A stretch of 64,000 nucleotides of DNA from positions 1 through 64,000 of the forward strand of contig JAFTUK010000055.1 in assembly GCA_017466325.1 (NCBI GenBank), in the 5' to 3' direction. Source of the DNA: Bacteroidaceae bacterium. GTDB lineage: Bacteria; Bacteroidota; Bacteroidia; Bacteroidales; Bacteroidaceae. Shown piece after piece: positions 1-64,000 of the stretch. How positions within the stretch are numbered: the first letter of the stretch is position 1; each line of letters starts with the position of its first letter. The notes beneath the pieces are model-generated. The model had not been told where the DNA came from. It saw nothing but the letters and a program-made list of their open reading frames with translations, and ran no database searches. The position numbers and the translations under genes were made by a program.

Positions 1-541
1 AACTAACTACATCCTTTATTAGATCTATGAATCTACAAATATAGTTGGCTCTTCCGTTCAACGGAAAGGAGAAGAGGACTGTTTCTGGGTTATAGTTCAT
101 TAGCTAGATGACACAATAGTTCACCTCTCTCCTTTGGTTAACTTTTTGCAAAGATAGCACTTTTTGCTTACCTTTCTTTTTCTTCGCAAATCTAAAGGAT
201 GACACAGATGCGACTGATATTCACAGATTGCCGTGTGCATCAGTTATCTGTGCCAATCGGTTCTATCTGTGTCCTCTGTGGGCAAAATTAATCACTTTAA
301 CCGCTCTCAAACAAACCTCACGCAGAGGACGCAGAGTTCCAAAGCAAACTACGCTATCGCTGGATTAGTCGCTCGCGATGCGCGACAGAGAACGCAGAGG
401 CAAAGTAAACGGGAAAGGTGAACCAAAGGTCGACGCCCGAAGGGGCTGAAGTCAAAACGGAAAACGGAACACCCAACAGTAGGGACACGGCTGCCGTGTC
501 CTCTTTCTTTGTGTGACGGTGCCCCCCCCCACCACGCTTTT
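1..541. other. Intergenic region without a supported gene
   Basis: No convincing reading frame is present. A TATCTTTG box on the minus strand (149-156) could be a -7 element for a gene left of the window. From about 190 to 420 the sequence is a degenerate low-complexity tract rich in CAGAGGACGCAGAG-like motifs. Positions 423-469 hold a 47-bp segment that recurs, about 89% identical, inside the metalloprotease gene near 20.7 kb. A perfect hairpin lies at 482-502. Confidence 0.6.
482..502. terminator. Hairpin, possible terminator downstream of porX
   Basis: GGGACACGGC and GCCGTGTCC pair around a one-base loop about 40 bp beyond the porX stop codon. The pyrimidine-rich stretch lies on the plus-strand side, so termination of porX transcription is only inferred. 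Confidence 0.4.
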
Positions 542-2107
542 TTACCTTTTCTTGCCTTGCAGGGAAATCAGGGGGACGAGCATCTCCTCCAGGCTGATGC
601 CTCCGTGCTGGAAGGTGTCGCGGTAGTACTGGACGTAGTAGTTGTAGTTGTTGGGGTAGGCAAGGAAGTCCTGGTTCTGGGCGAAGATGTAGGCCGTGCT
701 GATGTTGGGGGCTGGCAGGCCTGCCTTGCGGGGGTCGCGGATTTCGTAGACCTCCTTGGCATTGTAGGCAAGGTTCTTGCCCAGTTTGTAGCGCAGGTTG
801 GTGTTGGTGTTCTTGTCGCCCACCACTTTCACGGGGTTGTTGGCACGCACGGAACCGTGGTCGGTGGTCAGGACTATGCGGCAATCCATGGATGCCAGCG
901 TGCGGAAGAGTTCGGATACTGCCGAATGGCGGAACCAACTCTGCGTGATGCTGCGGTATGCCGCCTCGCTGTTGGCAAGTTCGCGCACCATGCGGCTTTC
1001 CGTCCTGGCATGGCTGAGCATGTCTATGAAGTTGAGCACCACAATGTTGAGGTCGTTGTGGAGGAGGGCGGGCAGTTGCTGCACGAACTTCTCGGCACCG
1101 GCAGAATCGTTTATCTTGTGGTAGGAGAATGTGTTGCGTCGGCGGAAGCGTTCCAACTGTGTCCGCACCATGGGGGATTCGTTGAGGTTCTTGCCCTGCT
1201 CGGAGTCCTCGTCTACCCAGAGGTCGGGGAACATGGCCTCTATCTCTATGGGCATGAGCCCGGAGAAGATGGAGTTTCGGGCATATTGTGTGGCCGTGGG
1301 CAGTATGCTGCAATACATGTTTTCCTCCACGTTGAAGAGTTCTGCCATTTCGGGCTGAAGCATCTTCCACTGGTCCCAACGGAAGTTGTCTATGACTATG
1401 AAGAAGACCTTCTCGCCCTTGTCCAGGGCGGGGAATACCTGAGTCTTGAAGATGTCGGGGCTCATGAGGGGGCGGTTTTCGTCCTGTTCGTGGCGCACCA
1501 GGGTCTCCATCCACTTCATGTAGTTCTTGCGCACGAACTTGCAGAACTCGTTGTTTGCCTCACGTTTCTGCATGGCCAGCATCTCCTTCATCTCTGCGGC
1601 AACGTCCTGCAGTTCCAGTTCCCAGCGGACCAGTGTGCGGTAGACGTCCATCCAGTCCTGCATGGTGAGGGAGTCGTTTATCTGCATGCTCAGCCGTCCG
1701 AAGTTCTGCTGGTAGGCCGTCTGCGTGGCCTCGCTGACTATTTCGCGGCTGTGTATGTTCTTCTTGAGTGAAAGAAGTATCTGTGTGGGATTGACGGGTT
1801 TGATGAGGTAGTCGGATATCTTTGCCCCGATGGCCTGGTTCATGATGTCTTCCTCCTCGCTCTTCGTGACCATCACCACGGGTACCGTGGGGTGCAGGTC
1901 CTTTATGCGGGAGAGGGTTTCCAATCCGCTCAGGCCTGGCATGTTCTCGTCCAGAAGGATGAGGTCGTAGTTCTCCTTCTGGCACATGTCCAGTGCGTCA
2001 TAACCGTTGCTGGCGGTGTCCACATCGTAGCCTTTCTTTTCTAGAAAGAGCATGTGCGCCTTGAGCAGGTCTATCTCGTCGTCAACCCATAAGAGTCTGT
2101 ATGCCAT
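542..2107 (-). CDS. porX: PorX-type response regulator with PglZ domain (T9SS regulator)
   Basis: A 521-residue two-domain protein. Residues 1-120 form a CheY-like receiver, with the acidic pair D9/D10, the phospho-acceptor D53 in the LLDENMPG motif, and the conserved T-K pair near residue 103. A helical linker follows. The C-terminal part, from about residue 205, is a PglZ (alkaline-phosphatase superfamily) domain; VIDNFRWDQW, PTATQYARNS and TTDHGS are its metal and nucleophile regions. In Porphyromonas and Flavobacterium, PorX controls type IX secretion together with PorY, and its PglZ domain has been reported to act on nucleotides. The ATG at 2107 gives a complete receiver N-terminus. It lies downstream of porW on the same strand. 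Identification is secure; the secretion role here is inferred from the family. Confidence 0.95.
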   Translation of the reverse strand: MAYRLLWVDDEIDLLKAHMLFLEKKGYDVDTASNGYDALDMCQKENYDLILLDENMPGLSGLETLSRIKDLHPTVPVVMVTKSEEEDIMNQAIGAKISDYLIKPVNPTQILLSLKKNIHSREIVSEATQTAYQQNFGRLSMQINDSLTMQDWMDVYRTLVRWELELQDVAAEMKEMLAMQKREANNEFCKFVRKNYMKWMETLVRHEQDENRPLMSPDIFKTQVFPALDKGEKVFFIVIDNFRWDQWKMLQPEMAELFNVEENMYCSILPTATQYARNSIFSGLMPIEIEAMFPDLWVDEDSEQGKNLNESPMVRTQLERFRRRNTFSYHKINDSAGAEKFVQQLPALLHNDLNIVVLNFIDMLSHARTESRMVRELANSEAAYRSITQSWFRHSAVSELFRTLASMDCRIVLTTDHGSVRANNPVKVVGDKNTNTNLRYKLGKNLAYNAKEVYEIRDPRKAGLPAPNISTAYIFAQNQDFLAYPNNYNYYVQYYRDTFQHGGISLEEMLVPLISLQGKKR

Positions 2108-2390
2108 AATGTCTTTGTTTTAGCGGTGAGCGGATGAGCGGGGGGGCGGTTATATCATACCCCCTCCCCCCTACGGGGTACTACCCCTATCTTAGGGGTA
2201 GAGAGGAGCGGATGAGGTCTGAGTTCTCCGAATACTCCGAGTTCTCTGAGGACTCTGAGTTCTCCGAGGACTCCGAGGACTCCGAAGTTTTCCGTTTTCC
2301 GTTTTAATCCGACTTCGTCGTCTTGAATCTGCTTCCGCTCGGCAATTCAAACAAGTTTGATTGCTCTCGCTTACTCGCAGATTTCCGTTC
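2108..2390. repeat. porW-porX intergenic region with degenerate CTCCGAGGA repeat
   Basis: A 283-bp gap. About 2216-2290 consists of repeated variants of TCCGAGTTCTC and TCCGAGGAC, a short degenerate tandem repeat, and is followed by GTTTTCCGTTTTCC units of a motif seen elsewhere in the window. A hairpin built from TACCCC and GGGGTA arms lies near 2157-2203. No promoter match was found on the minus strand, so porX may be read from the porW transcript. Confidence 0.5.
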
Positions 2391-5294
2391 TCAAAATCCG
2401 AAGGGGAAGTCGTCCTCTTCTTCTTCCAGTTGTTCCTCTTCCTGGTCGGGGGCTTCTTCCTCCTCCTCGGAATAGTCTACCTCGTCCTCACCACGGATTA
2501 CCGTGCCGTTGTCTATGCGTAGTTCCTCGGATATCTGTATGGGGGCGAAATTCTCGTCATAGAACTTGCTGTAGTCCTCGAAACTGTACTTCGTGCCCAG
2601 GAGATTGAGGTTGTCCTCCAGTATGAGCAATGTGCGTATGCCCTCCAGTACGGTGGCCATGTGCTTGTCGGAATACAAATCCTGCACATAGGCATGCACC
2701 TCGTCGTAACTGACGAAGCCCTTCACGGCCAGCATGCTGATGTCGCCCAGGTCGCTTATCTCTAGGTCGAAGTTGCGCACCATAAAGGAGGTGAAGTTGT
2801 AGCGTGCCACCTCGAAGAGCAGTTGGTCCTCGTCCAACGCTCCCTTGGGGTAGGCCAGCACGAAGGCGAACTTGCCCAGGCGGTCAGCCTTCAGCGTGTC
2901 GGCCGTGGCGGTGCTGTCCGATGAGGCGGCACTGCCACGCCTTGCCCAGATGTCGCTGGCATCCCAGCGCTCATCGTTCAGCAGGCGTCCCTCGCTTATC
3001 CCCTTCATTATCTCGGCTGCCAGTTTGGCAATCTCCTCCGAACTGTATTTCTCCGTCAGTTCCTTGAGCGAGGCAAGGAAACCGTCCCTGTCTCCGGAAT
3101 ACAGTTGGCTCATGGCATGGACAAACATGAAGCGTGCCCTGTGCCTGCCCTCCGGGTAGTTCTCGGTGGAGAAGGCATAACTTTCCTTCACGTGCTCGTA
3201 GTCGTTCTTCAGATACGACGTGTAGGCATCGGCATAGATGGAGTCCTCGAGATGGCGGCCTCCGCGTGCAATGAGTTCGTATCTGGGGTTGGCCAGCAAC
3301 TGGGCATAGGCATTGTCCGGATATTCGTTCACGACTTTCTGGCGGTACAGTGCCGATTCCTCGTCCAGACCTAACCTGCCGCCTATCAGGAAAAGGTGGT
3401 AGCAGGCATCGCCAACCTTTTCGTGTTCGGGATAGTCTCCGATGAATCGGAGCAAGGTCTTGCGTGCCAGGGGGAAGTTGCCAAGCCTCTCCTGCTCCAA
3501 CACGCCGGCCTGGAACAGGGCGTCGCTCAGTATCTGGTGCGATGCGGCCATCTGCTCCTCCGTTACGGGTATCTGCTTCAGGTAGAAGGCCTTGTTTCTG
3601 GGGTCGTTCTCCACGCTGTCGTTGAGTTCCTCTTCCTCATAGTCAGTGCCGGTGTCTTCCCCTTCCTCGGCCTCCATCAGTTCAGCCAGTCCCTCGGGCA
3701 TCTCTCCGTCCACGGCAAAACCGCTCTTGTCGGCCCATCGCCAGTAGTCGGTGTTCCTGCGCTTGCCCCACTTGCGGAAGAAGGCGTTCTTGCCCTGGAG
3801 CACGGTATTGGGGTTGCTGAAATACCAGCCCTGCCCGGATTTGTCCTGCTCCGTCTGCCTGTTGGCGTTCTGGCTTTGTTGCTGGGCAGTACCTTGGGAA
3901 GCCATTGCATTGTTGCCGGAAGTGCCGTTTGCGGCATTCCGCTTTGCCTCCTCTTCCTCCTTCTTGATGTATTCCTTTGCCAGGCGTTCGGCAACAGCCA
4001 CCCGCTCGGCCTCGGGCAACTTGGCCAGAAGTTGCAGGCTGTCCTGCAGTTCTATGGCGGCAAGCGGTTCGGCAAGGCCCTCCAGCGACTTTGCCCTTTG
4101 CTCCACCTCCTTGTATTCGTCGTGCTCCTTGTCCAGAGAGGAAAGGCACTCCTTGTAGCAGCGTGCCGACTCTGCATAGTCTTCCTGTTCCCAGTACAGA
4201 GTGGCCAGACGCAGGAGCAATGTTGCCTTGGCACTTCCGCCCTTGCTCTCCTTCAGGCCATCCTCCCAGGCATAGGTGCAGCGCAGGGAATCCCCTGCAT
4301 TCAGGTATATGTTGCCTATGGCCAGGTATATCTGGTCGGCATACTCCTTGTTCTTGCCGCTCTTGGCCATGCGCTGCAACTTGCGTATCATCTTGCGTGT
4401 CTGCGTGGTGCTGGCCATTTCTGACTGGAGCACACGGGCATTGAGGCTCATCTCATAGGGTGGGTTGGCACGGATAACCTTCTTCAGGGCATCGTATGCC
4501 TCCTCGCGCTGTCCCGTTTCGCGGCACAACTGCCCGAGCAGATAGTTGAGGCGGGCGCGGGCTATGCTGCCCTTTTGCCTGCCGATGGTCTTCTTGAGCA
4601 AGGGTATGGCCTCCTCGTACTGCCCTGTCTGTATGAGCCATGCCGCACGGCTGTTGTCGTACTGCTGCTGGGTCCTGAAGTCAAGGCTGTCCCTCTGCAT
4701 CTTGCGCAGCACATCCTCGGCATCGTAAGGCCAATCCAACGCCACATAGCACCGGGCTAGCCACGCACGGGCCAGGTTGGCCACTTCCGGTTGTGTGGAG
4801 TAGAGGCGTATGGTGTAGTTGAATGTCGAAGCCGCTTCTATGAACTCACCCCTGTTGAACTGGCTTTCGCCCATCATCATCCATGCACGCCACAGATATG
4901 GGTTAAACTCCTTGCGCGCAAGGTAATCCTTCATTTCCTGGGTGCGCTTCTGGCCGGGTTTCAGTTTGGGCTTCTTCTTGATGCTGTGCAGTTTTATGGC
5001 CTTCTCGCATTTCTCTATGGCGGTGGCATAGTTGCCCTTGCCCATGCCGGCAGTGCTCTTGTTGGTGCTGATGTACATGGGGAGCAGGCTGTTGTAGTCA
5101 TCCCTGTGGCCGTCGGTCTGTGCATCCTGTCCCTTCTCGAAGGCCACCTCTCCATTATACATTATATTATAATGGGCCGTCATGGAATGGTAGAAACGAG
5201 TCATGGGCGTGTTCTTCTTTGTAGAACACGACACGAGGGCACCGGCCAATGCCAGCACCATGGTCCATACTATCGCTACTTTCCTTCTCTTCAT
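2391..5294 (-). CDS. porW: PorW/SprE-like TPR lipoprotein (T9SS-associated)
   Basis: A 967-residue protein with a lipoprotein signal peptide: charged KRRK start, hydrophobic stretch, then a VSC lipobox with Cys23. The body is dominated by helical tetratricopeptide-type repeats (roughly residues 35-440 and 590-780). A Q/N-rich and acidic linker lies around 455-580, and the C-terminus is extremely acidic (long Glu runs after residue 930). Length, the N-terminal TRFYHSMTAHYNIMYNG motif and layout match SprE/PorW, an outer-membrane-linked lipoprotein needed for type IX secretion and gliding. The gene sits next to porX, another regulator of the same pathway. The ATG at 5294 places the signal peptide correctly. 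Confidence in the family is high; its function in this strain was not tested. Confidence 0.9.
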   Translation of the reverse strand: MKRRKVAIVWTMVLALAGALVSCSTKKNTPMTRFYHSMTAHYNIMYNGEVAFEKGQDAQTDGHRDDYNSLLPMYISTNKSTAGMGKGNYATAIEKCEKAIKLHSIKKKPKLKPGQKRTQEMKDYLARKEFNPYLWRAWMMMGESQFNRGEFIEAASTFNYTIRLYSTQPEVANLARAWLARCYVALDWPYDAEDVLRKMQRDSLDFRTQQQYDNSRAAWLIQTGQYEEAIPLLKKTIGRQKGSIARARLNYLLGQLCRETGQREEAYDALKKVIRANPPYEMSLNARVLQSEMASTTQTRKMIRKLQRMAKSGKNKEYADQIYLAIGNIYLNAGDSLRCTYAWEDGLKESKGGSAKATLLLRLATLYWEQEDYAESARCYKECLSSLDKEHDEYKEVEQRAKSLEGLAEPLAAIELQDSLQLLAKLPEAERVAVAERLAKEYIKKEEEEAKRNAANGTSGNNAMASQGTAQQQSQNANRQTEQDKSGQGWYFSNPNTVLQGKNAFFRKWGKRRNTDYWRWADKSGFAVDGEMPEGLAELMEAEEGEDTGTDYEEEELNDSVENDPRNKAFYLKQIPVTEEQMAASHQILSDALFQAGVLEQERLGNFPLARKTLLRFIGDYPEHEKVGDACYHLFLIGGRLGLDEESALYRQKVVNEYPDNAYAQLLANPRYELIARGGRHLEDSIYADAYTSYLKNDYEHVKESYAFSTENYPEGRHRARFMFVHAMSQLYSGDRDGFLASLKELTEKYSSEEIAKLAAEIMKGISEGRLLNDERWDASDIWARRGSAASSDSTATADTLKADRLGKFAFVLAYPKGALDEDQLLFEVARYNFTSFMVRNFDLEISDLGDISMLAVKGFVSYDEVHAYVQDLYSDKHMATVLEGIRTLLILEDNLNLLGTKYSFEDYSKFYDENFAPIQISEELRIDNGTVIRGEDEVDYSEEEEEAPDQEEEQLEEEEDDFPFGF

Positions 5295-5330
5295 CTGTCA
5301 GACCTAATAATAACGGATGTGGGGGCATCT

Positions 5331-5663
5331 TTATTGCCGGCGCTCGCCGATTATCAGGAAAACTTCGTCCTTCAGTTCGTCGGGCAACTCCACCTGGCGC
5401 AGTTGCAGGGAGCGTACCCACCCGGCCACCTCGTCCTCGCGCATGGTGTAGAGGACATAGCGGAACTCCTCTATTTCAGGGGGCAGGAACTCGTCGGAGG
5501 CTATGCCGCGGAAGCGGTCCAGTTCCTCATCGTCGTAATATTCCACATCCTTGCTCACGGCTGCCAGAAGGCTGTCCTTCTCGCATGTCTCGTGCATGCC
5601 GCAACATTCGGCATCAGGTATAACCACTCCGTCGCCACCTTCTGTTACTTCCTTGTCGCTCAT
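5331..5663 (-). CDS. Small acidic conserved hypothetical protein
   Basis: A 110-residue acidic, soluble protein with no signal peptide or membrane segment. The N-terminal third holds three Cys residues (CCGMHETC); the rest is predicted helical and rich in Glu and Asp. Its start overlaps the aroA stop (ATGA), so translation is probably coupled to aroA, and porW follows after a 36-bp gap. The arrangement suggests one transcript aroA - this gene - porW - porX. I do not recognise a characterised family. Confidence 0.75.
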   Translation of the reverse strand: MSDKEVTEGGDGVVIPDAECCGMHETCEKDSLLAAVSKDVEYYDDEELDRFRGIASDEFLPPEIEEFRYVLYTMREDEVAGWVRSLQLRQVELPDELKDEVFLIIGERRQ

Positions 5664-6901
5664 ACTCGTGCCAGTTTGAATCCGGCCTTCTTCATGTCCT
5701 CCCAGAATGAGGGGTAGGACTTGCTTACTACCTCCGGATTGTTTATTGTAATGCTATCTCGTTTCAGTGCCACGGGGGCAAAGGCCATGGCCATGCGGTG
5801 GTCCTCGTAGGTATCAATGGCAATGTCTTCCGTACCCGTCATGTCCGTGCCCGTCTCCCCGTTCCAGAACAGGGTGTCGTCTCCCTCCACGCCAATCAGA
5901 TAACCCAACTTGCCCAATTCCTTCTGCAATGCCGCTATGCGGTCGGTCTCCTTTATCCTGAGTGTCTGCAAACCGGAGATGCGGAAGTGTTTTCCCAGCA
6001 TGCAGCATGTCACCGCTACGGTTTGTGCCAGGTCCGGCTGGTTGACCATATTGCATACAAACGGCCCGCTATCGCACGCCTTCTTGGCAAGGCAGACGGA
6101 ATTGCCGTCATGCTTTGTCTCCACGCCCAGGCGGGAGAACAGTTCCGCCACGGCCGAATCGCCCTGGAGGCTGTCTCGGAAAAGGCCCGGAAGCACAACC
6201 TCCGCCTCATCGTCACCGGACAGCGCCACCATTTCATACCAATATGAAGCGGCACTCCAGTCGCTCTCTATATAATAAGGTATGGGGAAATAGGGCACCG
6301 CCTCCACACGGATTTCCCTTTCGCCGTTCCACTGAGCCTTGGCGCCGAACTGGCGCATGATGGCCAGTGTCATGTCTATGTACGGACGGCTTATCACCTC
6401 TCCCGTCAGTTCCAGAACAAGGCCTTGCCTTAGCGTGGGGGCAACCATCAGCAGGGAACTTATATATTGGCTGCTGACATTCCCGGGCAATGAAATCCTG
6501 CCTCCCGCCAACTCCCTGCCGCGTATTCTGAGCGGTGGGAAACCGTCCTTCTCTTCATAGCAGATGTCTGCGCCCAAAGACCTTAGCGCATCAACGAGTA
6601 CCGCAATGGGGCGGTTGCGCATGCGTTCCGTGCCGGTTATAACGTGTTCACCCGAAACCGTTGCCAGAAACGAGGTCATGAAGCGCATGGCCGTACCTGC
6701 CGCCTTGATGTCTATTACCGGTGGCATGTGCCGCAATGCATCCTGCACCACACGGCTGTCGTCGCAATCGGACACATTGTCTATTGGCCCGGTGCCACCA
6801 CTCAAAGCCTGTATTACCAATGCCCTGTTGCTGATACTCTTGCTTGCCGGCAATTTTATTTCCGCATGCAAGATACCCGGAGCAAATATCCGTATTTTCA
6901 C
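5660..6901 (-). CDS. aroA: 3-phosphoshikimate 1-carboxyvinyltransferase (EPSP synthase)
   Basis: Transfers the enolpyruvyl group of PEP to shikimate-3-phosphate, the sixth step of the shikimate pathway. The start was set at a GTG (6901-6899), giving 413 residues. The longer open frame upstream runs through the tRNA-Pro gene and its promoter and cannot be genuine. The protein begins with the substrate-binding motif LPASKSISNRALV. Later motifs such as GTAMRF, the acidic segment before HRMAMAFAPVAL, and a C-terminal KSYPSFW are typical of the family. Its stop overlaps the next gene. The gene is divergent from tRNA-Pro. Confidence 0.93.
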   Translation of the reverse strand: MKIRIFAPGILHAEIKLPASKSISNRALVIQALSGGTGPIDNVSDCDDSRVVQDALRHMPPVIDIKAAGTAMRFMTSFLATVSGEHVITGTERMRNRPIAVLVDALRSLGADICYEEKDGFPPLRIRGRELAGGRISLPGNVSSQYISSLLMVAPTLRQGLVLELTGEVISRPYIDMTLAIMRQFGAKAQWNGEREIRVEAVPYFPIPYYIESDWSAASYWYEMVALSGDDEAEVVLPGLFRDSLQGDSAVAELFSRLGVETKHDGNSVCLAKKACDSGPFVCNMVNQPDLAQTVAVTCCMLGKHFRISGLQTLRIKETDRIAALQKELGKLGYLIGVEGDDTLFWNGETGTDMTGTEDIAIDTYEDHRMAMAFAPVALKRDSITINNPEVVSKSYPSFWEDMKKAGFKLARV

Positions 6902-6950
6902 GTTTACCTGGAGAATTTTCCTTATTTTACGTGCAAAATTACAAAAATTA

Positions 6951-6982
6951 TTTGGAGAATACAAAATAAAGTCATACCTTTG
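6951..6982 (+). promoter_or_regulatory. Promoter of tRNA-Pro
   Basis: TTTG at 6951-6954 and TACCTTTG at 6975-6982, separated by 20 nt, match the Bacteroidetes -33/-7 consensus. The tRNA begins 41 nt downstream. Confidence 0.8.
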
Positions 6983-7022
6983 CATCGCAAACGAGAAATC
7001 GGGAGCACAAAACATAAAGGAA

Positions 7023-7095
7023 CGGGATGTAGCGCAGTTGGTAGCGCACACGTCTGGGGGGCGCGAGGTCGCAAGTTCGAGTCTTGTCATCCCGA
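7023..7095 (+). tRNA. tRNA-Pro (anticodon GGG)
   Basis: A 73-nt cloverleaf: acceptor CGGGATG pairs with CATCCCG; the D-arm GCGC stem holds the loop AGTTGGTA; the anticodon arm CACGT/GCGCG has loop CTGGGGG with GGG at 7056-7058; the T-arm is GCAAG/CTTGT with loop TTCGAGT; the discriminator base is A. No CCA is encoded. The second anticodon-stem pair is an A-C mismatch. From 7053 onward the gene is repeated at 11599, so its 3' half is the attachment core of the adjacent island. Confidence 0.9.
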
Positions 7096-7187
7096 CCTAA
7101 GAAAAAGCATTGACAGTCTGACGATTGTCGATGCTCTTTCTTTATATGCCTGTGCCTTACTCCGCTTCCTTGTATGCCAACCAGATT
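7053..7187 (+). repeat. Left attachment-type direct repeat (in tRNA-Pro and flank)
   Basis: 135 bp starting at the anticodon stem-loop junction and running through the tRNA 3' end into the last ten codons of the adjacent minus-strand gene. It aligns without gaps to 11599-11733. About seven mismatches are present, all outside the tRNA part. This is the layout of an attL/attR pair of a tRNA-targeting integrative element. Confidence 0.8.
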
Positions 7188-7381
7188 TCCTCTGCGAGAT
7201 AGCGGTCGCTTCTACAATGCAGATCTGCAATGCCATCCTCTATAAGGGGAAACAGTGGAGAGTGATACAAGATGTCCATAGCCTCCTCAAAAGACAACCC
7301 ATGCATTTCAGCCATAGCGGCAATGATGCGGGCATACTTTGCTTCAAGGATGGAGTGGTAGGCCTCGTCGTGTTTTGTCAT
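7157..7381 (-). CDS. Small protein, third gene of DUF3791/DUF3990-type cassette
   Basis: A 74-residue, mostly helical, soluble protein with an acidic C-terminal half (motif IADLHCRSDRYLAEEIWLAY). The start overlaps the stop of the DUF3990-type gene by 4 nt (ATGA), so the two are translationally coupled. Similar small proteins accompany DUF3990 genes in gut Bacteroidales, from memory, possibly as antitoxin or accessory factor; no function is assigned. Its last ten codons lie inside the attachment repeat, and a second copy of just those codons remains at 11703-11733. Confidence 0.7.
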   Translation of the reverse strand: MTKHDEAYHSILEAKYARIIAAMAEMHGLSFEEAMDILYHSPLFPLIEDGIADLHCRSDRYLAEEIWLAYKEAE

Positions 7382-7848
7382 AATTCTATGGCATTAAGAA
7401 AGTGTAGACATCGTTTTATTGCCACATCGGTACGGAAGCACAGTTGGTCGTTGGGCTTCTCGTACATCAGTCTTCTCAAGGTATCTTGTTTGTTAAGGTC
7501 TCCGGAAAAATATAGGTCAATTGTTCTAAAGACTTTGTCGTTGGCGATACCTCCGCGAATAATATCGTAATCACCGCACATACGTCCAGCCCTGCACTCT
7601 GTGACGAAATCAAGCCACGCCTCATCGTAGGCATCAAAACAGATTGTTTTCAAGTTCCCAAAATCCTCTTTCAACTCATATACGTTGAGCCACGCTTTGC
7701 GTCCACGCCGAAGGAAACGCTGTCCATATTCCACCGCTTGGCGTTCTATAGTAGTAACATAGAACCCTTTGCCGAAATCCAAATGTTCGCGCGAATGCGA
7801 AGCATCCGGAAGGTCCACAATGACGGATGAGGCGTGATATACTTTCAT
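7378..7848 (-). CDS. DUF3990-type protein, ADP-ribosyltransferase-like candidate toxin
   Basis: A 156-residue soluble protein. The N-terminal VYHAS motif and the DFGKGFYVT segment followed by QAVEYG are hallmarks of DUF3990 proteins. The family is compared with the ADP-ribosyltransferase fold because of this His/Tyr arrangement; catalytic activity is inferred, not shown. The start shares one base with the stop of the upstream DUF3791-type gene (TGATG), and the downstream gene overlaps by 4 nt, so all three are probably translated together. The context (small tightly coupled genes inside a tRNA-associated island) suits a toxin-antitoxin or defence module. Confidence 0.75.
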   Translation of the reverse strand: MKVYHASSVIVDLPDASHSREHLDFGKGFYVTTIERQAVEYGQRFLRRGRKAWLNVYELKEDFGNLKTICFDAYDEAWLDFVTECRAGRMCGDYDIIRGGIANDKVFRTIDLYFSGDLNKQDTLRRLMYEKPNDQLCFRTDVAIKRCLHFLNAIEL

Positions 7849-8075
7849 CAGGACAAGACTCCTTTCTCCTTCATGTAATCCATGAGGTCTTCCATGAGAT
7901 ATTCTTTGCTGAATGTATGCAGCACATCATAACTTGGGACAATGTATTCCGTCAGTATGCCAGAGGTTTTCAGTCTGGTATAAACGTCAAGTTGGGTCAG
8001 GTTCAGGCGTCGTGCCAAATTGCCAATACAATATGTGACGAAATCAATGTTGTTAGTATCCATGATACAATACAT
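7848..8075 (-). CDS. DUF3791-type small protein (putative antitoxin)
   Basis: A 75-residue protein with an FVTYCIGNLARRLNLTQLDVYTRL helical segment and a SYDVLHTFS motif near residues 49-57, the usual pattern of DUF3791. These proteins are generally encoded just upstream of DUF3990 genes, as here. The stop and the next start overlap (TGATG). A TATCTTCG sequence about 15-22 nt upstream on the minus strand resembles a -7 box. An antitoxin role is inferred from size and gene order only. Confidence 0.7.
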   Translation of the reverse strand: MYCIMDTNNIDFVTYCIGNLARRLNLTQLDVYTRLKTSGILTEYIVPSYDVLHTFSKEYLMEDLMDYMKEKGVLS

Positions 8076-8703
8076 TTATCCTATTTTCTGTGCGAAGATA
8101 CGTTTATTTTCTCGTTTTTGTATGATAATGCATGATTTTCTGTACATTCTTGTGTCTTTCGTCGCTAAATATCGTGCCTTTACGGCCTTAGTAGCTATTG
8201 TTGGCTATTGTCCTCCTCCCTACAAGGTATAGTATGCGAGCATCTTCTGCTCTTGTTGCGGGCGTCGGTTCGGAAATCCTCAAATAAATTTGGCACAACG
8301 GTCGGATTTGCTTCCGTTCGGCATAAAAAGCAACATTTTCTGCACTTATTTAATCGCAAATTTGCGATTTCGCTCATTAATTCATATTTTTGCATCATCG
8401 TTCAGCAACCACAGCGGTGGTTCTGAATGACTTTATCGAAAAGGTGTTATTGAAATTATCTTCTAATATCAAATTCTCGCAAAGTTTGAATGGAACGAAG
8501 ATGATAGCAGTAGCACCACATCATTTGATACATACCCGTCACAATAGGTGTGGGTTATTGTCATATTGGTGTGGGCTATTGTCTTATCTGTTCCATTGGC
8601 AATGCGAGAAGCCAGATATTAGGATAAGGCAGATATAGTTCCCACACCTTATTTTTATTTTAAAAGCTGACCTTGGGGACAGGGAGGCAAAGGGAAATGA
8701 TAA
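8076..8703. other. AT-rich intergenic region in island
   Basis: No gene is supported over 628 bp. A well-formed promoter (TTTG 8361-8364, 20 nt, TATTTTTG 8385-8392) points right but has no coding start close behind it. Around 8540-8585 two imperfect copies of GGTGTGGGTTATTGTC occur in tandem. The region may contain decayed material. Confidence 0.5.
8361..8392 (+). promoter_or_regulatory. Bacteroidetes-type promoter within the island
   Basis: TTTG and TATTTTTG with a 20-nt spacer match the consensus. The nearest downstream gene on this strand is the BspA-like lipoprotein at 8704, so a leader of about 300 nt or an unseen small RNA would be implied. Confidence 0.45.
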
Positions 8704-10008
8704 ATGAAAACTATTAGAAAAATTGGAATGGCTTTATTTGCCGTTTCTATGTGTGTTAGTTTGGATTCTTGTGATACTGAGCCGGAACAAGAACCAGAAC
8801 AAGAAATCCAAATTCCTGCTATAAGTAATTGGGATGTGAAAGACAAAGATAATCTAACAGAGGAGGCCTACGAAGCGTCATTTTCTTTTACAGCAAATTT
8901 TAAATGGATTATCACCGTTACCTATTCCGATGGACAAAATGATTGGTGTACTGTAACCCCGAATAAAGGGAATGAAGGCTACCAATATGTTCGTTTGAAT
9001 ATATTAAAAAATGATACTTACGAAAATAGGGTTGCTACAATCTCTTTAATATGCAAAGATGAGAAGAAGTCTTTTCGTGTAGTGCAAAAGGGAAGCTCAA
9101 AACCCGAAAAAATTCAAGTGGAAGAAGCAGGAACTCTTGGCGAGAAATTGAGTAATGTCAATAGTGATGTAAAATCTCTTATAATCGAAGGATATATAAA
9201 TGGTGATGACATTGCTGATTTAAGAGAATTTTATTATAGCTCGTACTCTTTAAAAAGTCTGGATTTATTAAATGTCAATATAGTGAAAGGGGGAAGTTTT
9301 GAATATAAAGCAGATTATGGTCTTGCAGGAGTGAAATGGGAAAAGCAGACATGTAACGACGATAATGTAATTCCTGCTAATATGTTTAATAATGGATTTA
9401 GAGGATTGGAGGAGCTGATCCTCCCTCATTCTGCAACATCCATTGGGACAAACGCTTTAGAAAACTGTGTTAGTCTAAAAAGGATAGAATTACCTAAGGA
9501 TGTAATAACTATAGGTAGTGGCGCATTCAAGGATTGCTGGGATTTAGAAAGCATAAATCTACCTAAAACCATTACCTCTATAGGTGCTGGAGCTTTCTGG
9601 CAGTGCAACAGTCTCAAATCCATATCCATTCCCGAGGGAGTTACAAAGATTGCCAGTAACACTTTTAATCAATGTAGAAATATTGTTTCCATAAGTTTGC
9701 CTGAAAGTTTAACAGAGATTGAACCTATGGCATTTTCACAATGCTGTTGGAAATTAAGCCAAATAACAATTCCTAAAAATGTAAAAAAGATTGGTTATCA
9801 AGCTTTTTATGAATGTAATAAGTTGACATCTGTGACGTGTTTAGCTGAAACCGCACCAGAAATTAGTCATAGACTTTCAGACAACAGTCTTATTTATGCA
9901 TTTGATGAAGGTTATGTTGGCACCCTGGTTGTTCCTAAGTTCTGTTATGATTCATATTACTATTCTGATTGGAAAAAGTTCTTCTCGATTAGTGAAATGA
10001 ATTACTAA
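8704..10008 (+). CDS. BspA-like leucine-rich-repeat lipoprotein with BACON-like domain
   Basis: A 434-residue surface lipoprotein candidate. The signal peptide ends in a DSC lipobox (Cys23) and is followed by an acidic, low-complexity spacer of Glu-Pro-Glu-Gln repeats. Residues about 40-135 look like a BACON-type beta domain (WCTVTPNKGNEG; final RVVQKGS strand). Residues about 215-390 carry five or more leucine-rich repeats of the Treponema/BspA LRR_5 kind, each with a SIxxxAFxxCxxLxxIxLP pattern. Such proteins sit on the cell surface and are implicated in adhesion or glycan/protein binding. Base composition is markedly AT-rich compared with porX or typA, consistent with island cargo. A clear terminator follows. 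Confidence 0.85.
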   Translation: MKTIRKIGMALFAVSMCVSLDSCDTEPEQEPEQEIQIPAISNWDVKDKDNLTEEAYEASFSFTANFKWIITVTYSDGQNDWCTVTPNKGNEGYQYVRLNILKNDTYENRVATISLICKDEKKSFRVVQKGSSKPEKIQVEEAGTLGEKLSNVNSDVKSLIIEGYINGDDIADLREFYYSSYSLKSLDLLNVNIVKGGSFEYKADYGLAGVKWEKQTCNDDNVIPANMFNNGFRGLEELILPHSATSIGTNALENCVSLKRIELPKDVITIGSGAFKDCWDLESINLPKTITSIGAGAFWQCNSLKSISIPEGVTKIASNTFNQCRNIVSISLPESLTEIEPMAFSQCCWKLSQITIPKNVKKIGYQAFYECNKLTSVTCLAETAPEISHRLSDNSLIYAFDEGYVGTLVVPKFCYDSYYYSDWKKFFSISEMNY

Positions 10009-10036
10009 TATTGTTTTCTAAAATAGCTAATTAGAA

Positions 10037-10071
10037 AAAGCGGTATTTGACCTAAGGTCATTTACCGCTTT
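10037..10071 (+). terminator. Rho-independent terminator of BspA-like gene
   Basis: AAAGCGGTA..TGACC pairs with GGTCA..TACCGCTTT around a short loop, 29 bp after the stop codon, and is followed by a T-rich stretch. The minus-strand side also carries T residues, so it may work in both directions and serve the tiny gene at 10079. Confidence 0.85.
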
Positions 10072-10078
10072 CTTTGTG

Positions 10079-10174
10079 TTAGAACATCCCCTTTGGCATA
10101 TATAGTTTTAGAATATTGAGAGGGATTGTTTTGTTTGAACTTGTTGTTCTTTTAACAAATTTCTTCTTTTTCAT
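10079..10174 (-). CDS. Putative 31-residue basic peptide, YMPxGM family
   Basis: The frame encodes a short peptide with a highly basic start (MKKKKFVKR) and the C-terminal sequence IPLNILKLYMPKGMF. Nearly the same ending (IPLSILKKYMPEGMIK) is encoded by the longer broken gene at 11036-11224, and both lie on the minus strand beside hairpins. The shared ending argues that the frame is or was coding. It is too short for family recognition. Confidence 0.45.
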   Translation of the reverse strand: MKKKKFVKRTTSSNKTIPLNILKLYMPKGMF

Positions 10175-10456
10175 AAATCATGATTTTTGAGTGGTACACA
10201 TGCTTATCAATGAGATTATATTTAACATTATATATTTTCCAAAATCAGATTCAGCAAAACTTGAATTACGGACATAATGAGATGCTATTACTAGACTTTT
10301 GCGTTCACAAATACCTTAATAAGCGGTACGATGCAAAAAAATGATGTTTCATATTTGAATAATATCTGGATATGCTATATCTTTATAGTACTATTTCAAA
10401 ATAATGGATAGGAGAAATTATTTAACGGCATTCACAATTAAATAAATTAGTGGAAT

Positions 10457-10765
10457 ATGAAGGGCATAGAATTATTAGTAGATGACATTATGGATTTGTT
10501 TCATGGCCTAATGGATCATAGTGTTAGCTATAGTTATGATAAGCTAAACTGCGCCATGAAAACGGATATCTGTGAAGTTTTTAGTTCTGTGGCAGAGGAA
10601 GTTGTGATGAAAGTTGAGTTTGGTGGAGAAGTTACACAAGAACAACTTCAAGCATTGCACGATAATCTTATTTCATTTGCAAAAGAGTTTGAAGTTAAGG
10701 AAGCAAGAGCATTGGCAAAGAAGGTCAAGAAGCTTATAGAGAGTAATCAATCTGATAAAGAATAA
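10457..10765 (+). CDS. Hypothetical protein of island
   Basis: A 102-residue soluble protein, predicted almost wholly alpha-helical, with an acidic first half and a Lys/Glu-rich end. No signal peptide or recognised motif is seen. It is AT-rich like the rest of the island and isolated, with no partner gene within 250 bp. It could be an accessory or immunity-type factor, but nothing in the sequence decides this. Confidence 0.6.
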   Translation: MKGIELLVDDIMDLFHGLMDHSVSYSYDKLNCAMKTDICEVFSSVAEEVVMKVEFGGEVTQEQLQALHDNLISFAKEFEVKEARALAKKVKKLIESNQSDKE

Positions 10766-10877
10766 TATTTTATAATCCAACTTCGGAGCTTACATCTGTG
10801 TAAACCCACAAGTAAACCAAGAGTTAAACCAGAGCAAAAATAGACAAAAACACAGAGTTTTTACGCAATACAAAGAC

Positions 10878-10905
10878 AAAAAAAGCCTATCTGGATGGAT
10901 AGGCT
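10878..10905 (-). terminator. Minus-strand terminator
   Basis: AGCCTATC (10884-10891) and GATAGGCT (10898-10905) form a hairpin whose minus-strand 3' side is an uninterrupted T tract. It would end transcripts coming from the small gene at 11036-11224. Confidence 0.7.
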
Positions 10906-10982
10906 CAATCATTATTTACTTCTTTACCAATCTAGAATCTGAAACTTTGCCTACTGATGGCTATTGCGATAATTTAAGATAT

Positions 10983-11019
10983 AAAAAATGCCTGTTCACA
11001 AATAAATTTGCAAACAGGC
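10983..11019 (-). terminator. Minus-strand terminator adjoining the broken small gene
   Basis: GCCTGTT (10990-10996) pairs with AACAGGC (11013-11019), and the minus-strand 3' flank is ATTTTTTAT. It lies directly after the stop of the minus-strand small gene, which supports that gene having been transcribed. Confidence 0.65.
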
Positions 11020-11035
11020 TAAACGCTACGAGTGA

Positions 11036-11224
11036 TTATTTAATCATTCCTTCTGGCATATATTTCTTCAAAATGCTCAAAGGAATTGGTTGGTAAAAGT
11101 TTTCAGTTACTACCGTTTCTTTTACATCGGTAAGTAGGTAGGCTACTTGTTCTTCTTCTTTTAGAGGCTAGAGTTTGGCATTACCCTTTGAACCTCCATT
11201 TTTTCTTTTTACTAGTCTCTCCAT
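11036..11224 (-). pseudogene. Small YMPxGM-family gene with in-frame amber codon
   Basis: A 62-codon frame beginning MERLVKRKNGG and ending IPLSILKKYMPEGMIK is interrupted by TAG at codon 19 (11168-11170). Restoring CAG would give one continuous small protein. The C-terminal half is nearly identical in pattern to the 31-residue peptide encoded at 10079-10174. A hairpin terminator follows immediately. It may be a recent pseudogene; translation from an internal start, or readthrough, cannot be excluded. Confidence 0.5.
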
Positions 11225-11445
11225 AAAAACATGTTTTTTTTGATTATTACTTAAATTGATCTAAAACATTATACTCAACAAAGCAGACATAACCAAGTGA
11301 AACATGGTGAAGATTGAATACTGAATACGGTTGGTTGCTTTTTGTTTGATTTTGAGGAATTGGAACGCTACGATATTCGGGAATTTATGGTAAGTTGAAA
11401 CGTAGAAAAAACTACATACGATACTGCAATCTTTGACACATAAGT

Positions 11446-11477
11446 TTTGATAATAAGAATTATTCTCACTATCTTTG
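11446..11477 (+). promoter_or_regulatory. Promoter near right end of island
   Basis: TTTG at 11446-11449 and TATCTTTG at 11470-11477 are separated by exactly 20 nt. Only an 11-residue frame follows before the attachment repeat, so this promoter has probably lost its gene, or it drives a short RNA across the island boundary. Confidence 0.55.
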
Positions 11478-11598
11478 CAGTGATAATAATATGTTTAACT
11501 ATTTGACTAATCAAAGTCAACCATAAAGTCAACCATAAAGAAAAGGCTGATAGGCAACATACAGATATTCAAGATATTAATGCTTTTTATGATTAAAA

Positions 11599-11733
11599 TC
11601 TGGGGGGCGCGAGGTCGCAAGTTCGAGTCTTGTCATCCCGACCTAAGAAAGAGCATTGGCAGTCTAACGATTGTCGATGCTTTTCCTTTATATGCCTGTG
11701 CCTTACTCCGCTTCCGTGTATGCCAGCCAGATT
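11599..11733 (+). repeat. Right attachment-type direct repeat (tRNA-Pro 3' half plus flank)
   Basis: Gap-free copy of 7053-7187, about 95% identical. The tRNA-derived part (anticodon loop to the discriminator base) is exact. The remainder preserves the last ten codons of the cassette gene that lies at 7157 in the left copy. It lacks the tRNA 5' half and is not a functional tRNA. Confidence 0.8.
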
Positions 11734-11801
11734 ATGTTTGTAGTGCCTATTCGTCCATATCTGCCCGTTGCCTCTTGGGCTTCTCTTGGCGCATTGGTTT
11801 T

Positions 11802-11882
11802 GTCCTCGGTGGCGGTAAAATGAGCCGCCCTCGGCGATAAAGTTCACCGCCACTGGCGATGAGATTTGCCGCCACCGAGGAC
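11802..11882. repeat. Palindromic dispersed repeat, copy 1
   Basis: Bounded by perfect 14-bp inverted repeats (GTCCTCGGTGGCGG and its complement). The interior holds CGCCCTCGGCGATAAAG followed by TTCACCGCCA, shared with a second copy at 61429-61501. The whole could fold into a long cruciform. The nature is unknown: a non-autonomous mobile element or a REP-like repeat is possible. Confidence 0.65.
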
Positions 11883-11949
11883 GGGATTCATGGCCATTGG
11901 GGGTGTGGCGGTTGGGAGTTGGGACATGGCGATTGATTAGGGGAAAAGA

Positions 11950-11979
11950 AAGGAGGTTGCCCAAGCGGGCAACCTCCTT
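11950..11979 (-). terminator. rpsO terminator
   Basis: AAGGAGGTTGCCC and GGGCAACCTCCTT form a 13-bp perfect stem with a 4-nt loop. On the minus strand it is followed by TCTTTTC, about 40 bp beyond the rpsO stop. Confidence 0.85.
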
Positions 11980-12018
11980 GTGTCAGTTACTTCTGTCCTG
12001 CAGAAGACCTGTGATGCA

Positions 12019-12288
12019 TTACTTACGCAGACCCAGAGCCTTAACGATGGCACGGTAGCGGTTGATGTCGCGCTTCTTCAGGTAGTTCAGGAGGGCACGA
12101 CGCTTACCTACCAGGCCGGTCAGAGCGCGCTCGGTGCTGTGGTCCTTGCGGTTCTGCTTCATGTGCTCGGTGAGGTTCTTGATGCGGAAGGTGAACAATG
12201 CGATCTGGCTCTCAGCGCTACCTGTGTCAGCAGCACCCTTGCCATAGGTGGTGAAGAGCTCGGTCTTCTTCTCTGAATTCAAATACAT
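12019..12288 (-). CDS. rpsO: Ribosomal protein S15
   Basis: An 89-residue protein, the standard S15 length. It binds the central domain of 16S rRNA in the small subunit. The conserved motifs GSAESQIALFTFRI, HLKENRKDHS-like EHMKQNRKDHS, and RRALLNYLKKRD are present. The ATG at 12288 was chosen over an open frame extending upstream, because the extension runs through the promoter and lacks S15 similarity. A TACCTTTG box lies about 85 nt upstream, leaving a leader long enough for the autoregulation known for rpsO in other bacteria, though no specific structure was identified here. It is divergent from typA. Confidence 0.97.
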   Translation of the reverse strand: MYLNSEKKTELFTTYGKGAADTGSAESQIALFTFRIKNLTEHMKQNRKDHSTERALTGLVGKRRALLNYLKKRDINRYRAIVKALGLRK

Positions 12289-12371
12289 AGTGTTTGATAG
12301 TTTGAATTGTGTAACTTGTTTGCCGTGCAGCTTCCATACGTTCGGGCACTGCCTCCGGTCAAATGCGGGTG

Positions 12372-12379
12372 CAAAGGTA
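12372..12379 (-). promoter_or_regulatory. -7 element of rpsO promoter
   Basis: TACCTTTG on the minus strand, with no exact TTTG at the expected upstream distance. It sits 84 nt before the rpsO start codon and faces it. Confidence 0.55.
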
Positions 12380-12485
12380 TGAAAAACTGCCGAATAAGAC
12401 GCATCTGTGCCCGAGTTTTTTTCCGTTAAGTGCCTTATTTTGTACATTTGGCGGCCTTGAGGGCGGTCATGTGACCATTTTTCTG

Positions 12486-12493
12486 TATCTTTG
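12486..12493 (+). promoter_or_regulatory. -7 element of typA promoter
   Basis: TATCTTTG, 43 nt before the chosen typA start. No exact -33 TTTG at 19-20 nt is present. It supports the ATG at 12537 over the in-frame ATG at 12363, which lies upstream of this element. Confidence 0.6.
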
Positions 12494-12536
12494 TGCGCGT
12501 TTAGGTAATAAGATTGAAACTGATAAAAGTAGAGAC

Positions 12537-14336
12537 ATGCAGAATATCCGTAACATAGCGATAATAGCACACGTAGACCATGGCAAGACCACTCTGGTGG
12601 ACAAGATGCTTTTGGCCGGAAACCTGTTCCGTGATAACCAGCAGTCGGGCGAACTGATGCTGGACAACAACGAGTTGGAGCGCGAGCGTGGCATAACCAT
12701 CCTGTCCAAGAACGTGTCCATCATGTACCGCGACACGAAGATAAACATCATCGACACCCCGGGGCACTCCGACTTCGGAGGCGAGGTGGAGCGTGTGCTG
12801 AACATGGCGGACGGATGCATCCTTCTGGTGGATGCCTTCGAGGGTCCCATGCCACAGACGCGTTTCGTGTTGCAGAAGGCTCTGGAAATAGGTTTGAAAC
12901 CCCTTGTTGTGGTGAACAAGGTGGACAAGCCCAACTGCCGTCCCGAGGAGGTGTACGAAATGGTCTTCGACCTGATGTGCGACCTCAATGCCACGGAAGA
13001 GCAGTTGGACTTCCCCGTCATCTACGGTTCTGCCAAGAACAACTGGATGGGTGAGGACTGGAGCACTCCCACCACGGATATCACATACCTCTTGGACCAG
13101 ATCCTGGAGCATGTGCCTGCCCCCAAGCAGTTGGAGGGTACACCGCAGATGCTCATAACCAGTCTGGACTATTCCAACTATACCGGCCGCATTGCCGTAG
13201 GCCGTGTGCATCGCGGTACCCTGCGAGAGGGCATGAACATCACCATCGTGCACCGCGACGGTAGCAAGGAGCGCACCAAGATCAAGGAGGTGCACACCTT
13301 CACCGGCATGGGACGTAAGAAGACTGCCGAGGCAGGAAGCGGCGACATCTGTGCCCTGGTGGGACTGGAGCGCTTCGAGATAGGCGACACCATTTGCGAC
13401 TACGAGAATCCCGAGGCTCTGCCCAGCATCAGCATAGACGAACCGACGATGTCCATGCTCTTCACCATAAACGACTCTCCTTTCTTCGGCAAGGAAGGCA
13501 AGTTCTGCACCAGCCGCCACATACAGGAACGTCTGGACAAGGAACTGGAGAAGAATCTGGCCCTGCGTGTCTCTACCATGGAGGGTTACACCGACCGTTG
13601 GATTGTGAGCGGACGTGGCGTGCTGCATCTCTCCGTACTGGTGGAGACCATGCGCCGCGAGGGTTATGAATTGCAGGTTGGCCAGCCACAGGTTATCTAC
13701 AAGGAGATTGACGGCGTGAAGTGCGAACCCATCGAGGAACTGACCATAAACGTGCCCGAGGAGTTCAGCAGCAAGATGATAGACATGGTTACGCGCCGCA
13801 AGGGCGAAATGACCAGCATGGACAGTCAGGGCGACCGTGTGAACATAGAGTTCAACATCCCCTCACGCGGTATCATCGGCCTGCGAACCAATGTACTCAC
13901 CGCCTCTCAGGGCGAGGCCATCATGGCGCACCGCTTCAAGGAGTACCAGCCTTTCAAGGGCGAGATAAACCGCCGTACCAACGGTTCGCTGATTGCCCTG
14001 GAGAGCGGCAATGCCTATGCATATGCCATAGACCATCTGCAGGACAGGGGCAAGTTCTTCATAGAACCTCAGGACCAGGTGTATGCCGGCCAGGTTATAG
14101 GAGAGCATGTTCACGACATAGACCTTGTCATCAACGTATGCAAGGCAAAGCAACTGACCAACGTCCGTGCCAGCGGTACTGACGAGAAGGCCCGCATCAT
14201 CCCTGCCACCATCTTCTCCCTGGAGGAGGCCTTGGAGTATATCAAGGCTGACGAATATGTGGAGGTTACCCCCCATTCCATGCGCATGCGCAAGGTGATA
14301 CTGGACCACCTGGAGAGAAAGCGCGCGGGAAGGTAA
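12537..14336 (+). CDS. typA: Translational GTPase TypA/BipA
   Basis: A 599-residue ribosome-associated GTPase of the EF-G superfamily, involved in stress adaptation and late ribosome assembly. The G1 motif AHVDHGKT, the switch region RERGITI, DTPGHSDFGGE and NKVDKP are in the first 130 residues. EF-G-like domains and the BipA-specific C-terminus follow (GEAIMAHRFKEYQPFKGEI). The start at 12537 aligns with family N-termini (MQNIRNIAIIAHVDHG). Length is typical. It is divergent from rpsO. Confidence 0.97.
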   Translation: MQNIRNIAIIAHVDHGKTTLVDKMLLAGNLFRDNQQSGELMLDNNELERERGITILSKNVSIMYRDTKINIIDTPGHSDFGGEVERVLNMADGCILLVDAFEGPMPQTRFVLQKALEIGLKPLVVVNKVDKPNCRPEEVYEMVFDLMCDLNATEEQLDFPVIYGSAKNNWMGEDWSTPTTDITYLLDQILEHVPAPKQLEGTPQMLITSLDYSNYTGRIAVGRVHRGTLREGMNITIVHRDGSKERTKIKEVHTFTGMGRKKTAEAGSGDICALVGLERFEIGDTICDYENPEALPSISIDEPTMSMLFTINDSPFFGKEGKFCTSRHIQERLDKELEKNLALRVSTMEGYTDRWIVSGRGVLHLSVLVETMRREGYELQVGQPQVIYKEIDGVKCEPIEELTINVPEEFSSKMIDMVTRRKGEMTSMDSQGDRVNIEFNIPSRGIIGLRTNVLTASQGEAIMAHRFKEYQPFKGEINRRTNGSLIALESGNAYAYAIDHLQDRGKFFIEPQDQVYAGQVIGEHVHDIDLVINVCKAKQLTNVRASGTDEKARIIPATIFSLEEALEYIKADEYVEVTPHSMRMRKVILDHLERKRAGR

Positions 14337-14391
14337 GGAAAACGGAAAACGGAGAACGGAAAACGGAAAGGTAACATACCCCATCCACTTT

Positions 14392-14412
14392 CCTCCCCTG
14401 AGACAGGGGAGG
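14392..14412. other. Hairpin and CGGAAAA repeats after typA
   Basis: CCTCCCCTG and CAGGGGAGG form a 9-bp stem with a 3-nt loop, but no T tract follows, so termination is doubtful. Just before it (14336-14371) lies a run of GGAAAACGGAAAACGG-like units of the motif dispersed through the window. Confidence 0.4.
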
Positions 14413-14531
14413 TGCCCGCAGGGCAGAGGGGTATGAAAAGCGGGAAACGAAAACGCAACAGCGGAATGACATGCGACGCTGAGCATCCCTGTGTAAGGAT
14501 GATAACGATTGGCGATGAACGAATTTATAAT

Positions 14532-17084
14532 ATGATGAAAAACTACAAGAAATATTTGATTGAAGTAGGCGTGGTGGCATTGTTTGCCATCATCAGCGTG
14601 GCATACTTCTGGGAACCTATCATGGATGGCAAGGTGCTGTCCGGGCACGACCATACCGGAGGCGTAGGTGCAGGTGTGGAGATGAACGAGTACCGTGAGA
14701 AGCACAACGGTGAACGTACCCGTTGGACCAATACGCTCTTTTCCGGCATGCCCACATACCAGATGGCACCGTCCTACGACAGTACCGACTCGCTGGCAGA
14801 GTTGAAGCAGTGGTACAGCCTGTTCCTGCCCACCGTGGCATCCTATGTGTTCATCATGCTGCTGGGCTTTTATATCATGCTCCGCTGCTTTGATTTCAAG
14901 GTGTGGATGGCTGCCTTGGGTGCTGTGTTATGGGCATTCTCCAGTTACTACTTCATCATCATAGCGGCAGGACATATCTGGAAACTATATACCTTGGCTT
15001 TCATACCTCCCACCATAGGTGGTATGGCACTCTGTTATAGAGGCAAGCGCGGTTGGGGCATAGCGGTCAGCGGTCTGTTCATGGCATTGCAGATTGTTTC
15101 CAACCATGTGCAGATGACCTATTACTTCCTGTTGCCCATCTTTGCCCTGTCTATAGGATGGTTGCTCTCCGACCTGAGCCGTGAGGGCATGATGCGCTGG
15201 CTGAAGGGCAGTATCGCCTTTGCCGTTGGTTGCCTGCTGGGCGTGGCCATCAACCTGTCCAATCTTTACCACACATGGGAATACAGCAAGGAGACCATGC
15301 GCGGCAAGACAGAACTGACACATAAGACCAAGGACGCTGCCGACCAGACGTCAAGCGGTCTGGAGCGCAGTTACATTACCGCCTGGAGTTATGGCATAGG
15401 TGAGACATGGACCCTGCTCGTGCCCAACACCAAGGGTGGTGCAAGCATGCCCTTGTCGCAGAGCGAGACGGCCATGTCCAAGGCAGACAGCCAGTACCGC
15501 CCCCTGTACCAGCAGTTGGGACAATATTGGGGCGAGCAGCCCGGCACCAGCGGTCCCGTATATGTGGGCGCCTTCGTGTGCATGCTGTTCGTGCTGTGTC
15601 TGCTCATCGTCCGTGGACCCGTATGCTGGGCCTTACTTCTGGCCACCATGCTTTCCATAGCATTGTCGTGGGGCAAGAACTTCATGGGACTGACCGATTT
15701 CTTCCTGGACTACGTGCCCATGTACGACAAGTTCCGTACAGTGGCATCCATCCTGGTGATAGCGGAGTTCACCATCCCCCTTATGGCCATGATGGCACTG
15801 AAGAGATTTGTGCAAGATCCCTCATGCGTGCACGTGCGCGTGCCTATAATAAATAAGGAGATAAACGCCCTTTGGCTCAGTTTTGCCATAACGGCCGGTA
15901 TATGCCTCCTGTTCTGGCTTGTGCCTGATGCCTTCTTCGGCAATTATGTGTCCACAAGCGAGTACAACGGCATACAGGGACTGGTCAGTGCCGGTTATGT
16001 TGACCAGCAGTTTGTGAACGGTTTGCTGGATAACCTCAGCGAGATGCGCCGTCATGTGTTCTCTGTGGACGCCATGCGTTCCTTCTGGATCATCGTTATC
16101 GGCACAATCCTGATGGTGCTGCATTATTTTGGCAAACTGAAGGCTATTCCCATGACACTGCTCATTATTCTCCTTTGTCTGTGGGATATGTGGTCGGTGA
16201 ACAAGCGTTATCTGAACGATGACATGTTTGTGTACCCACGCCCAGTGGAGCAGAACTTCCAGCGCACCCATGCCGATGAGATGATTCTGCTGGACCCCGA
16301 TATGTATTACCGTACACTGGACATGACCGTAAGCACCTTCAACAGCAACGATGCATCATATTGGCACAAGAGCATCGGCGGTTACCATGCAGCCAAGTTG
16401 CGCCGATATCAGGAGGTAATAGAGTCACACATCAGTCCTGAGATGGTACGCCTGCAGAAGGCTGCGGCCGAAACCGGTGGAGATCTGGCAAAGGTGAATG
16501 GCGACAGCCTCTTCCCTGTGCTGGACATGCTCAACATGAAGTCTGTCATCATGAAGACCAGCGACGGCAACAAGGTGCCCGTGTTCAATCCGCATGCCAT
16601 GGGCAATGCCTGGTCAGTGTCTTCCATACATTGGGTGGACAATGCCGATGACGAACTGGCAGCCATTGGCAAGGATGACCTCCGCCGTGTGGCCGTTGTG
16701 GACAGGAAGTTCCAGGATATGCTGGGCAGTGTGCCTGCCGATGCAGATTCATTCCGTGTCAGTGTGAAGTTGACAAGTTACGAGGCCAACCGCCTTGCCT
16801 ACGAGATAGACTCAGAGAAGGGTGGCGTGCTGGTGTTCTCCGACATATACTATCCCGGATGGACGGCAACAGTGTCGGGTGAGGAAGTCCCCGTGGCACG
16901 TGCCAACTACATCTTGCGTGCCATACAGGTTCCTGCCGGCAAGCACGAGGTGGTCATGACCTTCGACCCGCAAACCGTACACACCACCGAGGCCATAGCC
17001 TATGGTGCACTGGCCTTGCTGGGACTGATAATAGTAGGAAAGATAATAACACTAATATTAAAGAAAAGAAAATGCCAGAAGTAG
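14532..17084 (+). CDS. YfhO-family integral membrane protein
   Basis: About 850 residues, with a first membrane span at residues 8-25, many further hydrophobic segments up to about residue 550, a large soluble extracytoplasmic region (about 560-800), and a last span near 815-840. The pattern and the motif SGHDHTGGVGAGVEMNEYREKHNGE..W fit the YfhO family. Members resemble GT-C-type glycosyltransferases; in Firmicutes YfhO is implicated in decorating lipoteichoic acid. A matching role in surface-glycan modification is inferred. The start was set at the ATG-ATG pair at 14532, because the upstream extension is a basic repeat-derived tract. The gene overlaps the following glycosyltransferase by 13 nt, indicating an operon. 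Confidence 0.85.
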   Translation: MMKNYKKYLIEVGVVALFAIISVAYFWEPIMDGKVLSGHDHTGGVGAGVEMNEYREKHNGERTRWTNTLFSGMPTYQMAPSYDSTDSLAELKQWYSLFLPTVASYVFIMLLGFYIMLRCFDFKVWMAALGAVLWAFSSYYFIIIAAGHIWKLYTLAFIPPTIGGMALCYRGKRGWGIAVSGLFMALQIVSNHVQMTYYFLLPIFALSIGWLLSDLSREGMMRWLKGSIAFAVGCLLGVAINLSNLYHTWEYSKETMRGKTELTHKTKDAADQTSSGLERSYITAWSYGIGETWTLLVPNTKGGASMPLSQSETAMSKADSQYRPLYQQLGQYWGEQPGTSGPVYVGAFVCMLFVLCLLIVRGPVCWALLLATMLSIALSWGKNFMGLTDFFLDYVPMYDKFRTVASILVIAEFTIPLMAMMALKRFVQDPSCVHVRVPIINKEINALWLSFAITAGICLLFWLVPDAFFGNYVSTSEYNGIQGLVSAGYVDQQFVNGLLDNLSEMRRHVFSVDAMRSFWIIVIGTILMVLHYFGKLKAIPMTLLIILLCLWDMWSVNKRYLNDDMFVYPRPVEQNFQRTHADEMILLDPDMYYRTLDMTVSTFNSNDASYWHKSIGGYHAAKLRRYQEVIESHISPEMVRLQKAAAETGGDLAKVNGDSLFPVLDMLNMKSVIMKTSDGNKVPVFNPHAMGNAWSVSSIHWVDNADDELAAIGKDDLRRVAVVDRKFQDMLGSVPADADSFRVSVKLTSYEANRLAYEIDSEKGGVLVFSDIYYPGWTATVSGEEVPVARANYILRAIQVPAGKHEVVMTFDPQTVHTTEAIAYGALALLGLIIVGKIITLILKKRKCQK

Positions 17085-17947
17085 ACCCTGCTTCGCCTGT
17101 GCCTCCGTCGAGCACGAAGACACAGAGCAACACTTTGGATGAGCCTTACCAACCAAAGTTTACTGTAGTTACCGTAACGTACAATGCCGAGCAGACTCTG
17201 GAACGCACGTTGCAGAGTGTTGCGTCCCAGACCTATCCGCACATAGAGCATCTTATAGTCGACGGATTGAGTGGCGACGGTACGCTTGCACTGATACAGG
17301 AGTATGCCGAGGACAACTCGGTGTGTGACCATCCGCACGACATCCAGTTCATACGCGAACCGGACAACGGTCTGTACGATGCCATGAACAAGGCTATCGA
17401 CAATGCCAACGGAGACTATCTGGTCTTCCTGAATGCAGGAGACAAGTTTCACTCGTATGATACGTTGGAAAGGATTGTAGAGGGCGTGACCTCGGTACAC
17501 GGCAAAGAGTTTGATGAGGAGACTTGGCCGGCTGTCCTCTATGGCGAGACCGACATCGTCGACGACAAGGGAGAGTTCCTTCGTCACCGTCGTTTGCAGG
17601 CTCCCGAAGTCCTTTCATGGCGCAGTTTCCTCAGCGGCATGCTGGTGTGCCACCAGAGTTTTTATGTACGAACGGATATGGCACGCAAGTTCCACTACAA
17701 CCTGCGCTACCGTTTCAGCGGCGATTTCGACTGGTGCATACGCATCATGAAAGAAGCACAACAGCAACGTATGCCCCTCTTCAACACACGCCTGATACTT
17801 ACGGACTACCTGGCCGAGGGCATGACAACAAAGAACCATCGCAAGTCACTTTTCGAACGTTTCCGCATCATGTGCCGCCACTACGGATGTCTGGCCGCTA
17901 TCGGACAGCACTTGTGGTTTGTATTGAGACTGGCGGTGAAGAAGTAG
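17072..17947 (+). CDS. Family 2 glycosyltransferase
   Basis: A 291-residue GT-A-fold transferase. The nucleotide-sugar-binding strand FTVVTVTYNAEQTLERTLQSV begins near residue 30, followed by LIVDGLSGDGT and EPDNGLYDAMNKAID, which is characteristic of the WcaA/colanic-acid-like subgroup. The SGDFDWCIRIM segment near residue 220 is a conserved catalytic-base region. No signal peptide; probably membrane-associated at the cytoplasmic face. It starts inside the end of the YfhO-like gene, so the two are likely co-expressed for cell-surface polysaccharide or glycan assembly. The donor and acceptor are unknown. Confidence 0.88.
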   Translation: MPEVDPASPVPPSSTKTQSNTLDEPYQPKFTVVTVTYNAEQTLERTLQSVASQTYPHIEHLIVDGLSGDGTLALIQEYAEDNSVCDHPHDIQFIREPDNGLYDAMNKAIDNANGDYLVFLNAGDKFHSYDTLERIVEGVTSVHGKEFDEETWPAVLYGETDIVDDKGEFLRHRRLQAPEVLSWRSFLSGMLVCHQSFYVRTDMARKFHYNLRYRFSGDFDWCIRIMKEAQQQRMPLFNTRLILTDYLAEGMTTKNHRKSLFERFRIMCRHYGCLAAIGQHLWFVLRLAVKK

Positions 17948-18379
17948 AAGCAAGCAATTTCACAGACATAAACAGAGGCAGGCACGCTGTGTCTGCCTCT
18001 TGTGTGTTTTTACAATCGGTTTCTCCAATACCATACGTTTCCGCCCTACCGAGGACAAAGGCTTGAATATAGTATCTGTTCGCCGAGACAATACCGAGGA
18101 CGGACCTGTGACAATACCGAGGACGATTTCGGGTATACTCAACGGCAGAATTACGCCGCCACTTCAACCGACAAGAGTTATCTATATGTACCCTGGTCTG
18201 CTTTCGTCCGGACATCACTCTGGCATCATGCTTTTTGCCGTTAATTTGTGTCAAAGTCCGAGGGGGGGGTAAAAAGTTTGTTAAAATAATTGTATATTTA
18301 CATGCTGAAACCATGCTTTGCAGGTACATTTCTATCAGCAGACACGATGACTAATTCAAACCTAAACAAAAATATGAAG
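17948..18379. other. Intergenic region with ACCGAGGAC repeats
   Basis: No gene is supported. TACCGAGGAC occurs three times (18047-18056, 18092-18101, 18115-18124), each in a GACAATACCGAGGAC-like context. The same CACCGAGGAC string forms the ends of the palindromic repeat at 11802-11882. An eight-G run lies near 18262. Confidence 0.45.
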
Positions 18380-18549
18380 AAAGTTCTGTTAAGGCCATAT
18401 ACTTCTCGTTCGATGACTATGCAACAGGCATATTTGAAACGGAAAGCGAAAAAGTGGAAACGGAAAACTTCTATGACTTGTCCGGACGCCGTGTGGTGAA
18501 AGCACAGAAGGGTGTCTACATTGTGAACGGCAATAAGGTGCTTAAATGA
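18380..18549 (+). pseudogene. Orphan C-terminal tail of a secreted protein
   Basis: Without a start codon, this frame encodes the end of a protein: a YFSFDDYATGI strand, a Glu/Thr-rich linker (FETESEKVETEN) and the tail FYDLSGRRVVKAQKGVYIVN ending in NKVLK. It parallels the last 60 residues of the metalloprotease at 18745-20841 (YLNFDDDATGI, then YDLSGRRV..KGVYVVNGKKVLK). It is best read as the remnant of a neighbouring paralogue whose body was deleted. The tail resembles short T9SS C-terminal sorting sequences. Confidence 0.7.
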
Positions 18550-18621
18550 CCATTCCGTCCCGATTCGACAAGTTGCACCTTATAATATAATATAGTTAGA
18601 GATACAATATTCCGAGAAATA

Positions 18622-18748
18622 ATGAGCAAAAGGAAATATATAGCACCAGTGTGTGAAAGCCAGGATTGTAATTGCGGTTTGTGTTACTCATGAAGGCCAT
18701 CATGGAGACTGGGGTCAGGACAATGCGATTAAATTATATAGCCTATGA
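18622..18748 (+). pseudogene. Small KYIxPxCE-family gene, frameshifted (copy 1)
   Basis: Starts MSKRKYIAPVCES and stops after 23 codons (TGA 18691-18693). The +1 frame continues HEGHHGDWGQDNAIKLYSL and ends in a TGA that overlaps the metalloprotease ATG. The beginning matches the small gene just after the metalloprotease (MNKKKYIIPICEC after repair). Small proteins starting MKKKYIxP are common in Prevotella and have no assigned role. Decay or a recoding event is possible. Confidence 0.45.
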
Positions 18749-20841
18749 AAAAGAAACTATTAACTGTGGCTCTGGCAGCCACTCTATTGCTACCATCTGC
18801 ATTGCAGGCCGAAGATGCCCTCCCCGGTGACGGAACACTACGTTTCTATCGCCTGGCCATTCCCGTGACGGTAAGTGCATTTGAGGATGACCTTCAGGGT
18901 GATTATAGCCTTTTCGATGATGATTATCAGGACAAGGTGATACCTTTCTGGCAAGCCTGCGAGGATTTCGTCAACGAGGTGTTCGTCCCCCTGGGCATGT
19001 GCTTTGATGTGGTGATGGACAAGCGATTGGTGATGACAGAGCATATCAATGCCCTTGATAAGTCCGATGATCTCCCAGAAATCGGCAACTGCACGAACTA
19101 TATCAACGATGCTATCGGTGAAGGCAGCTACGATGTGGGCATGTGGGTTACCCATCGCAAAAGCTATGCCGAGAACTCTGGTCTCTCTGTCGAGGGCGGT
19201 GCCTATATAAGTGGTGCCAAAGGAAGCGGCTATGCCAAGACCGACAAGTGGGTGGTGGCCCACGAACTTGGCCACATGTTTGGCGCACCGCATACCACCA
19301 CGGGCGAGGGCAGTCTGATGGACTCCGGCGGTGATGACTTCTTTGCCTACCCCTCCATCAAGACTATCCGCAACAGGGCAAAAGGCACCTCATCATACAA
19401 AAATGTCAAGGTGGACAACAATGCCCCCAAATTCAATGCCGAGGCGATGCAGAAGACCTACCGCATTCCCCAAGGCGCCTGCCTTTTTATCGACGTGCAG
19501 GCTACCGATGCCGAAGGACACCGGTTGCTCTACACCGCCATAGGATGCAGCAGTGCCAATGTGGACAACATCAAGGAGGGAGGTTCCATGCCCCACTTCG
19601 CTTCGTTCGTCCCACAGGAAAGCAATGTCATCACCTACCAGCCGACCTACATTGCTGATATTATGTACGATGACTATTTCTACCTGAAGGATGGCACTGA
19701 CGTTCCAAATATGGAACCGGGCAACTATGCACTTAGCATACTTGTCAACGATGTGCCAAGCACAGCATGGAGTTACTCTGAATTGCAGGCAACTCCATTC
19801 TACAGCACCTATGCCATCTGGGAAAGCCAGGTGCAGATTGTCGGGGGTACAGCCTTCAATGCTAAACTCGCTCCTGCCAAGAACCAGTACACGGCAGGCG
19901 AGCAGGTGACTGTATCGTGGGGTGTCAACGAGAACTACTTCACCGCCGACAGCCGTTTGCGCATCAGCCTCTCCACCGACTATGGCAAGACCTTCAAGTA
20001 TGTTCTTGCCGAGGATGTCAAGGCTCTCGATGGCAAATGCGTCGTAAACCTGCCCAAGGTGAATGTCGGGAAGTTGGATGTGGACTTCACTACAGCAACC
20101 CGCCAGATGAACGGCGGCATCATCAAGGTGGAAGAGATAGGTGGCGCAGCCTTCACCCTGACTACCCTTGATCCCAGCAGTAACAGCAGTTTCACCGTAA
20201 CAGGAGGATTTGACGAGAAAGACGTTGCAATCTGCAATATCGGGACCTATGAGATTGGTACTTTCTACGCCAATGCCCCCATGACCATCCCTGCCGGAAT
20301 GACTGCCTATGTGGCTACCAACGCCCCGACTATGAACGGCGATGAGGGAACTATTACCATGACATCCATCACTGACGGCATCATTCCTGCACAAACAGGT
20401 GCTGTAGTCTATGGCAAGCAGGGACAGCATCTCCTCACCAAGGCTACAGCAGGAGGTTCTGCCATAACAGGCAACATGTTGCATGGCTATGCGGGCACGG
20501 ATGAATGTCAGGAGGTGGAAGTCCCCAGTGGTTTTACCACCTATGTCCTGGCCGTGGAAAATGATAGAATTGGATTCTACCGCAAGGATGGCGGTTTCAA
20601 GGTATATAACAACAAGGCATACCTCTGTGTACCTGCGAATGTGGGCAATGCACGTACCCTTTATCTCAACTTTGATGATGACGCCACCGGCATCGTGGAA
20701 ACGGAAAACGAAACCGAAGGTCGACGCCCGGAGGGACTGAAGTCAAAACAGGAAACGGAAATATATGACCTTTCAGGCCGCCGTGTAGAGAAGGCGCATA
20801 AGGGTGTATATGTCGTCAACGGCAAGAAGGTACTGAAGTAG
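18745..20841 (+). CDS. Secreted reprolysin-like zinc metalloprotease with T9SS-type C-terminal tail
   Basis: A 698-residue exported protein: Sec signal peptide (residues 1-22, cleavage after LQA). The catalytic domain has the zinc motif HELGHMFGAPH, with H173, H177, H183 and E174, and a downstream SLMDSGGDD met-turn region, as in M12B/reprolysin-like peptidases. Beta-rich domains follow. A Glu/Thr-rich linker (about 645-672) contains a 47-bp repeat also found at 423-469. The last 25 residues are YDLSGRRV..KGVYVVNGKKVLK, resembling short C-terminal signals of type IX secretion; porX and porW in this window fit that route. Substrate unknown. The gene overlaps the end of a frameshifted small gene. 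Confidence 0.88.
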   Translation: MKKKLLTVALAATLLLPSALQAEDALPGDGTLRFYRLAIPVTVSAFEDDLQGDYSLFDDDYQDKVIPFWQACEDFVNEVFVPLGMCFDVVMDKRLVMTEHINALDKSDDLPEIGNCTNYINDAIGEGSYDVGMWVTHRKSYAENSGLSVEGGAYISGAKGSGYAKTDKWVVAHELGHMFGAPHTTTGEGSLMDSGGDDFFAYPSIKTIRNRAKGTSSYKNVKVDNNAPKFNAEAMQKTYRIPQGACLFIDVQATDAEGHRLLYTAIGCSSANVDNIKEGGSMPHFASFVPQESNVITYQPTYIADIMYDDYFYLKDGTDVPNMEPGNYALSILVNDVPSTAWSYSELQATPFYSTYAIWESQVQIVGGTAFNAKLAPAKNQYTAGEQVTVSWGVNENYFTADSRLRISLSTDYGKTFKYVLAEDVKALDGKCVVNLPKVNVGKLDVDFTTATRQMNGGIIKVEEIGGAAFTLTTLDPSSNSSFTVTGGFDEKDVAICNIGTYEIGTFYANAPMTIPAGMTAYVATNAPTMNGDEGTITMTSITDGIIPAQTGAVVYGKQGQHLLTKATAGGSAITGNMLHGYAGTDECQEVEVPSGFTTYVLAVENDRIGFYRKDGGFKVYNNKAYLCVPANVGNARTLYLNFDDDATGIVETENETEGRRPEGLKSKQETEIYDLSGRRVEKAHKGVYVVNGKKVLK

Positions 20842-20891
20842 CCCACTCCAAACATTCTATCAACGAAAATTACACCTTATATTAATATATT

Positions 20892-21051
20892 ATGAACAAG
20901 AAAAAAATATATAATCCCTATATGTGAATGTATCACACTGGGAACAACCATTATGATGTCAACATCAATAAACGTCTACGGTGACGTTACCGGTTCCGAT
21001 GCCTACATGAGCAACACAAATCGTGGAGGGGATTTCGGTTCTTGGAATTAA
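20892..21051 (+). pseudogene. Small KYIxPxCE-family gene, frameshifted at a seven-A run (copy 2)
   Basis: ATG at 20892 reads 11 codons to a TGA. Removing one A from the run at 20901-20907 restores a 52-residue frame beginning MNKKKYIIPICEC and ending NRGGDFGSWN with TAA at 21049-21051. It parallels copy 1 before the metalloprotease. The homopolymer makes slippage, and so phase-variable or programmed frameshifting, a real alternative to simple decay or an assembly error. Confidence 0.5.
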
Positions 21052-21056
21052 ACAAG

Positions 21057-21078
21057 GTAGGGGCACACGTGTCCCTAC
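21057..21078. terminator. Hairpin between small gene and vanZ-like gene
   Basis: GTAGGG and CCCTAC enclose CACACGTG, giving a strong stem followed by TTTGCTTT on the plus strand. It may terminate the metalloprotease unit and, in the other direction, the minus-strand glycosyltransferase unit. Confidence 0.6.
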
Positions 21079-21506
21079 TTTGCTTTATGAAAACAATGAT
21101 ATAGAGACAAGCAGACAAAGGCACACAATGCTCCGAAACTGTTGGCATACACGTCTAACCAGTCGCCGTGGCGGCTTGTGGTGAGGTAGGCCTGTCCCAA
21201 TTCCATGAGACCACCGAAAACGGAGGCTATGATAGCGATAACGAGGAACTGCCGGATGGCGGTTCCTTTGCTTTTATGTGCTTGCTCGTGCAGGCCTGAA
21301 GTGGAGGCTTTTTTCCTGAGGTATTCGTCTCTGAGCACACATTCTATGCCCATCACCAGAGTGAGGAAACCGTACATTACCCAATGCGCCCATTTGTCGG
21401 CAAACTGGATGTCCGTTTGCGGGAACTCCTGTGCCGGCATCAGGCTCAGTGCGGCAATGAGCAGGAACGTGAGCAAGGTGAAGATGTGCCGTCTAATGTA
21501 TTTCAT
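21075..21506 (-). CDS. VanZ-like family membrane protein
   Basis: A 143-residue protein with four predicted membrane spans (about residues 8-23, 40-56, 85-103, 120-137). The conserved VanZ features DKWAHWVMYGFLT, an FGGLMELGQAY segment, and DWLDVYANSFGA are all present. VanZ relatives are linked to glycopeptide tolerance and envelope processes, but the Bacteroidetes members are uncharacterised. Its start lies within the last 14 bp of the GT4 gene, indicating an operon of three minus-strand genes. Confidence 0.85.
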   Translation of the reverse strand: MKYIRRHIFTLLTFLLIAALSLMPAQEFPQTDIQFADKWAHWVMYGFLTLVMGIECVLRDEYLRKKASTSGLHEQAHKSKGTAIRQFLVIAIIASVFGGLMELGQAYLTTSRHGDWLDVYANSFGALCAFVCLSLYHCFHKAK

Positions 21507-22677
21507 AGGCTTTTGCGTATTCTTTGGCTACGCGGTCTTCGCTGTAATCGTGTGCGGCACTGTGCCGGGCGGTTTCTCTCCATTCGGGGTGGAGCAGCGT
21601 GCACTCTATGCCTCGTGCCAGGTCTTCGCTATCGCAGTATCGTGCTATGTAGCCGTTCTTCATGTGAGAAATCATTTCCGGTATGCCACCCGTGTCGAAT
21701 CCTACGCATGGAGTGCCGCAGGACATTGCCTCGGCTATGGTGTTGGGAAGGTTGTCCTGTAGGGACGGAGTTACAAAGCAGTCTACTGCCGAGTACAGGC
21801 GTGCCATTTCCTTTTCTCCGTTCACGTATGGTATGAAGTGTATTTTGTCCGTGTCCATGCCCAGGTCAGAGTTCAGTATCTCTTCCGTTTTCCCGCCCAC
21901 GACCACCAGATGCGGTTTGGGCTCGTTCAGGTGTTTCAGTGCTTCCAGCAAGTATGTCATGCCCTTGCGTTTGTCGGTAACTTTCTGGCAAGTGAAGAGA
22001 ATCAGTTTCTGTGTGCGTGGCAGGGAAAAGACCTCCCTTGCCTCCTGCTGGCTTTGGGGATGGAAAATGTTGTGTGGAATGCAGTTGTTTATGTGCCTGA
22101 CGTTGGCTTGTGGCATGGCCTCTTGTGCAAGGTCGGTAATCCACTGGCTGCACCCCACAAACCTTATATTGCCCAGGCCGTATATCTCCTGTTTGGTCTT
22201 GAACAGCCTCTCTTCCAGGGCAGATATTCTCTTGTCTTCCGTGGCATTTCCCTCTTCCGTGTAGTGCCTTATGCCACGGAAAGGCCACTCGTCGTGCATT
22301 GTCCAGACGATACGTTTGCCCGACAACATCATCTGCCTGAGTTGTTTCAGCGATAGCATGCCCTGGTTTACCCAATGCAGGTGAATGACATCGGCTTCCT
22401 GGTATTCCAGTGTGGAAAGGATATCTATTCCGTCCGATGCCAGATCATATTGCCATGTCTGCCGGAAAGGTTTCCGAAGCAGGCACATGAGGCGCAGGCG
22501 TTCCAACGCCTTGGGGATGGTGTTCCCGTAGGCTGCCACGTTGACATCGTCTGTCTGTTTGTCGCGCACCAGCATCTTGGCCTTGATGCCGTTTTTGTTC
22601 AGTGCCGTCAGCAGGCGTCTGGCTGCTATGGCGCCACCTCCGGTACGCTCTGTAGTGGATATTATCAGGACCTTCAT
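21493..22677 (-). CDS. Family 4 glycosyltransferase
   Basis: A 394-residue GT-B enzyme. The start was placed at 22677 (MKVLIISTTERTGGGAI), since the ten codons upstream come from the tail of the neighbouring gene. The donor-binding part has KRKGMTYLLEAL, and the EX7E region is VDCFVTPSLQDNLPNTIAEAMSCGTPCVGFDTGGIPE. It would transfer a nucleotide-activated sugar at the inner membrane during polysaccharide synthesis; specificity is unknown. It follows the GT-A-type gene by 2 nt and overlaps the vanZ-like gene. Confidence 0.9.
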   Translation of the reverse strand: MKVLIISTTERTGGGAIAARRLLTALNKNGIKAKMLVRDKQTDDVNVAAYGNTIPKALERLRLMCLLRKPFRQTWQYDLASDGIDILSTLEYQEADVIHLHWVNQGMLSLKQLRQMMLSGKRIVWTMHDEWPFRGIRHYTEEGNATEDKRISALEERLFKTKQEIYGLGNIRFVGCSQWITDLAQEAMPQANVRHINNCIPHNIFHPQSQQEAREVFSLPRTQKLILFTCQKVTDKRKGMTYLLEALKHLNEPKPHLVVVGGKTEEILNSDLGMDTDKIHFIPYVNGEKEMARLYSAVDCFVTPSLQDNLPNTIAEAMSCGTPCVGFDTGGIPEMISHMKNGYIARYCDSEDLARGIECTLLHPEWRETARHSAAHDYSEDRVAKEYAKAYEIH

Positions 22678-22679
22678 TG

Positions 22680-23723
22680 TCAGTTGTACTCCTTTCTGCC
22701 CATCCATTTCTTCACTCTGTTCCTTATGGCTTGTCCTATATATGAGAAGTTGCCATAGCGTAGGTTCAGGAACAGTTCCTCAAAACTCCGTGCCACTTTG
22801 ATGCCGGGATTCATCCATCCCATTATGCGGTACACGCGCTGGCGGTACGGCACATGCTCAATGATGTGCTTTGGGTGCACCAACGGGGAGGCGGCCTTGC
22901 CCACCGGCATGTATGCATCCATTTCGTAGCGCTTCATGGTGAATATGCGGCGGTAGCCTCGTGGCAAAGTCTCCAGCGTGCCGCCGAAGTGTGTGCTGTC
23001 GGCCGTGGCTCCGAGATTGTTGATGAGGTTTCTTTTGGGCACTATGCTGAGGCCGTTGGTCAAGAGCATGTGTGACCATAGTATGGTTTCATAGAAAGCC
23101 TTGCCCTGACTGCGGTGCTTGCGGCACATGGGCAGGAAGTCGTCGCGGTAGCCACGCTCGCGAACGATCTGTTCCAGTTGTGCCACCGTCTGCTCGTCAT
23201 CCAGCCAGGTATAGTGCTCGTCCCACTGGTCTATGACCCTTCGCCATGAAGCCCATCCCCAGATGCTCAGGTTGGTAGAGAAGAAATAGTCCTCCTGCAC
23301 GTCCTTTGTCTCCTCCTCTACGTTGAAACCGGCAATCATGGTTATGCGTGTGTCGTGCTCGTAGCGGTCCAGCATCTCCTTGCAGAAGTGGAAAAAACTC
23401 TGGCTCGGAATGTCGTCATCCTCCAGTACGATGCATTTGTCGCTCATGGAGAATGCCCACTTCTGCGATATGTATTCCGAAGGGTCGCAACCGTAGTTCT
23501 TCTCCTGATACAGGGTGTGCACCTCGCACTCCCAGTCAATGTCGCTTACCACCTCGCGGCATGCCAGTATGCCGGGCATGTCCTTCTCGCTTCGGGGACC
23601 GTCCTGATAAAGGAACAGTCGTGCCGGGCGTGCTTTCTTTACCTGTTCGAAGACTTGCCCCAACTGGTTGGGGCGGTTGAAGAACAGAATGAGTACGGAA
23701 ACGTCTACTAAGGCTTCTTTCAT
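22680..23723 (-). CDS. Putative GT-A fold glycosyltransferase (hemolysin-like)
   Basis: A 347-residue protein. It starts with VSVLILFFNRPNQLGQVFEQV, then RLFLYQDGPR, and has KCIVLEDDDIPSQSFF near residue 100, where the acidic triplet is the likely metal-binding DxD. STNLSIWGWASWRRV is a motif of a subgroup often annotated as hemolytic or glycosyltransferase proteins. It is the first gene of a three-gene minus-strand unit with the GT4 and VanZ-like genes. The 74-bp promoter repeats upstream point the other way, and no consensus promoter for this gene was found. Confidence 0.8.
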   Translation of the reverse strand: MKEALVDVSVLILFFNRPNQLGQVFEQVKKARPARLFLYQDGPRSEKDMPGILACREVVSDIDWECEVHTLYQEKNYGCDPSEYISQKWAFSMSDKCIVLEDDDIPSQSFFHFCKEMLDRYEHDTRITMIAGFNVEEETKDVQEDYFFSTNLSIWGWASWRRVIDQWDEHYTWLDDEQTVAQLEQIVRERGYRDDFLPMCRKHRSQGKAFYETILWSHMLLTNGLSIVPKRNLINNLGATADSTHFGGTLETLPRGYRRIFTMKRYEMDAYMPVGKAASPLVHPKHIIEHVPYRQRVYRIMGWMNPGIKVARSFEELFLNLRYGNFSYIGQAIRNRVKKWMGRKEYN

Positions 23724-23784
23724 GGTTTATTCGTGCTTAAGGCGTATCAAAGATACGATTTAGCGAGAGAAATGCCAAATTTAT

Positions 23785-23964
23785 TTTGCTTTTTCGCTTG
23801 CTTAATCGTAACTTTGACTCCCGTCTTAGTTACTCCCGCTCGGAAAAATCAAAATACCTTTGCTTTTTCGCTCGCTTAATCGTAACTTTGACTCCCGTCT
23901 TAGTTACTCCCGCTCGGAAAAATCAAAATACTTTTGCTTTTTCGCTCGCTTAATCGTAACTTTG
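23785..23964 (+). promoter_or_regulatory. Triple tandem promoter-bearing repeat (74-bp units)
   Basis: Three units with TTTG at 23785, 23859 and 23933, and TAACTTTG at 23809, 23883 and 23957; each spacer is exactly 20 nt and the period is 74 bp. Between boxes lies CTCGCTTAATCG, and each unit continues with CGTCTTAGTTACTCCCGCTC. All face the glycosyltransferase at 24019. The same unit occurs at 30.7 kb (reversed) and 57.1 kb. Confidence 0.85.
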
Positions 23965-24018
23965 ACCACACTAACAGAGAAATGACAGGTATCTACCCAA
24001 GAATAGGACATTAAAGAC

Positions 24019-24885
24019 ATGTTTGACATCAGACTCTTCATCGAGAAGTTGAAACTCTCCTTCCAGAAGCGTACGGGAGTTGTGCAGGCCAAAAAGAGTT
24101 ATGCCACCTGGCTGGCAAAGGGCTATGTAAAGGAACCGTTGGTAAGTATAGTGCTGCAATCGCACAACAAGAGTTTGCAGATAAGGCACATTCTGCCCAA
24201 ACTGCGTGCTTGGGGCGATAGCCTGGAGATTGTCATCATTGATGACGGTTCGGACATCAGCCATACACAGGCCCTGGCCGAGTCTCTGACCGGAGCAAAT
24301 GAGTTTCTCGTGCGTGCCAACGACCTTTACGAGAATGTCACTTATGATAAGGCAATACGCTTTGCCAACGGCAAGTATATCGCCTTGTTGCAGGACGATG
24401 ACGACTTTGATGACACCTCATGGATAGACAATGCCCTGAGATATTTTGATGCTCACCCACACCTGGCTATTTTGGGAGGCAAGGATGGGTTGGATATGGA
24501 ATTTGAACACGACAGACAGACTGCCCATGGCGGCAAGAAGGCAGACGGCGACAGGGAGTTCCTGTTTGTGGTGAGCGTGAACCGTGCCCCAATGTGGCTT
24601 AACAAGGAGTTGTTCTGCCGTCATCTTCATCACATCGATTTCAGTTTCGCACCCTTCCAGTTTGACGACTACGAACTGTGTGCCCGCGCATGGTTGCAGG
24701 GCTTGCAGGTTGGATGGTACGATGCCAAGTTCAAATCACTCAGCGTGGGAGGTATGCGCCTGTGGAATGGTTCTTTCACCCAGGAGCAGACGCAACGAAA
24801 CGGCAAGAGGCTTTATGCCATGTATGCCGACAAGATAGAGGAGATACGCAAAAAGGTAGAAGCATGCAATGCTCTGGAAGCGTGA
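24019..24885 (+). CDS. Family 2 glycosyltransferase
   Basis: A 288-residue GT-A enzyme. The Rossmann-like start LVSIVLQSHNKSLQIRHIL begins near residue 40. LEIVIIDDGSD and a KYIALLQDDDDFDD segment give the DxD metal site near residue 120. The C-terminal FDDYELCARAWLQG is the usual acceptor-side acidic region. No membrane span. It lies behind three tandem promoter repeats, with a leader of about 50 nt, and 56 nt ahead of the ispD-like gene. Likely part of the local surface-glycan set; sugar specificity is not readable. Confidence 0.88.
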   Translation: MFDIRLFIEKLKLSFQKRTGVVQAKKSYATWLAKGYVKEPLVSIVLQSHNKSLQIRHILPKLRAWGDSLEIVIIDDGSDISHTQALAESLTGANEFLVRANDLYENVTYDKAIRFANGKYIALLQDDDDFDDTSWIDNALRYFDAHPHLAILGGKDGLDMEFEHDRQTAHGGKKADGDREFLFVVSVNRAPMWLNKELFCRHLHHIDFSFAPFQFDDYELCARAWLQGLQVGWYDAKFKSLSVGGMRLWNGSFTQEQTQRNGKRLYAMYADKIEEIRKKVEACNALEA

Positions 24886-24941
24886 GCGCCTGTGTGCTTG
24901 AACTACAATAGTCTTATCCGAAGAATAATCGTTTAGAAGAC

Positions 24942-25613
24942 ATGAACATAGCCATACTGTTGGCCGGAGGAAGCGGCAACCGTTTCGGTGCTGACCGTCC
25001 CAAGCAGTTTCTGGAAGTGGACGGATGCACGGTGCTTGAACACAGCATCAGGGCATTCCACCGCTCTCCGTTGGTGGATGAGATTGTAATCATCACCCGT
25101 CAGGATTTTGTAGAAGAGGTAAGTCAGATGGCCTCTGCCTATCCCAAGGTGAAGCACGTCCGCCCTGGTGGCAAGGAGCGCTACCACAGCACCCTGTCGG
25201 CTTTGGAGGTCTGCACGGATCCCGAGGACCTGCTTCTTATCCACGATGCCGTGCGCCCCTTGGTGAGCGAGGCAATCATTTCCAGGTGCGTGGAGGCTCT
25301 TGCCCGATACGATGCCGTGGGAGTGGCGGTACCCAGTACGGACACCATTGTCCGCGTGGATGAGAACGAATGTATTGTGGAGACCTTGCCGCGTGCCGTG
25401 CTCCGTAACATGCAGACACCCCAGGGGTTCCGCCAGAAGGTTCTCCGCCAGGCTTTCAACCTCGGTCTGCAGGACCCGCATTTTGCCCCCACCGACGATT
25501 GCGGCGTGGTGAGAAGGTACCTGCCCGATGTGCCCATACGCATAGTGGAGGGCGAGGTTACGAACATCAAGATAACCTACCCCAAGGATCTGGAGATGAT
25601 TAGAAAGGTTTGA
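24942..25613 (+). CDS. ispD: 2-C-methyl-D-erythritol 4-phosphate cytidylyltransferase (IspD/TarI family)
   Basis: A 223-residue nucleotidyltransferase. It starts with LLAGGSGNRFGADRPKQFL, the CTP-binding loop with a conserved Arg and Lys. LLIHDAVRPLVS, ETLPRAVLRNMQTPQGF and the C-terminal VEGEVTNIKITYPKDLEM are family signatures. IspD makes CDP-methylerythritol in the MEP isoprenoid pathway. The homologous TarI enzymes make CDP-ribitol, and because the gene stands among glycosyltransferases a polyol-phosphate role is possible. I favour IspD from the overall motif set, with moderate certainty about substrate. Confidence 0.8.
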   Translation: MNIAILLAGGSGNRFGADRPKQFLEVDGCTVLEHSIRAFHRSPLVDEIVIITRQDFVEEVSQMASAYPKVKHVRPGGKERYHSTLSALEVCTDPEDLLLIHDAVRPLVSEAIISRCVEALARYDAVGVAVPSTDTIVRVDENECIVETLPRAVLRNMQTPQGFRQKVLRQAFNLGLQDPHFAPTDDCGVVRRYLPDVPIRIVEGEVTNIKITYPKDLEMIRKV

Positions 25614-25712
25614 CGTTGAAGAAGAGAAACAAAACGGAGAACTTTACGAACGGGAAATGACAATCGAACTATGTTTCAGGTTAGTTCCTACTATAAAAAA
25701 CATATAATCTAC

Positions 25713-25743
25713 TTTGTACTTCCCTCGCTTAATCGTATATTTG
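25713..25743 (+). promoter_or_regulatory. Promoter of the DpnII-like operon
   Basis: TTTG at 25713-25716, a 19-nt spacer that includes CTCGCTTAATCG, and TATATTTG at 25736-25743. The spacer sequence is the same as in the 74-bp repeats. The methyltransferase start follows 25 nt later. Confidence 0.8.
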
Positions 25744-25768
25744 CAAGCAGAACAAAAACATACAAGCA

Positions 25769-26749
25769 ATGGCTAAGGCAAAACCTTTTGTCAAGTGGGT
25801 GGGCGGAAAAGGCCAACTCATCGACCAACTGGAAGCGCTGCTTCCCGCTGACTTTGACACAAGGGAGAACGTTACCTACATAGAGCCTTTCGTGGGTGGA
25901 GGAGCAATGCTCTTCTATATGTTGCAGACGCATCCCAATATCAAGTCGGCCGTAATAAATGACATAAATACAGACCTCATCATCTGTTACCGTGTGGTGA
26001 GGGACAATCCAGATGCTCTTGTATCCTCACTTTCCAAGATACAGAAGGAGTATTATTCTCTTTCAAATGAGGATGTGCGAAAGGAAATGTTCCTGCAGAT
26101 GCGCGACAGGTATAATACAAAGGCTCTGGACGACATAGAGAACTCCACGTTGTTCTTCTTCCTGAACCGTACATGCTTCAATGGCTTGTATCGTGTGAAC
26201 AAGAGCAACAAGTTTAATGTGCCGTTTGGCAAATACTCTTCGCCTACTATCTGCGATGCTTCAACCATATATGCTGATAGCGAATTGTTGCAGAATGTGA
26301 CTATCCTGAACGCTGATTTCGAAGAGACATTGAATCATGCTACGGGCAATACCTTGTTCTACTTTGACCCTCCATACCGTCCGCTGAGCGACACTTCCAG
26401 TTTCAATGACTATACCAAGGAGGCATTCAACGACGATGCTCAGCGCAGGTTAAAACTATTCTGTGACAGAGTGCACGAACATGGGTACAGTTTCATGCTG
26501 AGCAATTCCGATTGCCTGGGCAAGAATGAGCAGGATCGTTTCTTTGACGACCTTTATGCCGATTACAGCATTGACAGGGTTTGGGCTTCAAGAAGCATCA
26601 ATTCCGTAGCATCCAAAAGGGGTAAATTGACGGAAATCCTTGTCCATAACTATGCGGCCGTCAAAGGAGCGAGAAACATATATCCCATAATTAACCAACA
26701 AGCAACCCACGTAGCCGAAGATGAGTGCACATACAGAATTGGAGTTTGA
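25769..26749 (+). CDS. dpnM: DpnM/Dam-type adenine-N6 DNA methyltransferase
   Basis: A 326-residue class-alpha N6-adenine methyltransferase. The AdoMet-binding motif is FVKWVGGKGQLI (residues 7-18), and the catalytic DPPY is at 200-203 in FDPPYRPLSDTSSF. Between them lies the target-recognition region with FFLNRTCFNGLYRVNK, typical of GATC methylases such as Dam and M1.DpnII. GATC as target is inferred from the family and the DpnII-like partner. The gene overlaps the endonuclease gene by 29 nt. It protects host DNA against the restriction enzyme. Confidence 0.92.
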   Translation: MAKAKPFVKWVGGKGQLIDQLEALLPADFDTRENVTYIEPFVGGGAMLFYMLQTHPNIKSAVINDINTDLIICYRVVRDNPDALVSSLSKIQKEYYSLSNEDVRKEMFLQMRDRYNTKALDDIENSTLFFFLNRTCFNGLYRVNKSNKFNVPFGKYSSPTICDASTIYADSELLQNVTILNADFEETLNHATGNTLFYFDPPYRPLSDTSSFNDYTKEAFNDDAQRRLKLFCDRVHEHGYSFMLSNSDCLGKNEQDRFFDDLYADYSIDRVWASRSINSVASKRGKLTEILVHNYAAVKGARNIYPIINQQATHVAEDECTYRIGV

Positions 26750-27569
26750 GGTGTTCATGTCCCAACTGAAGGACACCAACCAGACCTTGGGATTCTTCTG
26801 CGATTTTGAGAAGATATCGCAGAATGTACGCAACATAGAAATCAGTCTCAACATGCTGAATTATCTCATTGGCAAAACCGACACAGAGGCTGCTGTCAAT
26901 GATATTTGGCAAAGGGATAGCAGTGCCTTCAATGTGATGGACATCCTGATTGCCGTCAGAGACGATGGCAAGAAGAAGGTGATAGATTCGCTTGGCGAAT
27001 GCGTTTTGCTGAAGCAGTTGTTTGCTTCTCCCGAAGGAGTGGTTGAATTCCTGAACGAGACGGGGTTGACCGAACTGCTCAGGAGTAACCGCATCAAGGA
27101 TTTGGTGGATTATGTATTTGGCATAGAAACCGGTTTGGATTCAAATGCTCGCAAGAACAGAAGCGGGCACATCATGGAGGACACCGTTCAGGCAATTTTT
27201 GAAGAAGCGAACATCCAGTTCGGCAAGGAAGTCTATTCAAGCGAATATCCATTACTGACAGAGGTCCTGGGCGAGGACGAAAAGCGCTTTGACTTTGTCA
27301 TCGAAACTCCTGCCAAGGTATATCTCATTGAGGTTAATTTCTATAGTGGCGGCGGTTCCAAACTAAACGAGGTGGCACGTTCCTATTCGGACATTGCACC
27401 AAAGATAAATTCTGTGGAAGGATATGAATTCGTGTGGATAACAGACGGCATTGGTTGGAGGAGTGCAAAGAATAAATTACAGGAGGCCTATTCTATTATT
27501 CCAAGCATATATAATCTTACAGATATTGCTGAATTTATAAAACTCGTCAAACAGTCAAATTTAATATGA
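26721..27569 (+). CDS. dpnB: DpnII-like type II restriction endonuclease
   Basis: A 282-residue soluble enzyme of the DpnII/MboI family, expected to cut unmethylated GATC. The catalytic core around residues 187-215 reads KRFDFVIETP..YLIEVNFYSGGGS: a PD-(D/E)xK arrangement with the E-x-N variant seen in this family. The helical N-terminal domain has the FFCDFEKISQNVRNIEISLNML pattern and RSGHIMED lies near 150. The start lies inside dpnM, and the stop overlaps the next gene (ATGA), so expression is tied to the methylase. Confidence 0.9.
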   Translation: MSAHTELEFEVFMSQLKDTNQTLGFFCDFEKISQNVRNIEISLNMLNYLIGKTDTEAAVNDIWQRDSSAFNVMDILIAVRDDGKKKVIDSLGECVLLKQLFASPEGVVEFLNETGLTELLRSNRIKDLVDYVFGIETGLDSNARKNRSGHIMEDTVQAIFEEANIQFGKEVYSSEYPLLTEVLGEDEKRFDFVIETPAKVYLIEVNFYSGGGSKLNEVARSYSDIAPKINSVEGYEFVWITDGIGWRSAKNKLQEAYSIIPSIYNLTDIAEFIKLVKQSNLI

Positions 27570-28090
27570 TCAAGGGTGGCGTAGGTGGTGGTAATACCAT
27601 CACTGGATTAATATACGAAGGCAAGGTAGATCTTGCTACCTATCTTTCTCAGCAAAAGAATTATGAGGTAAAGGGTTCCGACGTCCTTTATAATGGAGAT
27701 GTAGTAGCTTATGTTTTTAAGAAACACGAGTTTTACAGATTCTTGAAGGCAAATGGCGTTGACTGGAAAAAAATAATTTCAAGTCAGCTACTCCCAGACA
27801 ACTGCATCTATGTAATTGTCAATAACACTCTGTTCATTATTGAAGTAAAAAACCAGAGTGTTAAAGGTAGTGTTGATGAAAAGTTACAGACTTGTGATTT
27901 CAAGAGAAAACAATATATTAAATTGTTATCCCAGTTGAATATTGAAGTAGAATATGTTTATATATTAAGCCAGTGGTTCAAGAAGCCCAAATACAGGGAT
28001 GTGTTGGATTACATTATTAGTGTAAATTGTCATTTTTATTTTGATTATATACCACTTCAAAAATTAGGTTTGCCTGTCCCCGAGCAATGA
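27566..28090 (+). CDS. PD-(D/E)xK nuclease-like protein inside the restriction operon
   Basis: A 174-residue soluble protein. A Gly-rich start (MIKGGVGGGNTITGLIYEGK) is followed at residues 77-95 by P-D, fourteen residues, then E-V-K in IIEVKNQ, which fits a PD-(D/E)xK nuclease core; DFKRKQYIKLL follows. ATGA overlaps on both sides couple it to the DpnII-like endonuclease and to the second methylase. The classical DpnII operon has three genes (M, A, B), so this is an addition. It could be a second endonuclease, a single-strand or methyl-directed nuclease, or a control protein. No specific family is recognised. Confidence 0.75.
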   Translation: MIKGGVGGGNTITGLIYEGKVDLATYLSQQKNYEVKGSDVLYNGDVVAYVFKKHEFYRFLKANGVDWKKIISSQLLPDNCIYVIVNNTLFIIEVKNQSVKGSVDEKLQTCDFKRKQYIKLLSQLNIEVEYVYILSQWFKKPKYRDVLDYIISVNCHFYFDYIPLQKLGLPVPEQ

Positions 28091-28965
28091 TTCCTTCATA
28101 CTATAAATCACCCAATCGCGATTTCACCCTGCTTCATGGCGACTGTATTCAACTGCTAAGGGAATTCGATTTCAGGTTCGACATGATCTTTGCCGACCCT
28201 CCATACTTCCTGTCCAGCGGAGGCATATCGTGCCAGAGCGGCAAGGTGGTGTGTGTGGACAAGGGAGCGTGGGACAAGCCCACCACCACGGAGGATATGG
28301 ATGCCTTCAACCTTGAATGGCTCACGCAATGCCACCGCCACCTCAAGGAGAACGGAACGATATGGATTTCGGGCACGCATCACAACATCTTCAGCGTTCA
28401 GCAACAACTGATTAAACTCGGATTCAAGATACTTAATGTCATCACTTGGGCAAAGACCAATCCTGCACCTAACATTTCTTGCCGATACTTCACATACTCC
28501 ACCGAGTTTGTCATTTGGGCACGCAAGTCAAGAAAGGTGGCACATCAGTACAATTATGAACTGATGAAGCAACTGAACGATGACAAGCAGATGACCGATG
28601 TGTGGCAACTGCCTACTATAGGCCGATGGGAAAAGTCCTGCGGCAAGCACCCGACTCAAAAGCCCCTGGCATTGCTCTCGCGCATCATCCTTGCTTCCAC
28701 CCAGCCAGGCCAATGGATTCTTGACCCCTTTGCGGGAAGCAGCACCACAGGCATAGCCTCCACTCTGCTCGGGCGCCGTTTTCTTGGCATAGAACGTGAA
28801 AAAGAATTTGTAGAGATGAGCCGCAAAAGGCGCGAAGGACTGGAAGACACAGGCATAGCAGAACTATACCGTTCAAAGATAAAGGACCTCTCCAAACTGA
28901 ACCTCACCTCTGCCGGAATGCTATGCGAGGATGACGCGAACATGTACGGAGGCTTGCCGTTTTGA
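28087..28965 (+). CDS. dpnA: DpnA-like adenine-N6 DNA methyltransferase
   Basis: A 292-residue class-beta methyltransferase: the catalytic motif DPPY comes first (residues 37-40, in FADPPYFLSSGGI) and the AdoMet motif DPFAGSSTTG near residue 218. Segments such as NPAPNISCRYFTYSTEF and CGKHPTQKP closely match M2.DpnII, which in Streptococcus can methylate single-stranded as well as duplex DNA at GATC, protecting incoming DNA. The role here is inferred from that homology. Last gene of the four-gene coupled operon. Confidence 0.9.
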   Translation: MIPSYYKSPNRDFTLLHGDCIQLLREFDFRFDMIFADPPYFLSSGGISCQSGKVVCVDKGAWDKPTTTEDMDAFNLEWLTQCHRHLKENGTIWISGTHHNIFSVQQQLIKLGFKILNVITWAKTNPAPNISCRYFTYSTEFVIWARKSRKVAHQYNYELMKQLNDDKQMTDVWQLPTIGRWEKSCGKHPTQKPLALLSRIILASTQPGQWILDPFAGSSTTGIASTLLGRRFLGIEREKEFVEMSRKRREGLEDTGIAELYRSKIKDLSKLNLTSAGMLCEDDANMYGGLPF

Positions 28966-29220
28966 TTTGATTCCTCAGACACTAAAACTCTTTTTGAGGT
29001 TTCCTGGTCAATATGGTAGTATTGCTTATTTCTTAGAATGGCACAATAACTACGAGGGTTCTTGGCTTGTTGCTCTCTTTTCATCCATTCTCGTTCACTT
29101 TGTTTGTATCAGTCCTTTTAATAGGAGTACTCCAGTCTTCATAGTAGGAGTACTGGAGTACTCTTAGTAGGAGGACTGGTTTGTTGTCCCGATACAATGA
29201 TGGGGGTGACGGGTGGAAAT
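28966..29220. other. Intergenic region with GGAGTACT repeats
   Basis: Separates convergent dpnA and the flippase gene. Near 29123-29180, GGAGTACTCCAGTC, GGAGTACTGGAGTACTC and GGAGGACTGG form overlapping inverted repeats that could act as a bidirectional terminator, though no T tract is present. Confidence 0.4.
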
Positions 29221-30669
29221 TCAGGATTTTTTGTGCAGGATGTAGCCGATGGCCTCGCGCATGATCTTTGCGCCGCTTATCCACATGATGCCGGCATAGA
29301 GCAGTGCAGCCATGGCTATGCGGGAAAGCATGAGCGCCCAAAGGTTCTCTATGGGCAGTGTAATCCACCATGTGAAGGCAAGTACTGCGATGGAGAAACC
29401 AAGGAACGGCATGGTGTCCATAGCCGCCCAACGCCATTTCATGCCGATGAGCCTTTTTGCCCACCATTGCCAGATGCCGAGCCAAAGGACGTTCAGCGCT
29501 ATGAAGAACACCACCATCTGCAACATGCCGTATCCGTTTATGTACAAAAGGATGAGTCCTGCCCATACTGCCAGGCACTGGCCTATGGTGCAAGCCATGT
29601 TCACACCGCTATGTCCGCGGCTTATGGTCAGGTTGCTATACAGGGTGGTGATGGGGAAGAAGGCGCCGTGGATGCACAGGAGGGTAAGTATCCTGCCGCT
29701 CTCTATCCACTTCTCTCCGCCTGCCAGCAGGATGAACTCCTCGGCTATCATGCCCAGGCCCAGCAGGGCGGGGAAGGAGACGAATGCCACGAAACGCAGC
29801 ATCTTGCGGAATATCTGCACATAGCGCCCCGTGTCGTCCGCCACCTGTGCCAGGGTGGGTTGTGCCACGGCCGCAACCATACCGTTTATGGTGCCGGCGG
29901 CCATGTCGTCCCACTTGCGTGCCGTGCCGTAGATACCTGCCTGGCGGTTGCCGAAGTATTTGCCCAAGAGCACGCTGAAGGCATGATTGTTGAGAATATT
30001 GAAGATGTTGGTAATTAGCAGTTTGCTGCTGAAGTTGAACATCTGCCATGCCGGTCGCAGGTCGATGCGCAGGGACGGGCGCCAACTTGAGTAGTACCAG
30101 TTCATCAGTTGCACCACGAACACGAACGTCACACTCTGTGCCACTATGCCCCAATGGGCAAATCCGTTCCACGCCATGGTCACGCCCACGGCTCCCGATA
30201 CAAGCATGGCCGTGATGCCGCAGATGCTTGTCTCCCTCACCATCAGGTGTCCGAAAAGATAAGCCCTCTGCACTGTACCAAGGCCCGAAAGCAGGAACCC
30301 GAGGAACAGGAAACGTGCCAGAGGGATAAGGTCGGGGTCGTTGTAAAATCCGGCAATCAATGGTGCCAGGAACCACAGGATGATGTACAGGCTTCCGCTC
30401 ACTATCAGGTTGAACCAGAAAACGGCGTTGTACTCCCGGTCGGTCGGTTCCTTCTTGTTGCACAGGGCGGCAATGAAGCCGCTCTCCTGCAAGGTGCTTG
30501 CCAAAGCGGCAAAGATGTTGAGCATATACACCTTGCCCCAGTCGGCAGGAGTGAGCAGTCGCATCAGCGCCAAACCGAACAAAGCACCGAGCAACTGCAT
30601 TATGCCATTGCTCATACCGCCCCAGATGAGGCCGCGTGCCGTGCGTTCTTTCAGAGATTTCTCGCTCAT
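29221..30669 (-). CDS. Wzx-like polysaccharide flippase (MOP superfamily)
   Basis: A 482-residue integral membrane protein with about 12-14 hydrophobic segments. It starts with the RTARGLIWGGMSNGIMQLLG and LALMRLLTPADWG motifs of polysaccharide-synthesis (RfbX/Wzx) proteins. It would flip lipid-linked oligosaccharide across the inner membrane, fitting the nearby glycosyltransferases. The ATG at 30669 was chosen because the longer frame encodes the promoter repeat itself. The TAACTTTG box ends only 8 nt before this ATG, so the transcript would be nearly leaderless from that promoter; the second unit 74 bp upstream gives a longer leader. Confidence 0.88.
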   Translation of the reverse strand: MSEKSLKERTARGLIWGGMSNGIMQLLGALFGLALMRLLTPADWGKVYMLNIFAALASTLQESGFIAALCNKKEPTDREYNAVFWFNLIVSGSLYIILWFLAPLIAGFYNDPDLIPLARFLFLGFLLSGLGTVQRAYLFGHLMVRETSICGITAMLVSGAVGVTMAWNGFAHWGIVAQSVTFVFVVQLMNWYYSSWRPSLRIDLRPAWQMFNFSSKLLITNIFNILNNHAFSVLLGKYFGNRQAGIYGTARKWDDMAAGTINGMVAAVAQPTLAQVADDTGRYVQIFRKMLRFVAFVSFPALLGLGMIAEEFILLAGGEKWIESGRILTLLCIHGAFFPITTLYSNLTISRGHSGVNMACTIGQCLAVWAGLILLYINGYGMLQMVVFFIALNVLWLGIWQWWAKRLIGMKWRWAAMDTMPFLGFSIAVLAFTWWITLPIENLWALMLSRIAMAALLYAGIMWISGAKIMREAIGYILHKKS

Positions 30670-30677
30670 AACAGTGC

Positions 30678-30834
30678 CAAAGTTACGATTAAGCGAGCGA
30701 AAAAGCAAAGGAATTTTGATTTTTCCGAGCGTGAGTAACTAAGACGGGAGTCAAAGTTACGATTAAGCGAGCGAAAAAGCAAAAGTTTTTTTGATTTTTC
30801 CGAGCGAAAGTAACTAAGACGACAGTCAAAGGTA
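30678..30834 (-). promoter_or_regulatory. Tandem promoter-bearing 74-bp repeats facing the flippase gene
   Basis: On the minus strand two complete units: -7 boxes at 30678-30685 and 30752-30759, -33 TTTG at 30706-30709 and 30780-30783, each spacer exactly 20 nt. A third -7-like box (TACCTTTG, 30827-30834) lacks its -33. The sequence matches the 23.8-kb array with only a few differences. Confidence 0.85.
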
Positions 30835-30940
30835 GTAAATATTACCGAGTTTTGCTCCCCGATGGCACTTAATTGTCCTAAAAAGCATGCACGCGGGCAT
30901 TTTCCGTTCCTCGCGCGTGCGTTACTTCATTTCTTTTTGC

Positions 30941-30948
30941 TACCTTTG
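30941..30948 (+). promoter_or_regulatory. -7 element of V-ATPase operon promoter
   Basis: TACCTTTG located 65 nt before the first gene of the operon. A clear TTTG -33 box is missing at the normal distance. The leader is about 58 nt. Confidence 0.6.
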
Positions 30949-31013
30949 CGGGGATTAAAGCCTTGTTTTTGGGCTTTTATGGCAGAACGTAACGTAAAAC
31001 AAAACCTAAAATA

Positions 31014-31601
31014 ATGGAAAAAATTCAAGAACTCACAGAGAAAATCTATCGTGAGGGCGTAGAGAAGGGTCAGGCCGAGGCCGACCGCATTGTCCAGGAG
31101 GCCAAGGAACAGGCCGCCCAGATCATAGCAGAGGCCAAGAAGAAGGCCGCTGAGATAGAGACCGCCGGCAAGAAGACCGTGGCTGAGTTGGAAACCAACA
31201 CCAAGAACGAGTTGAAGTTGTACACAGCCCAGTCCCTGAGTGCCCTGAAGAGCGAGATTGCCAATGTGCTCACCGCATCAGCAGTGGGTCAGGCTGTTGA
31301 CAAACTGACTGCCGACAAGGATTTCCTGTGCAAGTTTACCGTAGCCCTGGCCAGCAAGTGGGTGGAGAACGAACCCATCGTCATTGAGTCTGCCGATGCC
31401 GACGCCCTGAAGGCATATTTCGTCAAGGAGGCAAAGGCTGTTCTGGACAAGGGCGTGAGCATAGAGAAGGTGAATGGCCGTAACAGCCTGTTCACCATCC
31501 AGCCTGCCGACGGAAGTTACAAGGTAAGTTTCGGCAAGGAGGAGTTTGAGGATTACTTTAAGTCGTTCCTGCGTCCACAACTTGTGCAGATGCTGTTCTA
31601 A
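31014..31601 (+). CDS. ntpE: V-type ATPase subunit E
   Basis: A 195-residue peripheral-stalk subunit. The N-terminal half is a long Ala/Glu/Lys-rich helix (about residues 5-70, AEADRIVQEAKEQAAQIIAEA) that would pair in the stalk; the C-terminal half is a compact domain contacting the catalytic head. No membrane segment. First gene of a seven-gene operon in the order E, DUF2764, A, B, D, I, K. A separate subunit G gene was not seen. Confidence 0.85.
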   Translation: MEKIQELTEKIYREGVEKGQAEADRIVQEAKEQAAQIIAEAKKKAAEIETAGKKTVAELETNTKNELKLYTAQSLSALKSEIANVLTASAVGQAVDKLTADKDFLCKFTVALASKWVENEPIVIESADADALKAYFVKEAKAVLDKGVSIEKVNGRNSLFTIQPADGSYKVSFGKEEFEDYFKSFLRPQLVQMLF

Positions 31602-31610
31602 AGGAAGAAG

Positions 31611-32465
31611 ATGGCAAGCTACTATTGTCTTATGGCCGGTTTGCCCGAGATTAACTTCTCGGACCCTAAGCCGGGATGCGACATGGAGGAATTCATGGAG
31701 CAGTTGCACGAAGCGCTGGTTCCATGGGATGCACGCCTTATGGCCCAATACTATTTCATGCTTCAGGATTGCCGCAATCTGGTGGCATTGCTGAAGGATC
31801 CCGAGGCCGATATCAAATACAACGGAAACTTCAACAAGGAGCAGTACAAGGACCTGATAACAAGCGCTCAGGAAATGAACTTCAACGTGCACCGCTATCC
31901 TGCGTTCATGAGCGAGTTTGCACGTGAATGGAACTTCAACAAGGACAAGAAGGGCTACTTCCCCGAGGACGAGATGCTCTGCCAGTTCTATGAGTACGCC
32001 ATAAACACCTGCTCCAACGAGTTTGTCCGCAGCTGGTATCAGTTGAACATGGATATCAACAATATCCTCACGGCCATGCTGGCCGCCAAGCAGGGATGGA
32101 AGGCCAGCGACTACATTAAGGGAGAGGGCGAGGTGCAGACCATGATACGCGAGAACAACGCCAAGGACTTCATCAGGCACGTGGGTATGGACAATATCCA
32201 GGAACTCAAGAAGATCGTGGAGGAAACCGACCCTGTGAAGAAGGAGAAGATGATAGACACTTTCAAGTGGCTCTGGCTGGACGAACAGACGTTCTTCGAC
32301 CCCTTCAACTTCGATGCCGTGTTTGCCTACATGTGCAAACTGGAGATGCAGTACCGTTGGGCCAATCTGGACGTGGAGCACGGCAAGGCACGCTTCCAAA
32401 AGATAATCGACGACCTGCGAGGTTCCGCCCAAGTCCCCGACGAGTACAAGCGCAAGGGTGCATAG
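31611..32465 (+). CDS. DUF2764 protein, V-ATPase-associated
   Basis: A 284-residue soluble, largely helical protein starting MASYYCLMAGLPEI, the typical opening of DUF2764. The family is found in Bacteroidetes and Spirochaete V-ATPase operons between E and A. That is where other lineages encode subunit C, so it may be the divergent C subunit linking rotor and membrane sector; this is inference. It lies 9 nt after subunit E and 56 nt before subunit A. Confidence 0.85.
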   Translation: MASYYCLMAGLPEINFSDPKPGCDMEEFMEQLHEALVPWDARLMAQYYFMLQDCRNLVALLKDPEADIKYNGNFNKEQYKDLITSAQEMNFNVHRYPAFMSEFAREWNFNKDKKGYFPEDEMLCQFYEYAINTCSNEFVRSWYQLNMDINNILTAMLAAKQGWKASDYIKGEGEVQTMIRENNAKDFIRHVGMDNIQELKKIVEETDPVKKEKMIDTFKWLWLDEQTFFDPFNFDAVFAYMCKLEMQYRWANLDVEHGKARFQKIIDDLRGSAQVPDEYKRKGA

Positions 32466-32521
32466 GCGTAAGTGCATAATTCAATCCCCCCAACTTATTC
32501 AAGGAAATAACATAACAAGAT

Positions 32522-34261
32522 ATGACAAAAGGTATAGTTAGTGGCGTAGTCTCCAACATGGTGACACTCCGTGTGGACGGACCTGTCCTGCAGGGCGAGA
32601 TATGCTACATTACGACTGGCGGCGACCGCCTGATGGCCGAGGTCATCAAGGTCGTGGGCAGCGACGTGTACGTTCAGGTGTTTGAAAGTACACGTGGCTT
32701 GAAGGTAGGCTCCCAGGCCGAATTCACCGGACACCAGCTGGAAATCCAGTTGGGCCCCGGTATGCTGAGTAAGAACTACGACGGTCTGCAGAACGACCTC
32801 GACAAGATGGACGGCGTCTTCCTGCGCCGCGGCCAGTACACCGCTCCTCTGGACGAGGACCGCCTGTGGGACTTCGAACCCATCGTTAAGGCCGGCGACC
32901 GTGTGCAGGGCAGCGACTGGCTGGGCAAGGTGGAGGAGAACCACCAGCCTCTGAAGATCATGGCTCCCTTCCAGATGGAGGGCACTGCCGTGGTGAAGAG
33001 CATAGTTCCCGCAGGTCAGTACAAGGTGAACGACACCATTGCCGTGCTGACCACCGAGGCTGGCGAGGACATCAACGTGACCATGGTACAGCACTGGCCC
33101 GTGAAGTTCGCCATGACCAACTACAAGGAGAAGCCCCGTCCATTCAAGTTGCTGGAAACAGGCGTGCGTACCATAGACACCTTCAACCCCATTGTAGAGG
33201 GCGGTACAGGTTTCATTCCCGGTCCCTTCGGTACGGGTAAGACCGTGCTTCAGCATGCCATATCAAAGCAGGCAGAGGCCGACATCGTTATCATCGCCGC
33301 CTGTGGTGAGCGTGCCAACGAGGTTGTGGAAATCTTCACCGAGTTCCCCGAACTCATCGACCCCCATACAGGCCGCAAGTTGATGGAGCGTACCATCATC
33401 ATCGCCAACACCTCCAACATGCCCGTTGCCGCCCGTGAGGCATCAGTGTACACCGCCATGACCATGGCCGAGTACTACCGCTCCATGGGTCTGCGCGTGC
33501 TGCTGATGGCCGACTCCACCTCCCGTTGGGCACAGGCTCTGCGCGAGATGAGTAACCGTATGGAGGAACTTCCCGGTCCCGATGCCTTCCCCATGGACTT
33601 GGGAGCGCTGGTGGCCAACTTCTACGGTCGTGCCGGATACGTTTACCTGAACAATGGCGAGGTGGGCAGCGTTACCTTCCTCGGTACCGTGTCTCCCGCC
33701 GGTGGTAACCTGAAGGAACCCGTAACCGAGAACACCAAGAAGGTTGCACGTTGCTTCTACGCTCTGGAACAGGACCGTGCCGACAAGAAGCGCTATCCTG
33801 CCGTCAACCCCATCGACTCTTATTCCAAGTATCTGGAGTATCCCGAGTTTGCCGAGTACATCAAGGGACACATCAACGAGGAGTGGATTCCCAAGGTTCT
33901 CGCCTTGAAGACACGCATGCAGCGCGGTAAGGAGATTGCCGAGCAGATCAACATTCTGGGTGACGACGGTGTGCCCGTGGAGTATCACGTTACCTTCTGG
34001 AAGTCCGAGATTATCGACTTCGTCATCCTCCAGCAGGATGCCTTCGACGAGATAGATGCCGTTACTCCCCTGGAGCGTCAGGAGGAGATACTGAACCTCG
34101 TTACCGCCATCTGCGACAAGGAGGATTATAAGTTCGTGGAGTTCGAGGAAGTTACCAGGTACTTCAAGAAGATGATCAACCTGTGCAAGCAGATGAACTA
34201 CTCTGTCTACAAGAGCGAGCAGTACTACGACTTCAAGAAGCAGGTAGAAGCAATGTTATAA
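32522..34261 (+). CDS. ntpA: V-type ATPase catalytic subunit A
   Basis: A 579-residue nucleotide-binding subunit. The P-loop GPFGTGKT is at residues 234-241, with T where S is more common. The A-subunit non-homologous insert lies about 115-190, and the DSTSRWAQALREMS segment carries the ATP-binding signature. It hydrolyses or makes ATP in the head, coupled to ion movement. Length and order fit bacterial A subunits. Followed 12 nt later by subunit B. Confidence 0.96.
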   Translation: MTKGIVSGVVSNMVTLRVDGPVLQGEICYITTGGDRLMAEVIKVVGSDVYVQVFESTRGLKVGSQAEFTGHQLEIQLGPGMLSKNYDGLQNDLDKMDGVFLRRGQYTAPLDEDRLWDFEPIVKAGDRVQGSDWLGKVEENHQPLKIMAPFQMEGTAVVKSIVPAGQYKVNDTIAVLTTEAGEDINVTMVQHWPVKFAMTNYKEKPRPFKLLETGVRTIDTFNPIVEGGTGFIPGPFGTGKTVLQHAISKQAEADIVIIAACGERANEVVEIFTEFPELIDPHTGRKLMERTIIIANTSNMPVAAREASVYTAMTMAEYYRSMGLRVLLMADSTSRWAQALREMSNRMEELPGPDAFPMDLGALVANFYGRAGYVYLNNGEVGSVTFLGTVSPAGGNLKEPVTENTKKVARCFYALEQDRADKKRYPAVNPIDSYSKYLEYPEFAEYIKGHINEEWIPKVLALKTRMQRGKEIAEQINILGDDGVPVEYHVTFWKSEIIDFVILQQDAFDEIDAVTPLERQEEILNLVTAICDKEDYKFVEFEEVTRYFKKMINLCKQMNYSVYKSEQYYDFKKQVEAML

Positions 34262-34273
34262 TATATATAAGGT

Positions 34274-35605
34274 ATGGCAACAGCATTTCAGAAAGTATAT
34301 ACAAAGATAAGCCAGATAACCAAGGCCACATGCTCCTTGAAGGCAAAGGGCGTGGGTTATGACGAACTGGCAACCATCAACGGCCGTCTGGCCCAGGTGG
34401 TAAAGATTGTGGGCGACGACGTTACCCTGCAGGTGTTTGAGGGTACCGGCGGTATCCCCACCAATGCCGAGGTTACCTTCCTTGGCAAGGCTCCCTCTCT
34501 GAAGGTGAGCGACGACCTGGCAGGCCGTTTCTTCAATGCCTACGGACATCCCATCGACGGAGGTCCCGAGATTGAGGGCAAGGAGGTGGAAATCGGCGGT
34601 CCTTCAGTGAACCCCGTGCGCCGCAAGCAGCCCAGCGAACTCATCGCCACCGGTATTGCAGGTATCGACCTGAACAACACCCTGGTGTCCGGTCAGAAGA
34701 TTCCCTTCTTCGCAGACCCCGACCAGCCCTTCAACGAGGTGATGGCAATGGTGGCCATGCGTGCCAAGGCCGACAAGATCATCCTGGGCGGTATGGGTAT
34801 GACCAACGATGACTATTACTTCTTCCGCAACACCTTCTCCAATGCAGGTGCGCTGGACAGAATCATATCCTTCATCAACACCACCGAGGACCCTGCCGTG
34901 GAGCGACTGCTCATTCCCGATATGGCGCTTACCGCAGCCGAGTACTTTGCCGTGGAGAAGCATGAGACCGTGCTGGTACTGCTCACCGACATGACATCGT
35001 ATGCCGACTCTCTGTCTATCGTAAGCAACCGTATGGACCAGATTCCTTCCAAGGACTCCATGCCCGGTTCGCTGTACTCCGACCTGGCCAAGATCTACGA
35101 GAAGGCCGTGCAGTTCCCCGAGAGCGTAGGTGGCGGTTCCATCACCATCATTGCCGTAACCACACTGAGCGGCGGCGACATCACCCATGCCGTGCCCGAC
35201 AACACGGGTTACATCACAGAGGGCCAGTTGTACCTGCGCCGCGACAGTGATGTGGGCAAGGTGGTAGTAGACCCCTTCCGTTCGCTGTCTCGTCTGAAGC
35301 AGTTGGTAGCAGGCAAGAAGACCCGCAAGGACCATGCCCAGGTGATGAACGCTGCCATCCGTCTGTATGCCGATGCCGCCAACGCAAAGACAAAGTTGGA
35401 GAACGGTTTCGACCTGACAGACTACGACAACCGTTGCCTGGACTATGCAAAGGACTACGCAGAGAAACTTCTGGCCATCGACGTGAACCTGAACACCGAG
35501 GAGATGCTGGACGTGACATGGTCCCTGTTCAACAAGCACTTCGAGTTGGAGGAACTTAATATCAAGAAGGAGTTTACCGACCAGTATTGGACTAAGAAAG
35601 GGTAG
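34274..35605 (+). CDS. ntpB: V-type ATPase subunit B
   Basis: A 443-residue non-catalytic nucleotide-binding subunit. It lacks a canonical P-loop, as expected for B. The family motifs are VNPVRRKQPSELIATGI.GID, FFRNTFSNAGALDRIISFIN and PDMALTAAEYFAVEKHETVLV. The C-terminal helical domain ends NIKKEFTDQYW. It alternates with A subunits in the hexameric head. Confidence 0.96.
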   Translation: MATAFQKVYTKISQITKATCSLKAKGVGYDELATINGRLAQVVKIVGDDVTLQVFEGTGGIPTNAEVTFLGKAPSLKVSDDLAGRFFNAYGHPIDGGPEIEGKEVEIGGPSVNPVRRKQPSELIATGIAGIDLNNTLVSGQKIPFFADPDQPFNEVMAMVAMRAKADKIILGGMGMTNDDYYFFRNTFSNAGALDRIISFINTTEDPAVERLLIPDMALTAAEYFAVEKHETVLVLLTDMTSYADSLSIVSNRMDQIPSKDSMPGSLYSDLAKIYEKAVQFPESVGGGSITIIAVTTLSGGDITHAVPDNTGYITEGQLYLRRDSDVGKVVVDPFRSLSRLKQLVAGKKTRKDHAQVMNAAIRLYADAANAKTKLENGFDLTDYDNRCLDYAKDYAEKLLAIDVNLNTEEMLDVTWSLFNKHFELEELNIKKEFTDQYWTKKG

Positions 35606-35684
35606 GTTCTATAAATTAGGTTTGAGTGAATTATTGCCTATCGTGCCGTATATTCTTTGTCTGATAGAAGGAACATAGCGGGCT

Positions 35685-35765
35685 ATGGGACTGATGGAAG
35701 ACAAGGAAGAGACAAACGAGAGACAAGAAATCACCAAAGTTCTAATGGAACTTACCTACAAATAA
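35685..35765 (+). CDS. Possible 26-residue peptide in the B-D gap of the V-ATPase operon
   Basis: A short acidic frame (MGLMEDKEETNERQEITKVL, ending MELTYK) fills the only sizeable gap in the operon (191 bp). It could be a chance frame, a leader peptide, or the vestige of a lost subunit gene. No family similarity is visible and the call is tentative. Confidence 0.25.
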   Translation: MGLMEDKEETNERQEITKVLMELTYK

Positions 35766-35796
35766 TTAAACTAATTTGTAGTACCTACCAATAGTC

Positions 35797-36444
35797 ATGG
35801 CAATAAAATATCAGTTTAACAAAACGTCGCTGCAGGCCCTGGAGAAGAACCTGAAGATGCGCCAGCGTACCTTGCCTATCATCAAGAGCAAGGAGACGGC
35901 ACTGCGTCTTGAGGTGAAGAAGTGCAAGGACGAGGCCGAGGTGCTGGAGGAAAGGCTCCAGCAGCAGATAGAAGGCTACGAGTCCATGTATGCTCTGTGG
36001 GGAGAGTTTGACGCCTCGCTGGTGTCGCTCAAGGACGTGGAACTCGGCGAGAAGAAGATTGCCGGTGTGCGCGTGCCCTTGTTGCTGAACATCAGCCTGG
36101 AGGTCCAGCCCTTCGGACTTTTCTCTGCCCCCAAGTGGTACTTCGACGGAATACAACTCCTGCAGGGACTGGCCAAGACGGCCGTGGAGCGCGAATTCGT
36201 GCTGGCAAAACTGGACCTGCTGGACCATGCCCGCCGAAAGACCACACAGAAGGTGAACCTCTTTGAGAAGGTGCAGATTCCCGGCTATCAGGAGGCCATA
36301 CGCAAGATTAAGCGCTTCATGGAGGACGAGGAGAACCTGTCCAAGTCCAGCCAGAAGATTCTGAAGAGCCTTCAGGCCAAGCGCGCACAGGCAGTGGAAC
36401 CCGAATCATCAGCAGAAGGAGAGGAGGTAGAGGCTTATGATTGA
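35797..36444 (+). CDS. ntpD: V-type ATPase subunit D
   Basis: A 215-residue central-shaft subunit made of two long helices: KYQFNKTSLQALEKNLKMRQRTLPIIKSKE at the start and RRKTTQKVNLFEKVQIPGY..AIRKIKRFMEDEE near the end form the antiparallel coiled coil that turns inside the A/B head. The C-terminus is acidic. The stop lies 8 nt inside the following subunit I gene. Confidence 0.93.
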   Translation: MAIKYQFNKTSLQALEKNLKMRQRTLPIIKSKETALRLEVKKCKDEAEVLEERLQQQIEGYESMYALWGEFDASLVSLKDVELGEKKIAGVRVPLLLNISLEVQPFGLFSAPKWYFDGIQLLQGLAKTAVEREFVLAKLDLLDHARRKTTQKVNLFEKVQIPGYQEAIRKIKRFMEDEENLSKSSQKILKSLQAKRAQAVEPESSAEGEEVEAYD

Positions 36445-38302
36445 AAAGATGAAGAAGTTCACCTTCTTGGTGACTGACCGCGAATACGAGAGTTTCATAG
36501 AGACCATCCGCGAACTGGGCGTCGTACACGTCACCCAGTTGCAGCAGGGTGCCACCAGCACCGAGTTGCAGGAGGCAATCTATCTGGAGCGCCGATACTC
36601 TACAGCACTCGACTTCCTGAAGATTTACGGCAAAAAGTATGCATTGAAGTTAGGTGTGCAGACTCCCGAGTACGACACTCCACTCAGCCTCTTGGAGAAG
36701 GTGGAGGGCCTGCAGGCGCAGGAGAACGCCCTGCTCCACGAGGAGGACGAACTGAAGAAGGAGTTTGAAATGCTCGACCCCTGGGGCGACTTCTCTCCCG
36801 AGAAGGTGCAGAACCTGGCCGAGACCATAGGTATGGAGATTCACTTCTACCGTTGCACCAGCAAGAGGTTCAAGGCAGAGTGGCTGGACCAGTTCTTTGC
36901 CGTACCCGTCAACGAGTATGACAAGAAGACTTACTTTGTCACCTTCTCCGAGACACGTCCGGAGATACAGGCGGAACACCTCACCCTGCCACAGAAATCA
37001 CTCTCTCAGGTGCATGCCGAGATAGGCGAGGTGAAGAAGCAGAAGTTCATGGTGCGCCAGCAGATGTCGGCCGTGGCCAATAGTCTGCTCCCCGTTCTGG
37101 AGGCAGGACGTGTGGAGGTGGAGAACGAGATTTCCTTTACTAAGGTGCATCTCAGTTCGGAGAAGACCTGTGGCGATGTCCTGCACCTGATGCTCGGTTG
37201 GGTGCGTGCCGATTCTACCGCTCCCCTTACCGAATACCTCGACAGGGAACACATCTACTACGAGATGGAGGATCCTGCCTTTGAGGACGATGTTCCCGTG
37301 CATATCACCAACGGACGCTTCTCGAGTCTGTTTGAGCCCATCCTGAAGATGTACTCCCTGCCCAACTACAACGACCTTGACCCCACGCAGTTCTTTGCCC
37401 CCTTCTTCATGCTCTTCTTCGGATTGTGCATGGGCGATGCCGGTTACGGACTGCTCATACTCCTGGTGGGACTTATACTTGCGAGGAAGCCGGCCGAGGA
37501 CATGAAGGGCTACGGCAAACTGGCCATGTGGCTGGGCGGTGCCACCATTGTGTGTGGTCTGGCCACGGGTACTGTGTTCGGCATAGACCTTACACAACAG
37601 GACTGGGCCTTCATACAGCCAATCAAACCCTTCTTCCTGAATGACAACGGTGTCGGTCCCATCTTCGGTTATAGCCCCATGATGGTGCTGTCAGTGATAA
37701 TAGGTCTTGTGCAGGTAATTCTGGGCATGATACTGAAGGGATGCAAGGCAGCGAGAAACTACGGCTGGCCTTATGCCGTGGGAACCTTCTCATGGGTAGT
37801 GGCCTTGCTTGGAGCCATAGTATTGTATGGCTTGCCTGCATGTGGGGTGGAACTTGCTGCATGGATCAGGTACATCCTCTTCGGAATAATAGGTATAAGT
37901 GCATTGGGTATATTCCTCTACAACAACCCGGCAAGTTATAAGAAACCGGCCTTGGGTGTGCTCAGCAATATCGGAGGAGGCGTATGGGAAACCTATGGCA
38001 TGGCCACCGGACTGCTGGGCGACCTGTTGAGCTACATCCGTCTGTTTGCCCTCGGTCTTACCGGCGGTGTGCTTGGCGGTGTGTTCAATACCCTGGCGCT
38101 GGATATGACAGCGGATTTCCCCCTGTGGGCACGCATATTGGTAATGGTACTGATCCTGCTTCTGGGTCATGGCATAACCTTTGCCCTCAGCATGATCAGT
38201 GCCTTCGTGCACCCCATGCGCCTTACCTTCGTGGAATTCTTCAAGAATGCCGACTTCACCGGCGGAGGCAAGCCCTATGATCCTTTACGTAAAATCAAAT
38301 AA
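36437..38302 (+). CDS. ntpI: V-type ATPase subunit I (a-subunit homologue)
   Basis: A 621-residue membrane subunit. The N-terminal 320 residues are cytoplasmic and helical. From FFAPFFMLFFGLCMGDAGYG onward come seven or eight membrane spans, and LLSYIRLFALGLTGG contains the essential Arg that faces the rotor ring. It forms the ion path with subunit K. The gene overlaps subunit D by 8 nt. Confidence 0.95.
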   Translation: MIEKMKKFTFLVTDREYESFIETIRELGVVHVTQLQQGATSTELQEAIYLERRYSTALDFLKIYGKKYALKLGVQTPEYDTPLSLLEKVEGLQAQENALLHEEDELKKEFEMLDPWGDFSPEKVQNLAETIGMEIHFYRCTSKRFKAEWLDQFFAVPVNEYDKKTYFVTFSETRPEIQAEHLTLPQKSLSQVHAEIGEVKKQKFMVRQQMSAVANSLLPVLEAGRVEVENEISFTKVHLSSEKTCGDVLHLMLGWVRADSTAPLTEYLDREHIYYEMEDPAFEDDVPVHITNGRFSSLFEPILKMYSLPNYNDLDPTQFFAPFFMLFFGLCMGDAGYGLLILLVGLILARKPAEDMKGYGKLAMWLGGATIVCGLATGTVFGIDLTQQDWAFIQPIKPFFLNDNGVGPIFGYSPMMVLSVIIGLVQVILGMILKGCKAARNYGWPYAVGTFSWVVALLGAIVLYGLPACGVELAAWIRYILFGIIGISALGIFLYNNPASYKKPALGVLSNIGGGVWETYGMATGLLGDLLSYIRLFALGLTGGVLGGVFNTLALDMTADFPLWARILVMVLILLLGHGITFALSMISAFVHPMRLTFVEFFKNADFTGGGKPYDPLRKIK

Positions 38303-38324
38303 AAATCAATATCAATTAAATTAA

Positions 38325-38783
<459 letters not shown>

Positions 38784-38819
38784 TTTAGCCAACTTATACA
38801 TAAGTAAATAGATTGATGG

Positions 38820-38841
38820 GGAGCGACTTGATGGTCGCTCC
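38820..38841 (+). terminator. Terminator of V-ATPase operon
   Basis: GGAGCGAC and GTCGCTCC form a stem with a 6-nt loop, followed by TCGTTTTTA, about 36 bp past the ntpK stop. Confidence 0.9.
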
Positions 38842-38862
38842 TCGTTTTTATTTAATCTCTGC

Positions 38863-38893
38863 TTTGTCGTCTAAAATTATTATAGTACCTTTG
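38863..38893 (+). promoter_or_regulatory. metG promoter
   Basis: TTTG (38863-38866), 19-nt spacer, TACCTTTG (38886-38893), directly after the V-ATPase terminator and 27 nt before the metG start. Confidence 0.8.
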
Positions 38894-38920
38894 TGGGCAG
38901 AATAATATATACGACAAGAA

Positions 38921-40978
38921 ATGGAAAAGAATTTCAAGAGAACTACCGTCACTTCGGCTCTGCCCTATGCCAATGGTCCTGTACATATCGGACACCTGGC
39001 TGGCGTGTATGTGCCGGCAGACATATATGTGCGCTACCTGCGACTGAAGGGGCGCGACGTGCTGTTCATAGGTGGCAGCGACGAGCATGGTGTGCCCGTA
39101 ACAATCCGTGCCCGCAAGGAGGGCATCAGCGTGCAGGAGGTGGTGGACCGATACCACGGCATCATCAAGGACTCCTTTGAGAAGTTCGGCATCTCCTTCG
39201 ATGTTTACTCGCGCACCAGCGGCCCCATACACCATCAGTTTGCCAGCGACTTCTTCAAGAAACTCTATGAGGAGGGCAAGTTCGTGGAGAAGGTGACGGA
39301 GCAGTTCTTTGACGAGGCTACAGGACGCTTCCTCTCCGACCGCAACATCAAGGGCGAGTGCCCCCGTTGCCATGCCGCCGATGCCTACGGCGACCAGTGC
39401 GAGAAGTGCGGTGCAACGCTCTCTCCCGAGGAACTTATCAACCCCTACAATGCCGAGACGGGCAACCCCCTGGTGCAGAAAGAGACCAAGCACTGGTATC
39501 TGCCCCTTGACAAGGACCAGGAGTGGCTGGAGAAGTGGATTCTGGAGGAGCACAAGGAATGGCGACCCAACGTGTACGGCCAGTGCAAGAGTTGGCTGGA
39601 CGGAGGTCTGCACCCCCGTGCCGTGACACGCGACCTGGACTGGGGCATCCCCGTTCCCGTGGAGGGTGCCGACGGTAAGGTGCTCTACGTGTGGTTCGAC
39701 GCTCCCATTGGTTATATCAGCAACACCAAGGAACTCTGCGACGCACGTCCCGAACTGGGCTCGTGGGAGACCTGGTGGAAGGACCCCGAGACACGTCTGG
39801 TGCACTTCATCGGCAAGGACAACATCGTATTCCACTGCATCGTCTTCCCAGCCATGCTCAAGGCCCACGGTGGTTATATCCTGCCCGACAACGTGCCTTC
39901 CAACGAGTTCCTGAATCTGGAGGGCAACAAGATTTCAACCAGCAAGAACTATGCCGTATGGCTCAATGAATACCTTGTGGACATGCCCGGCCGTCAGGAC
40001 GAACTGCGCTATGTGCTCACAGCCAACGCTCCCGAGACAAAGGACAACGACTTCACCTGGGCCGACTATCAGGCACGTTGCAACAACGAACTGGTGGCCG
40101 TCTATGGCAACTTCGTGAACCGCGCCCTGCAACTTACCCAGAAGTACTACGAGGGACGTGTGCCTGCCTGTGGCGAACTGACCGACTATGACCGCGAAAC
40201 TCTGGCCGAGTTCTGCGGTGTGAAGGAGAAACTAGAGGCTCTGCTGGAGAACTTCCGCTTCCGCGATGCTCTGAAGGAGGCCATGAACCTGGCACGCATC
40301 GGCAACAAGTACATAGCCGACTGCGAACCCTGGAAGGTCATCAAGACCGACCCCGAGCGCGTGAAGACCAACATAAACATATCCCTGCAACTCACCGCCA
40401 ACCTGGCCATAGCCTTCGAACCCTTCCTGCCCTTCAGCAGCAAGCGCCTCAGGGAGATGCTTGCCATGGACACCTTCTCATGGGAAGACCTCGGCAGCAC
40501 CGCCCTCATGCAGGAAGGACACCAGATGCCCAAGCCCGAACTGCTCTTCACCAAGATTGAGGACGAGGCCATCGCCCAGCAGGTGAAGAAACTGGAGGAC
40601 ACCGTAAAGGCCAACGAGGAGGCTGCCTACGTGGCAGCACCCGTGAAGCCCACCGTATCTTTCGAGGACTTCGAGAAACTTGACATCCGTGTTGGTCTCG
40701 TGAAGGCTTGCGAGAAGGTGAAGAAGAGCAAGAAACTGCTGAAGTTCACCCTGGACGACGGCAGCGGCCAGGACCGTACCATCCTCTCCGGCATTGCCCA
40801 GTGGTACGAACCCGAGCAACTCGTAGGCAAGCGTGTCCTGTTCATTGCCAACTTCGAGCCACGCAAGATGATGGGCGAGGAATCCCACGGCATGATACTC
40901 TCCGCCGTAAACTTCAATGGCGACCTCTCCGTAACCACCACCATAAATGACGTGAAGGGCGGCAGCCAGGTAGGGTAG
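38921..40978 (+). CDS. metG: Methionyl-tRNA synthetase with C-terminal tRNA-binding domain
   Basis: A 685-residue class I synthetase that charges tRNA-Met. The HIGH motif is at residues 22-25. The zinc knuckle [18 protein letters not shown] shows two CxxC pairs. The KMSKS-loop equivalent is KISTSK at 337-342. An anticodon-binding helical domain follows, and the C-terminal 110 residues (from [20 protein letters not shown]) form an EMAP-II/Trbp111-type OB fold that aids tRNA binding and dimerisation. Length is typical for Bacteroidetes. Confidence 0.97.
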
Positions 40979-40999
40979 GGCGCTAAACAATAATACGTC

Positions 41000-41044
41000 A
41001 ATCCGTCTCCAAACTATATGTCATTGAAGGTTTGGAGACGGATT
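41000..41044 (+). terminator. metG terminator
   Basis: AATCCGTCTCCAAAC pairs with GTTTGGAGACGGATT, a 15-bp perfect stem, followed by GTTTTTGG; 22 bp after the metG stop. Confidence 0.9.
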
Positions 41045-41059
41045 GTTTTTGGTTAATAG

Positions 41060-41097
41060 AATAGTCCCAACCGAATGTTGCTTCGATTGGGACTATT
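41060..41097 (-). terminator. Probable terminator of Na/Pi cotransporter gene
   Basis: AATAGTCCCAA and TTGGGACTATT form an 11-bp stem just beyond the minus-strand gene at 41124. The T tract is weak, so efficiency is uncertain. Confidence 0.6.
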
Positions 41098-41123
41098 GTG
41101 CATGATGAGATTTGATACCGTTG

Positions 41124-42860
41124 TTATCTGCGCACGAAGTTCTTTTCCAGTTCCTGCGAGATGTTGATGATGAAGTCGCCCATGCGCTCCAACTGGTTCA
41201 CGATGTCTATGTAGTAGACACTCGTCTGGTAGTTCTTCCTGCCGTCCTCTATTTCCTCAATCTCTGCGTCGCGCAGGTCGTTGCGGAGATAGTTGATGCG
41301 GTCCTCGGCATTGTAGGCGTTGGAAATCTCCTCCAGGGTTCCCTTATGGACACCTGACAGGTTGGTTATCATGGCATCGTAGGCATTGTCCACGGCATCC
41401 ACCATGCCTTCCAGTTTCTTGATGGTGTCGTCGTCGAAGGACTTGTTGTGCACGTTCCTTCTGGACAGGATGCGGCTTATTGCCTCGCCAGAGTCGCCCA
41501 GTGATTCCAGTTCCTTGATGATCTTGTACATTGCCTTTATCTGCTTGGAGGTGTCCTCGCTGATGCTATCGGAAGAGACTCCGTTCAGGAAGGTGGCAAT
41601 CTCGTATTCTACACGGTCGGAGATTTCCTCGTACTTGATGAGTTTCTTGCTCAGTTCATCGAACTTGTCCTCCTTCTTCTCGCCGATGGCAGCCTTGGCA
41701 TAGGAAAGGCCCTTTCTGGAAATCTGTGCAAAGTGTATGATTTCGTTGAAGGCCTGCTCCATGCAGAGTTCGGGTGTGGCCAAGGGACCTGCGGAGATGT
41801 ACTTCAGGCGGAATACCTCGGCTTCCTGATCCTTGGGCGCCTTGATGATAAGCACCACGGCCTTCTCTATGTATTTGATGAACCAGATGAGGATGAAGGT
41901 GTTGATGGTGTTGAACAGGGTGTGGAGCATGGACAGGCCATAGAGGGCTGCCACACCTTCGTCGGTATTGGGACCGTTCACGGCAAAGCCTTCGGCCGAG
42001 GGATCGGGCAAACCGAATACCGTAGAGGTGACGAAGCCAACCAAACTAAGGAAGGGCTTGTAGAGAGTCAGTGCCCAGAGCACACCGAACACGTTGAAGA
42101 TGGTATGCGACATGGCAGCACGCTTTGCCTGGGTGTTACCCACCGAGGCTGCAATGTTGGCGGTGATGGTGGTGCCTATGTTCTCGCCCAATACCATGGC
42201 ACATGCCATCTCGAAGGGTATCCATCCCATGCTGAGCATGATGAGGGTGATGGCCATGGTGGCAGAGGAGGACTGGAGCACGAGGGTCAGTATCGTGCCG
42301 AAGACGAGGAACAGGAGCACGGAACCGAAGCCGTGGCTTGACCAGGTCTTGACGAAATCAAGCACCTCGGGTGTCTCGTTGAGGTCGGGTACGGATTCCT
42401 TCATGAAAGAAAGGCCGAGGAACAGAAGGCAGAAGCCCACGATGAGTTCGCCGATGTTCTGGCGCTGGTTCTTCTTGGAGTTGGAGAAGAGGAAGCCGAA
42501 TAGCATCAGGGGAACGGCAAGGATGGAGATATCGGCCTTGAAACCAAGCCATGATACGAGCCATGCCGTTACCGTGGTACCTATGTTGGCACCCATGATT
42601 ACGCCTATGGCCTGATACAGGGTAAGAAGTCCGGCATTGACGAAACTAACCACCATTACGGTAGTGGCCGAAGAGGACTGGATTACGCTTGTGATGCCAA
42701 GTCCGGTGAGCACTCCCTTGAAGGGGTTTGATGTCATGGCAGAGAGCAGGCTCCTCAGTTTGTCGCCCGACGCTTTCTGCAGACCTGAACTCATCAGGTT
42801 CATGCCATAAAGGAACATACCCAATGCTCCTAAGAGGGTAAAGATTTGTAGAATTCCCAT
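41124..42860 (-). CDS. Na/Pi cotransporter family protein with PhoU-like C-terminus
   Basis: A 578-residue inner-membrane transporter. Two inverted repeats carry the substrate motif: QSSSATT at residues 61-67 and LQSSSATMA around 195-203. About eight to ten spans run up to residue 335. The remaining 240 residues are soluble and helical, resembling PhoU, which may regulate transport. Expected to import phosphate with sodium (NptA/YjbB-like). It stands alone between metG and a small secreted-protein gene. Confidence 0.92.
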   Translation of the reverse strand: MGILQIFTLLGALGMFLYGMNLMSSGLQKASGDKLRSLLSAMTSNPFKGVLTGLGITSVIQSSSATTVMVVSFVNAGLLTLYQAIGVIMGANIGTTVTAWLVSWLGFKADISILAVPLMLFGFLFSNSKKNQRQNIGELIVGFCLLFLGLSFMKESVPDLNETPEVLDFVKTWSSHGFGSVLLFLVFGTILTLVLQSSSATMAITLIMLSMGWIPFEMACAMVLGENIGTTITANIAASVGNTQAKRAAMSHTIFNVFGVLWALTLYKPFLSLVGFVTSTVFGLPDPSAEGFAVNGPNTDEGVAALYGLSMLHTLFNTINTFILIWFIKYIEKAVVLIIKAPKDQEAEVFRLKYISAGPLATPELCMEQAFNEIIHFAQISRKGLSYAKAAIGEKKEDKFDELSKKLIKYEEISDRVEYEIATFLNGVSSDSISEDTSKQIKAMYKIIKELESLGDSGEAISRILSRRNVHNKSFDDDTIKKLEGMVDAVDNAYDAMITNLSGVHKGTLEEISNAYNAEDRINYLRNDLRDAEIEEIEDGRKNYQTSVYYIDIVNQLERMGDFIINISQELEKNFVRR

Positions 42861-43032
42861 TGTTGTTTATTTGTTTGTAAATGAATGCTATGAAAGTAGG
42901 GTATAATGCCATGTATTGCGAGTGCCCATGCAATACGTTGCTACGGGACTCGGAACACGGGGCGATATGCCTTACAACACGAGGCGATGAGGCTCGTGGC
43001 GGGTTGCCACAGCCCTCGGAAAAAGACATTCA

Positions 43033-43413
43033 CTAAATAATAAGTCTGCCAAAACTGACGAGCATGTCCGTAGGCTTGGCAAACGAAAATGGGGATGCGG
43101 TTGGGGGATTGCAGATAAAATGCCGCACCTTTAGGCTTGTCACCCTGTCGGCAGGCAGAAAATAAAAGCGGTTGTTGAGTGTGGTACTTTTCTTCTTTGC
43201 AAATTTCTGCGGACGTATCCCGTTGGCAGACGGCATCTGCCTCAGAACGTACAGTTCCGGGGCAATGTCTTGTGTGTCCGTACTGAAATATGCTGTTTCG
43301 GCGTATGCGCCATAGCCCTGATTCTCCTGCCCGGTGGAATCAGAACCGCTTGCACCATTGATAAAAGCAACTGCCATTACAATGGTAAATAGAAACCTCA
43401 GTATGTGTTTCAC
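43033..43413 (-). CDS. Small exported hypothetical protein
   Basis: About 126 residues if translation begins at the GTG at 43413, giving a signal peptide of KHILRFLFTIVMAVAFINGASG type. A longer frame reaches an ATG at 43485, but the TACCTTTG promoter box (43443-43450) lies between the two, so the longer start cannot be made from that promoter. The mature part is basic, with PQKFAKKKSTTLNNRFYFLP. No family is recognised. AT/GC content is like the neighbours. Confidence 0.6.
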   Translation of the reverse strand: MKHILRFLFTIVMAVAFINGASGSDSTGQENQGYGAYAETAYFSTDTQDIAPELYVLRQMPSANGIRPQKFAKKKSTTLNNRFYFLPADRVTSLKVRHFICNPPTASPFSFAKPTDMLVSFGRLII

Positions 43414-43442
43414 GCTTTTCGGTGCAATGTGCTTCGCCTGTA

Positions 43443-43450
43443 CAAAGGTA
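43443..43450 (-). promoter_or_regulatory. -7 element for the small exported protein gene
   Basis: TACCTTTG on the minus strand, about 30 nt before the GTG at 43413. It decides the start choice for the downstream gene. Confidence 0.55.
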
Positions 43451-43588
43451 AGAATATTTTTCAATATACCAAGCATCGCCGACAATAATATAGACGGAAA
43501 TGCACCGTTGTGCCACGCCCGGAAGGCAACCGTGGCGTATATGGATTAAAAATGAGGACAGCGATAGGGGAATTTAAAATAAATTTAT

Positions 43589-43596
43589 TAACTTTG
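43589..43596 (+). promoter_or_regulatory. -7 element of gpmI promoter
   Basis: TAACTTTG in an AT-rich stretch, about 85 nt before the gpmI start. No exact -33 TTTG was found. Confidence 0.55.
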
Positions 43597-43681
43597 CGTA
43601 GCAAAGCAACGTGTGCGCACATGTTAGGCGCATGCGATAACTATGGATAACAACAAACACAGATAATAAAACGAAACTATT

Positions 43682-45199
43682 ATGGCAAAGAAAGCACTTT
43701 TGATGATTCTCGATGGTTGGGGAGTCGGTAACAAGGGTAAGGGCGACGTTATTTTCAACACTCCCACCCCCTATATGGACAGCCTGTGGAAGGACTATCC
43801 CTGCAGCCAGTTGCTGGCAAGCGGTGAGAACGTTGGTTTGCCCGACGGACAGATGGGCAACTCCGAGGTGGGTCACCTCAACATCGGTGCAGGTCGCATC
43901 GTGTACCAGGACCTGGTGAAGATAAACCGCGCCTGTGCCGACGGTTCCATCCTGAAGAACAAGGAAATAGTAAGCGCATACGAATATGCGGTGAAGAACG
44001 GCAAGAGCGTCCACCTCATGGGCCTCACCTCCAACGGCGGCGTGCACTCCAGCCTTGACCACCTGTTCAAGTTGGTGGAAATCGGCAAGGAGTACGGCAT
44101 CGGCCACACCTATGTGCACTGCTTCATGGACGGCCGCGACACCGACCCTCAGAGCGGTAAGGGCTTCATCGAGCAGTTGGCCGCCAAGTGCGCCGAGACA
44201 GGCAATGCCGACATTGCCAGCATCGTGGGCCGCTTCTATGCAATGGACCGCGACAAGCGTTGGGAGCGCGTTAAGGTTGCCTACGACCTCATCGTAGCCG
44301 GCGAGGGCAAGCAGGCCACCGACATGGTTGCCGCCATGCAGGAGAGTTACGACGACGGCGTTACCGACGAGTTCGTTAAGCCCATCCACAACAGCACCGT
44401 GGACGGCACCATCAAGGAGGGCGATGTGGTTATCTTCTTCAACTACCGCAACGACCGCGCCAAGGAACTGACCATCGTGCTGACACAGCAGGACATGGAA
44501 GACCAGGGCATGACCACCATTCCCGGCCTCCAGTTCTATTGCATGACTCCGTACGACGCTTCCTTCCAGGGCGTGCACATCCTCTTCCCCAAGGAGAACG
44601 TCACCAACACTCTGGGCGAGTATCTGGCCAGCAAGGGCCTGAAGCAGTTGCACACCGCAGAGACAGAGAAGTATGCACACGTTACATTCTTCTTCAACGG
44701 CGGTCGCGAAACTCCCTACGAGGGCGAGGAGCGCATCCTGGTGGCAAGTCCCAAGGTGCAGACCTATGACCTGAAGCCCGAGATGAGTGCCTTCGAGGTC
44801 AAGGACAAGTTGGTAGAGGCCATCAAGGAGGACAAGTACGACTTCATCGTGGTGAACTTCGCCAACGGCGACATGGTGGGTCATACCGGCATCTACGAGG
44901 CTATAGAGAAGGCCGTGAAGGCCGTTGACCAGTGCGTCAGCGAGGTTGTAGAGGCCGCCAAGGCTACCGACTACGAGGTAATCATCATTGCCGACCACGG
45001 TAATGCCGACAATGCCATGAACCCCGACGGCAGCGTCAACACCGCACACTCTCTGAACCCCGTGCCCTTCATCTACGTTACCGCCAACAAGGACGCCAAG
45101 GTGGAAGACGGCGTACTGGCCGACGTGGCTCCCAGCATCCTGCACATCATGGGTCTGGAACAGCCCGAGGAGATGACTGGCAAGTGCCTGATAAAGTAA
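43682..45199 (+). CDS. gpmI: 2,3-bisphosphoglycerate-independent phosphoglycerate mutase
   Basis: A 505-residue manganese-dependent glycolytic enzyme of the alkaline-phosphatase superfamily that interconverts 3- and 2-phosphoglycerate. Metal ligands start with D11 in MILDGWG. The phosphorylated serine is S61 in [16 protein letters not shown]. Near the C-terminus [12 protein letters not shown] and [11 protein letters not shown] supply further metal ligands. Length is standard. The gene has its own promoter-like element. Confidence 0.97.
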
Positions 45200-45204
45200 A
45201 CTGA

Positions 45205-45272
45205 AAGGTGAAAACGGAAAACGGAAAACTGCATGGTTAATAGTTTTCCGATTTCCGTTTTCCGTTTTCCGA
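45205..45272. repeat. Inverted CGGAAAA repeat (hairpin) between gpmI and ung
   Basis: Tandem GAAAACGGAAAACGG units are followed 20 bp later by their complement (TTTCCGTTTTCCGTTTTCC). They form a long hairpin that may end gpmI transcription or shield the ung start. The in-frame codons that this repeat adds upstream of ung are not considered coding. Confidence 0.65.
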
Positions 45273-45274
45273 TT

Positions 45275-45940
45275 ATGAAAGACATCCGCATGGAGGAGAG
45301 TTGGAAATCCCGGCTCTCCTCCGAGTTTCAAAAGCCATACTTCCGGCAACTGACCGACTTCGTACGCCAGGAGTATAGCACCGTGCAATGCTTCCCGCCT
45401 GCACGGCTCATCTTCAATGCCTTCGACCAGACGCCGTTCCACGAGGTGAAGGTGGTCATCCTGGGGCAGGACCCTTACCATGGCGACGGGCAGGCACACG
45501 GACTTTGCTTCTCCGTTCAGGACGGCATTGCCTTTCCTCCATCTCTCAGGAACATCTTCCAGGAGATACAGACAGAAACGGGCGCTCCCATACCACAAAG
45601 TGGCGACCTCACCCGTTGGGCACGGCAGGGAGTGTTCCTGCTCAACACCTGCCTCAGCGTCCGTGCACACCAGGCCTTCAGCCATTCGGGCAGAGGGTGG
45701 GAAACCTTCACCGATGCCGTCATAGAAACCCTGTCGAGGGATAGGGAAGGGCTCGTCTTCCTGCTTTGGGGAGCACCTGCCGGACGCAAGGCCAAACTTA
45801 TAGACGCCTCCCGCCACCACATCCTCCAGTGTGCGCACCCCAGCCCCCTGTCGGCATACCGCGGCTTCTTCGGATGCGGACATTTCAACGAGGCAAACAA
45901 GTATCTCATCAGTAAAGGCAAAACACCCATACAATGGTAG
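45275..45940 (+). CDS. ung: Uracil-DNA glycosylase (family 1)
   Basis: A 221-residue base-excision repair enzyme that removes uracil from DNA. The catalytic water-activating motif GQDPYH is at residues 64-69 (D66), the uracil-specificity segment is AFPPSLRNIFQE, and the DNA-intercalation loop is HPSPLSAYRGFFGCGHF near residue 190. The start at 45275 was chosen because the upstream 14 codons derive from the CGGAAAA hairpin. It overlaps the next gene by 7 nt. Confidence 0.97.
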   Translation: MKDIRMEESWKSRLSSEFQKPYFRQLTDFVRQEYSTVQCFPPARLIFNAFDQTPFHEVKVVILGQDPYHGDGQAHGLCFSVQDGIAFPPSLRNIFQEIQTETGAPIPQSGDLTRWARQGVFLLNTCLSVRAHQAFSHSGRGWETFTDAVIETLSRDREGLVFLLWGAPAGRKAKLIDASRHHILQCAHPSPLSAYRGFFGCGHFNEANKYLISKGKTPIQW

Positions 45941-46500
45941 AGAAGAACGAACTGCCCCCGATGCTCATGGTGGGCGATGTGATAGTACACACGGACATCG
46001 TTACGGAGCGCTTCTGTTGCGACATCTCCAAGTGCCACGGCCTCTGTTGCGAGGAGGGCGATGCCGGTGCACCCGTCACCATGGACGAGATTGCCGGCAT
46101 AGAAAACGAACTGGACACCCTGTGGCCACAACTCAGTGCCGGTGCCCAGGCAATGATAGACAAGCAGGGTGTGGCGTATGCCGACCCCGACGGCGACATG
46201 GTCACCACCATCGTTGGCGGCCGCGATTGCGCCTTCCGCGGATGCCGTGGATGCCTCCTGTCGTCAAAGCCCATCAGTTGCGACCTCTATCCCATCCGTG
46301 TGAAGGAGTTTGGCGGAGGCCTTGTGGGCATAAACTATCACCGCTGGGACATCTGCAAGGATGCCATCATCAAGGGCAAGGAAATGGACATGCCCCTGTA
46401 TGTCTTCCTACGCTCTCCCCTCGTCCGCCGCTTCGGCCAGGAATGGTACGACGAACTCTGCAAGATGGTGGAGGAACTCAAGGGGCAAGGACTTTTGTAA
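45934..46500 (+). CDS. DUF3109 family cysteine-rich protein
   Basis: A 188-residue soluble protein with clustered cysteines: CCDISKCHGLCCEEGDAG near residues 28-45, and CAFRGCRGCLL with SCDLYP near 98-118. These CxxC-like groups suggest metal binding (zinc or an iron-sulfur centre) as in the YkgJ/DUF3109 group. Biochemical role unknown. It starts within the last codons of ung, suggesting co-translation. Confidence 0.88.
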   Translation: MVEKNELPPMLMVGDVIVHTDIVTERFCCDISKCHGLCCEEGDAGAPVTMDEIAGIENELDTLWPQLSAGAQAMIDKQGVAYADPDGDMVTTIVGGRDCAFRGCRGCLLSSKPISCDLYPIRVKEFGGGLVGINYHRWDICKDAIIKGKEMDMPLYVFLRSPLVRRFGQEWYDELCKMVEELKGQGLL

Positions 46501-46511
46501 TTAAATATAAC

Positions 46512-46592
46512 TTGAGAATAGCTTATTTATCTGATTATTCTCCGAAGGATATTCATCAATGGTCAGGTACTCCATGTAATATATCTATATGA
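46512..46592 (+). pseudogene. N-terminal fragment of a family 4 glycosyltransferase
   Basis: From a TTG, 26 codons read LRIAYLSDYSPKDIHQWSGT then PCNISI and stop. The KIAYLSxYSPxDxxxWSGTxxxI pattern is the start of a common GT4 subgroup. The rest of the enzyme is missing and the frame ends in a TGA overlapping the start of the next gene. This is probably a relic left when other DNA replaced the body of the gene. Confidence 0.55.
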
Positions 46593-48151
46593 AGCTACGC
46601 CTAACGATTTTAGCATTAAAGATATTAGTGTGTTCACACGTTCACGCACAGCAAGTATCTTTCCAGGCCTTCCTATCCGAGCACGAAAAGGTGGAGAAGT
46701 TGGATAGTGCATCTTTCGGCAGCCCATACGAGTTTATCGAGAGTGAAAGCCTGTATTCCGAATTCCTTCCCCCTGCAAATGACGACTGCCACTGCAAACA
46801 GAAAGACATAAGTTGGCAAAAGGGAAGTTACATAGAGTTCGAGAATTTCATAGCGGTTGCCCTGCAACGCTATTGCAGAGACTATCAAGATGGCAATAGC
46901 AAATGGTTCATGGAGAACGATGGCTTTGACTACATGCTCATTACATATTCACGCGATGGCAAGATGATAGATTGTAAGACACTCTGCCATTCCGGCACCG
47001 CTGCCTACGCTATCGGCATAAAAGCATTGGAAGATGGGCGAAGTCTTCTCGTAGAACAAAAAACATTGGATGATTGCAGCCTATTGGTTCAATACAAAAA
47101 TCTGGTATACCCATCGTGTACGCGCAAATACACCCTTAAATCAAACGGAAAGATTAAAGAAAGCATTGTTGTTGCCCAGCACAAAGAGACTGTGGATGTC
47201 CTTTCCTCGGTAAAGCAATTTTCCTTCGAGCAGTTCAAGGATTATTTTCACAAACAAGTCAATCCTGCCATAAACCACACGCTGTTCACCAGTGCAGGAG
47301 AGGACAGGGAACTGCCATTCGAGTCATGCCTTTTCATAATAACAGACACGCTCGACCATAACTCTTGGCCTCGCGACATACGCTGGATACCATGCCAATA
47401 CATTGAGCAGAAAAACCTTTTTACATTTTTTATTATCAAAGATTGCTGTACACCAAAGGTAGGTGTCTTGCCATATGCGGACTACATGATATTGGAGTTC
47501 TACAAGGATGGGACTTTCAAAGGTGCGAAGAACATCTATCATTGGCAAGATGATTCAATAGCGGACGAAACTACAAAAAACAATCTGATAACAAAAACAC
47601 TCAAAAGTCTAAAATCTATCTCCCTCCTTTCAGATACAGATTCCACTTCTTATTACTATTATTATTCCAACTATCCTTTACATGATAGTGAAGACAATAT
47701 AATAGAGTTCTCTTACAAAAACGGTGAGATAGTGGATGGCTATTTCTGGGGAACAAGCGATGAGTTCAGAGATGCTCGAGAGGGTTTCTATCCTGGATTC
47801 TTTGTTTTGCGTTTAGAACAAATCTCTAACAAGAAGGATAGTATCGTGTTTACTCTTGATTCAAGAAAAACACAATACCTTAGCGGACCTGTAAGTATAA
47901 TGCATCATTCCTCTGACGAAGCATTAAAGCATGGCTATCATCACTGGAGACAGAACGATAAATTCTTTCAAGACAGTGTAAGATATTGTGGTACTTTCCA
48001 AAAGGGGAATTTAGTACTTCACAAAGACAAATCCAATTTCCCGCATATTAAAGACCGTCTTTTTGTAAGAATCTCTCCTGATTCACTCCAAAAGATAAAC
48101 TTCCAATGCTCATTTGAAGAAGAGAATAGAGAAGAGAATACTACCTATTAA
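46589..48151 (+). CDS. Exported protein of unknown function
   Basis: A 520-residue protein with a signal peptide (MKLRLTILALKILVCSHVHA, cleavage near residue 20). The mature part is mixed alpha/beta and rich in Tyr, Ser and Lys, with no recognised domain. A CHCK pair lies near residue 68 and a YYYYYSNYP run near 355. The second half is distinctly AT-rich relative to ung and the GH16 gene. It begins exactly at the truncated glycosyltransferase fragment, so it may have been acquired together with that deletion. A GH16 gene follows 53 bp later. Confidence 0.7.
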   Translation: MKLRLTILALKILVCSHVHAQQVSFQAFLSEHEKVEKLDSASFGSPYEFIESESLYSEFLPPANDDCHCKQKDISWQKGSYIEFENFIAVALQRYCRDYQDGNSKWFMENDGFDYMLITYSRDGKMIDCKTLCHSGTAAYAIGIKALEDGRSLLVEQKTLDDCSLLVQYKNLVYPSCTRKYTLKSNGKIKESIVVAQHKETVDVLSSVKQFSFEQFKDYFHKQVNPAINHTLFTSAGEDRELPFESCLFIITDTLDHNSWPRDIRWIPCQYIEQKNLFTFFIIKDCCTPKVGVLPYADYMILEFYKDGTFKGAKNIYHWQDDSIADETTKNNLITKTLKSLKSISLLSDTDSTSYYYYYSNYPLHDSEDNIIEFSYKNGEIVDGYFWGTSDEFRDAREGFYPGFFVLRLEQISNKKDSIVFTLDSRKTQYLSGPVSIMHHSSDEALKHGYHHWRQNDKFFQDSVRYCGTFQKGNLVLHKDKSNFPHIKDRLFVRISPDSLQKINFQCSFEEENREENTTY

Positions 48152-48204
48152 GCCCTTTTTGGGGAAACAACACTGACAATACCTTATATATAATATATAC
48201 CAAT

Positions 48205-49068
48205 ATGAAGAAGACACTCCTTTCTGCCCTCATGCTCGTGGGCATGGTTCTTGGCGTAGATGCACAGGTACCGCAAACCTTGGACGAAGGCTACAAGTTG
48301 GTGTGGCACGACGAGTTCGACACTCCCGGACGCCCCAACCCTGCCAACTGGACGTATGAGCATGGTTTTGTGCGCAACCGCGAATGGCAATGGTATCAGG
48401 GCGAGAATGCCACGGTGACTGAGGATGGCATACTCCTAATCACCGCCCGCAGGGAGGACCGCCCCTGTCCTTGGTATCAGGAGGGTAGCAAGGACTGGAA
48501 GCACAACCGCCAGCGCATAGAGTGCACCTCGGCCAGCGTCATATCCCGAGGGCTGCATGAGTTCCTCTACGGCCGTTTCATTGTCCGTGCCCGTATCCCC
48601 GCCAGCCGTGGCTCGTGGCCGGCAATATGGATGCTCGGCCGCAAGGACAAGTACGGATGGCCCTCGTGCGGAGAGGTTGATATCATGGAGTTCTACCCCA
48701 AGCGTGGCGTGCCCAGCATCCTGGCAAATGCCTGTTGGGGCAACGACAACGGCGGCAGCGTCTGGGACGAAAGCGTAAAGCCCTTCACCCATTTCACCGG
48801 CAAGGACCCTCTTTGGGCAACACAGTTCCATGTGTGGCGCATGGATTGGGACAAGGACTTCATCCGCATCTACCTGGACGATGAACTGCTCAACGAGATA
48901 GACCTCAGCAAGACCATCAACGGCACGCACGGCCATGGCGACAACCCTTTCCACGCCCCCATGTACCTGCTCCTGAACCTTGCCATGGGCAGCACCGGAG
49001 GCAAGGTGGACCTCTCCGCCATGCCCATGCGCTACGAGATAGATTATGTGAGGGTGTATCAGAAGTAG
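48205..49068 (+). CDS. Glycoside hydrolase family 16 (beta-glucanase-like)
   Basis: A 287-residue secreted enzyme with signal peptide (residues 1-20, ending VDA). The catalytic motif GEVDIMEF gives nucleophile E157, D159 and acid/base E162. Other family features are LVWHDEFD near the start, SRGSWPAIWML before the active site, and VWRMDWDKDFIRIYLDDELL after it. GH16 enzymes cleave beta-1,3, beta-1,4 or mixed-linkage glucans and galactans; the substrate cannot be fixed here. No TonB-dependent transporter is nearby, so it is not in a full utilisation locus. A hairpin follows. Confidence 0.93.
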   Translation: MKKTLLSALMLVGMVLGVDAQVPQTLDEGYKLVWHDEFDTPGRPNPANWTYEHGFVRNREWQWYQGENATVTEDGILLITARREDRPCPWYQEGSKDWKHNRQRIECTSASVISRGLHEFLYGRFIVRARIPASRGSWPAIWMLGRKDKYGWPSCGEVDIMEFYPKRGVPSILANACWGNDNGGSVWDESVKPFTHFTGKDPLWATQFHVWRMDWDKDFIRIYLDDELLNEIDLSKTINGTHGHGDNPFHAPMYLLLNLAMGSTGGKVDLSAMPMRYEIDYVRVYQK

Positions 49069-49101
49069 AGGTAAAAAGCAGTTGAAAACCAAACCTTGCT
49101 T

Positions 49102-49139
49102 ATTGCCGGCAAATAAAATCCAGTTTATTTGCCGGCAAT
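49102..49139 (+). terminator. Hairpin after the GH16 gene
   Basis: A perfect 16-bp stem (ATTGCCGGCAAATAAA and complement) with a 6-nt loop, 34 bp after the stop. It is followed by AATTGTATTTG rather than a clean T run. Confidence 0.7.
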
Positions 49140-49195
49140 AATTGTATTTGTGCTTTTATGAAGTCTTTGCTGGCGCACAATAATATAACATGCAA

Positions 49196-49276
49196 AAAGT
49201 ATAATATGCCGTCAGCGATAAGTATAATAGTCTTACACCTGTAAGTATAGTACTCTTACGCCTGCAAGTATAATAT
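49196..49276. repeat. 23-bp tandem repeat
   Basis: AAGTATAATAGTCTTACACC-type units start at 49220 and 49243, with partial units before (49196) and after (49266). The period is 23-24 bp. Each begins with an AAGTATAAT-like box. Possibly binding sites for a regulator of the following operon. Confidence 0.55.
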
Positions 49277-49966
49277 AGCGTTTTGGGGTAGCATGTGGAG
49301 CATGTGTAATAGGTGTACATAATAAGGTCTTTGAGACGTCTTTTTGTTTTTTATCGGAGAGCATGCAAGTACACTCTGCTCTTATTTAGTTTGTTCTTCC
49401 TGTCAAGAAAAAGGCATAGATTAGATATTTTTCATGTTTTTTGCTTTTATTAATAAATTAATGTGTAAATTTGCCATGCAAAGTGTACTTTTGACAAAGG
49501 AATATCCCTAACCGTCATTTGACATTTGCATCGTCCGAGCACACGCCGAGCCTTTGGTGCGGCAACCCTTCATCAGAGGAGGATGGGTGGGGCAAATGGA
49601 CGAGAACTTATGGAAAGGCGTTTACTTGGCGCTTTGTTCAGGACTCTCTGAAACTTCGCAAACTTTAGATACTGTCTCGAACTTAGCAACGGTAGATGAC
49701 CCGGGTGTGATTTTTACATCCATCAGTGTATTCTGTCAGTACGAATTGTATCTTTACGAGACGTACTGTCACAGATATATGTATGGAATATGTAGGTCAT
49801 ATCGGCGTGGGCTCTAGCGTTGTCTGTTCAACAGTATCGGGCAATGCGAAGGCCTCAGAGAGTGGGACAGACGACAGGCAGTTCCCACGCTTCTTTTTAT
49901 ATGTTCGTTCAGATTATTAACCAATTTAATTCTTCAGTTGGGAACCTGAAGAAATGTATAATAATT

Positions 49967-51025
49967 ATGAACGAAAACAAGTTCTTGAAAATCTTTTGTG
50001 TTCTTGCATTTTTTGCATTTGCTGCCGCCAGTTGCTGGGCAACGGCAGAGTCCTTGCATCTGTTACTATCTACATTGCCTATTGCTATGTGCTGGATTGT
50101 TACCATTGGTTTCTTCTTTATTGCCTCTTGGGGAACCAAAATGATAGTGGATAGTTTCAATCAGAATATCTATTTAGAGAAAAGAGGGTTGCGTTTACTT
50201 GGTGGAATTGTCATCACTCTTATCTTCTGGCTTGCATGCAGTATGCCAACAAATACGCATACATTTTTCTACAGAAGCGTAATCCATGACAAGGTAATAA
50301 GCGACATTTCAACCACAGAGGGTTATCTGGTTCAAATAAAAGACAACACTGTTACTGAAACAAAGATTCAAATCAAATGTGCAGAGTTAAAGAACAAGGT
50401 AGATGTGAAACTTGGCGAGTTGAAGGCCGAGATAGAAAATGACGCAAATCCTGGATTTGGTCCCAAAGCAAAAGAAATTCTTAGAGGATTTGCAGAACTA
50501 CTTGGAGTTGCAAGAATCGAGCCTCTCTCATACAGAGGTACATCTGTCCAGGATCGTCAGAGGCTATATGATTCATATCGAACAAAGATTTACATCCTTC
50601 TTGATAGCCGTTTGATGAGCATCGTCAAAGAAATGACTCCCCCAAATAACAATCATCAGAAGCAAGCAGACAAGGATTATAAAAATTTGGAATTAGTGAA
50701 AACATACATTGAAGACGGAACATTAGATCTTAATGATGCCGATGACATAAGGACAGTATGCGAAAAACTCAATGCTGGTTATGCCACTATACGCACTTAT
50801 CAGCAATTTGTTGATTTCAAGGATGAGACAGACCAAGCAACTTATACTTCGCCCAATGCAGTGACAAAAGTTAAACGTCTGATTAGTGTCTTTGACACCT
50901 GGGCCGATTTCCTAAAAGGCGAGTACAATGGTCATGGATTCTTCTTTTGGGTTCTCATTTCAATCCTTGTAGATGTGGCAGCGTTTATTTTCTTTGATAT
51001 TGCATTCAAAAAACATGAAGACTAA
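49967..51025 (+). CDS. Multi-span membrane protein, first gene of GTPase-protease operon
   Basis: A 352-residue protein. Hydrophobic spans lie at about residues 7-25, 33-54, 76-95 and 325-345. Residues 96-320 between the third and fourth are soluble, helical and charged, probably extracytoplasmic, with a KDNTVTETKIQIKCAELKNKVDVKLGELKAE coiled-coil-like part split by the report limit into adjacent pieces KDNTVTETKIQIK and CAELKNKVDVKLGELKAE. The ATG at 49967 was chosen because the upstream extension lacks coding character and the new start gives a membrane-type N-terminus. No known family is recognised. It lies 29 nt before the GTPase-like gene in the same AT-rich operon; a membrane anchor, channel or effector role is speculative. 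Confidence 0.75.
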   Translation: MNENKFLKIFCVLAFFAFAAASCWATAESLHLLLSTLPIAMCWIVTIGFFFIASWGTKMIVDSFNQNIYLEKRGLRLLGGIVITLIFWLACSMPTNTHTFFYRSVIHDKVISDISTTEGYLVQIKDNTVTETKIQIKCAELKNKVDVKLGELKAEIENDANPGFGPKAKEILRGFAELLGVARIEPLSYRGTSVQDRQRLYDSYRTKIYILLDSRLMSIVKEMTPPNNNHQKQADKDYKNLELVKTYIEDGTLDLNDADDIRTVCEKLNAGYATIRTYQQFVDFKDETDQATYTSPNAVTKVKRLISVFDTWADFLKGEYNGHGFFFWVLISILVDVAAFIFFDIAFKKHED

Positions 51026-51054
51026 GAATATTAACCCTTTAACTTTATAAAACA

Positions 51055-52011
51055 ATGCCAGTAACAAACAATTCCAATCCAATACCAGAGGCAGAAGTAG
51101 CTCCTATTGTTGCAGAAAACGAAGTTCCTGTTGTAGAGCATCTAAATACAGAACCTATCGCTCATGCCGAAACTCCTGTACAATCAGAAGGTGTACTTCA
51201 TGGTTTGAGTTCTGCAGAACTAAATGACCCTAATAGTATAAGAGTTACCATTTCTGACCATAATGCGCCGCTAGTCATCCTTTTCGGCCCCCCAGCATGC
51301 GGCAAGACGATGACATTGGTAAGAATGACCCGTTTCCTGCAAGCAGAAGGTTATACGGTGTCTCCTATCCGTACATTCCGCCCTACATCAGATACAAATT
51401 ATGTGGACATCTGCGAGCACTTCGATGAAAGAATGAATAGTGACAATGCAGCAGCCTCAACTGACCGTATCAGTTTTATGCTCGTAGAGGTCATAAAGAA
51501 TGGACGTAGAATCTGTCAAATTCTTGAAGCCCCTGGTGAGTATTATTTTAATCCCAAGAAACCAAACGCACAGTTCCCGAACTATGTAAATACCATTATT
51601 TCAAGTCAAAACCGCAAGGTTTGGACAATTATGGTCGAACCTGACTGGATGGATCAAACCGACAGAGCCAACTATGTCAGCAAAATAAGTCGTTTAAAAC
51701 AACAAATGAGACCCAAGGACAGTGCAGTTTTTGTTTTTAATAAAATTGACAAAACAAACTTTGTGCATACCGTTGGCAATATCAATACTTCAGAAGCAAT
51801 CAAAGAAGTGAAGAATTTGTATCCAAGTATCTTCGTTCCTTTTATGAATCAGAATCCTATAAGCAAACTATGGAAGGAATACAACTGCGATTTTGTTCCT
51901 TTCCAAACAGGTTTCTACACGGAAGCTGTAAATGGAATTACTTATCAAGAAGGACCTCGCGAATATTGTGTCAAATTGTGGAAGTGTATCCTGAATAAAA
52001 TCACTGGTTAA
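51055..52011 (+). CDS. P-loop GTPase-like protein
   Basis: A 318-residue soluble protein. After a variable acidic, Pro-rich N-terminus (1-55), a nucleotide-binding domain begins: Walker A GPPACGKT at 78-85, a switch-like RTFRPTSDTNYV segment near 106-117, an LEAPGEY at the place of the DxxG motif with Glu in place of Asp, and NKID at 229-232 as the guanine-specificity motif. This fits a TRAFAC-like GTPase, reminiscent of the GTPases in bacterial conflict systems described by Aravind and colleagues; the assignment is by motif only. It stands 6 nt before the coiled-coil partner gene. Confidence 0.75.
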   Translation: MPVTNNSNPIPEAEVAPIVAENEVPVVEHLNTEPIAHAETPVQSEGVLHGLSSAELNDPNSIRVTISDHNAPLVILFGPPACGKTMTLVRMTRFLQAEGYTVSPIRTFRPTSDTNYVDICEHFDERMNSDNAAASTDRISFMLVEVIKNGRRICQILEAPGEYYFNPKKPNAQFPNYVNTIISSQNRKVWTIMVEPDWMDQTDRANYVSKISRLKQQMRPKDSAVFVFNKIDKTNFVHTVGNINTSEAIKEVKNLYPSIFVPFMNQNPISKLWKEYNCDFVPFQTGFYTEAVNGITYQEGPREYCVKLWKCILNKITG

Positions 52012-52016
52012 ATCAT

Positions 52017-53576
52017 ATGGCGTACAGTATCAAACTATTCGTCCATGGTGTCCCAAATGGTCAAGACATTTGGGGCAACCCTGGTGAAGATGCAAAGTAT
52101 ATAGAGGCGTTCTATGGGCGCAAGTCAAATGTGCCTTCGCAAATGTTTCTGGAGGTAATGCAATTTGGTGGCGAAACCAACGCTTACTATACTTACTTTT
52201 ATTATCATGATAAAATACAAGACAGCACAAACCGTACAGGTGGATATTTTGCTTTAACCTTGCGAATAAACTATTATTATGCAGACATTCAGAATATCTA
52301 TAATTTGCTTGAAGCTGCTTTCAATAAGTTTGTTATAGGTAGCGTTATGGAATATACTGCAGGAGGAGGATGCCGTTTCATGATACCACACTTCATTCAG
52401 GCCAATGATACTTTCAAGGCTCTTGAGAAGGAGTTACAGCATTACCTTATGCAATTCTCGAGTAACAAGGATTTTATATCATTGGGTGCTTTTAAAAGCA
52501 ATGGACAAAATGATTTTAGTACAATCAATTTGTTAGAGGCAATACCAAATGTTGTGGCAAACCATGTGAAGTCAACAGGGAAGATTTCTGTTTCATCATT
52601 TCATCCAAATTCTAAAGAACAACAGATCATAAACAAGATGAATGCTGAAATGCAGAATGTAACCTTAAATGCACAACAACAAATTGTTGCTGCCCAGCAA
52701 AAGGCCAAGCAAGACATTCTTTCTGCCCAAAGAGATAAAGAAATGAGTATTCAGAGTGTCAAGAATGAGTACAAAGATGCTGATAAAACTATCAGCCAGT
52801 TACGTGCTCAGAATGACAAAGTCTCCAAGGAGATAGGCAGATTAAGCGCCCAAATCAATGAGTTGAATGTAAAATTGCAAAACGCCCAAGTCTATAAGTC
52901 TCGTTACGAAGAAAATGAAAGGAAGTTAGAAAAAACAGAGAAGTTAATTGCAGACATCAAGAAAAATCTTTCTGGATTGAGTGGCATCTCAGAAATGCTT
53001 GGCATTTCTTCTGCCAATTCTGATGACAAACAAAAAAACTTACTTTCTGTGATTAAGAAAATTCATCCCTTTACCGATTTTTTCGTAATGATGGTACTTC
53101 TCGGAATCATAGGAGTAACTCTCCCAAAAAGTTGCAATAGCAAAGATTCGCCTAAAACCAACTTACTCGCTTCCGCTGATGTCACGGAAATATGTACGCA
53201 TGGAGCAACAATGCAGGCAGAAGATTCTGTTGAAAAAGGTGCACCTGAAGCTGTCACCACTTCCCAAGAAACATATGCTGTACAATCTGCGGTTATACAA
53301 ACTGCAGAATCGTTCCGTTTAAAGTACCCTAATGCAAGAATTGATGTAACCAATATTAATGAGGGAAACGGCAAATATATGCAAGTTAGCTCTGGAGATA
53401 ACTATGAACTTTCTATTAAAAATGTATCAGAGGAACTACATGGTAAATGGGAATGTGACACAAATGCGCTGATAATTCGTGACAACTATATCATTCCCAA
53501 GTCCCAAGGTACTCACAAAATCACCTATAATGTAAATGGAGAAATATATCTATCTAAAACGATTACTGTCAAATAA
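52017..53576 (+). CDS. Single-span signalling-like protein with N-terminal GTPase-associated-type domain
   Basis: A 519-residue protein in four parts. Residues 1-190 form a globular cytoplasmic domain (KLFVHGVPNGQDIWG, then TGGYFALTLRINYYY). It recalls GTPase-associated GAP1-N domains from memory. Residues about 200-318 form a long coiled coil rich in Gln, Lys and Glu. One membrane span lies at 352-371. Residues 372-519 are exported and end in beta strands resembling an Ig-like domain. The topology joins a cytoplasmic sensor or GTPase partner to a periplasmic domain. It follows the GTPase-like gene by 6 nt. Confidence 0.7.
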   Translation: MAYSIKLFVHGVPNGQDIWGNPGEDAKYIEAFYGRKSNVPSQMFLEVMQFGGETNAYYTYFYYHDKIQDSTNRTGGYFALTLRINYYYADIQNIYNLLEAAFNKFVIGSVMEYTAGGGCRFMIPHFIQANDTFKALEKELQHYLMQFSSNKDFISLGAFKSNGQNDFSTINLLEAIPNVVANHVKSTGKISVSSFHPNSKEQQIINKMNAEMQNVTLNAQQQIVAAQQKAKQDILSAQRDKEMSIQSVKNEYKDADKTISQLRAQNDKVSKEIGRLSAQINELNVKLQNAQVYKSRYEENERKLEKTEKLIADIKKNLSGLSGISEMLGISSANSDDKQKNLLSVIKKIHPFTDFFVMMVLLGIIGVTLPKSCNSKDSPKTNLLASADVTEICTHGATMQAEDSVEKGAPEAVTTSQETYAVQSAVIQTAESFRLKYPNARIDVTNINEGNGKYMQVSSGDNYELSIKNVSEELHGKWECDTNALIIRDNYIIPKSQGTHKITYNVNGEIYLSKTITVK

Positions 53577-53577
53577 A

Positions 53578-54126
53578 ATGAAGTTTAAGTATTTCATAAT
53601 ATTTCTCACAGGCATTATGTTTGTAGCATGTGATGCTAAAAAAGAACGGCCAGCCTTCTATGACAATGGAGATGGTGCGGAGGTTTATAACAATGAAGTT
53701 AGCGCAGATTATGGGCAGATGACCGAGGCGGATGTTATATCCATACCATTTTCAGAGAGGAATGGCGTAAAGTACGTGAATGTATCTGTGAATGGATTTG
53801 GATTTGAAATGATATTTGATACCGGCTGCTCTGGAACTCTGATTTCTGTGGCAGAAGCGAACTACCTCTACAAAAAGGGATACCTTACCAAAGATGACAT
53901 ACTCGGTATTGGGCAATCACAGATAGCCGACGGCAGTATTGTTGAAAACATGGTTATAAATTTGAAGGAGGTTGTACTTGATGGCAAAATACGCTGCAGT
54001 AACGTAACGGCAACTGTATCCGCCAATAATAATGCACCCCTTCTTCTAGGTAATGAAGTCCTTGACCGAGTTGCGGCATATGCTGTTGACAATATGAACC
54101 AAACCATTAATTTTAAGTTGAAATAG
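53578..54126 (+). CDS. Retropepsin-like aspartic protease lipoprotein
   Basis: A 182-residue lipoprotein: the signal peptide ends in a VAC lipobox (Cys18). The catalytic motif FDTGCSGTLIS puts Asp81-Thr82-Gly83 in the DTG of clan AA peptidases, and the second hydrophobic-hydrophobic-Gly element is PLLLGNEVLDR (about 154-164). Single-domain retropepsin-like enzymes work as dimers. It should lie in the periplasm, on the same side as the exported parts of the neighbouring membrane proteins, so it may cut one of them on signal. The start lies 1 nt after the preceding stop. Confidence 0.82.
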   Translation: MKFKYFIIFLTGIMFVACDAKKERPAFYDNGDGAEVYNNEVSADYGQMTEADVISIPFSERNGVKYVNVSVNGFGFEMIFDTGCSGTLISVAEANYLYKKGYLTKDDILGIGQSQIADGSIVENMVINLKEVVLDGKIRCSNVTATVSANNNAPLLLGNEVLDRVAAYAVDNMNQTINFKLK

Positions 54127-54129
54127 ACC

Positions 54130-55341
54130 ATGAATGCATCGGTATATATTTTTGGAGAATTCAATAGTGGTTACTCGCAGTATCCTGACGACTATTCCTC
54201 TAATATTTTCCAGACATTCTCTTCCAATGCAAAATCAACCACACAGATTGCCATCCATCGTGATGGCAATCTTGTATACTATGGATACATTCGAAAACTT
54301 CAACAGAACTGCTATATAGGTCTGTGTGTAGTGTTGAACGGTTTGGCTATTGAGAGAATTGACAGACTCTTTCCTCTATTTGAAAATACAATTTCATACC
54401 TTGTAACCAATGGTAAGTTAGTTCATTTCAATGAACAAGGCGAACTAGTTAGTAATGTGGAGAAATTATATTTAAACAGAGAGGAGATAGAACTTCTTAC
54501 AGAATCGCTCAGGGCAGGATTCAATGGATTAGAACAGTATTGTGTACCACTTCCGCCTGTTAGTTATGGAACGTCAAAAGATTCAAAAAAGGACTTCATT
54601 GTTGATGATGAACCAAATGAAATATTCAAGTCAACCCATACCAACGGATACACCTACATCTATAAATCCAAGGGATTCAATACTGCACAACTTAATAGTT
54701 ACAAAGGTATACTGAGTAAGTCGTATAAAGAAAAGCAAGAACTACAAGCGAAACTGGATGCTCTGGAAAAAGAACACGCACAAACACTCAGGCAAAAGAA
54801 ACAATATAAATTTGTTTTAATTCTGTTTGTAGTACTTCTGGGGTGTGCCGTAGGTCTATTCTCCCTTAACGATAATTTGAACCTTACACGTCATGCTCTT
54901 TCAAATGCAAAAGACACAATAAGCATGCAGAATGACTCTCTGAATGCCAGGAGCAGGAAAATTTCAGATCTATGCCTTAGGAATGATAAGCTCAATACGC
55001 TATACCTGACAGAGATCAAGAAAAGAACAGACGTAGAAAAAAAGTATGAAGGATTACAGAAAATAGTAACAGGACGTCAACCGTTCATTATCAAGAAGAC
55101 TTCTTTCAAATTCGCGACAGGATACCTTACCATTGAATATTATGGTTTAACTGAAGGAAGTGTCGATATTCAGGTGAAAGCATACAGGTCAGGAGAAGCA
55201 TACAGCAATACGGCTTCCATTTATGTATATAAGGGTGATAATACTGCAACCGTTTATCTTAGTAGCAGACTTAATGGTAGCGAATGGTATTCTTTTGAGG
55301 TTCTTCAAGGGAATGTGATTATAGGTGGTAGCAGGCACTAA
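54130..55341 (+). CDS. Second single-span protein with cytoplasmic N-terminal domain and exported beta domain
   Basis: A 403-residue protein. Residues 1-140 form a domain starting VYIFGEFNSGYSQYPDDYSS, with the IHRDGNLVYYGYIRKL and YIGLCVVLNGLAIERIDRLF segments; I recall this N-terminus recurring in other uncharacterised Bacteroidales proteins. A coiled coil follows (about 185-222), then a span at 226-246, a second coiled coil (250-310) and a C-terminal beta domain (320-403). The plan mirrors the protein at 52017. It lies 3 nt after the protease gene and is the last gene of the operon. Confidence 0.7.
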   Translation: MNASVYIFGEFNSGYSQYPDDYSSNIFQTFSSNAKSTTQIAIHRDGNLVYYGYIRKLQQNCYIGLCVVLNGLAIERIDRLFPLFENTISYLVTNGKLVHFNEQGELVSNVEKLYLNREEIELLTESLRAGFNGLEQYCVPLPPVSYGTSKDSKKDFIVDDEPNEIFKSTHTNGYTYIYKSKGFNTAQLNSYKGILSKSYKEKQELQAKLDALEKEHAQTLRQKKQYKFVLILFVVLLGCAVGLFSLNDNLNLTRHALSNAKDTISMQNDSLNARSRKISDLCLRNDKLNTLYLTEIKKRTDVEKKYEGLQKIVTGRQPFIIKKTSFKFATGYLTIEYYGLTEGSVDIQVKAYRSGEAYSNTASIYVYKGDNTATVYLSSRLNGSEWYSFEVLQGNVIIGGSRH

Positions 55342-55473
55342 AAACTATTCCAGAAGATGTGCTTATTGCAAATGAAAACACATTGTTAGGTAGAAAAACG
55401 CTGATTTATGATGATGTCTTTCGGTGCCGAGCAAATCTTCCCCAATGCACTTGGATGTATTGGGGATTTATTG

Positions 55474-55481
55474 TATATTTG
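55474..55481 (+). promoter_or_regulatory. -7 element before the AAA-ATPase/nuclease gene
   Basis: TATATTTG, 30 nt before the chosen start at 55512. It shows that this gene has its own promoter and is probably not part of the five-gene operon. Confidence 0.6.
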
Positions 55482-55511
55482 CATGGTGAATTGAATAAAA
55501 AGGTGGCAGGT

Positions 55512-57053
55512 ATGAAGTATCCTATAGGTATACAGCATTTCTCAGAGTTGAGGACCAATGGGTGGGTGTATGTAGACAAGACGGCGGTCATCTACCGTTT
55601 GTTGTCAAGCGGCAAGTACTACTTTCTGAGTCGTCCCCGCCGTTTCGGCAAGAGTTTGCTGATATCTACCCTCGAGGCTTATTTCAAGGGACAAAAGGAC
55701 TTGTTCCAGGGACTTGCCATGGAGCAGTTGGAGACAGAGTGGGTGGAGCATCCCGTGTTGCATCTTGACCTGAATGCCAAACCTTTCACCAAGTTACAGG
55801 ACCTTTACGCCTTGCTTAATGACCAAATTACAATCTACGAACATCAATACGGAAGTGTTGCTGTAGATGAAAGTCCAGAGGGGCGCTTGCGCCAACTGAT
55901 CCGTGCCGCCAAGGAGAAGACGGGGCGCAACGTAGTGGTGCTGGTGGACGAGTACGACAAGCCTTTGCTTCAGGCCATAGGCAACGAGGATTTGCAGAAC
56001 GAGTTCCGCAGCGCTTTGAAGGCCTTTTATGGCGTTCTGAAAAGTGCGGATGCCGACATACGTTTCGCTCTGTTGACGGGTGTTAGCAAGTTCAGTAAGG
56101 TCAGCGTCTTCAGCGACCTTAACAATATAGAGGATATATCCATGAGTCCGCACTACTATGATATTTGCGGCATATCAGAGCGTGAGTTGCACGATACGTT
56201 TGACAACGAAGTAGGGGAATTGGCTTCCGTAAACGATCAAACCAAGAAAGAGGCTTATGAAACCCTGCGCCAACGCTACGACGGATACCATTTCAGCCCT
56301 GACACTCCCGGTATGTATAATCCCTTCAGCATACTGCTTGCATTGAAGAATCAGGAATATGGCAGTTACTGGTTCAGCACGGGCACACCAACCTACCTTG
56401 TGCAGTTAATGAAGGAATTTGACCTTAATCCCAAGGAACTGTCGGGCTATGAGGCAAGTGCCAACGAACTGGACAGCGTGCAGATAAAGGTGGACAATCC
56501 CATTGCCGTGCTCTATCAGAGCGGCTACCTGACCATAAAGGGGTATGACAAGCGTTTCAAGACATACACGCTGGATTATCCGAATGATGAGGTGAAGGAG
56601 GGATTCGTGAACTTCCTCTTGCCGTACTATACCTATTCGCGGCAGATAAATAATGCATCCATTATCGGTCAGTTTGTTCAAAGTCTGGAGCGCGGCAACT
56701 CCAACCGCTTTATGGAACTGCTCCAGGCATTTATGGCCGACATCCCATATGAACTTGTCAGGGACTTGGAGGTGCATTACCAGAATGTAATATATATCAT
56801 CACCAAGTTGATGGGGCTCTATGTGCAGGCAGAATACCGCACCTCACGCGGCCGCATTGACTTGCTCGTAGGCACCGACAAGTACGTCTACATTATAGAA
56901 CTGAAGCACGATGGCACCGCCGAGGAAGCCCTTGCGCAGATCAACTCCAGGGACTATGCCTTGCCATTCGCCACAGACGGCAGGGAAGTGGTGAAGATTG
57001 GTGCCAATATCACCAGCGAGACGCGCAATTTGGAACGCTGGGTGGTGGAGTAA
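55512..57053 (+). CDS. AAA-ATPase-like protein with C-terminal PD-(D/E)xK nuclease domain
   Basis: A 513-residue protein of a large paralogous Bacteroidales family. It begins YPIGIQHFSELRTNGWVYVD, has a shortened P-loop RPRRFGKSLL (41-50) and Walker B VVLVDEYDKPLL (near 145). The C-terminal domain carries RGRIDLLVGTDKYVYIIELK, where D and E-x-K match a PD-(D/E)xK nuclease. The family (AAA-ATPase_like plus PDDEXK_9) is abundant but of unknown function; mobile-element or defence roles have been suggested. The start was set at 55512 because it lies just behind a TATATTTG element. Base composition is GC-richer than the operon before it. Confidence 0.9.
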   Translation: MKYPIGIQHFSELRTNGWVYVDKTAVIYRLLSSGKYYFLSRPRRFGKSLLISTLEAYFKGQKDLFQGLAMEQLETEWVEHPVLHLDLNAKPFTKLQDLYALLNDQITIYEHQYGSVAVDESPEGRLRQLIRAAKEKTGRNVVVLVDEYDKPLLQAIGNEDLQNEFRSALKAFYGVLKSADADIRFALLTGVSKFSKVSVFSDLNNIEDISMSPHYYDICGISERELHDTFDNEVGELASVNDQTKKEAYETLRQRYDGYHFSPDTPGMYNPFSILLALKNQEYGSYWFSTGTPTYLVQLMKEFDLNPKELSGYEASANELDSVQIKVDNPIAVLYQSGYLTIKGYDKRFKTYTLDYPNDEVKEGFVNFLLPYYTYSRQINNASIIGQFVQSLERGNSNRFMELLQAFMADIPYELVRDLEVHYQNVIYIITKLMGLYVQAEYRTSRGRIDLLVGTDKYVYIIELKHDGTAEEALAQINSRDYALPFATDGREVVKIGANITSETRNLERWVVE

Positions 57054-57108
57054 AAAGGTGAGCGGTGAACGGTTTACGGTGAGCGGATAGGGTTCGTTCA
57101 CCGTTTGC

Positions 57109-57300
57109 TTTGATATTTCGCTCGCTTAATCGTAACATTGACCGTTGGTCTTAGTTACTCACACTCGGAAAAATCAAAATTCTTTTGCTTTTTCGCAAGC
57201 TTAATCGTAACATTGAACTTCGTTCCAAATTACTCACGCTCGGAAATACAAAATAAATCGGCGTTTTATTTTGTATTTCGCTCGCTTAATCGTAATTTTG
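57109..57300 (+). promoter_or_regulatory. Triple promoter-bearing repeat upstream of cysS
   Basis: Three units: TTTG 57109 with TAACATTG 57133-57140 (20-nt spacer), TTTG 57184 with TAACATTG 57208-57215 (20 nt), and TTTG 57270 with TAATTTTG 57293-57300 (19 nt). All keep the GCTTAATCG spacer core. The array is more diverged than those at 23.8 and 30.7 kb, with periods of about 75 and 85 bp. Confidence 0.8.
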
Positions 57301-57323
57301 TACCCGAAATAAAGGAAAAGACT

Positions 57324-58823
57324 ATGCAACCATTTCTTATTTACAATACTTTGACCCGCCAGAAGGAACTGTTCCGTCCCCTGGTGGAGGGTCGTGTGGG
57401 CATGTATGTTTGTGGCCCCACGGTATATGGCGATGCACATTTGGGACATGCTCGCCCGGCCATTACTTTCGACCTGCTGTTCCGCTACCTGAAGCATCAG
57501 GGCTACAAGGTGCGCTATGTGCGCAACATTACCGACGTGGGCCACTTGGAGCATGATGCCGACGAGGGTGAGGACAAGATTGCCAAGAAGGCACGTCTGG
57601 AGCAACTGGAGCCAATGGAGGTGGCACAGTACTATACCAACCGCTTCCACGAGGCCATGGCGGCACTGAACTGTCTGCCTCCCAGCATAGAGCCTCATGC
57701 CACAGGTCATATCATAGAGCAGCAGCTACTGGTGCAGAAGATTATGGACAACGGATATGCCTATGAGAGCAACGGTTCCATCTACTTCGACATAGAGCGC
57801 TACAATCAGGACCACAAGTATGGCATACTGAGCGGCCGCTCGCTGGAGAACATCAAGGATGCCAGCCGCGACACCCTGGCAGGTGTGGGCGAGAAGCGCA
57901 ACCAGGCCGACTTTGCCCTGTGGAAGAAGGCAAGCCCTGAGCACATCATGCACTGGCCAAGCCCCTGGAGCGAAGGTTTCCCCGGCTGGCACTGCGAGTG
58001 TACGGCTATGGGCAAGAAGTACCTGGGCGAGCGTTTCGACATACACGGAGGCGGCCTTGACCTCGTCTTCCCCCACCACGAGTGCGAAATAGCACAGGCG
58101 CAGGCCAGCCAGGGACACCCCATGGTGACCTATTGGATGCACAACAACATGATTACCATCGACGGCAAGAAGATGGGCAAGTCGTACAACAACTTCATAA
58201 CCCTGCCTCAGTTCTTTGCCGGAGAGCACGAGCGTCTGGAGCGCGGATACTCGCCCATGACCATCCGCTTCTTCATCCTGCAGGCCCACTACCGCAGTAC
58301 TGTGGACTTCAGCAACGAGGCATTGCAGAGCGCCGAGAAGGGTCTGGCACGTCTGATGGACGGCTGGAAGGCCTTGAAGCGCCTGAAGGAAGGACAGAAG
58401 GTGAAGGGACAGCCCTGGGTGGAGATGCAGTATGTGGACACCCTGCGCCAGAACTGCTACGACGCCATGAACGACGATATGGCATCTCCCATGGTAATCA
58501 GCCACCTGTTTGATGCCTGCCGTGTGCTGAACACCGTCATCGACAAGAAGGCCAGCATCAAGGAAGATGTTGTGGCAGCCCTCACTGAGGTATTCCATAC
58601 CTTTGCCTTCGACATCCTTGGCCTCTCCGAGGAAAAGGACGGCAGCAACAAGGCACGCGAAGAAGCCTTCGGCAAGGTGGTGGACATAGTTCTGGAGCAG
58701 CGCCAGCAGGCCAAGGCCGAAAAGAACTGGGCACTGTCCGACCAGATACGCGACAACCTCTCTGCCCTCGGCTTTGAGGTGAAGGACACCAAGGACGGTT
58801 TCACCTGGTCGCTGAACAAGTAG
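57324..58823 (+). CDS. cysS: Cysteinyl-tRNA synthetase
   Basis: A 499-residue class I synthetase that charges tRNA-Cys. The HIGH-type motif is HLGH at residues 39-42, following the zinc ligand in [12 protein letters not shown]. The zinc site is completed by [10 protein letters not shown] and [13 protein letters not shown]. The KMSKS equivalent is KKMGKS. The ATG at 57324 was chosen; an open frame upstream reads through the promoter repeats and is not plausible. The leader from the nearest -7 box is about 17 nt. Confidence 0.97.
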
Positions 58824-59055
58824 AAGACCCCTCCCCGAACCCTCCCCTTTATGGGAGGGAGTATGATGTACTGAAAATTGTTTCACGCAATTCAAAATAC
58901 TATACTATAATTACTCCCAACCTTGTGGGCGAGCAAGGTTTTCTAACCAAAGATATAACCAGGACCCAACAATCCCCTCGTTAGCAAATCTATATACTCC
59001 CCTCCCTTGTGGAGGGGCAAGGGGGAGGGTCTGCTTCATATTTCCGTTTCTCAAA

Positions 59056-61248
59056 ATGCCTGCAACACTTAGATTCAAGGTAGTGGAAGAAGCCTTCGGC
59101 AAGAAGGCCATCGAAGTGCCCACACCCAAGGAACGCCCCAGCGAGTTCTTTGCCAAGTACGTGTTCAACAAGCAGAAGATGTTCAAGTATCTTTCTGCCG
59201 ATGTGTACGAAAAGATGTGCGACGTCATCGACCGTGGCACCACACTGGACCTGAAGACCGCCGATGCCGTTGCCGAGGGCATGAAGCGCTGGGCCATGGA
59301 ACTGGGCGTAACACACACCACACACTGGTTCCAACCCCTCACCGAAGGTACCGCCGAGAAGCACGACGGCATGGTGGAGCACGACGGCAAGGGCGGCATG
59401 CTGGAGGATTTCTGCGGCAAGCAACTTGTACAGCAGGAACCTGATGCCAGCAGTTTCCCAAGCGGTGGCATACGCTCCACCTTCGAGGCACGCGGCTATA
59501 GCGCATGGGACCCTGCCAGCCCTGTCTTCGTGATGGGCGACACGCTGATGATTCCCACCGTGTTCATCTCCTACACCGGCGAGGCACTCGACTACAAGGC
59601 TCCCCTGAAGAAGTCCATCAAGGCCGTAGGCAAGGCCGCCCTGGATGTTGCACGCATGTTCTATCCCGAGATAAGCAGTGTGAAGAGCAACCTTGGCTGG
59701 GAACAGGAGTACTTCCTGGTGGACGAAAGTTTCTATTCGGCACGTCCCGACCTGGCCATGACCGGACGCACCCTCATGGGACACGACTCCGCCAAGAACC
59801 AGCAGATGGACGACCACTATTTCGGTTCCATACCCTCGCGTGTGGTTTCCTTCATGAAGGACTTGGAAATCCAGGCACTGGAACTGGGCATCCCCTGCAA
59901 GACCCGTCACAACGAGGTGGCGCCAAACCAGTTTGAACTGGCCCCCATCTTCGAGGAGACAAACCTGGCCATAGACCACAACATGCTCATCATGGCCCTG
60001 ATGAAGAAGGTGGCACGCAAGCACGGTTTCCGTTGCCTCTTGCACGAAAAGCCTTTCAAGGGCATAAACGGTAGCGGCAAGCACAACAACTGGAGCCTTT
60101 CTACCAACACCGGCATACTCCTGCATGCCCCCGGCAAGACACCGGTGGACAACCTCCGCTTCATCACCTTCATAGTGGAGACGCTGATGGCCGTGTACCG
60201 CCACAACGGATTGCTCAAGGCTTCCATCGTAAGTGCCACCAATGCACACCGTCTTGGCGCACACGAAGCACCGCCTGCCATCATCAGTTCCTTCCTCGGC
60301 AGCCAGTTGGCAGACATACTGGAGAAACTGGAGAAGAGCGAGGACAACGACGTCTTCAACCTGGCCACACGCCAGAGCGTGATGCTGGACATACCGCAGA
60401 TACCGGAACTCCTCGTGGACAATACCGACCGCAACCGCACCTCTCCCTTTGCCTTCACCGGCAACCGTTTCGAGTTCCGTGCCGTAGGAGCGCAAGCCAA
60501 CTGTGCCGCATCCATGATAGTGCTGAACACCGCCGTAGCCGAGCAACTGACGGACTTCAAACTCCGTGTGGACAAACTCATATCATCCGGCATGGACATG
60601 ATGAAGGCCATACTGCATGTCATCCGCGAGGACATAAAGACATGTAAGCCCATCCACTTCGACGGCAACGGATACAGCGAAGAGTGGAAGCAGGAGGCCG
60701 CCCGACGCGGCTTGGATGTGGAGACAAGCGTTCCCGTCATCCTCGACCAGTACCTAAGCGAAGAAACCGTGGAAATGTTCACACGCATGAAGGTTCTAAC
60801 CCGTGCCGAACTGGAAGCGCGCAACGAGATAAAACTGGAGACCTACACCAAGAAGATACAGATAGAGGCACGCATCTTCGGCGACCTTTGCCTGAACCAC
60901 ATAGTTCCTGTGGCCACACGCTACCAGACACAACTTCTGGACAATGTCCTCAAGATTTCGCAGGCTTTCCCCGCCGAGCAGGCAAAGGCCATGAACGCCA
61001 CAAACCTTGCCCTCATAGAGAAGATTGCGGAAAACACCGCCTTCATCACCGAGCACGTATATTCGCTCATCGGTGCCCGCAAGGTGGCCAACCGTCTGGA
61101 GTCCGAGCGTGAGAAGGCCATTGCCTACCACGACAACGTGGCACCCCTCATAGAGGAAATCCGCACCCACGTGGACAAACTGGAAATGATAGTTGACGAC
61201 GAACTCTGGCCCCTGCCCAAGTATCGCGAAATGCTGTTTATACGTTGA
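59056..61248 (+). CDS. glnN: Glutamine synthetase type III
   Basis: A 730-residue GSIII enzyme that makes glutamine from glutamate and ammonium with ATP; this large type is characteristic of Bacteroidetes and cyanobacteria. Conserved stretches include TSEKHDGMVEHD-like TAEKHDGMVEHD, SNLGWEQEYFLVD (metal-binding Glu), KTRHNEVAPNQFELAPIFEE, and GKHNNWSLSTNTG (ATP/ammonium site). The first residues MPATLRFKVVEEAFG match family starts. It is followed by a strong terminator, and no regulatory PII gene is adjacent. Confidence 0.97.
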   Translation: MPATLRFKVVEEAFGKKAIEVPTPKERPSEFFAKYVFNKQKMFKYLSADVYEKMCDVIDRGTTLDLKTADAVAEGMKRWAMELGVTHTTHWFQPLTEGTAEKHDGMVEHDGKGGMLEDFCGKQLVQQEPDASSFPSGGIRSTFEARGYSAWDPASPVFVMGDTLMIPTVFISYTGEALDYKAPLKKSIKAVGKAALDVARMFYPEISSVKSNLGWEQEYFLVDESFYSARPDLAMTGRTLMGHDSAKNQQMDDHYFGSIPSRVVSFMKDLEIQALELGIPCKTRHNEVAPNQFELAPIFEETNLAIDHNMLIMALMKKVARKHGFRCLLHEKPFKGINGSGKHNNWSLSTNTGILLHAPGKTPVDNLRFITFIVETLMAVYRHNGLLKASIVSATNAHRLGAHEAPPAIISSFLGSQLADILEKLEKSEDNDVFNLATRQSVMLDIPQIPELLVDNTDRNRTSPFAFTGNRFEFRAVGAQANCAASMIVLNTAVAEQLTDFKLRVDKLISSGMDMMKAILHVIREDIKTCKPIHFDGNGYSEEWKQEAARRGLDVETSVPVILDQYLSEETVEMFTRMKVLTRAELEARNEIKLETYTKKIQIEARIFGDLCLNHIVPVATRYQTQLLDNVLKISQAFPAEQAKAMNATNLALIEKIAENTAFITEHVYSLIGARKVANRLESEREKAIAYHDNVAPLIEEIRTHVDKLEMIVDDELWPLPKYREMLFIR

Positions 61249-61312
61249 GATTCTTTTCTTTGGGTAGCGGTTCCTTTCTGCACGGCAGATGACCACTTTA
61301 GCGTTATACATG

Positions 61313-61348
61313 AAGGCAGACCCCTGATTTGGCGGGTCTGCCTTTCTT
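61313..61348 (+). terminator. glnN terminator
   Basis: AAGGCAGACCC and GGGTCTGCCTT form an 11-bp stem with a 10-nt loop and a TTCTTGA tail, 65 bp after the stop. Confidence 0.88.
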
Positions 61349-61428
61349 GACTTTGTGAGCATACCCGATTGCAAGGAGTAGTTCTTACTATTCTTTCTGC
61401 CTGTCCTCCATGTGCGCTCTCCGAGTCG

Positions 61429-61501
61429 TCGGTGGCGGTAAAAGTCACCGCCCTCGGCGATAAAGTTCACCGCCAGTGGCGGCTCATTTTACCGCCACCG
61501 A
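61429..61501. repeat. Palindromic dispersed repeat, copy 2
   Basis: Perfect 15-bp terminal inverted repeats (TCGGTGGCGGTAAAA and complement). The interior shares CGCCCTCGGCGATAAAG and TTCACCGCCA with copy 1 at 11802-11882, while the right half differs. No coding content. Confidence 0.65.
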
Positions 61502-61749
61502 GGGCTCAGATTGTCGCTTAAGAAGAAGCTATTCCTTGAATAATGGATAGCCTCAAATCGCTCATTAGGCTGTTATGTGCCAATGAAACCATCTTTTTGT
61601 CATTTGTTTTGTCGTTTCTCGGTTATAATGGAACCCCATTGCTCCTTCAAAGTACCAAAACATCTGTTCAAAAATAAAGACAATTATCATCATAACGCAA
61701 ATGACCGATTTGGGATAAAGTCGTAAATGACTGTTGCGGCAAGTAAAAA

Positions 61750-61786
61750 AACCACGGAGGGCGAGTCAAACTCGCCCTCCGTGGTT
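61750..61786 (-). terminator. Terminator of the FKBP gene
   Basis: AACCACGGAGGGCGAGT and ACTCGCCCTCCGTGGTT form a 17-bp perfect stem with a 3-nt loop. On the minus strand it is followed by a run of T, 36 bp after the FKBP stop. Confidence 0.92.
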
Positions 61787-61821
61787 ACAATTATTATTAT
61801 TATGTGTATTTGAATTTCTAT

Positions 61822-62496
61822 TTACTCCCATCCGCCAGGTATGCCTGTACCGCTTTCATACCAGCGTACCATGTGGACACGGAACTGGAGGGTGGAATAA
61901 CCGGGAATCTTTCCGCTTCCCTCAGTGCCGTATGCCAAGGTGTAGGGAATGAAAATCATCCAGTCGTCGCCCTCTACCATATATTGGATGGCGGTGCTGA
62001 AACCTTCTATCAGATTACGCACGCTCATCAGAGTGGGAGCCGAGGTTTCCGGATTGTACTCTCCGTAATAACTGGTATCAAAGACGTCTTGAACCATGCC
62101 CATCTCCGAACCATTACCCGTGTAGTTGTAGGTGGGCATGAGCCAACCTCTGTAACTGATGTGCACTGAATCGTTGTATGCAGGAGAACCTTTCTCTGAA
62201 GGATCTGTGCCACGCTCCAGGATGCGGATGCAGATACTGTCCGTAACAGGACCTACGGAGGCCGTTGACCTGAAGAGGGACTTGTACATGCGCCATTGGC
62301 AGTGCTCCTCCCAATCTTCTCCATGCTCGGCCTTTGCCTGTGCTATGGCCTGACGTGCCACCTGCACGGTGTCTTCATACCACTTTGCATTGCGGCTTTG
62401 CCAATCCTCATAGGGGTTATAGGTATTGTCTGTCTCGCTACAAGACACCAGCCCCAGGACTGCCGCCAACAGTATATACAGATATTTCTTCATCAA
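61822..62496 (-). CDS. FKBP-type peptidyl-prolyl isomerase lipoprotein
   Basis: A 224-residue envelope protein with a lipoprotein signal (VSC lipobox, Cys19). The C-terminal part, from about residue 105, has the FKBP fold strands: DSVHISYRGWL, VFDTSY, IEGFSTAIQYMVEGD, and the IPYTLAYG motif lining the active site. It would help fold exported proteins in the periplasm. The N-terminal part (25-100) is helical and specific to the Bacteroidetes group. Two Met codons at the start make 62496 or 62493 equally possible. It is followed by a strong terminator. Confidence 0.88.
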   Translation of the reverse strand: MMKKYLYILLAAVLGLVSCSETDNTYNPYEDWQSRNAKWYEDTVQVARQAIAQAKAEHGEDWEEHCQWRMYKSLFRSTASVGPVTDSICIRILERGTDPSEKGSPAYNDSVHISYRGWLMPTYNYTGNGSEMGMVQDVFDTSYYGEYNPETSAPTLMSVRNLIEGFSTAIQYMVEGDDWMIFIPYTLAYGTEGSGKIPGYSTLQFRVHMVRWYESGTGIPGGWE

Positions 62497-62535
62497 CTCT
62501 CCGGTTCGCTTTAAGGGATGGATATGGAATAGGGA

Positions 62536-64000
62536 TTAGAGCAACTTCTTCAGCAGGCTGGTGATGCTCACCTGGTCCTCGATGATGCCGCGGAGTTCAG
62601 AGATGTGCACACGGCGCTGCTCCATGCTGTCGCGCTCACGCAGGGTGACGGTGTTGTCCTCCAAAGTCTGCTGGTCAACGGTAACGCAGAAGGGGCAGCC
62701 GATGGCATCCATACGACGGTAGCGCTTGCCTATCTGGTCCTTCTCCTCGTACTTGCAGTTGAAGTGGAAGCGCAGGTCGTTCATGATCTCCTGGGCCTTC
62801 TCGGGCATGCCGTCCTTCTTGGTCAGGGGGAACACCGCCAACTTGACGGGAGCCAGGGCTGCGGGCAGGTGCAGTACGGTACGTGTCTGTCCGTCGGGCA
62901 ACTGCTGCTCCTCATAACTGTGGCACATGATGGACAGGAACATGCGGTCAACGCCGATAGAGGTCTCGATAACGTAGGGAGTGTATGACTCGTTGGTCTC
63001 GGGGTCGAAGTATTCTATCTTCTTGCCGCTGTACTTGGCATGGCTGGACAGGTCGAAGTTGGTACGAGAGTGGATACCCTCTACCTCCTTGAAGCCGAAA
63101 GGCATGTGGAACTCGATGTCGGTAGCGGCATTGGCATAGTGGGCCAACTTGTCGTGGTCGTGGAAACGGTAGTTGTCGGCGCCGAAGCCCAGGGCCTGGT
63201 GCCATGCCATACGTGTCTGCTTCCACTGGCCGAACCAATCCAGTTCTGTGCCGGGCTTAACGAAGAACTGCATCTCCATCTGTTCGAACTCGCGCATGCG
63301 GAAAATGAACTGGCGTGCTACGATCTCGTTACGGAAGGCCTTGCCTATCTGTGCTATGCCGAAGGGCAACTTCATGCGTCCGGTCTTCTGCACGTTCAGG
63401 TAGTTTACGAAGATGCCCTGAGCGGTCTCGGGACGAAGGTATACCTTGTTGGCGCCATCGGCGGTGGAACCCATCTCGGTGGAGAACATCAGGTTGAACT
63501 GACGTACTTCTGTCCAGTTTCTGGTGCCGCTGATGGGGCATGCAATCTCCTCGTCCAGGATAATCTGGCGGAGTTCGGCCAGGTCGCCGTCGTTCAGGGC
63601 CTTAGCAAAGCGCTCGTGCAAGGCATCGCGCTTCTGCTGGTTCTCCAGCACGCGTGCATTGGTGGCACGGAACTCTGCCTCGTTGAAAGCCTCACCGTAC
63701 TTCTTGGCGGCCTTCTGCACTTCCTTGTCAATCTTCTCGTCGTACTTTGCCAACTGGTCCTCTATCAGCACGTCGGCGCGGTAGCGCTTCTTGCTGTCCT
63801 TGTTGTCAATCAGGGGATCGTTGAAAGCGTCCACATGTCCGCTGGCCTTCCATACGGTGGGGTGCATGAAGATGGCGGCATCGATGCCCACGATGTTCTC
63901 GTGGAGCAGCACCATGGACTGCCACCAGTACTGCTTGATGTTGTTCTTCAGTTCAACACCGTTCTGGCCATAGTCGTACACTGCGCCCAGACCGTCATAT
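62536..64000 (-). CDS. glyQS: Glycyl-tRNA synthetase, 3' part (5' end outside the window)
   Basis: At least 487 residues of the single-chain (alpha2) class II glycyl-tRNA synthetase. The frame is open to the window edge, where it reads YDGLGAVYDYGQNG, which in homologues lies about 30 residues from the N-terminus. Motif 2 is FRNEIVARQFIFRMREFEQMEM, split here as FRNEIVARQFIFRM and REFEQMEM. The motif 3 region is IETSIGVDRMFLSIM. The C-terminal anticodon-binding domain (LAPVKLAVFPLTKKDG) is complete. The gene ends 40 bp from the FKBP gene on the same strand. Confidence 0.95.
   Translation of the reverse strand, partial: YDGLGAVYDYGQNGVELKNNIKQYWWQSMVLLHENIVGIDAAIFMHPTVWKASGHVDAFNDPLIDNKDSKKRYRADVLIEDQLAKYDEKIDKEVQKAAKKYGEAFNEAEFRATNARVLENQQKRDALHERFAKALNDGDLAELRQIILDEEIACPISGTRNWTEVRQFNLMFSTEMGSTADGANKVYLRPETAQGIFVNYLNVQKTGRMKLPFGIAQIGKAFRNEIVARQFIFRMREFEQMEMQFFVKPGTELDWFGQWKQTRMAWHQALGFGADNYRFHDHDKLAHYANAATDIEFHMPFGFKEVEGIHSRTNFDLSSHAKYSGKKIEYFDPETNESYTPYVIETSIGVDRMFLSIMCHSYEEQQLPDGQTRTVLHLPAALAPVKLAVFPLTKKDGMPEKAQEIMNDLRFHFNCKYEEKDQIGKRYRRMDAIGCPFCVTVDQQTLEDNTVTLRERDSMEQRRVHISELRGIIEDQVSITSLLKKLL

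Follow-up and report, generated by a model that had tools for sequence, protein, structure and literature searches.

The window, i.e. the whole stretch of 64,000 nucleotides analyzed here, harbors five genes (A to E) on the + strand. The tight array described in an earlier note is present, with recomputed gaps of 29, 5, 1, and 3 nt from A to E, and the operon is AT-rich relative to its neighbors as that note stated, with a GC content of 0.383 vs 0.584 for the GH16 gene, 0.568 for cysS, and 0.499 for the window. The features are as follows (ORFs and short motifs read from the sequence, other bases in brackets):

49486-49493, + strand: TACTTTTG, -7-box-like
49569-49903, + strand: structured non-coding leader ending in a terminator-like hairpin (GCGTGGG..CCCACGC plus T-run)
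49967-51025, + strand: gene A, 352-aa membrane protein
50246-50263, + strand: conserved PTNTHT motif of A
51055-52011, + strand: gene B, soluble GTPase, DO-GTPase-related
51286-51309, + strand: G1 of B, GPPACGKT
51523-51540, + strand: G3 of B, LEAPGE
51739-51750, + strand: G4 of B, NKID
52017-53576, + strand: gene C, single-span protein with a predicted longin-like N-terminal domain
52017-52463, + strand: longin-like domain of C, residues 1-149 (AF2 model, VIA-align)
52611-52964, + strand: coiled coil of C, residues 199-316 (AF2 model)
53079-53123, + strand: TM of C, residues 355-369 (TM position)
53304-53573, + strand: Ig/Big_2-like domain of C, residues 430-519, predicted periplasmic (AF2 model, VIA-align)
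53578-54126, + strand: gene D, lipoprotein retropepsin-like aspartic protease (longer ORF from 53536)
53629-53631, + strand: lipobox Cys of D
53818-53826, + strand: DTG motif of D
54130-55341, + strand: gene E, paralogue of C
54811-54861, + strand: TM of E, residues 228-244 (TM position), C-terminal part putatively periplasmic
55509-57053, + strand: right neighbor, AAA-ATPase-like/PD-(D/E)XK_9 protein (PF09820, 5.2e-70; PF08011, 4e-21)

The housekeeping genes once thought to bound the operon are only partly borne out: cysS lies further right, but the immediate flanks are a GH16 glycoside hydrolase gene (PF00722) on the left and the AAA-ATPase/PD-(D/E)XK gene on the right, beyond which cysS is located. 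This right neighbor is probably a passenger within the inserted stretch that holds the operon; on its right side, the non-syntenic stretch ends at 57068.

The leader preceding A is conserved, yet contains stops in all three forward frames. Its RNA fold reaches a z of -6.9 in the window and of -2.9 to -10.9 in 27/27 loci folded. Single-sequence folds also pair the two leader halves with each other; RNAalifold yields a covarying local helix in the 3′ part and does not recover this long-range pairing, and no Rfam match lies above the gathering score. The leader probably acts in antitermination. It resembles the leaders of NusG paralogues (UpxY/LoaP-type) in its structure, its terminal terminator-like hairpin, and a NusG-domain gene between leader and A in three loci (L046, L058, L088); unlike there, the regulator adjoins the leader in only these 3/28 cases, and antitermination is putative. 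Further upstream, TACTTTTG resembles the Bacteroidetes -7 box (consensus TAnnTTTG), with no -33 box seen at the proper spacing.

A is a four-span membrane protein as previously described, its AF2 model (pLDDT 90.8) showing four membrane-length helices. A large helical domain (approximately residues 96-320) is predicted from the model to be periplasmic; N96 and H98 are invariant across 64 aligned sequences. Strong matches to A occur in the same 4/295 genomes of the order as those to B, adjoining B. The latter carries the GPPACGKT and NKID motifs by which it had been recognized as a P-loop protein, and among 87 B proteins LE[AGS]PGE is found in 81 and NKxD in 78. It shows the hallmarks of DO-GTPases, a conserved Glu (xxGE) in or after Walker B and similarity over G1-G4. 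Against a profile of four DO-GTPases, the bridge sequence introduced below being left out, hhalign gives 91.4% (E=9e-7, 160 columns) vs 4.6e-4 to 0.07 over 12-49 columns for four other P-loop proteins as single sequences; single DO-GTPase sequences match more weakly (9.3e-6 to 0.006) and partly overlap that range. The bridge is a Portibacter GTPase (L146), which exceeds the PF19993 cut-off (33.2 vs 27 bits) and matches the B model at E=1.2e-7. Downstream of it lies the gene of a single-span protein with an N-terminus that can be aligned to C/E (E=0.0013, probability 18%). At the level of sequence profiles, a relationship of B to the DO-GTPases of GAP1 systems is supported. B has no match to the DO-GTPase Pfam models (PF19993, PF19975) at E<=1, and PF19993 is matched in 0/21 genomes, its own included. 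B-type GTPases are numerous but patchily distributed (1,142 proteins at E<=0.001, clustered at 90% identity).

The AF2 model of C gives the proposed succession of a globular part, a coiled coil, a TM, and an Ig-like part. A longin fold is predicted from the model for its globular domain: the best five VIA-align rows for residues 1-149 (Lst4, 9.6; FLCN-FNIP2 complexes, 9.4, 9.4, and 8.9; VAMP7, 9.0) are longin domains or proteins known to contain them, with 4-12% identity of C over the longin rows. The N-terminal profiles identify C and E as paralogues of each other (hhalign probability 99.2, E=5.6e-20), and a longin-like N-terminal domain of E is predicted solely through this homology. The claim that E shares the layout of C stands for this kinship and for the TM, but its C-terminal part is only putatively of the same kind. 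Compared with the GAP1-N1 profile, C/E together give E=0.022 in a plausible register, C alone 0.55, E alone 0.045, and unrelated pairs 0.11-0.56. The GTPase with a GAP1-like partner invoked by the earlier note stands in part: B is related to DO-GTPases and C/E form a pair, but the pair has no GAP1-N match in the Pfam scan.

Gene order was counted in at least 79 loci from a scan of genome contigs, with B query patterns that favor loci keeping PPxCGKTM or CQILExPGE and under-sample remote versions. Among these loci, A adjoins B in 73/74 testable cases, and a C/E protein comes next in 73/74. Where at least 5 kb of downstream sequence is available, 54/61 loci encode two or more C/E proteins and 7/61 encode one. 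The linkage A-B-C is near-obligate. Since the gene order recurs in at least 79 loci, the operon is not a chance assembly, and the expected co-location across genomes holds. The operon is patchy in Bacteroidales (8/139), with many carriers from guts and with Parabacteroides distasonis and Segatella copri strains among them (e.g. loci L041 and L028); empty and alternative sites are seen at one chromosomal site of exchange, and the flanking genes differ between loci. Among the best 25 of 118 matched families, the genes beside the operon mostly belong to one-off ordinary families. Accessory genes vary by locus (subtilase-like, BACON, ZorAB-like, secreted coiled-coil, and others).

We favor, at a probability of roughly 45%, an accessory operon that works as a G-protein switch, with A, B, C, and E as the conserved core; its signal would cross the inner membrane and reach exported outputs such as D. 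As a longin heterodimer, C and E would control the nucleotide state of B at the membrane, and A may be the fixed membrane partner and serve as sensor or scaffold. C/E would then relay the state of B through coiled coil and TM into the periplasm. There, the output might come from D or, in certain loci, a different secreted protein (e.g. a subtilase-like one), possibly through cleavage of C in its flexible periplasmic linker. A relay from the GTPase to D is itself inferred. We settle on an inside-to-outside direction: the GTPase and longin parts, which stay constant, are on the cytoplasmic side, whereas the accessory families that recur seem, by our own reading of the sequences, to be exported or membrane-bound.

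The five-gene set is apparently undescribed. It shares traits with several known systems. Longin control of GTPases is characteristic of membrane traffic and lysosomal signaling in eukaryotes. Compared with such regulators (FLCN-FNIP/Lst4-Lst7, Fuzzy-Inturned, DENN), C/E are bacterial, single-span, and end in a predicted periplasmic Ig-like part; identity over the longin rows is low, and a GEF or GAP role is putative. PerP-PodJ, a case of periplasmic processing in Caulobacter, likewise has a DTG protease facing a coiled-coil single-span protein, but no GTPase, and cleavage is putative here. MglA-MglB, a bacterial Ras-like GTPase with a roadblock GAP, also forms an operon of a GTPase and a small regulatory-fold partner, whereas the partners here are membrane proteins; B has no Ras/Arf-type Pfam match at E<=1 except a weak one to G-alpha (0.0049), which sets it apart from the MglA type by Pfam alone. 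Longin and roadblock domains are described as related (PMC3521125). A bolder proposal, which we consider doubtful, sees in the operon a membrane-spanning equivalent of the longin regulators of eukaryotic GTPases and a new branch of conflict systems: a heterodimer of longin proteins crossing the inner membrane would hold a DO-GTPase-type switch and set free a periplasmic retropepsin or an exported effector that can be exchanged for it. By extension, the GAP1-N domains of known DO-GTPase systems would be longin domains as well. If right, longin control of GTPases would also exist in bacteria, spanning the membrane and linked to proteolysis outside the cytoplasm. The DO-GTPase/GAP1 class would gain a testable biochemical logic, the longin partner setting the nucleotide state, as well as a tractable commensal model.

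An anti-phage or inter-bacterial conflict system in the style of DO-GTPase/GAP1, in which an attack is sensed, the switch fires, and an exported protease or envelope effector harms or protects the cell, is possible, if on the unlikely side. In DO-GTPase/GAP1 systems (Pfam PF19993, PF19975, PF20012, PF20013), the core is fixed and the accessory genes vary (Kaur et al., 2020; PMC7159879), and the same division into a constant core and varying effector-like genes is seen here. Further shared traits are the related GTPase, the membrane link, a partner gene directly downstream, and an occasional second GTPase copy (L046, L055, L064, L071, L079). The operon is also divergent, besides being patchy and exchangeable, and one copy on an IMG/VR contig lies directly after a phage-integrase-family gene and near HsdS-like fragments (our own reading). 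ZorA/ZorB-like motor genes, known from Zorya (PMC11890865), are contiguous with the operon in three of the at least 79 loci (L018, L023, L037). Unlike in Zorya, they are not part of the window operon, whose five genes have no Zor match at E<=1 (PADLOC models); in L037, the MotA-like protein has no match among ZorA models. The operon also differs from DO-GTPase/GAP1 systems: B lies below Pfam detection, its partners are two longin-like single-span proteins and a 4-TM protein, and GAP1-N, GASH, and FNIII parts are not detectable in the five genes (Pfam, E<=1). In the main text of the paper on those systems (PMC7159879), the word retropepsin does not occur. Against a conflict role, Pfam reveals no nuclease, NADase, or pore effector in the core, and PADLOC models (E<=1e-20) show no clear enrichment in the nearest neighbors (117 proteins) over distant ones (65 proteins). 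Against PADLOC-DB 2023 (E<=1), the five genes give only coiled-coil or P-loop level matches, the best being LmuB (5.4e-6) in the coiled-coil region of C, and B is unmatched in 50,697 phage and 72,556 plasmid records.

Rather unlikely is a regulator of envelope stress or surface assembly, whose switch would sense the envelope state and control surface-protein processing, with the BACON, subtilase-like, and ZorAB-like genes as clients. NusG-paralogue antitermination leaders serve surface polysaccharide operons in Bacteroides, and three of the five other full leader copies in the genome (L156, L157, L158) precede genes that look exported by our own reading; by the same kind of reading, the recurring accessory families seem to be exported or membrane-bound. 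Moreover, psp operons can include a DO-GTPase gene, and a role in membrane-related stresses has been predicted for this family (PMC11237479). However, the patchiness noted above is unusual for a stress regulator, and the flanks differ between loci.

As had been claimed, D is a lipoprotein with a DTG retropepsin motif: it passes gag-asp_proteas (PF13975) with 39.3 bits (cut-off 28.2), has a lipobox Cys, and 57/58 relatives keep the catalytic motif (DTG in 53, DSG in 4; DTA in 1). That D is nevertheless an unrelated passenger, the system consisting of A-B-C-E only and the retropepsin doing something else, also seems rather improbable. Of the 61 loci with at least 5 kb of downstream sequence, 14 lack D, which rules out the protease as an obligatory output; several of the 14 consist of just A-B-C-E, and no other protease takes the place of D in that run of genes. 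However, 47/61 carry D, directly after the C gene or one gene later, with the motif conserved as above. Two loci without D encode subtilase-like lipoproteins: that of L086 is barely above the Peptidase_S8 cut-off (22.7 vs 21.8 bits), and the call for L059 rests on a prodomain and clustering. A sub-assembly of a T6SS- or T9SS-like secretion machine, with B and A akin to a split TssM and C/E to TagF, is very improbable, as the TagF rows in the structure comparison of C fall under the longin rows, near background, and no secretion genes were recognized on reading the listed gene orders.

Within the wider set of 90 loci, some overlap (L010/L137, L026/L138, L070/L140, and probably L069/L003 and L081/L004). 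Six short contigs (L043, L044, L047, L048, L062, L073) bear MAG titles of Bacilli, Clostridia(les), Roseburia, Lachnospiraceae, or Opitutales; these are probably Bacteroidales contigs that were mis-binned. L087 comes from a Dyadobacter.

A run of five genes on the forward strand, separated by gaps of 29, 5, 1 and 3 nt, had been described in the earlier note, and this layout was borne out with unchanged positions. The GC content of the operon is 38%, compared with 50% for the window. The features concerned are the following.

8546-8659, partial copy of the leader element
49569-49903 (+), leader element, structured and non-coding, with a terminator-like hairpin at its end
49967-55341 (+), operon with genes A to E:
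gene A, four-helix membrane protein of 352 aa
gene B, soluble GTPase
genes C and E, single-span proteins with predicted longin-like N-terminal domains (C by structure model, E by homology)
gene D, lipoprotein of the retropepsin family (PF13975, 39.3 bits, cut-off 28.2)

Scanning species genomes with an alignment of B yielded at least 79 loci, nearly all of which carry titles of Bacteroidales or Bacteroidota. The order A-B-C-(x)-D-E recurs across them, while the flanks vary. Linkage was counted with profiles run on six-frame translations: of 74 testable loci, 73 have A adjoining B, and equally many (73/74) have a C/E protein 3' of B. Where B is followed by 5 kb or more of sequence (61 loci), at least two C/E proteins are encoded in 54, one in seven and zero in none; D is present in 47 of these 61, adjoining the C gene on its 3' side or separated from it by one gene. 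The motifs are likewise kept: of 87 B proteins, 81 have LE[AGS]PGE and 78 have NKxD, and the catalytic DTG/DSG is present in 57 of 58 D proteins (DTA in the remaining one). The operon is a real accessory membrane-spanning GTPase-longin module, in which the retropepsin is usual yet dispensable. We infer complex formation among the operon products, control of the nucleotide state by the longin domains, cleavage by D in this system, and the biological purpose of the module.

The output of the module is placed in the envelope, because recurring accessory families look exported or membrane-bound. Two loci without D (L059, L086) both harbor clustered lipoproteins, that of L086 scoring 22.7 bits, barely above the 21.8-bit cut-off of Peptidase_S8, and that of L059 showing a fervidolysin-type prodomain only. 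Accessory profiles were counted in 90 loci, some of them overlapping; a BACON-group profile matches 10, a secreted coiled-coil profile 13, and another secreted-protein profile five. Pfam confirmed BACON in L031, L033 and L042, with L028 slightly below cut-off. ZorA/ZorB-like (MotA/MotB) genes are contiguous with the operon in L018 (13375-15682), L037 (4435-6722) and L023 (2-1213), with ZorB1 matches of 1.8e-12 to 1.1e-9 and a ZorA2 match of 5.8e-9 in L018; no ZorA model matched the MotA-like protein of L037, where the gene order is E-MotA-MotB-A-B-C-D. Near the operon, L023 (9927-11993) and L022 (14160-16202) encode a TPR-repeat protein with a C-terminal retropepsin domain akin to D (Pfam check on the L023 copy).

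B itself has no Pfam DO-GTPase match. The alignment of its profile with a profile of four DO-GTPases from two loci (L144, L145) covers 160 columns and spans G1 through G4 (hhalign, 91.4%, E=9e-7). L144 also encodes a GAP1-N1 protein, and a GAP1-like N-terminus in L145 could be aligned to the GAP1-N1 profile (97%). As single sequences, the DO-GTPases scored only 9.3e-6 to 0.006 against B, so the proposed kinship rests on the profile; for four other P-loop proteins, also single sequences, the alignment was confined to the P-loop region (E 4.6e-4 to 0.07). A Portibacter lacus locus (L146) bridges B and the DO-GTPases: its GTPase lies above the PF19993 cut-off and matches the B model (E=1.2e-7). 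The genes 5' of it encode a subtilase and a small membrane protein. The gene 3' of it encodes a single-span protein that can be aligned with C/E at its N-terminus (E=0.0013, probability 18%) and is not among the matches listed for the C/E model. L146 represents a larger relative system comprising a PF10139 (Virul_Fac) protein, the membrane subtilase, the small membrane protein, the DO-GTPase with an N-terminal extension, and the single-span C-like protein, besides more proteins that look exported. According to Kaur et al. (2020, PMC7159879), DO-GTPases have a glutamate in Walker B and partner with GAP1, encoded downstream, alongside effectors that vary; the gene set found here is absent from the DO-GTPase/GAP1 description in the sections consulted.

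Among 295 genomes of the order, four have strong matches to B, and these four also have the strong matches to A, adjoining B. Marginal matches add four more genomes and a second match in G273 for B (P-loop only), and three more genomes for A. Of 139 genomes in the genus, eight encode B, the window's own included, the other seven showing 36-86% identity to the window's protein. Synteny with the sister genome G501, whose left flank shares ~97% DNA identity, is lost at 49068 and regained at 57068; there, G501 carries an unrelated stretch of ~7.8 kb (L134 7479-15282). In G298, the same flanks are only ~40 nt apart (L136 15463-15502), leaving an empty site, and a divergent operon is located elsewhere (L142). 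This site of exchange, flanked by a GH16 gene and cysS (49069-57067), holds the operon island in the window and an unrelated island in the sister genome, and is empty in a congener. L010 carries the closest operon, at 79% DNA identity, and its flanks do not match those of the window. Reading the ORFs of the 8-kb inserted stretch by eye, no recombinase gene was seen. A perfect 18-nt inverted repeat with a 6-nt loop (49100-49141) sits at the left end of the insert, just past the GH16 gene. In the IMG/VR contig L089, a phage-integrase-family gene directly precedes the operon; further recombinase-like genes and fragments resembling HsdS were noted by eye, which suggests a mobile locus or one for type I RM specificity.

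The 530 nt upstream of A are conserved and non-coding. The leader element of the window folds far better than its shuffles (z -6.9), as do those of 27/27 loci (z between -2.9 and -10.9, with 15 shuffles per locus). RNAalifold on a 21-sequence alignment gave 22 pairs in the 3' part, eight with compensatory changes; the long-range pairing of single folds was not recovered from this alignment. The at least 79 loci contain 29 matches, 28 of them upstream of A on the same strand, a count obtained with a profile built from such copies and biased toward them. In 25 of the 28, the element lies within 334 nt of A with no gene of at least 100 aa between; in three (L046, L058, L088), one gene intervenes. 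This gene carries the NusG domain PF02357 in L058 (39.9 bits) and L088 (30.4 bits; cut-off 22.2), and that of L046 clusters with these two. The window's genome has at least six further copies: a partial one in the window itself and five elsewhere, on other contigs (L155-L159). The leader is a dispersed, structured, directional non-coding element with a covarying helix and a terminator-like end. No Rfam family reached its gathering score, and the element may represent an antitermination leader family without Rfam entry, serving processive antitermination by a NusG paralogue. UpxY is a NusG paralogue that mediates processive antitermination at Bacteroides polysaccharide operons, and we propose the leaders of these operons as a parallel.

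The case for a defence role is built on analogy, on the patchy distribution and on the ZorAB-like genes. Against it, few genes have a PADLOC match at E<=1e-20, both among the 117 nearest neighbours (38 families, with at most four members each in the 25 listed) and among 65 distant genes (13 families). On the opposite strand near the L037 operon (14137-18790), a ClpB-like gene and an E1-like gene, the latter matching PADLOC E1-E2 models at 1.6e-32 or weaker, possibly form a ubiquitin-like defence locus.
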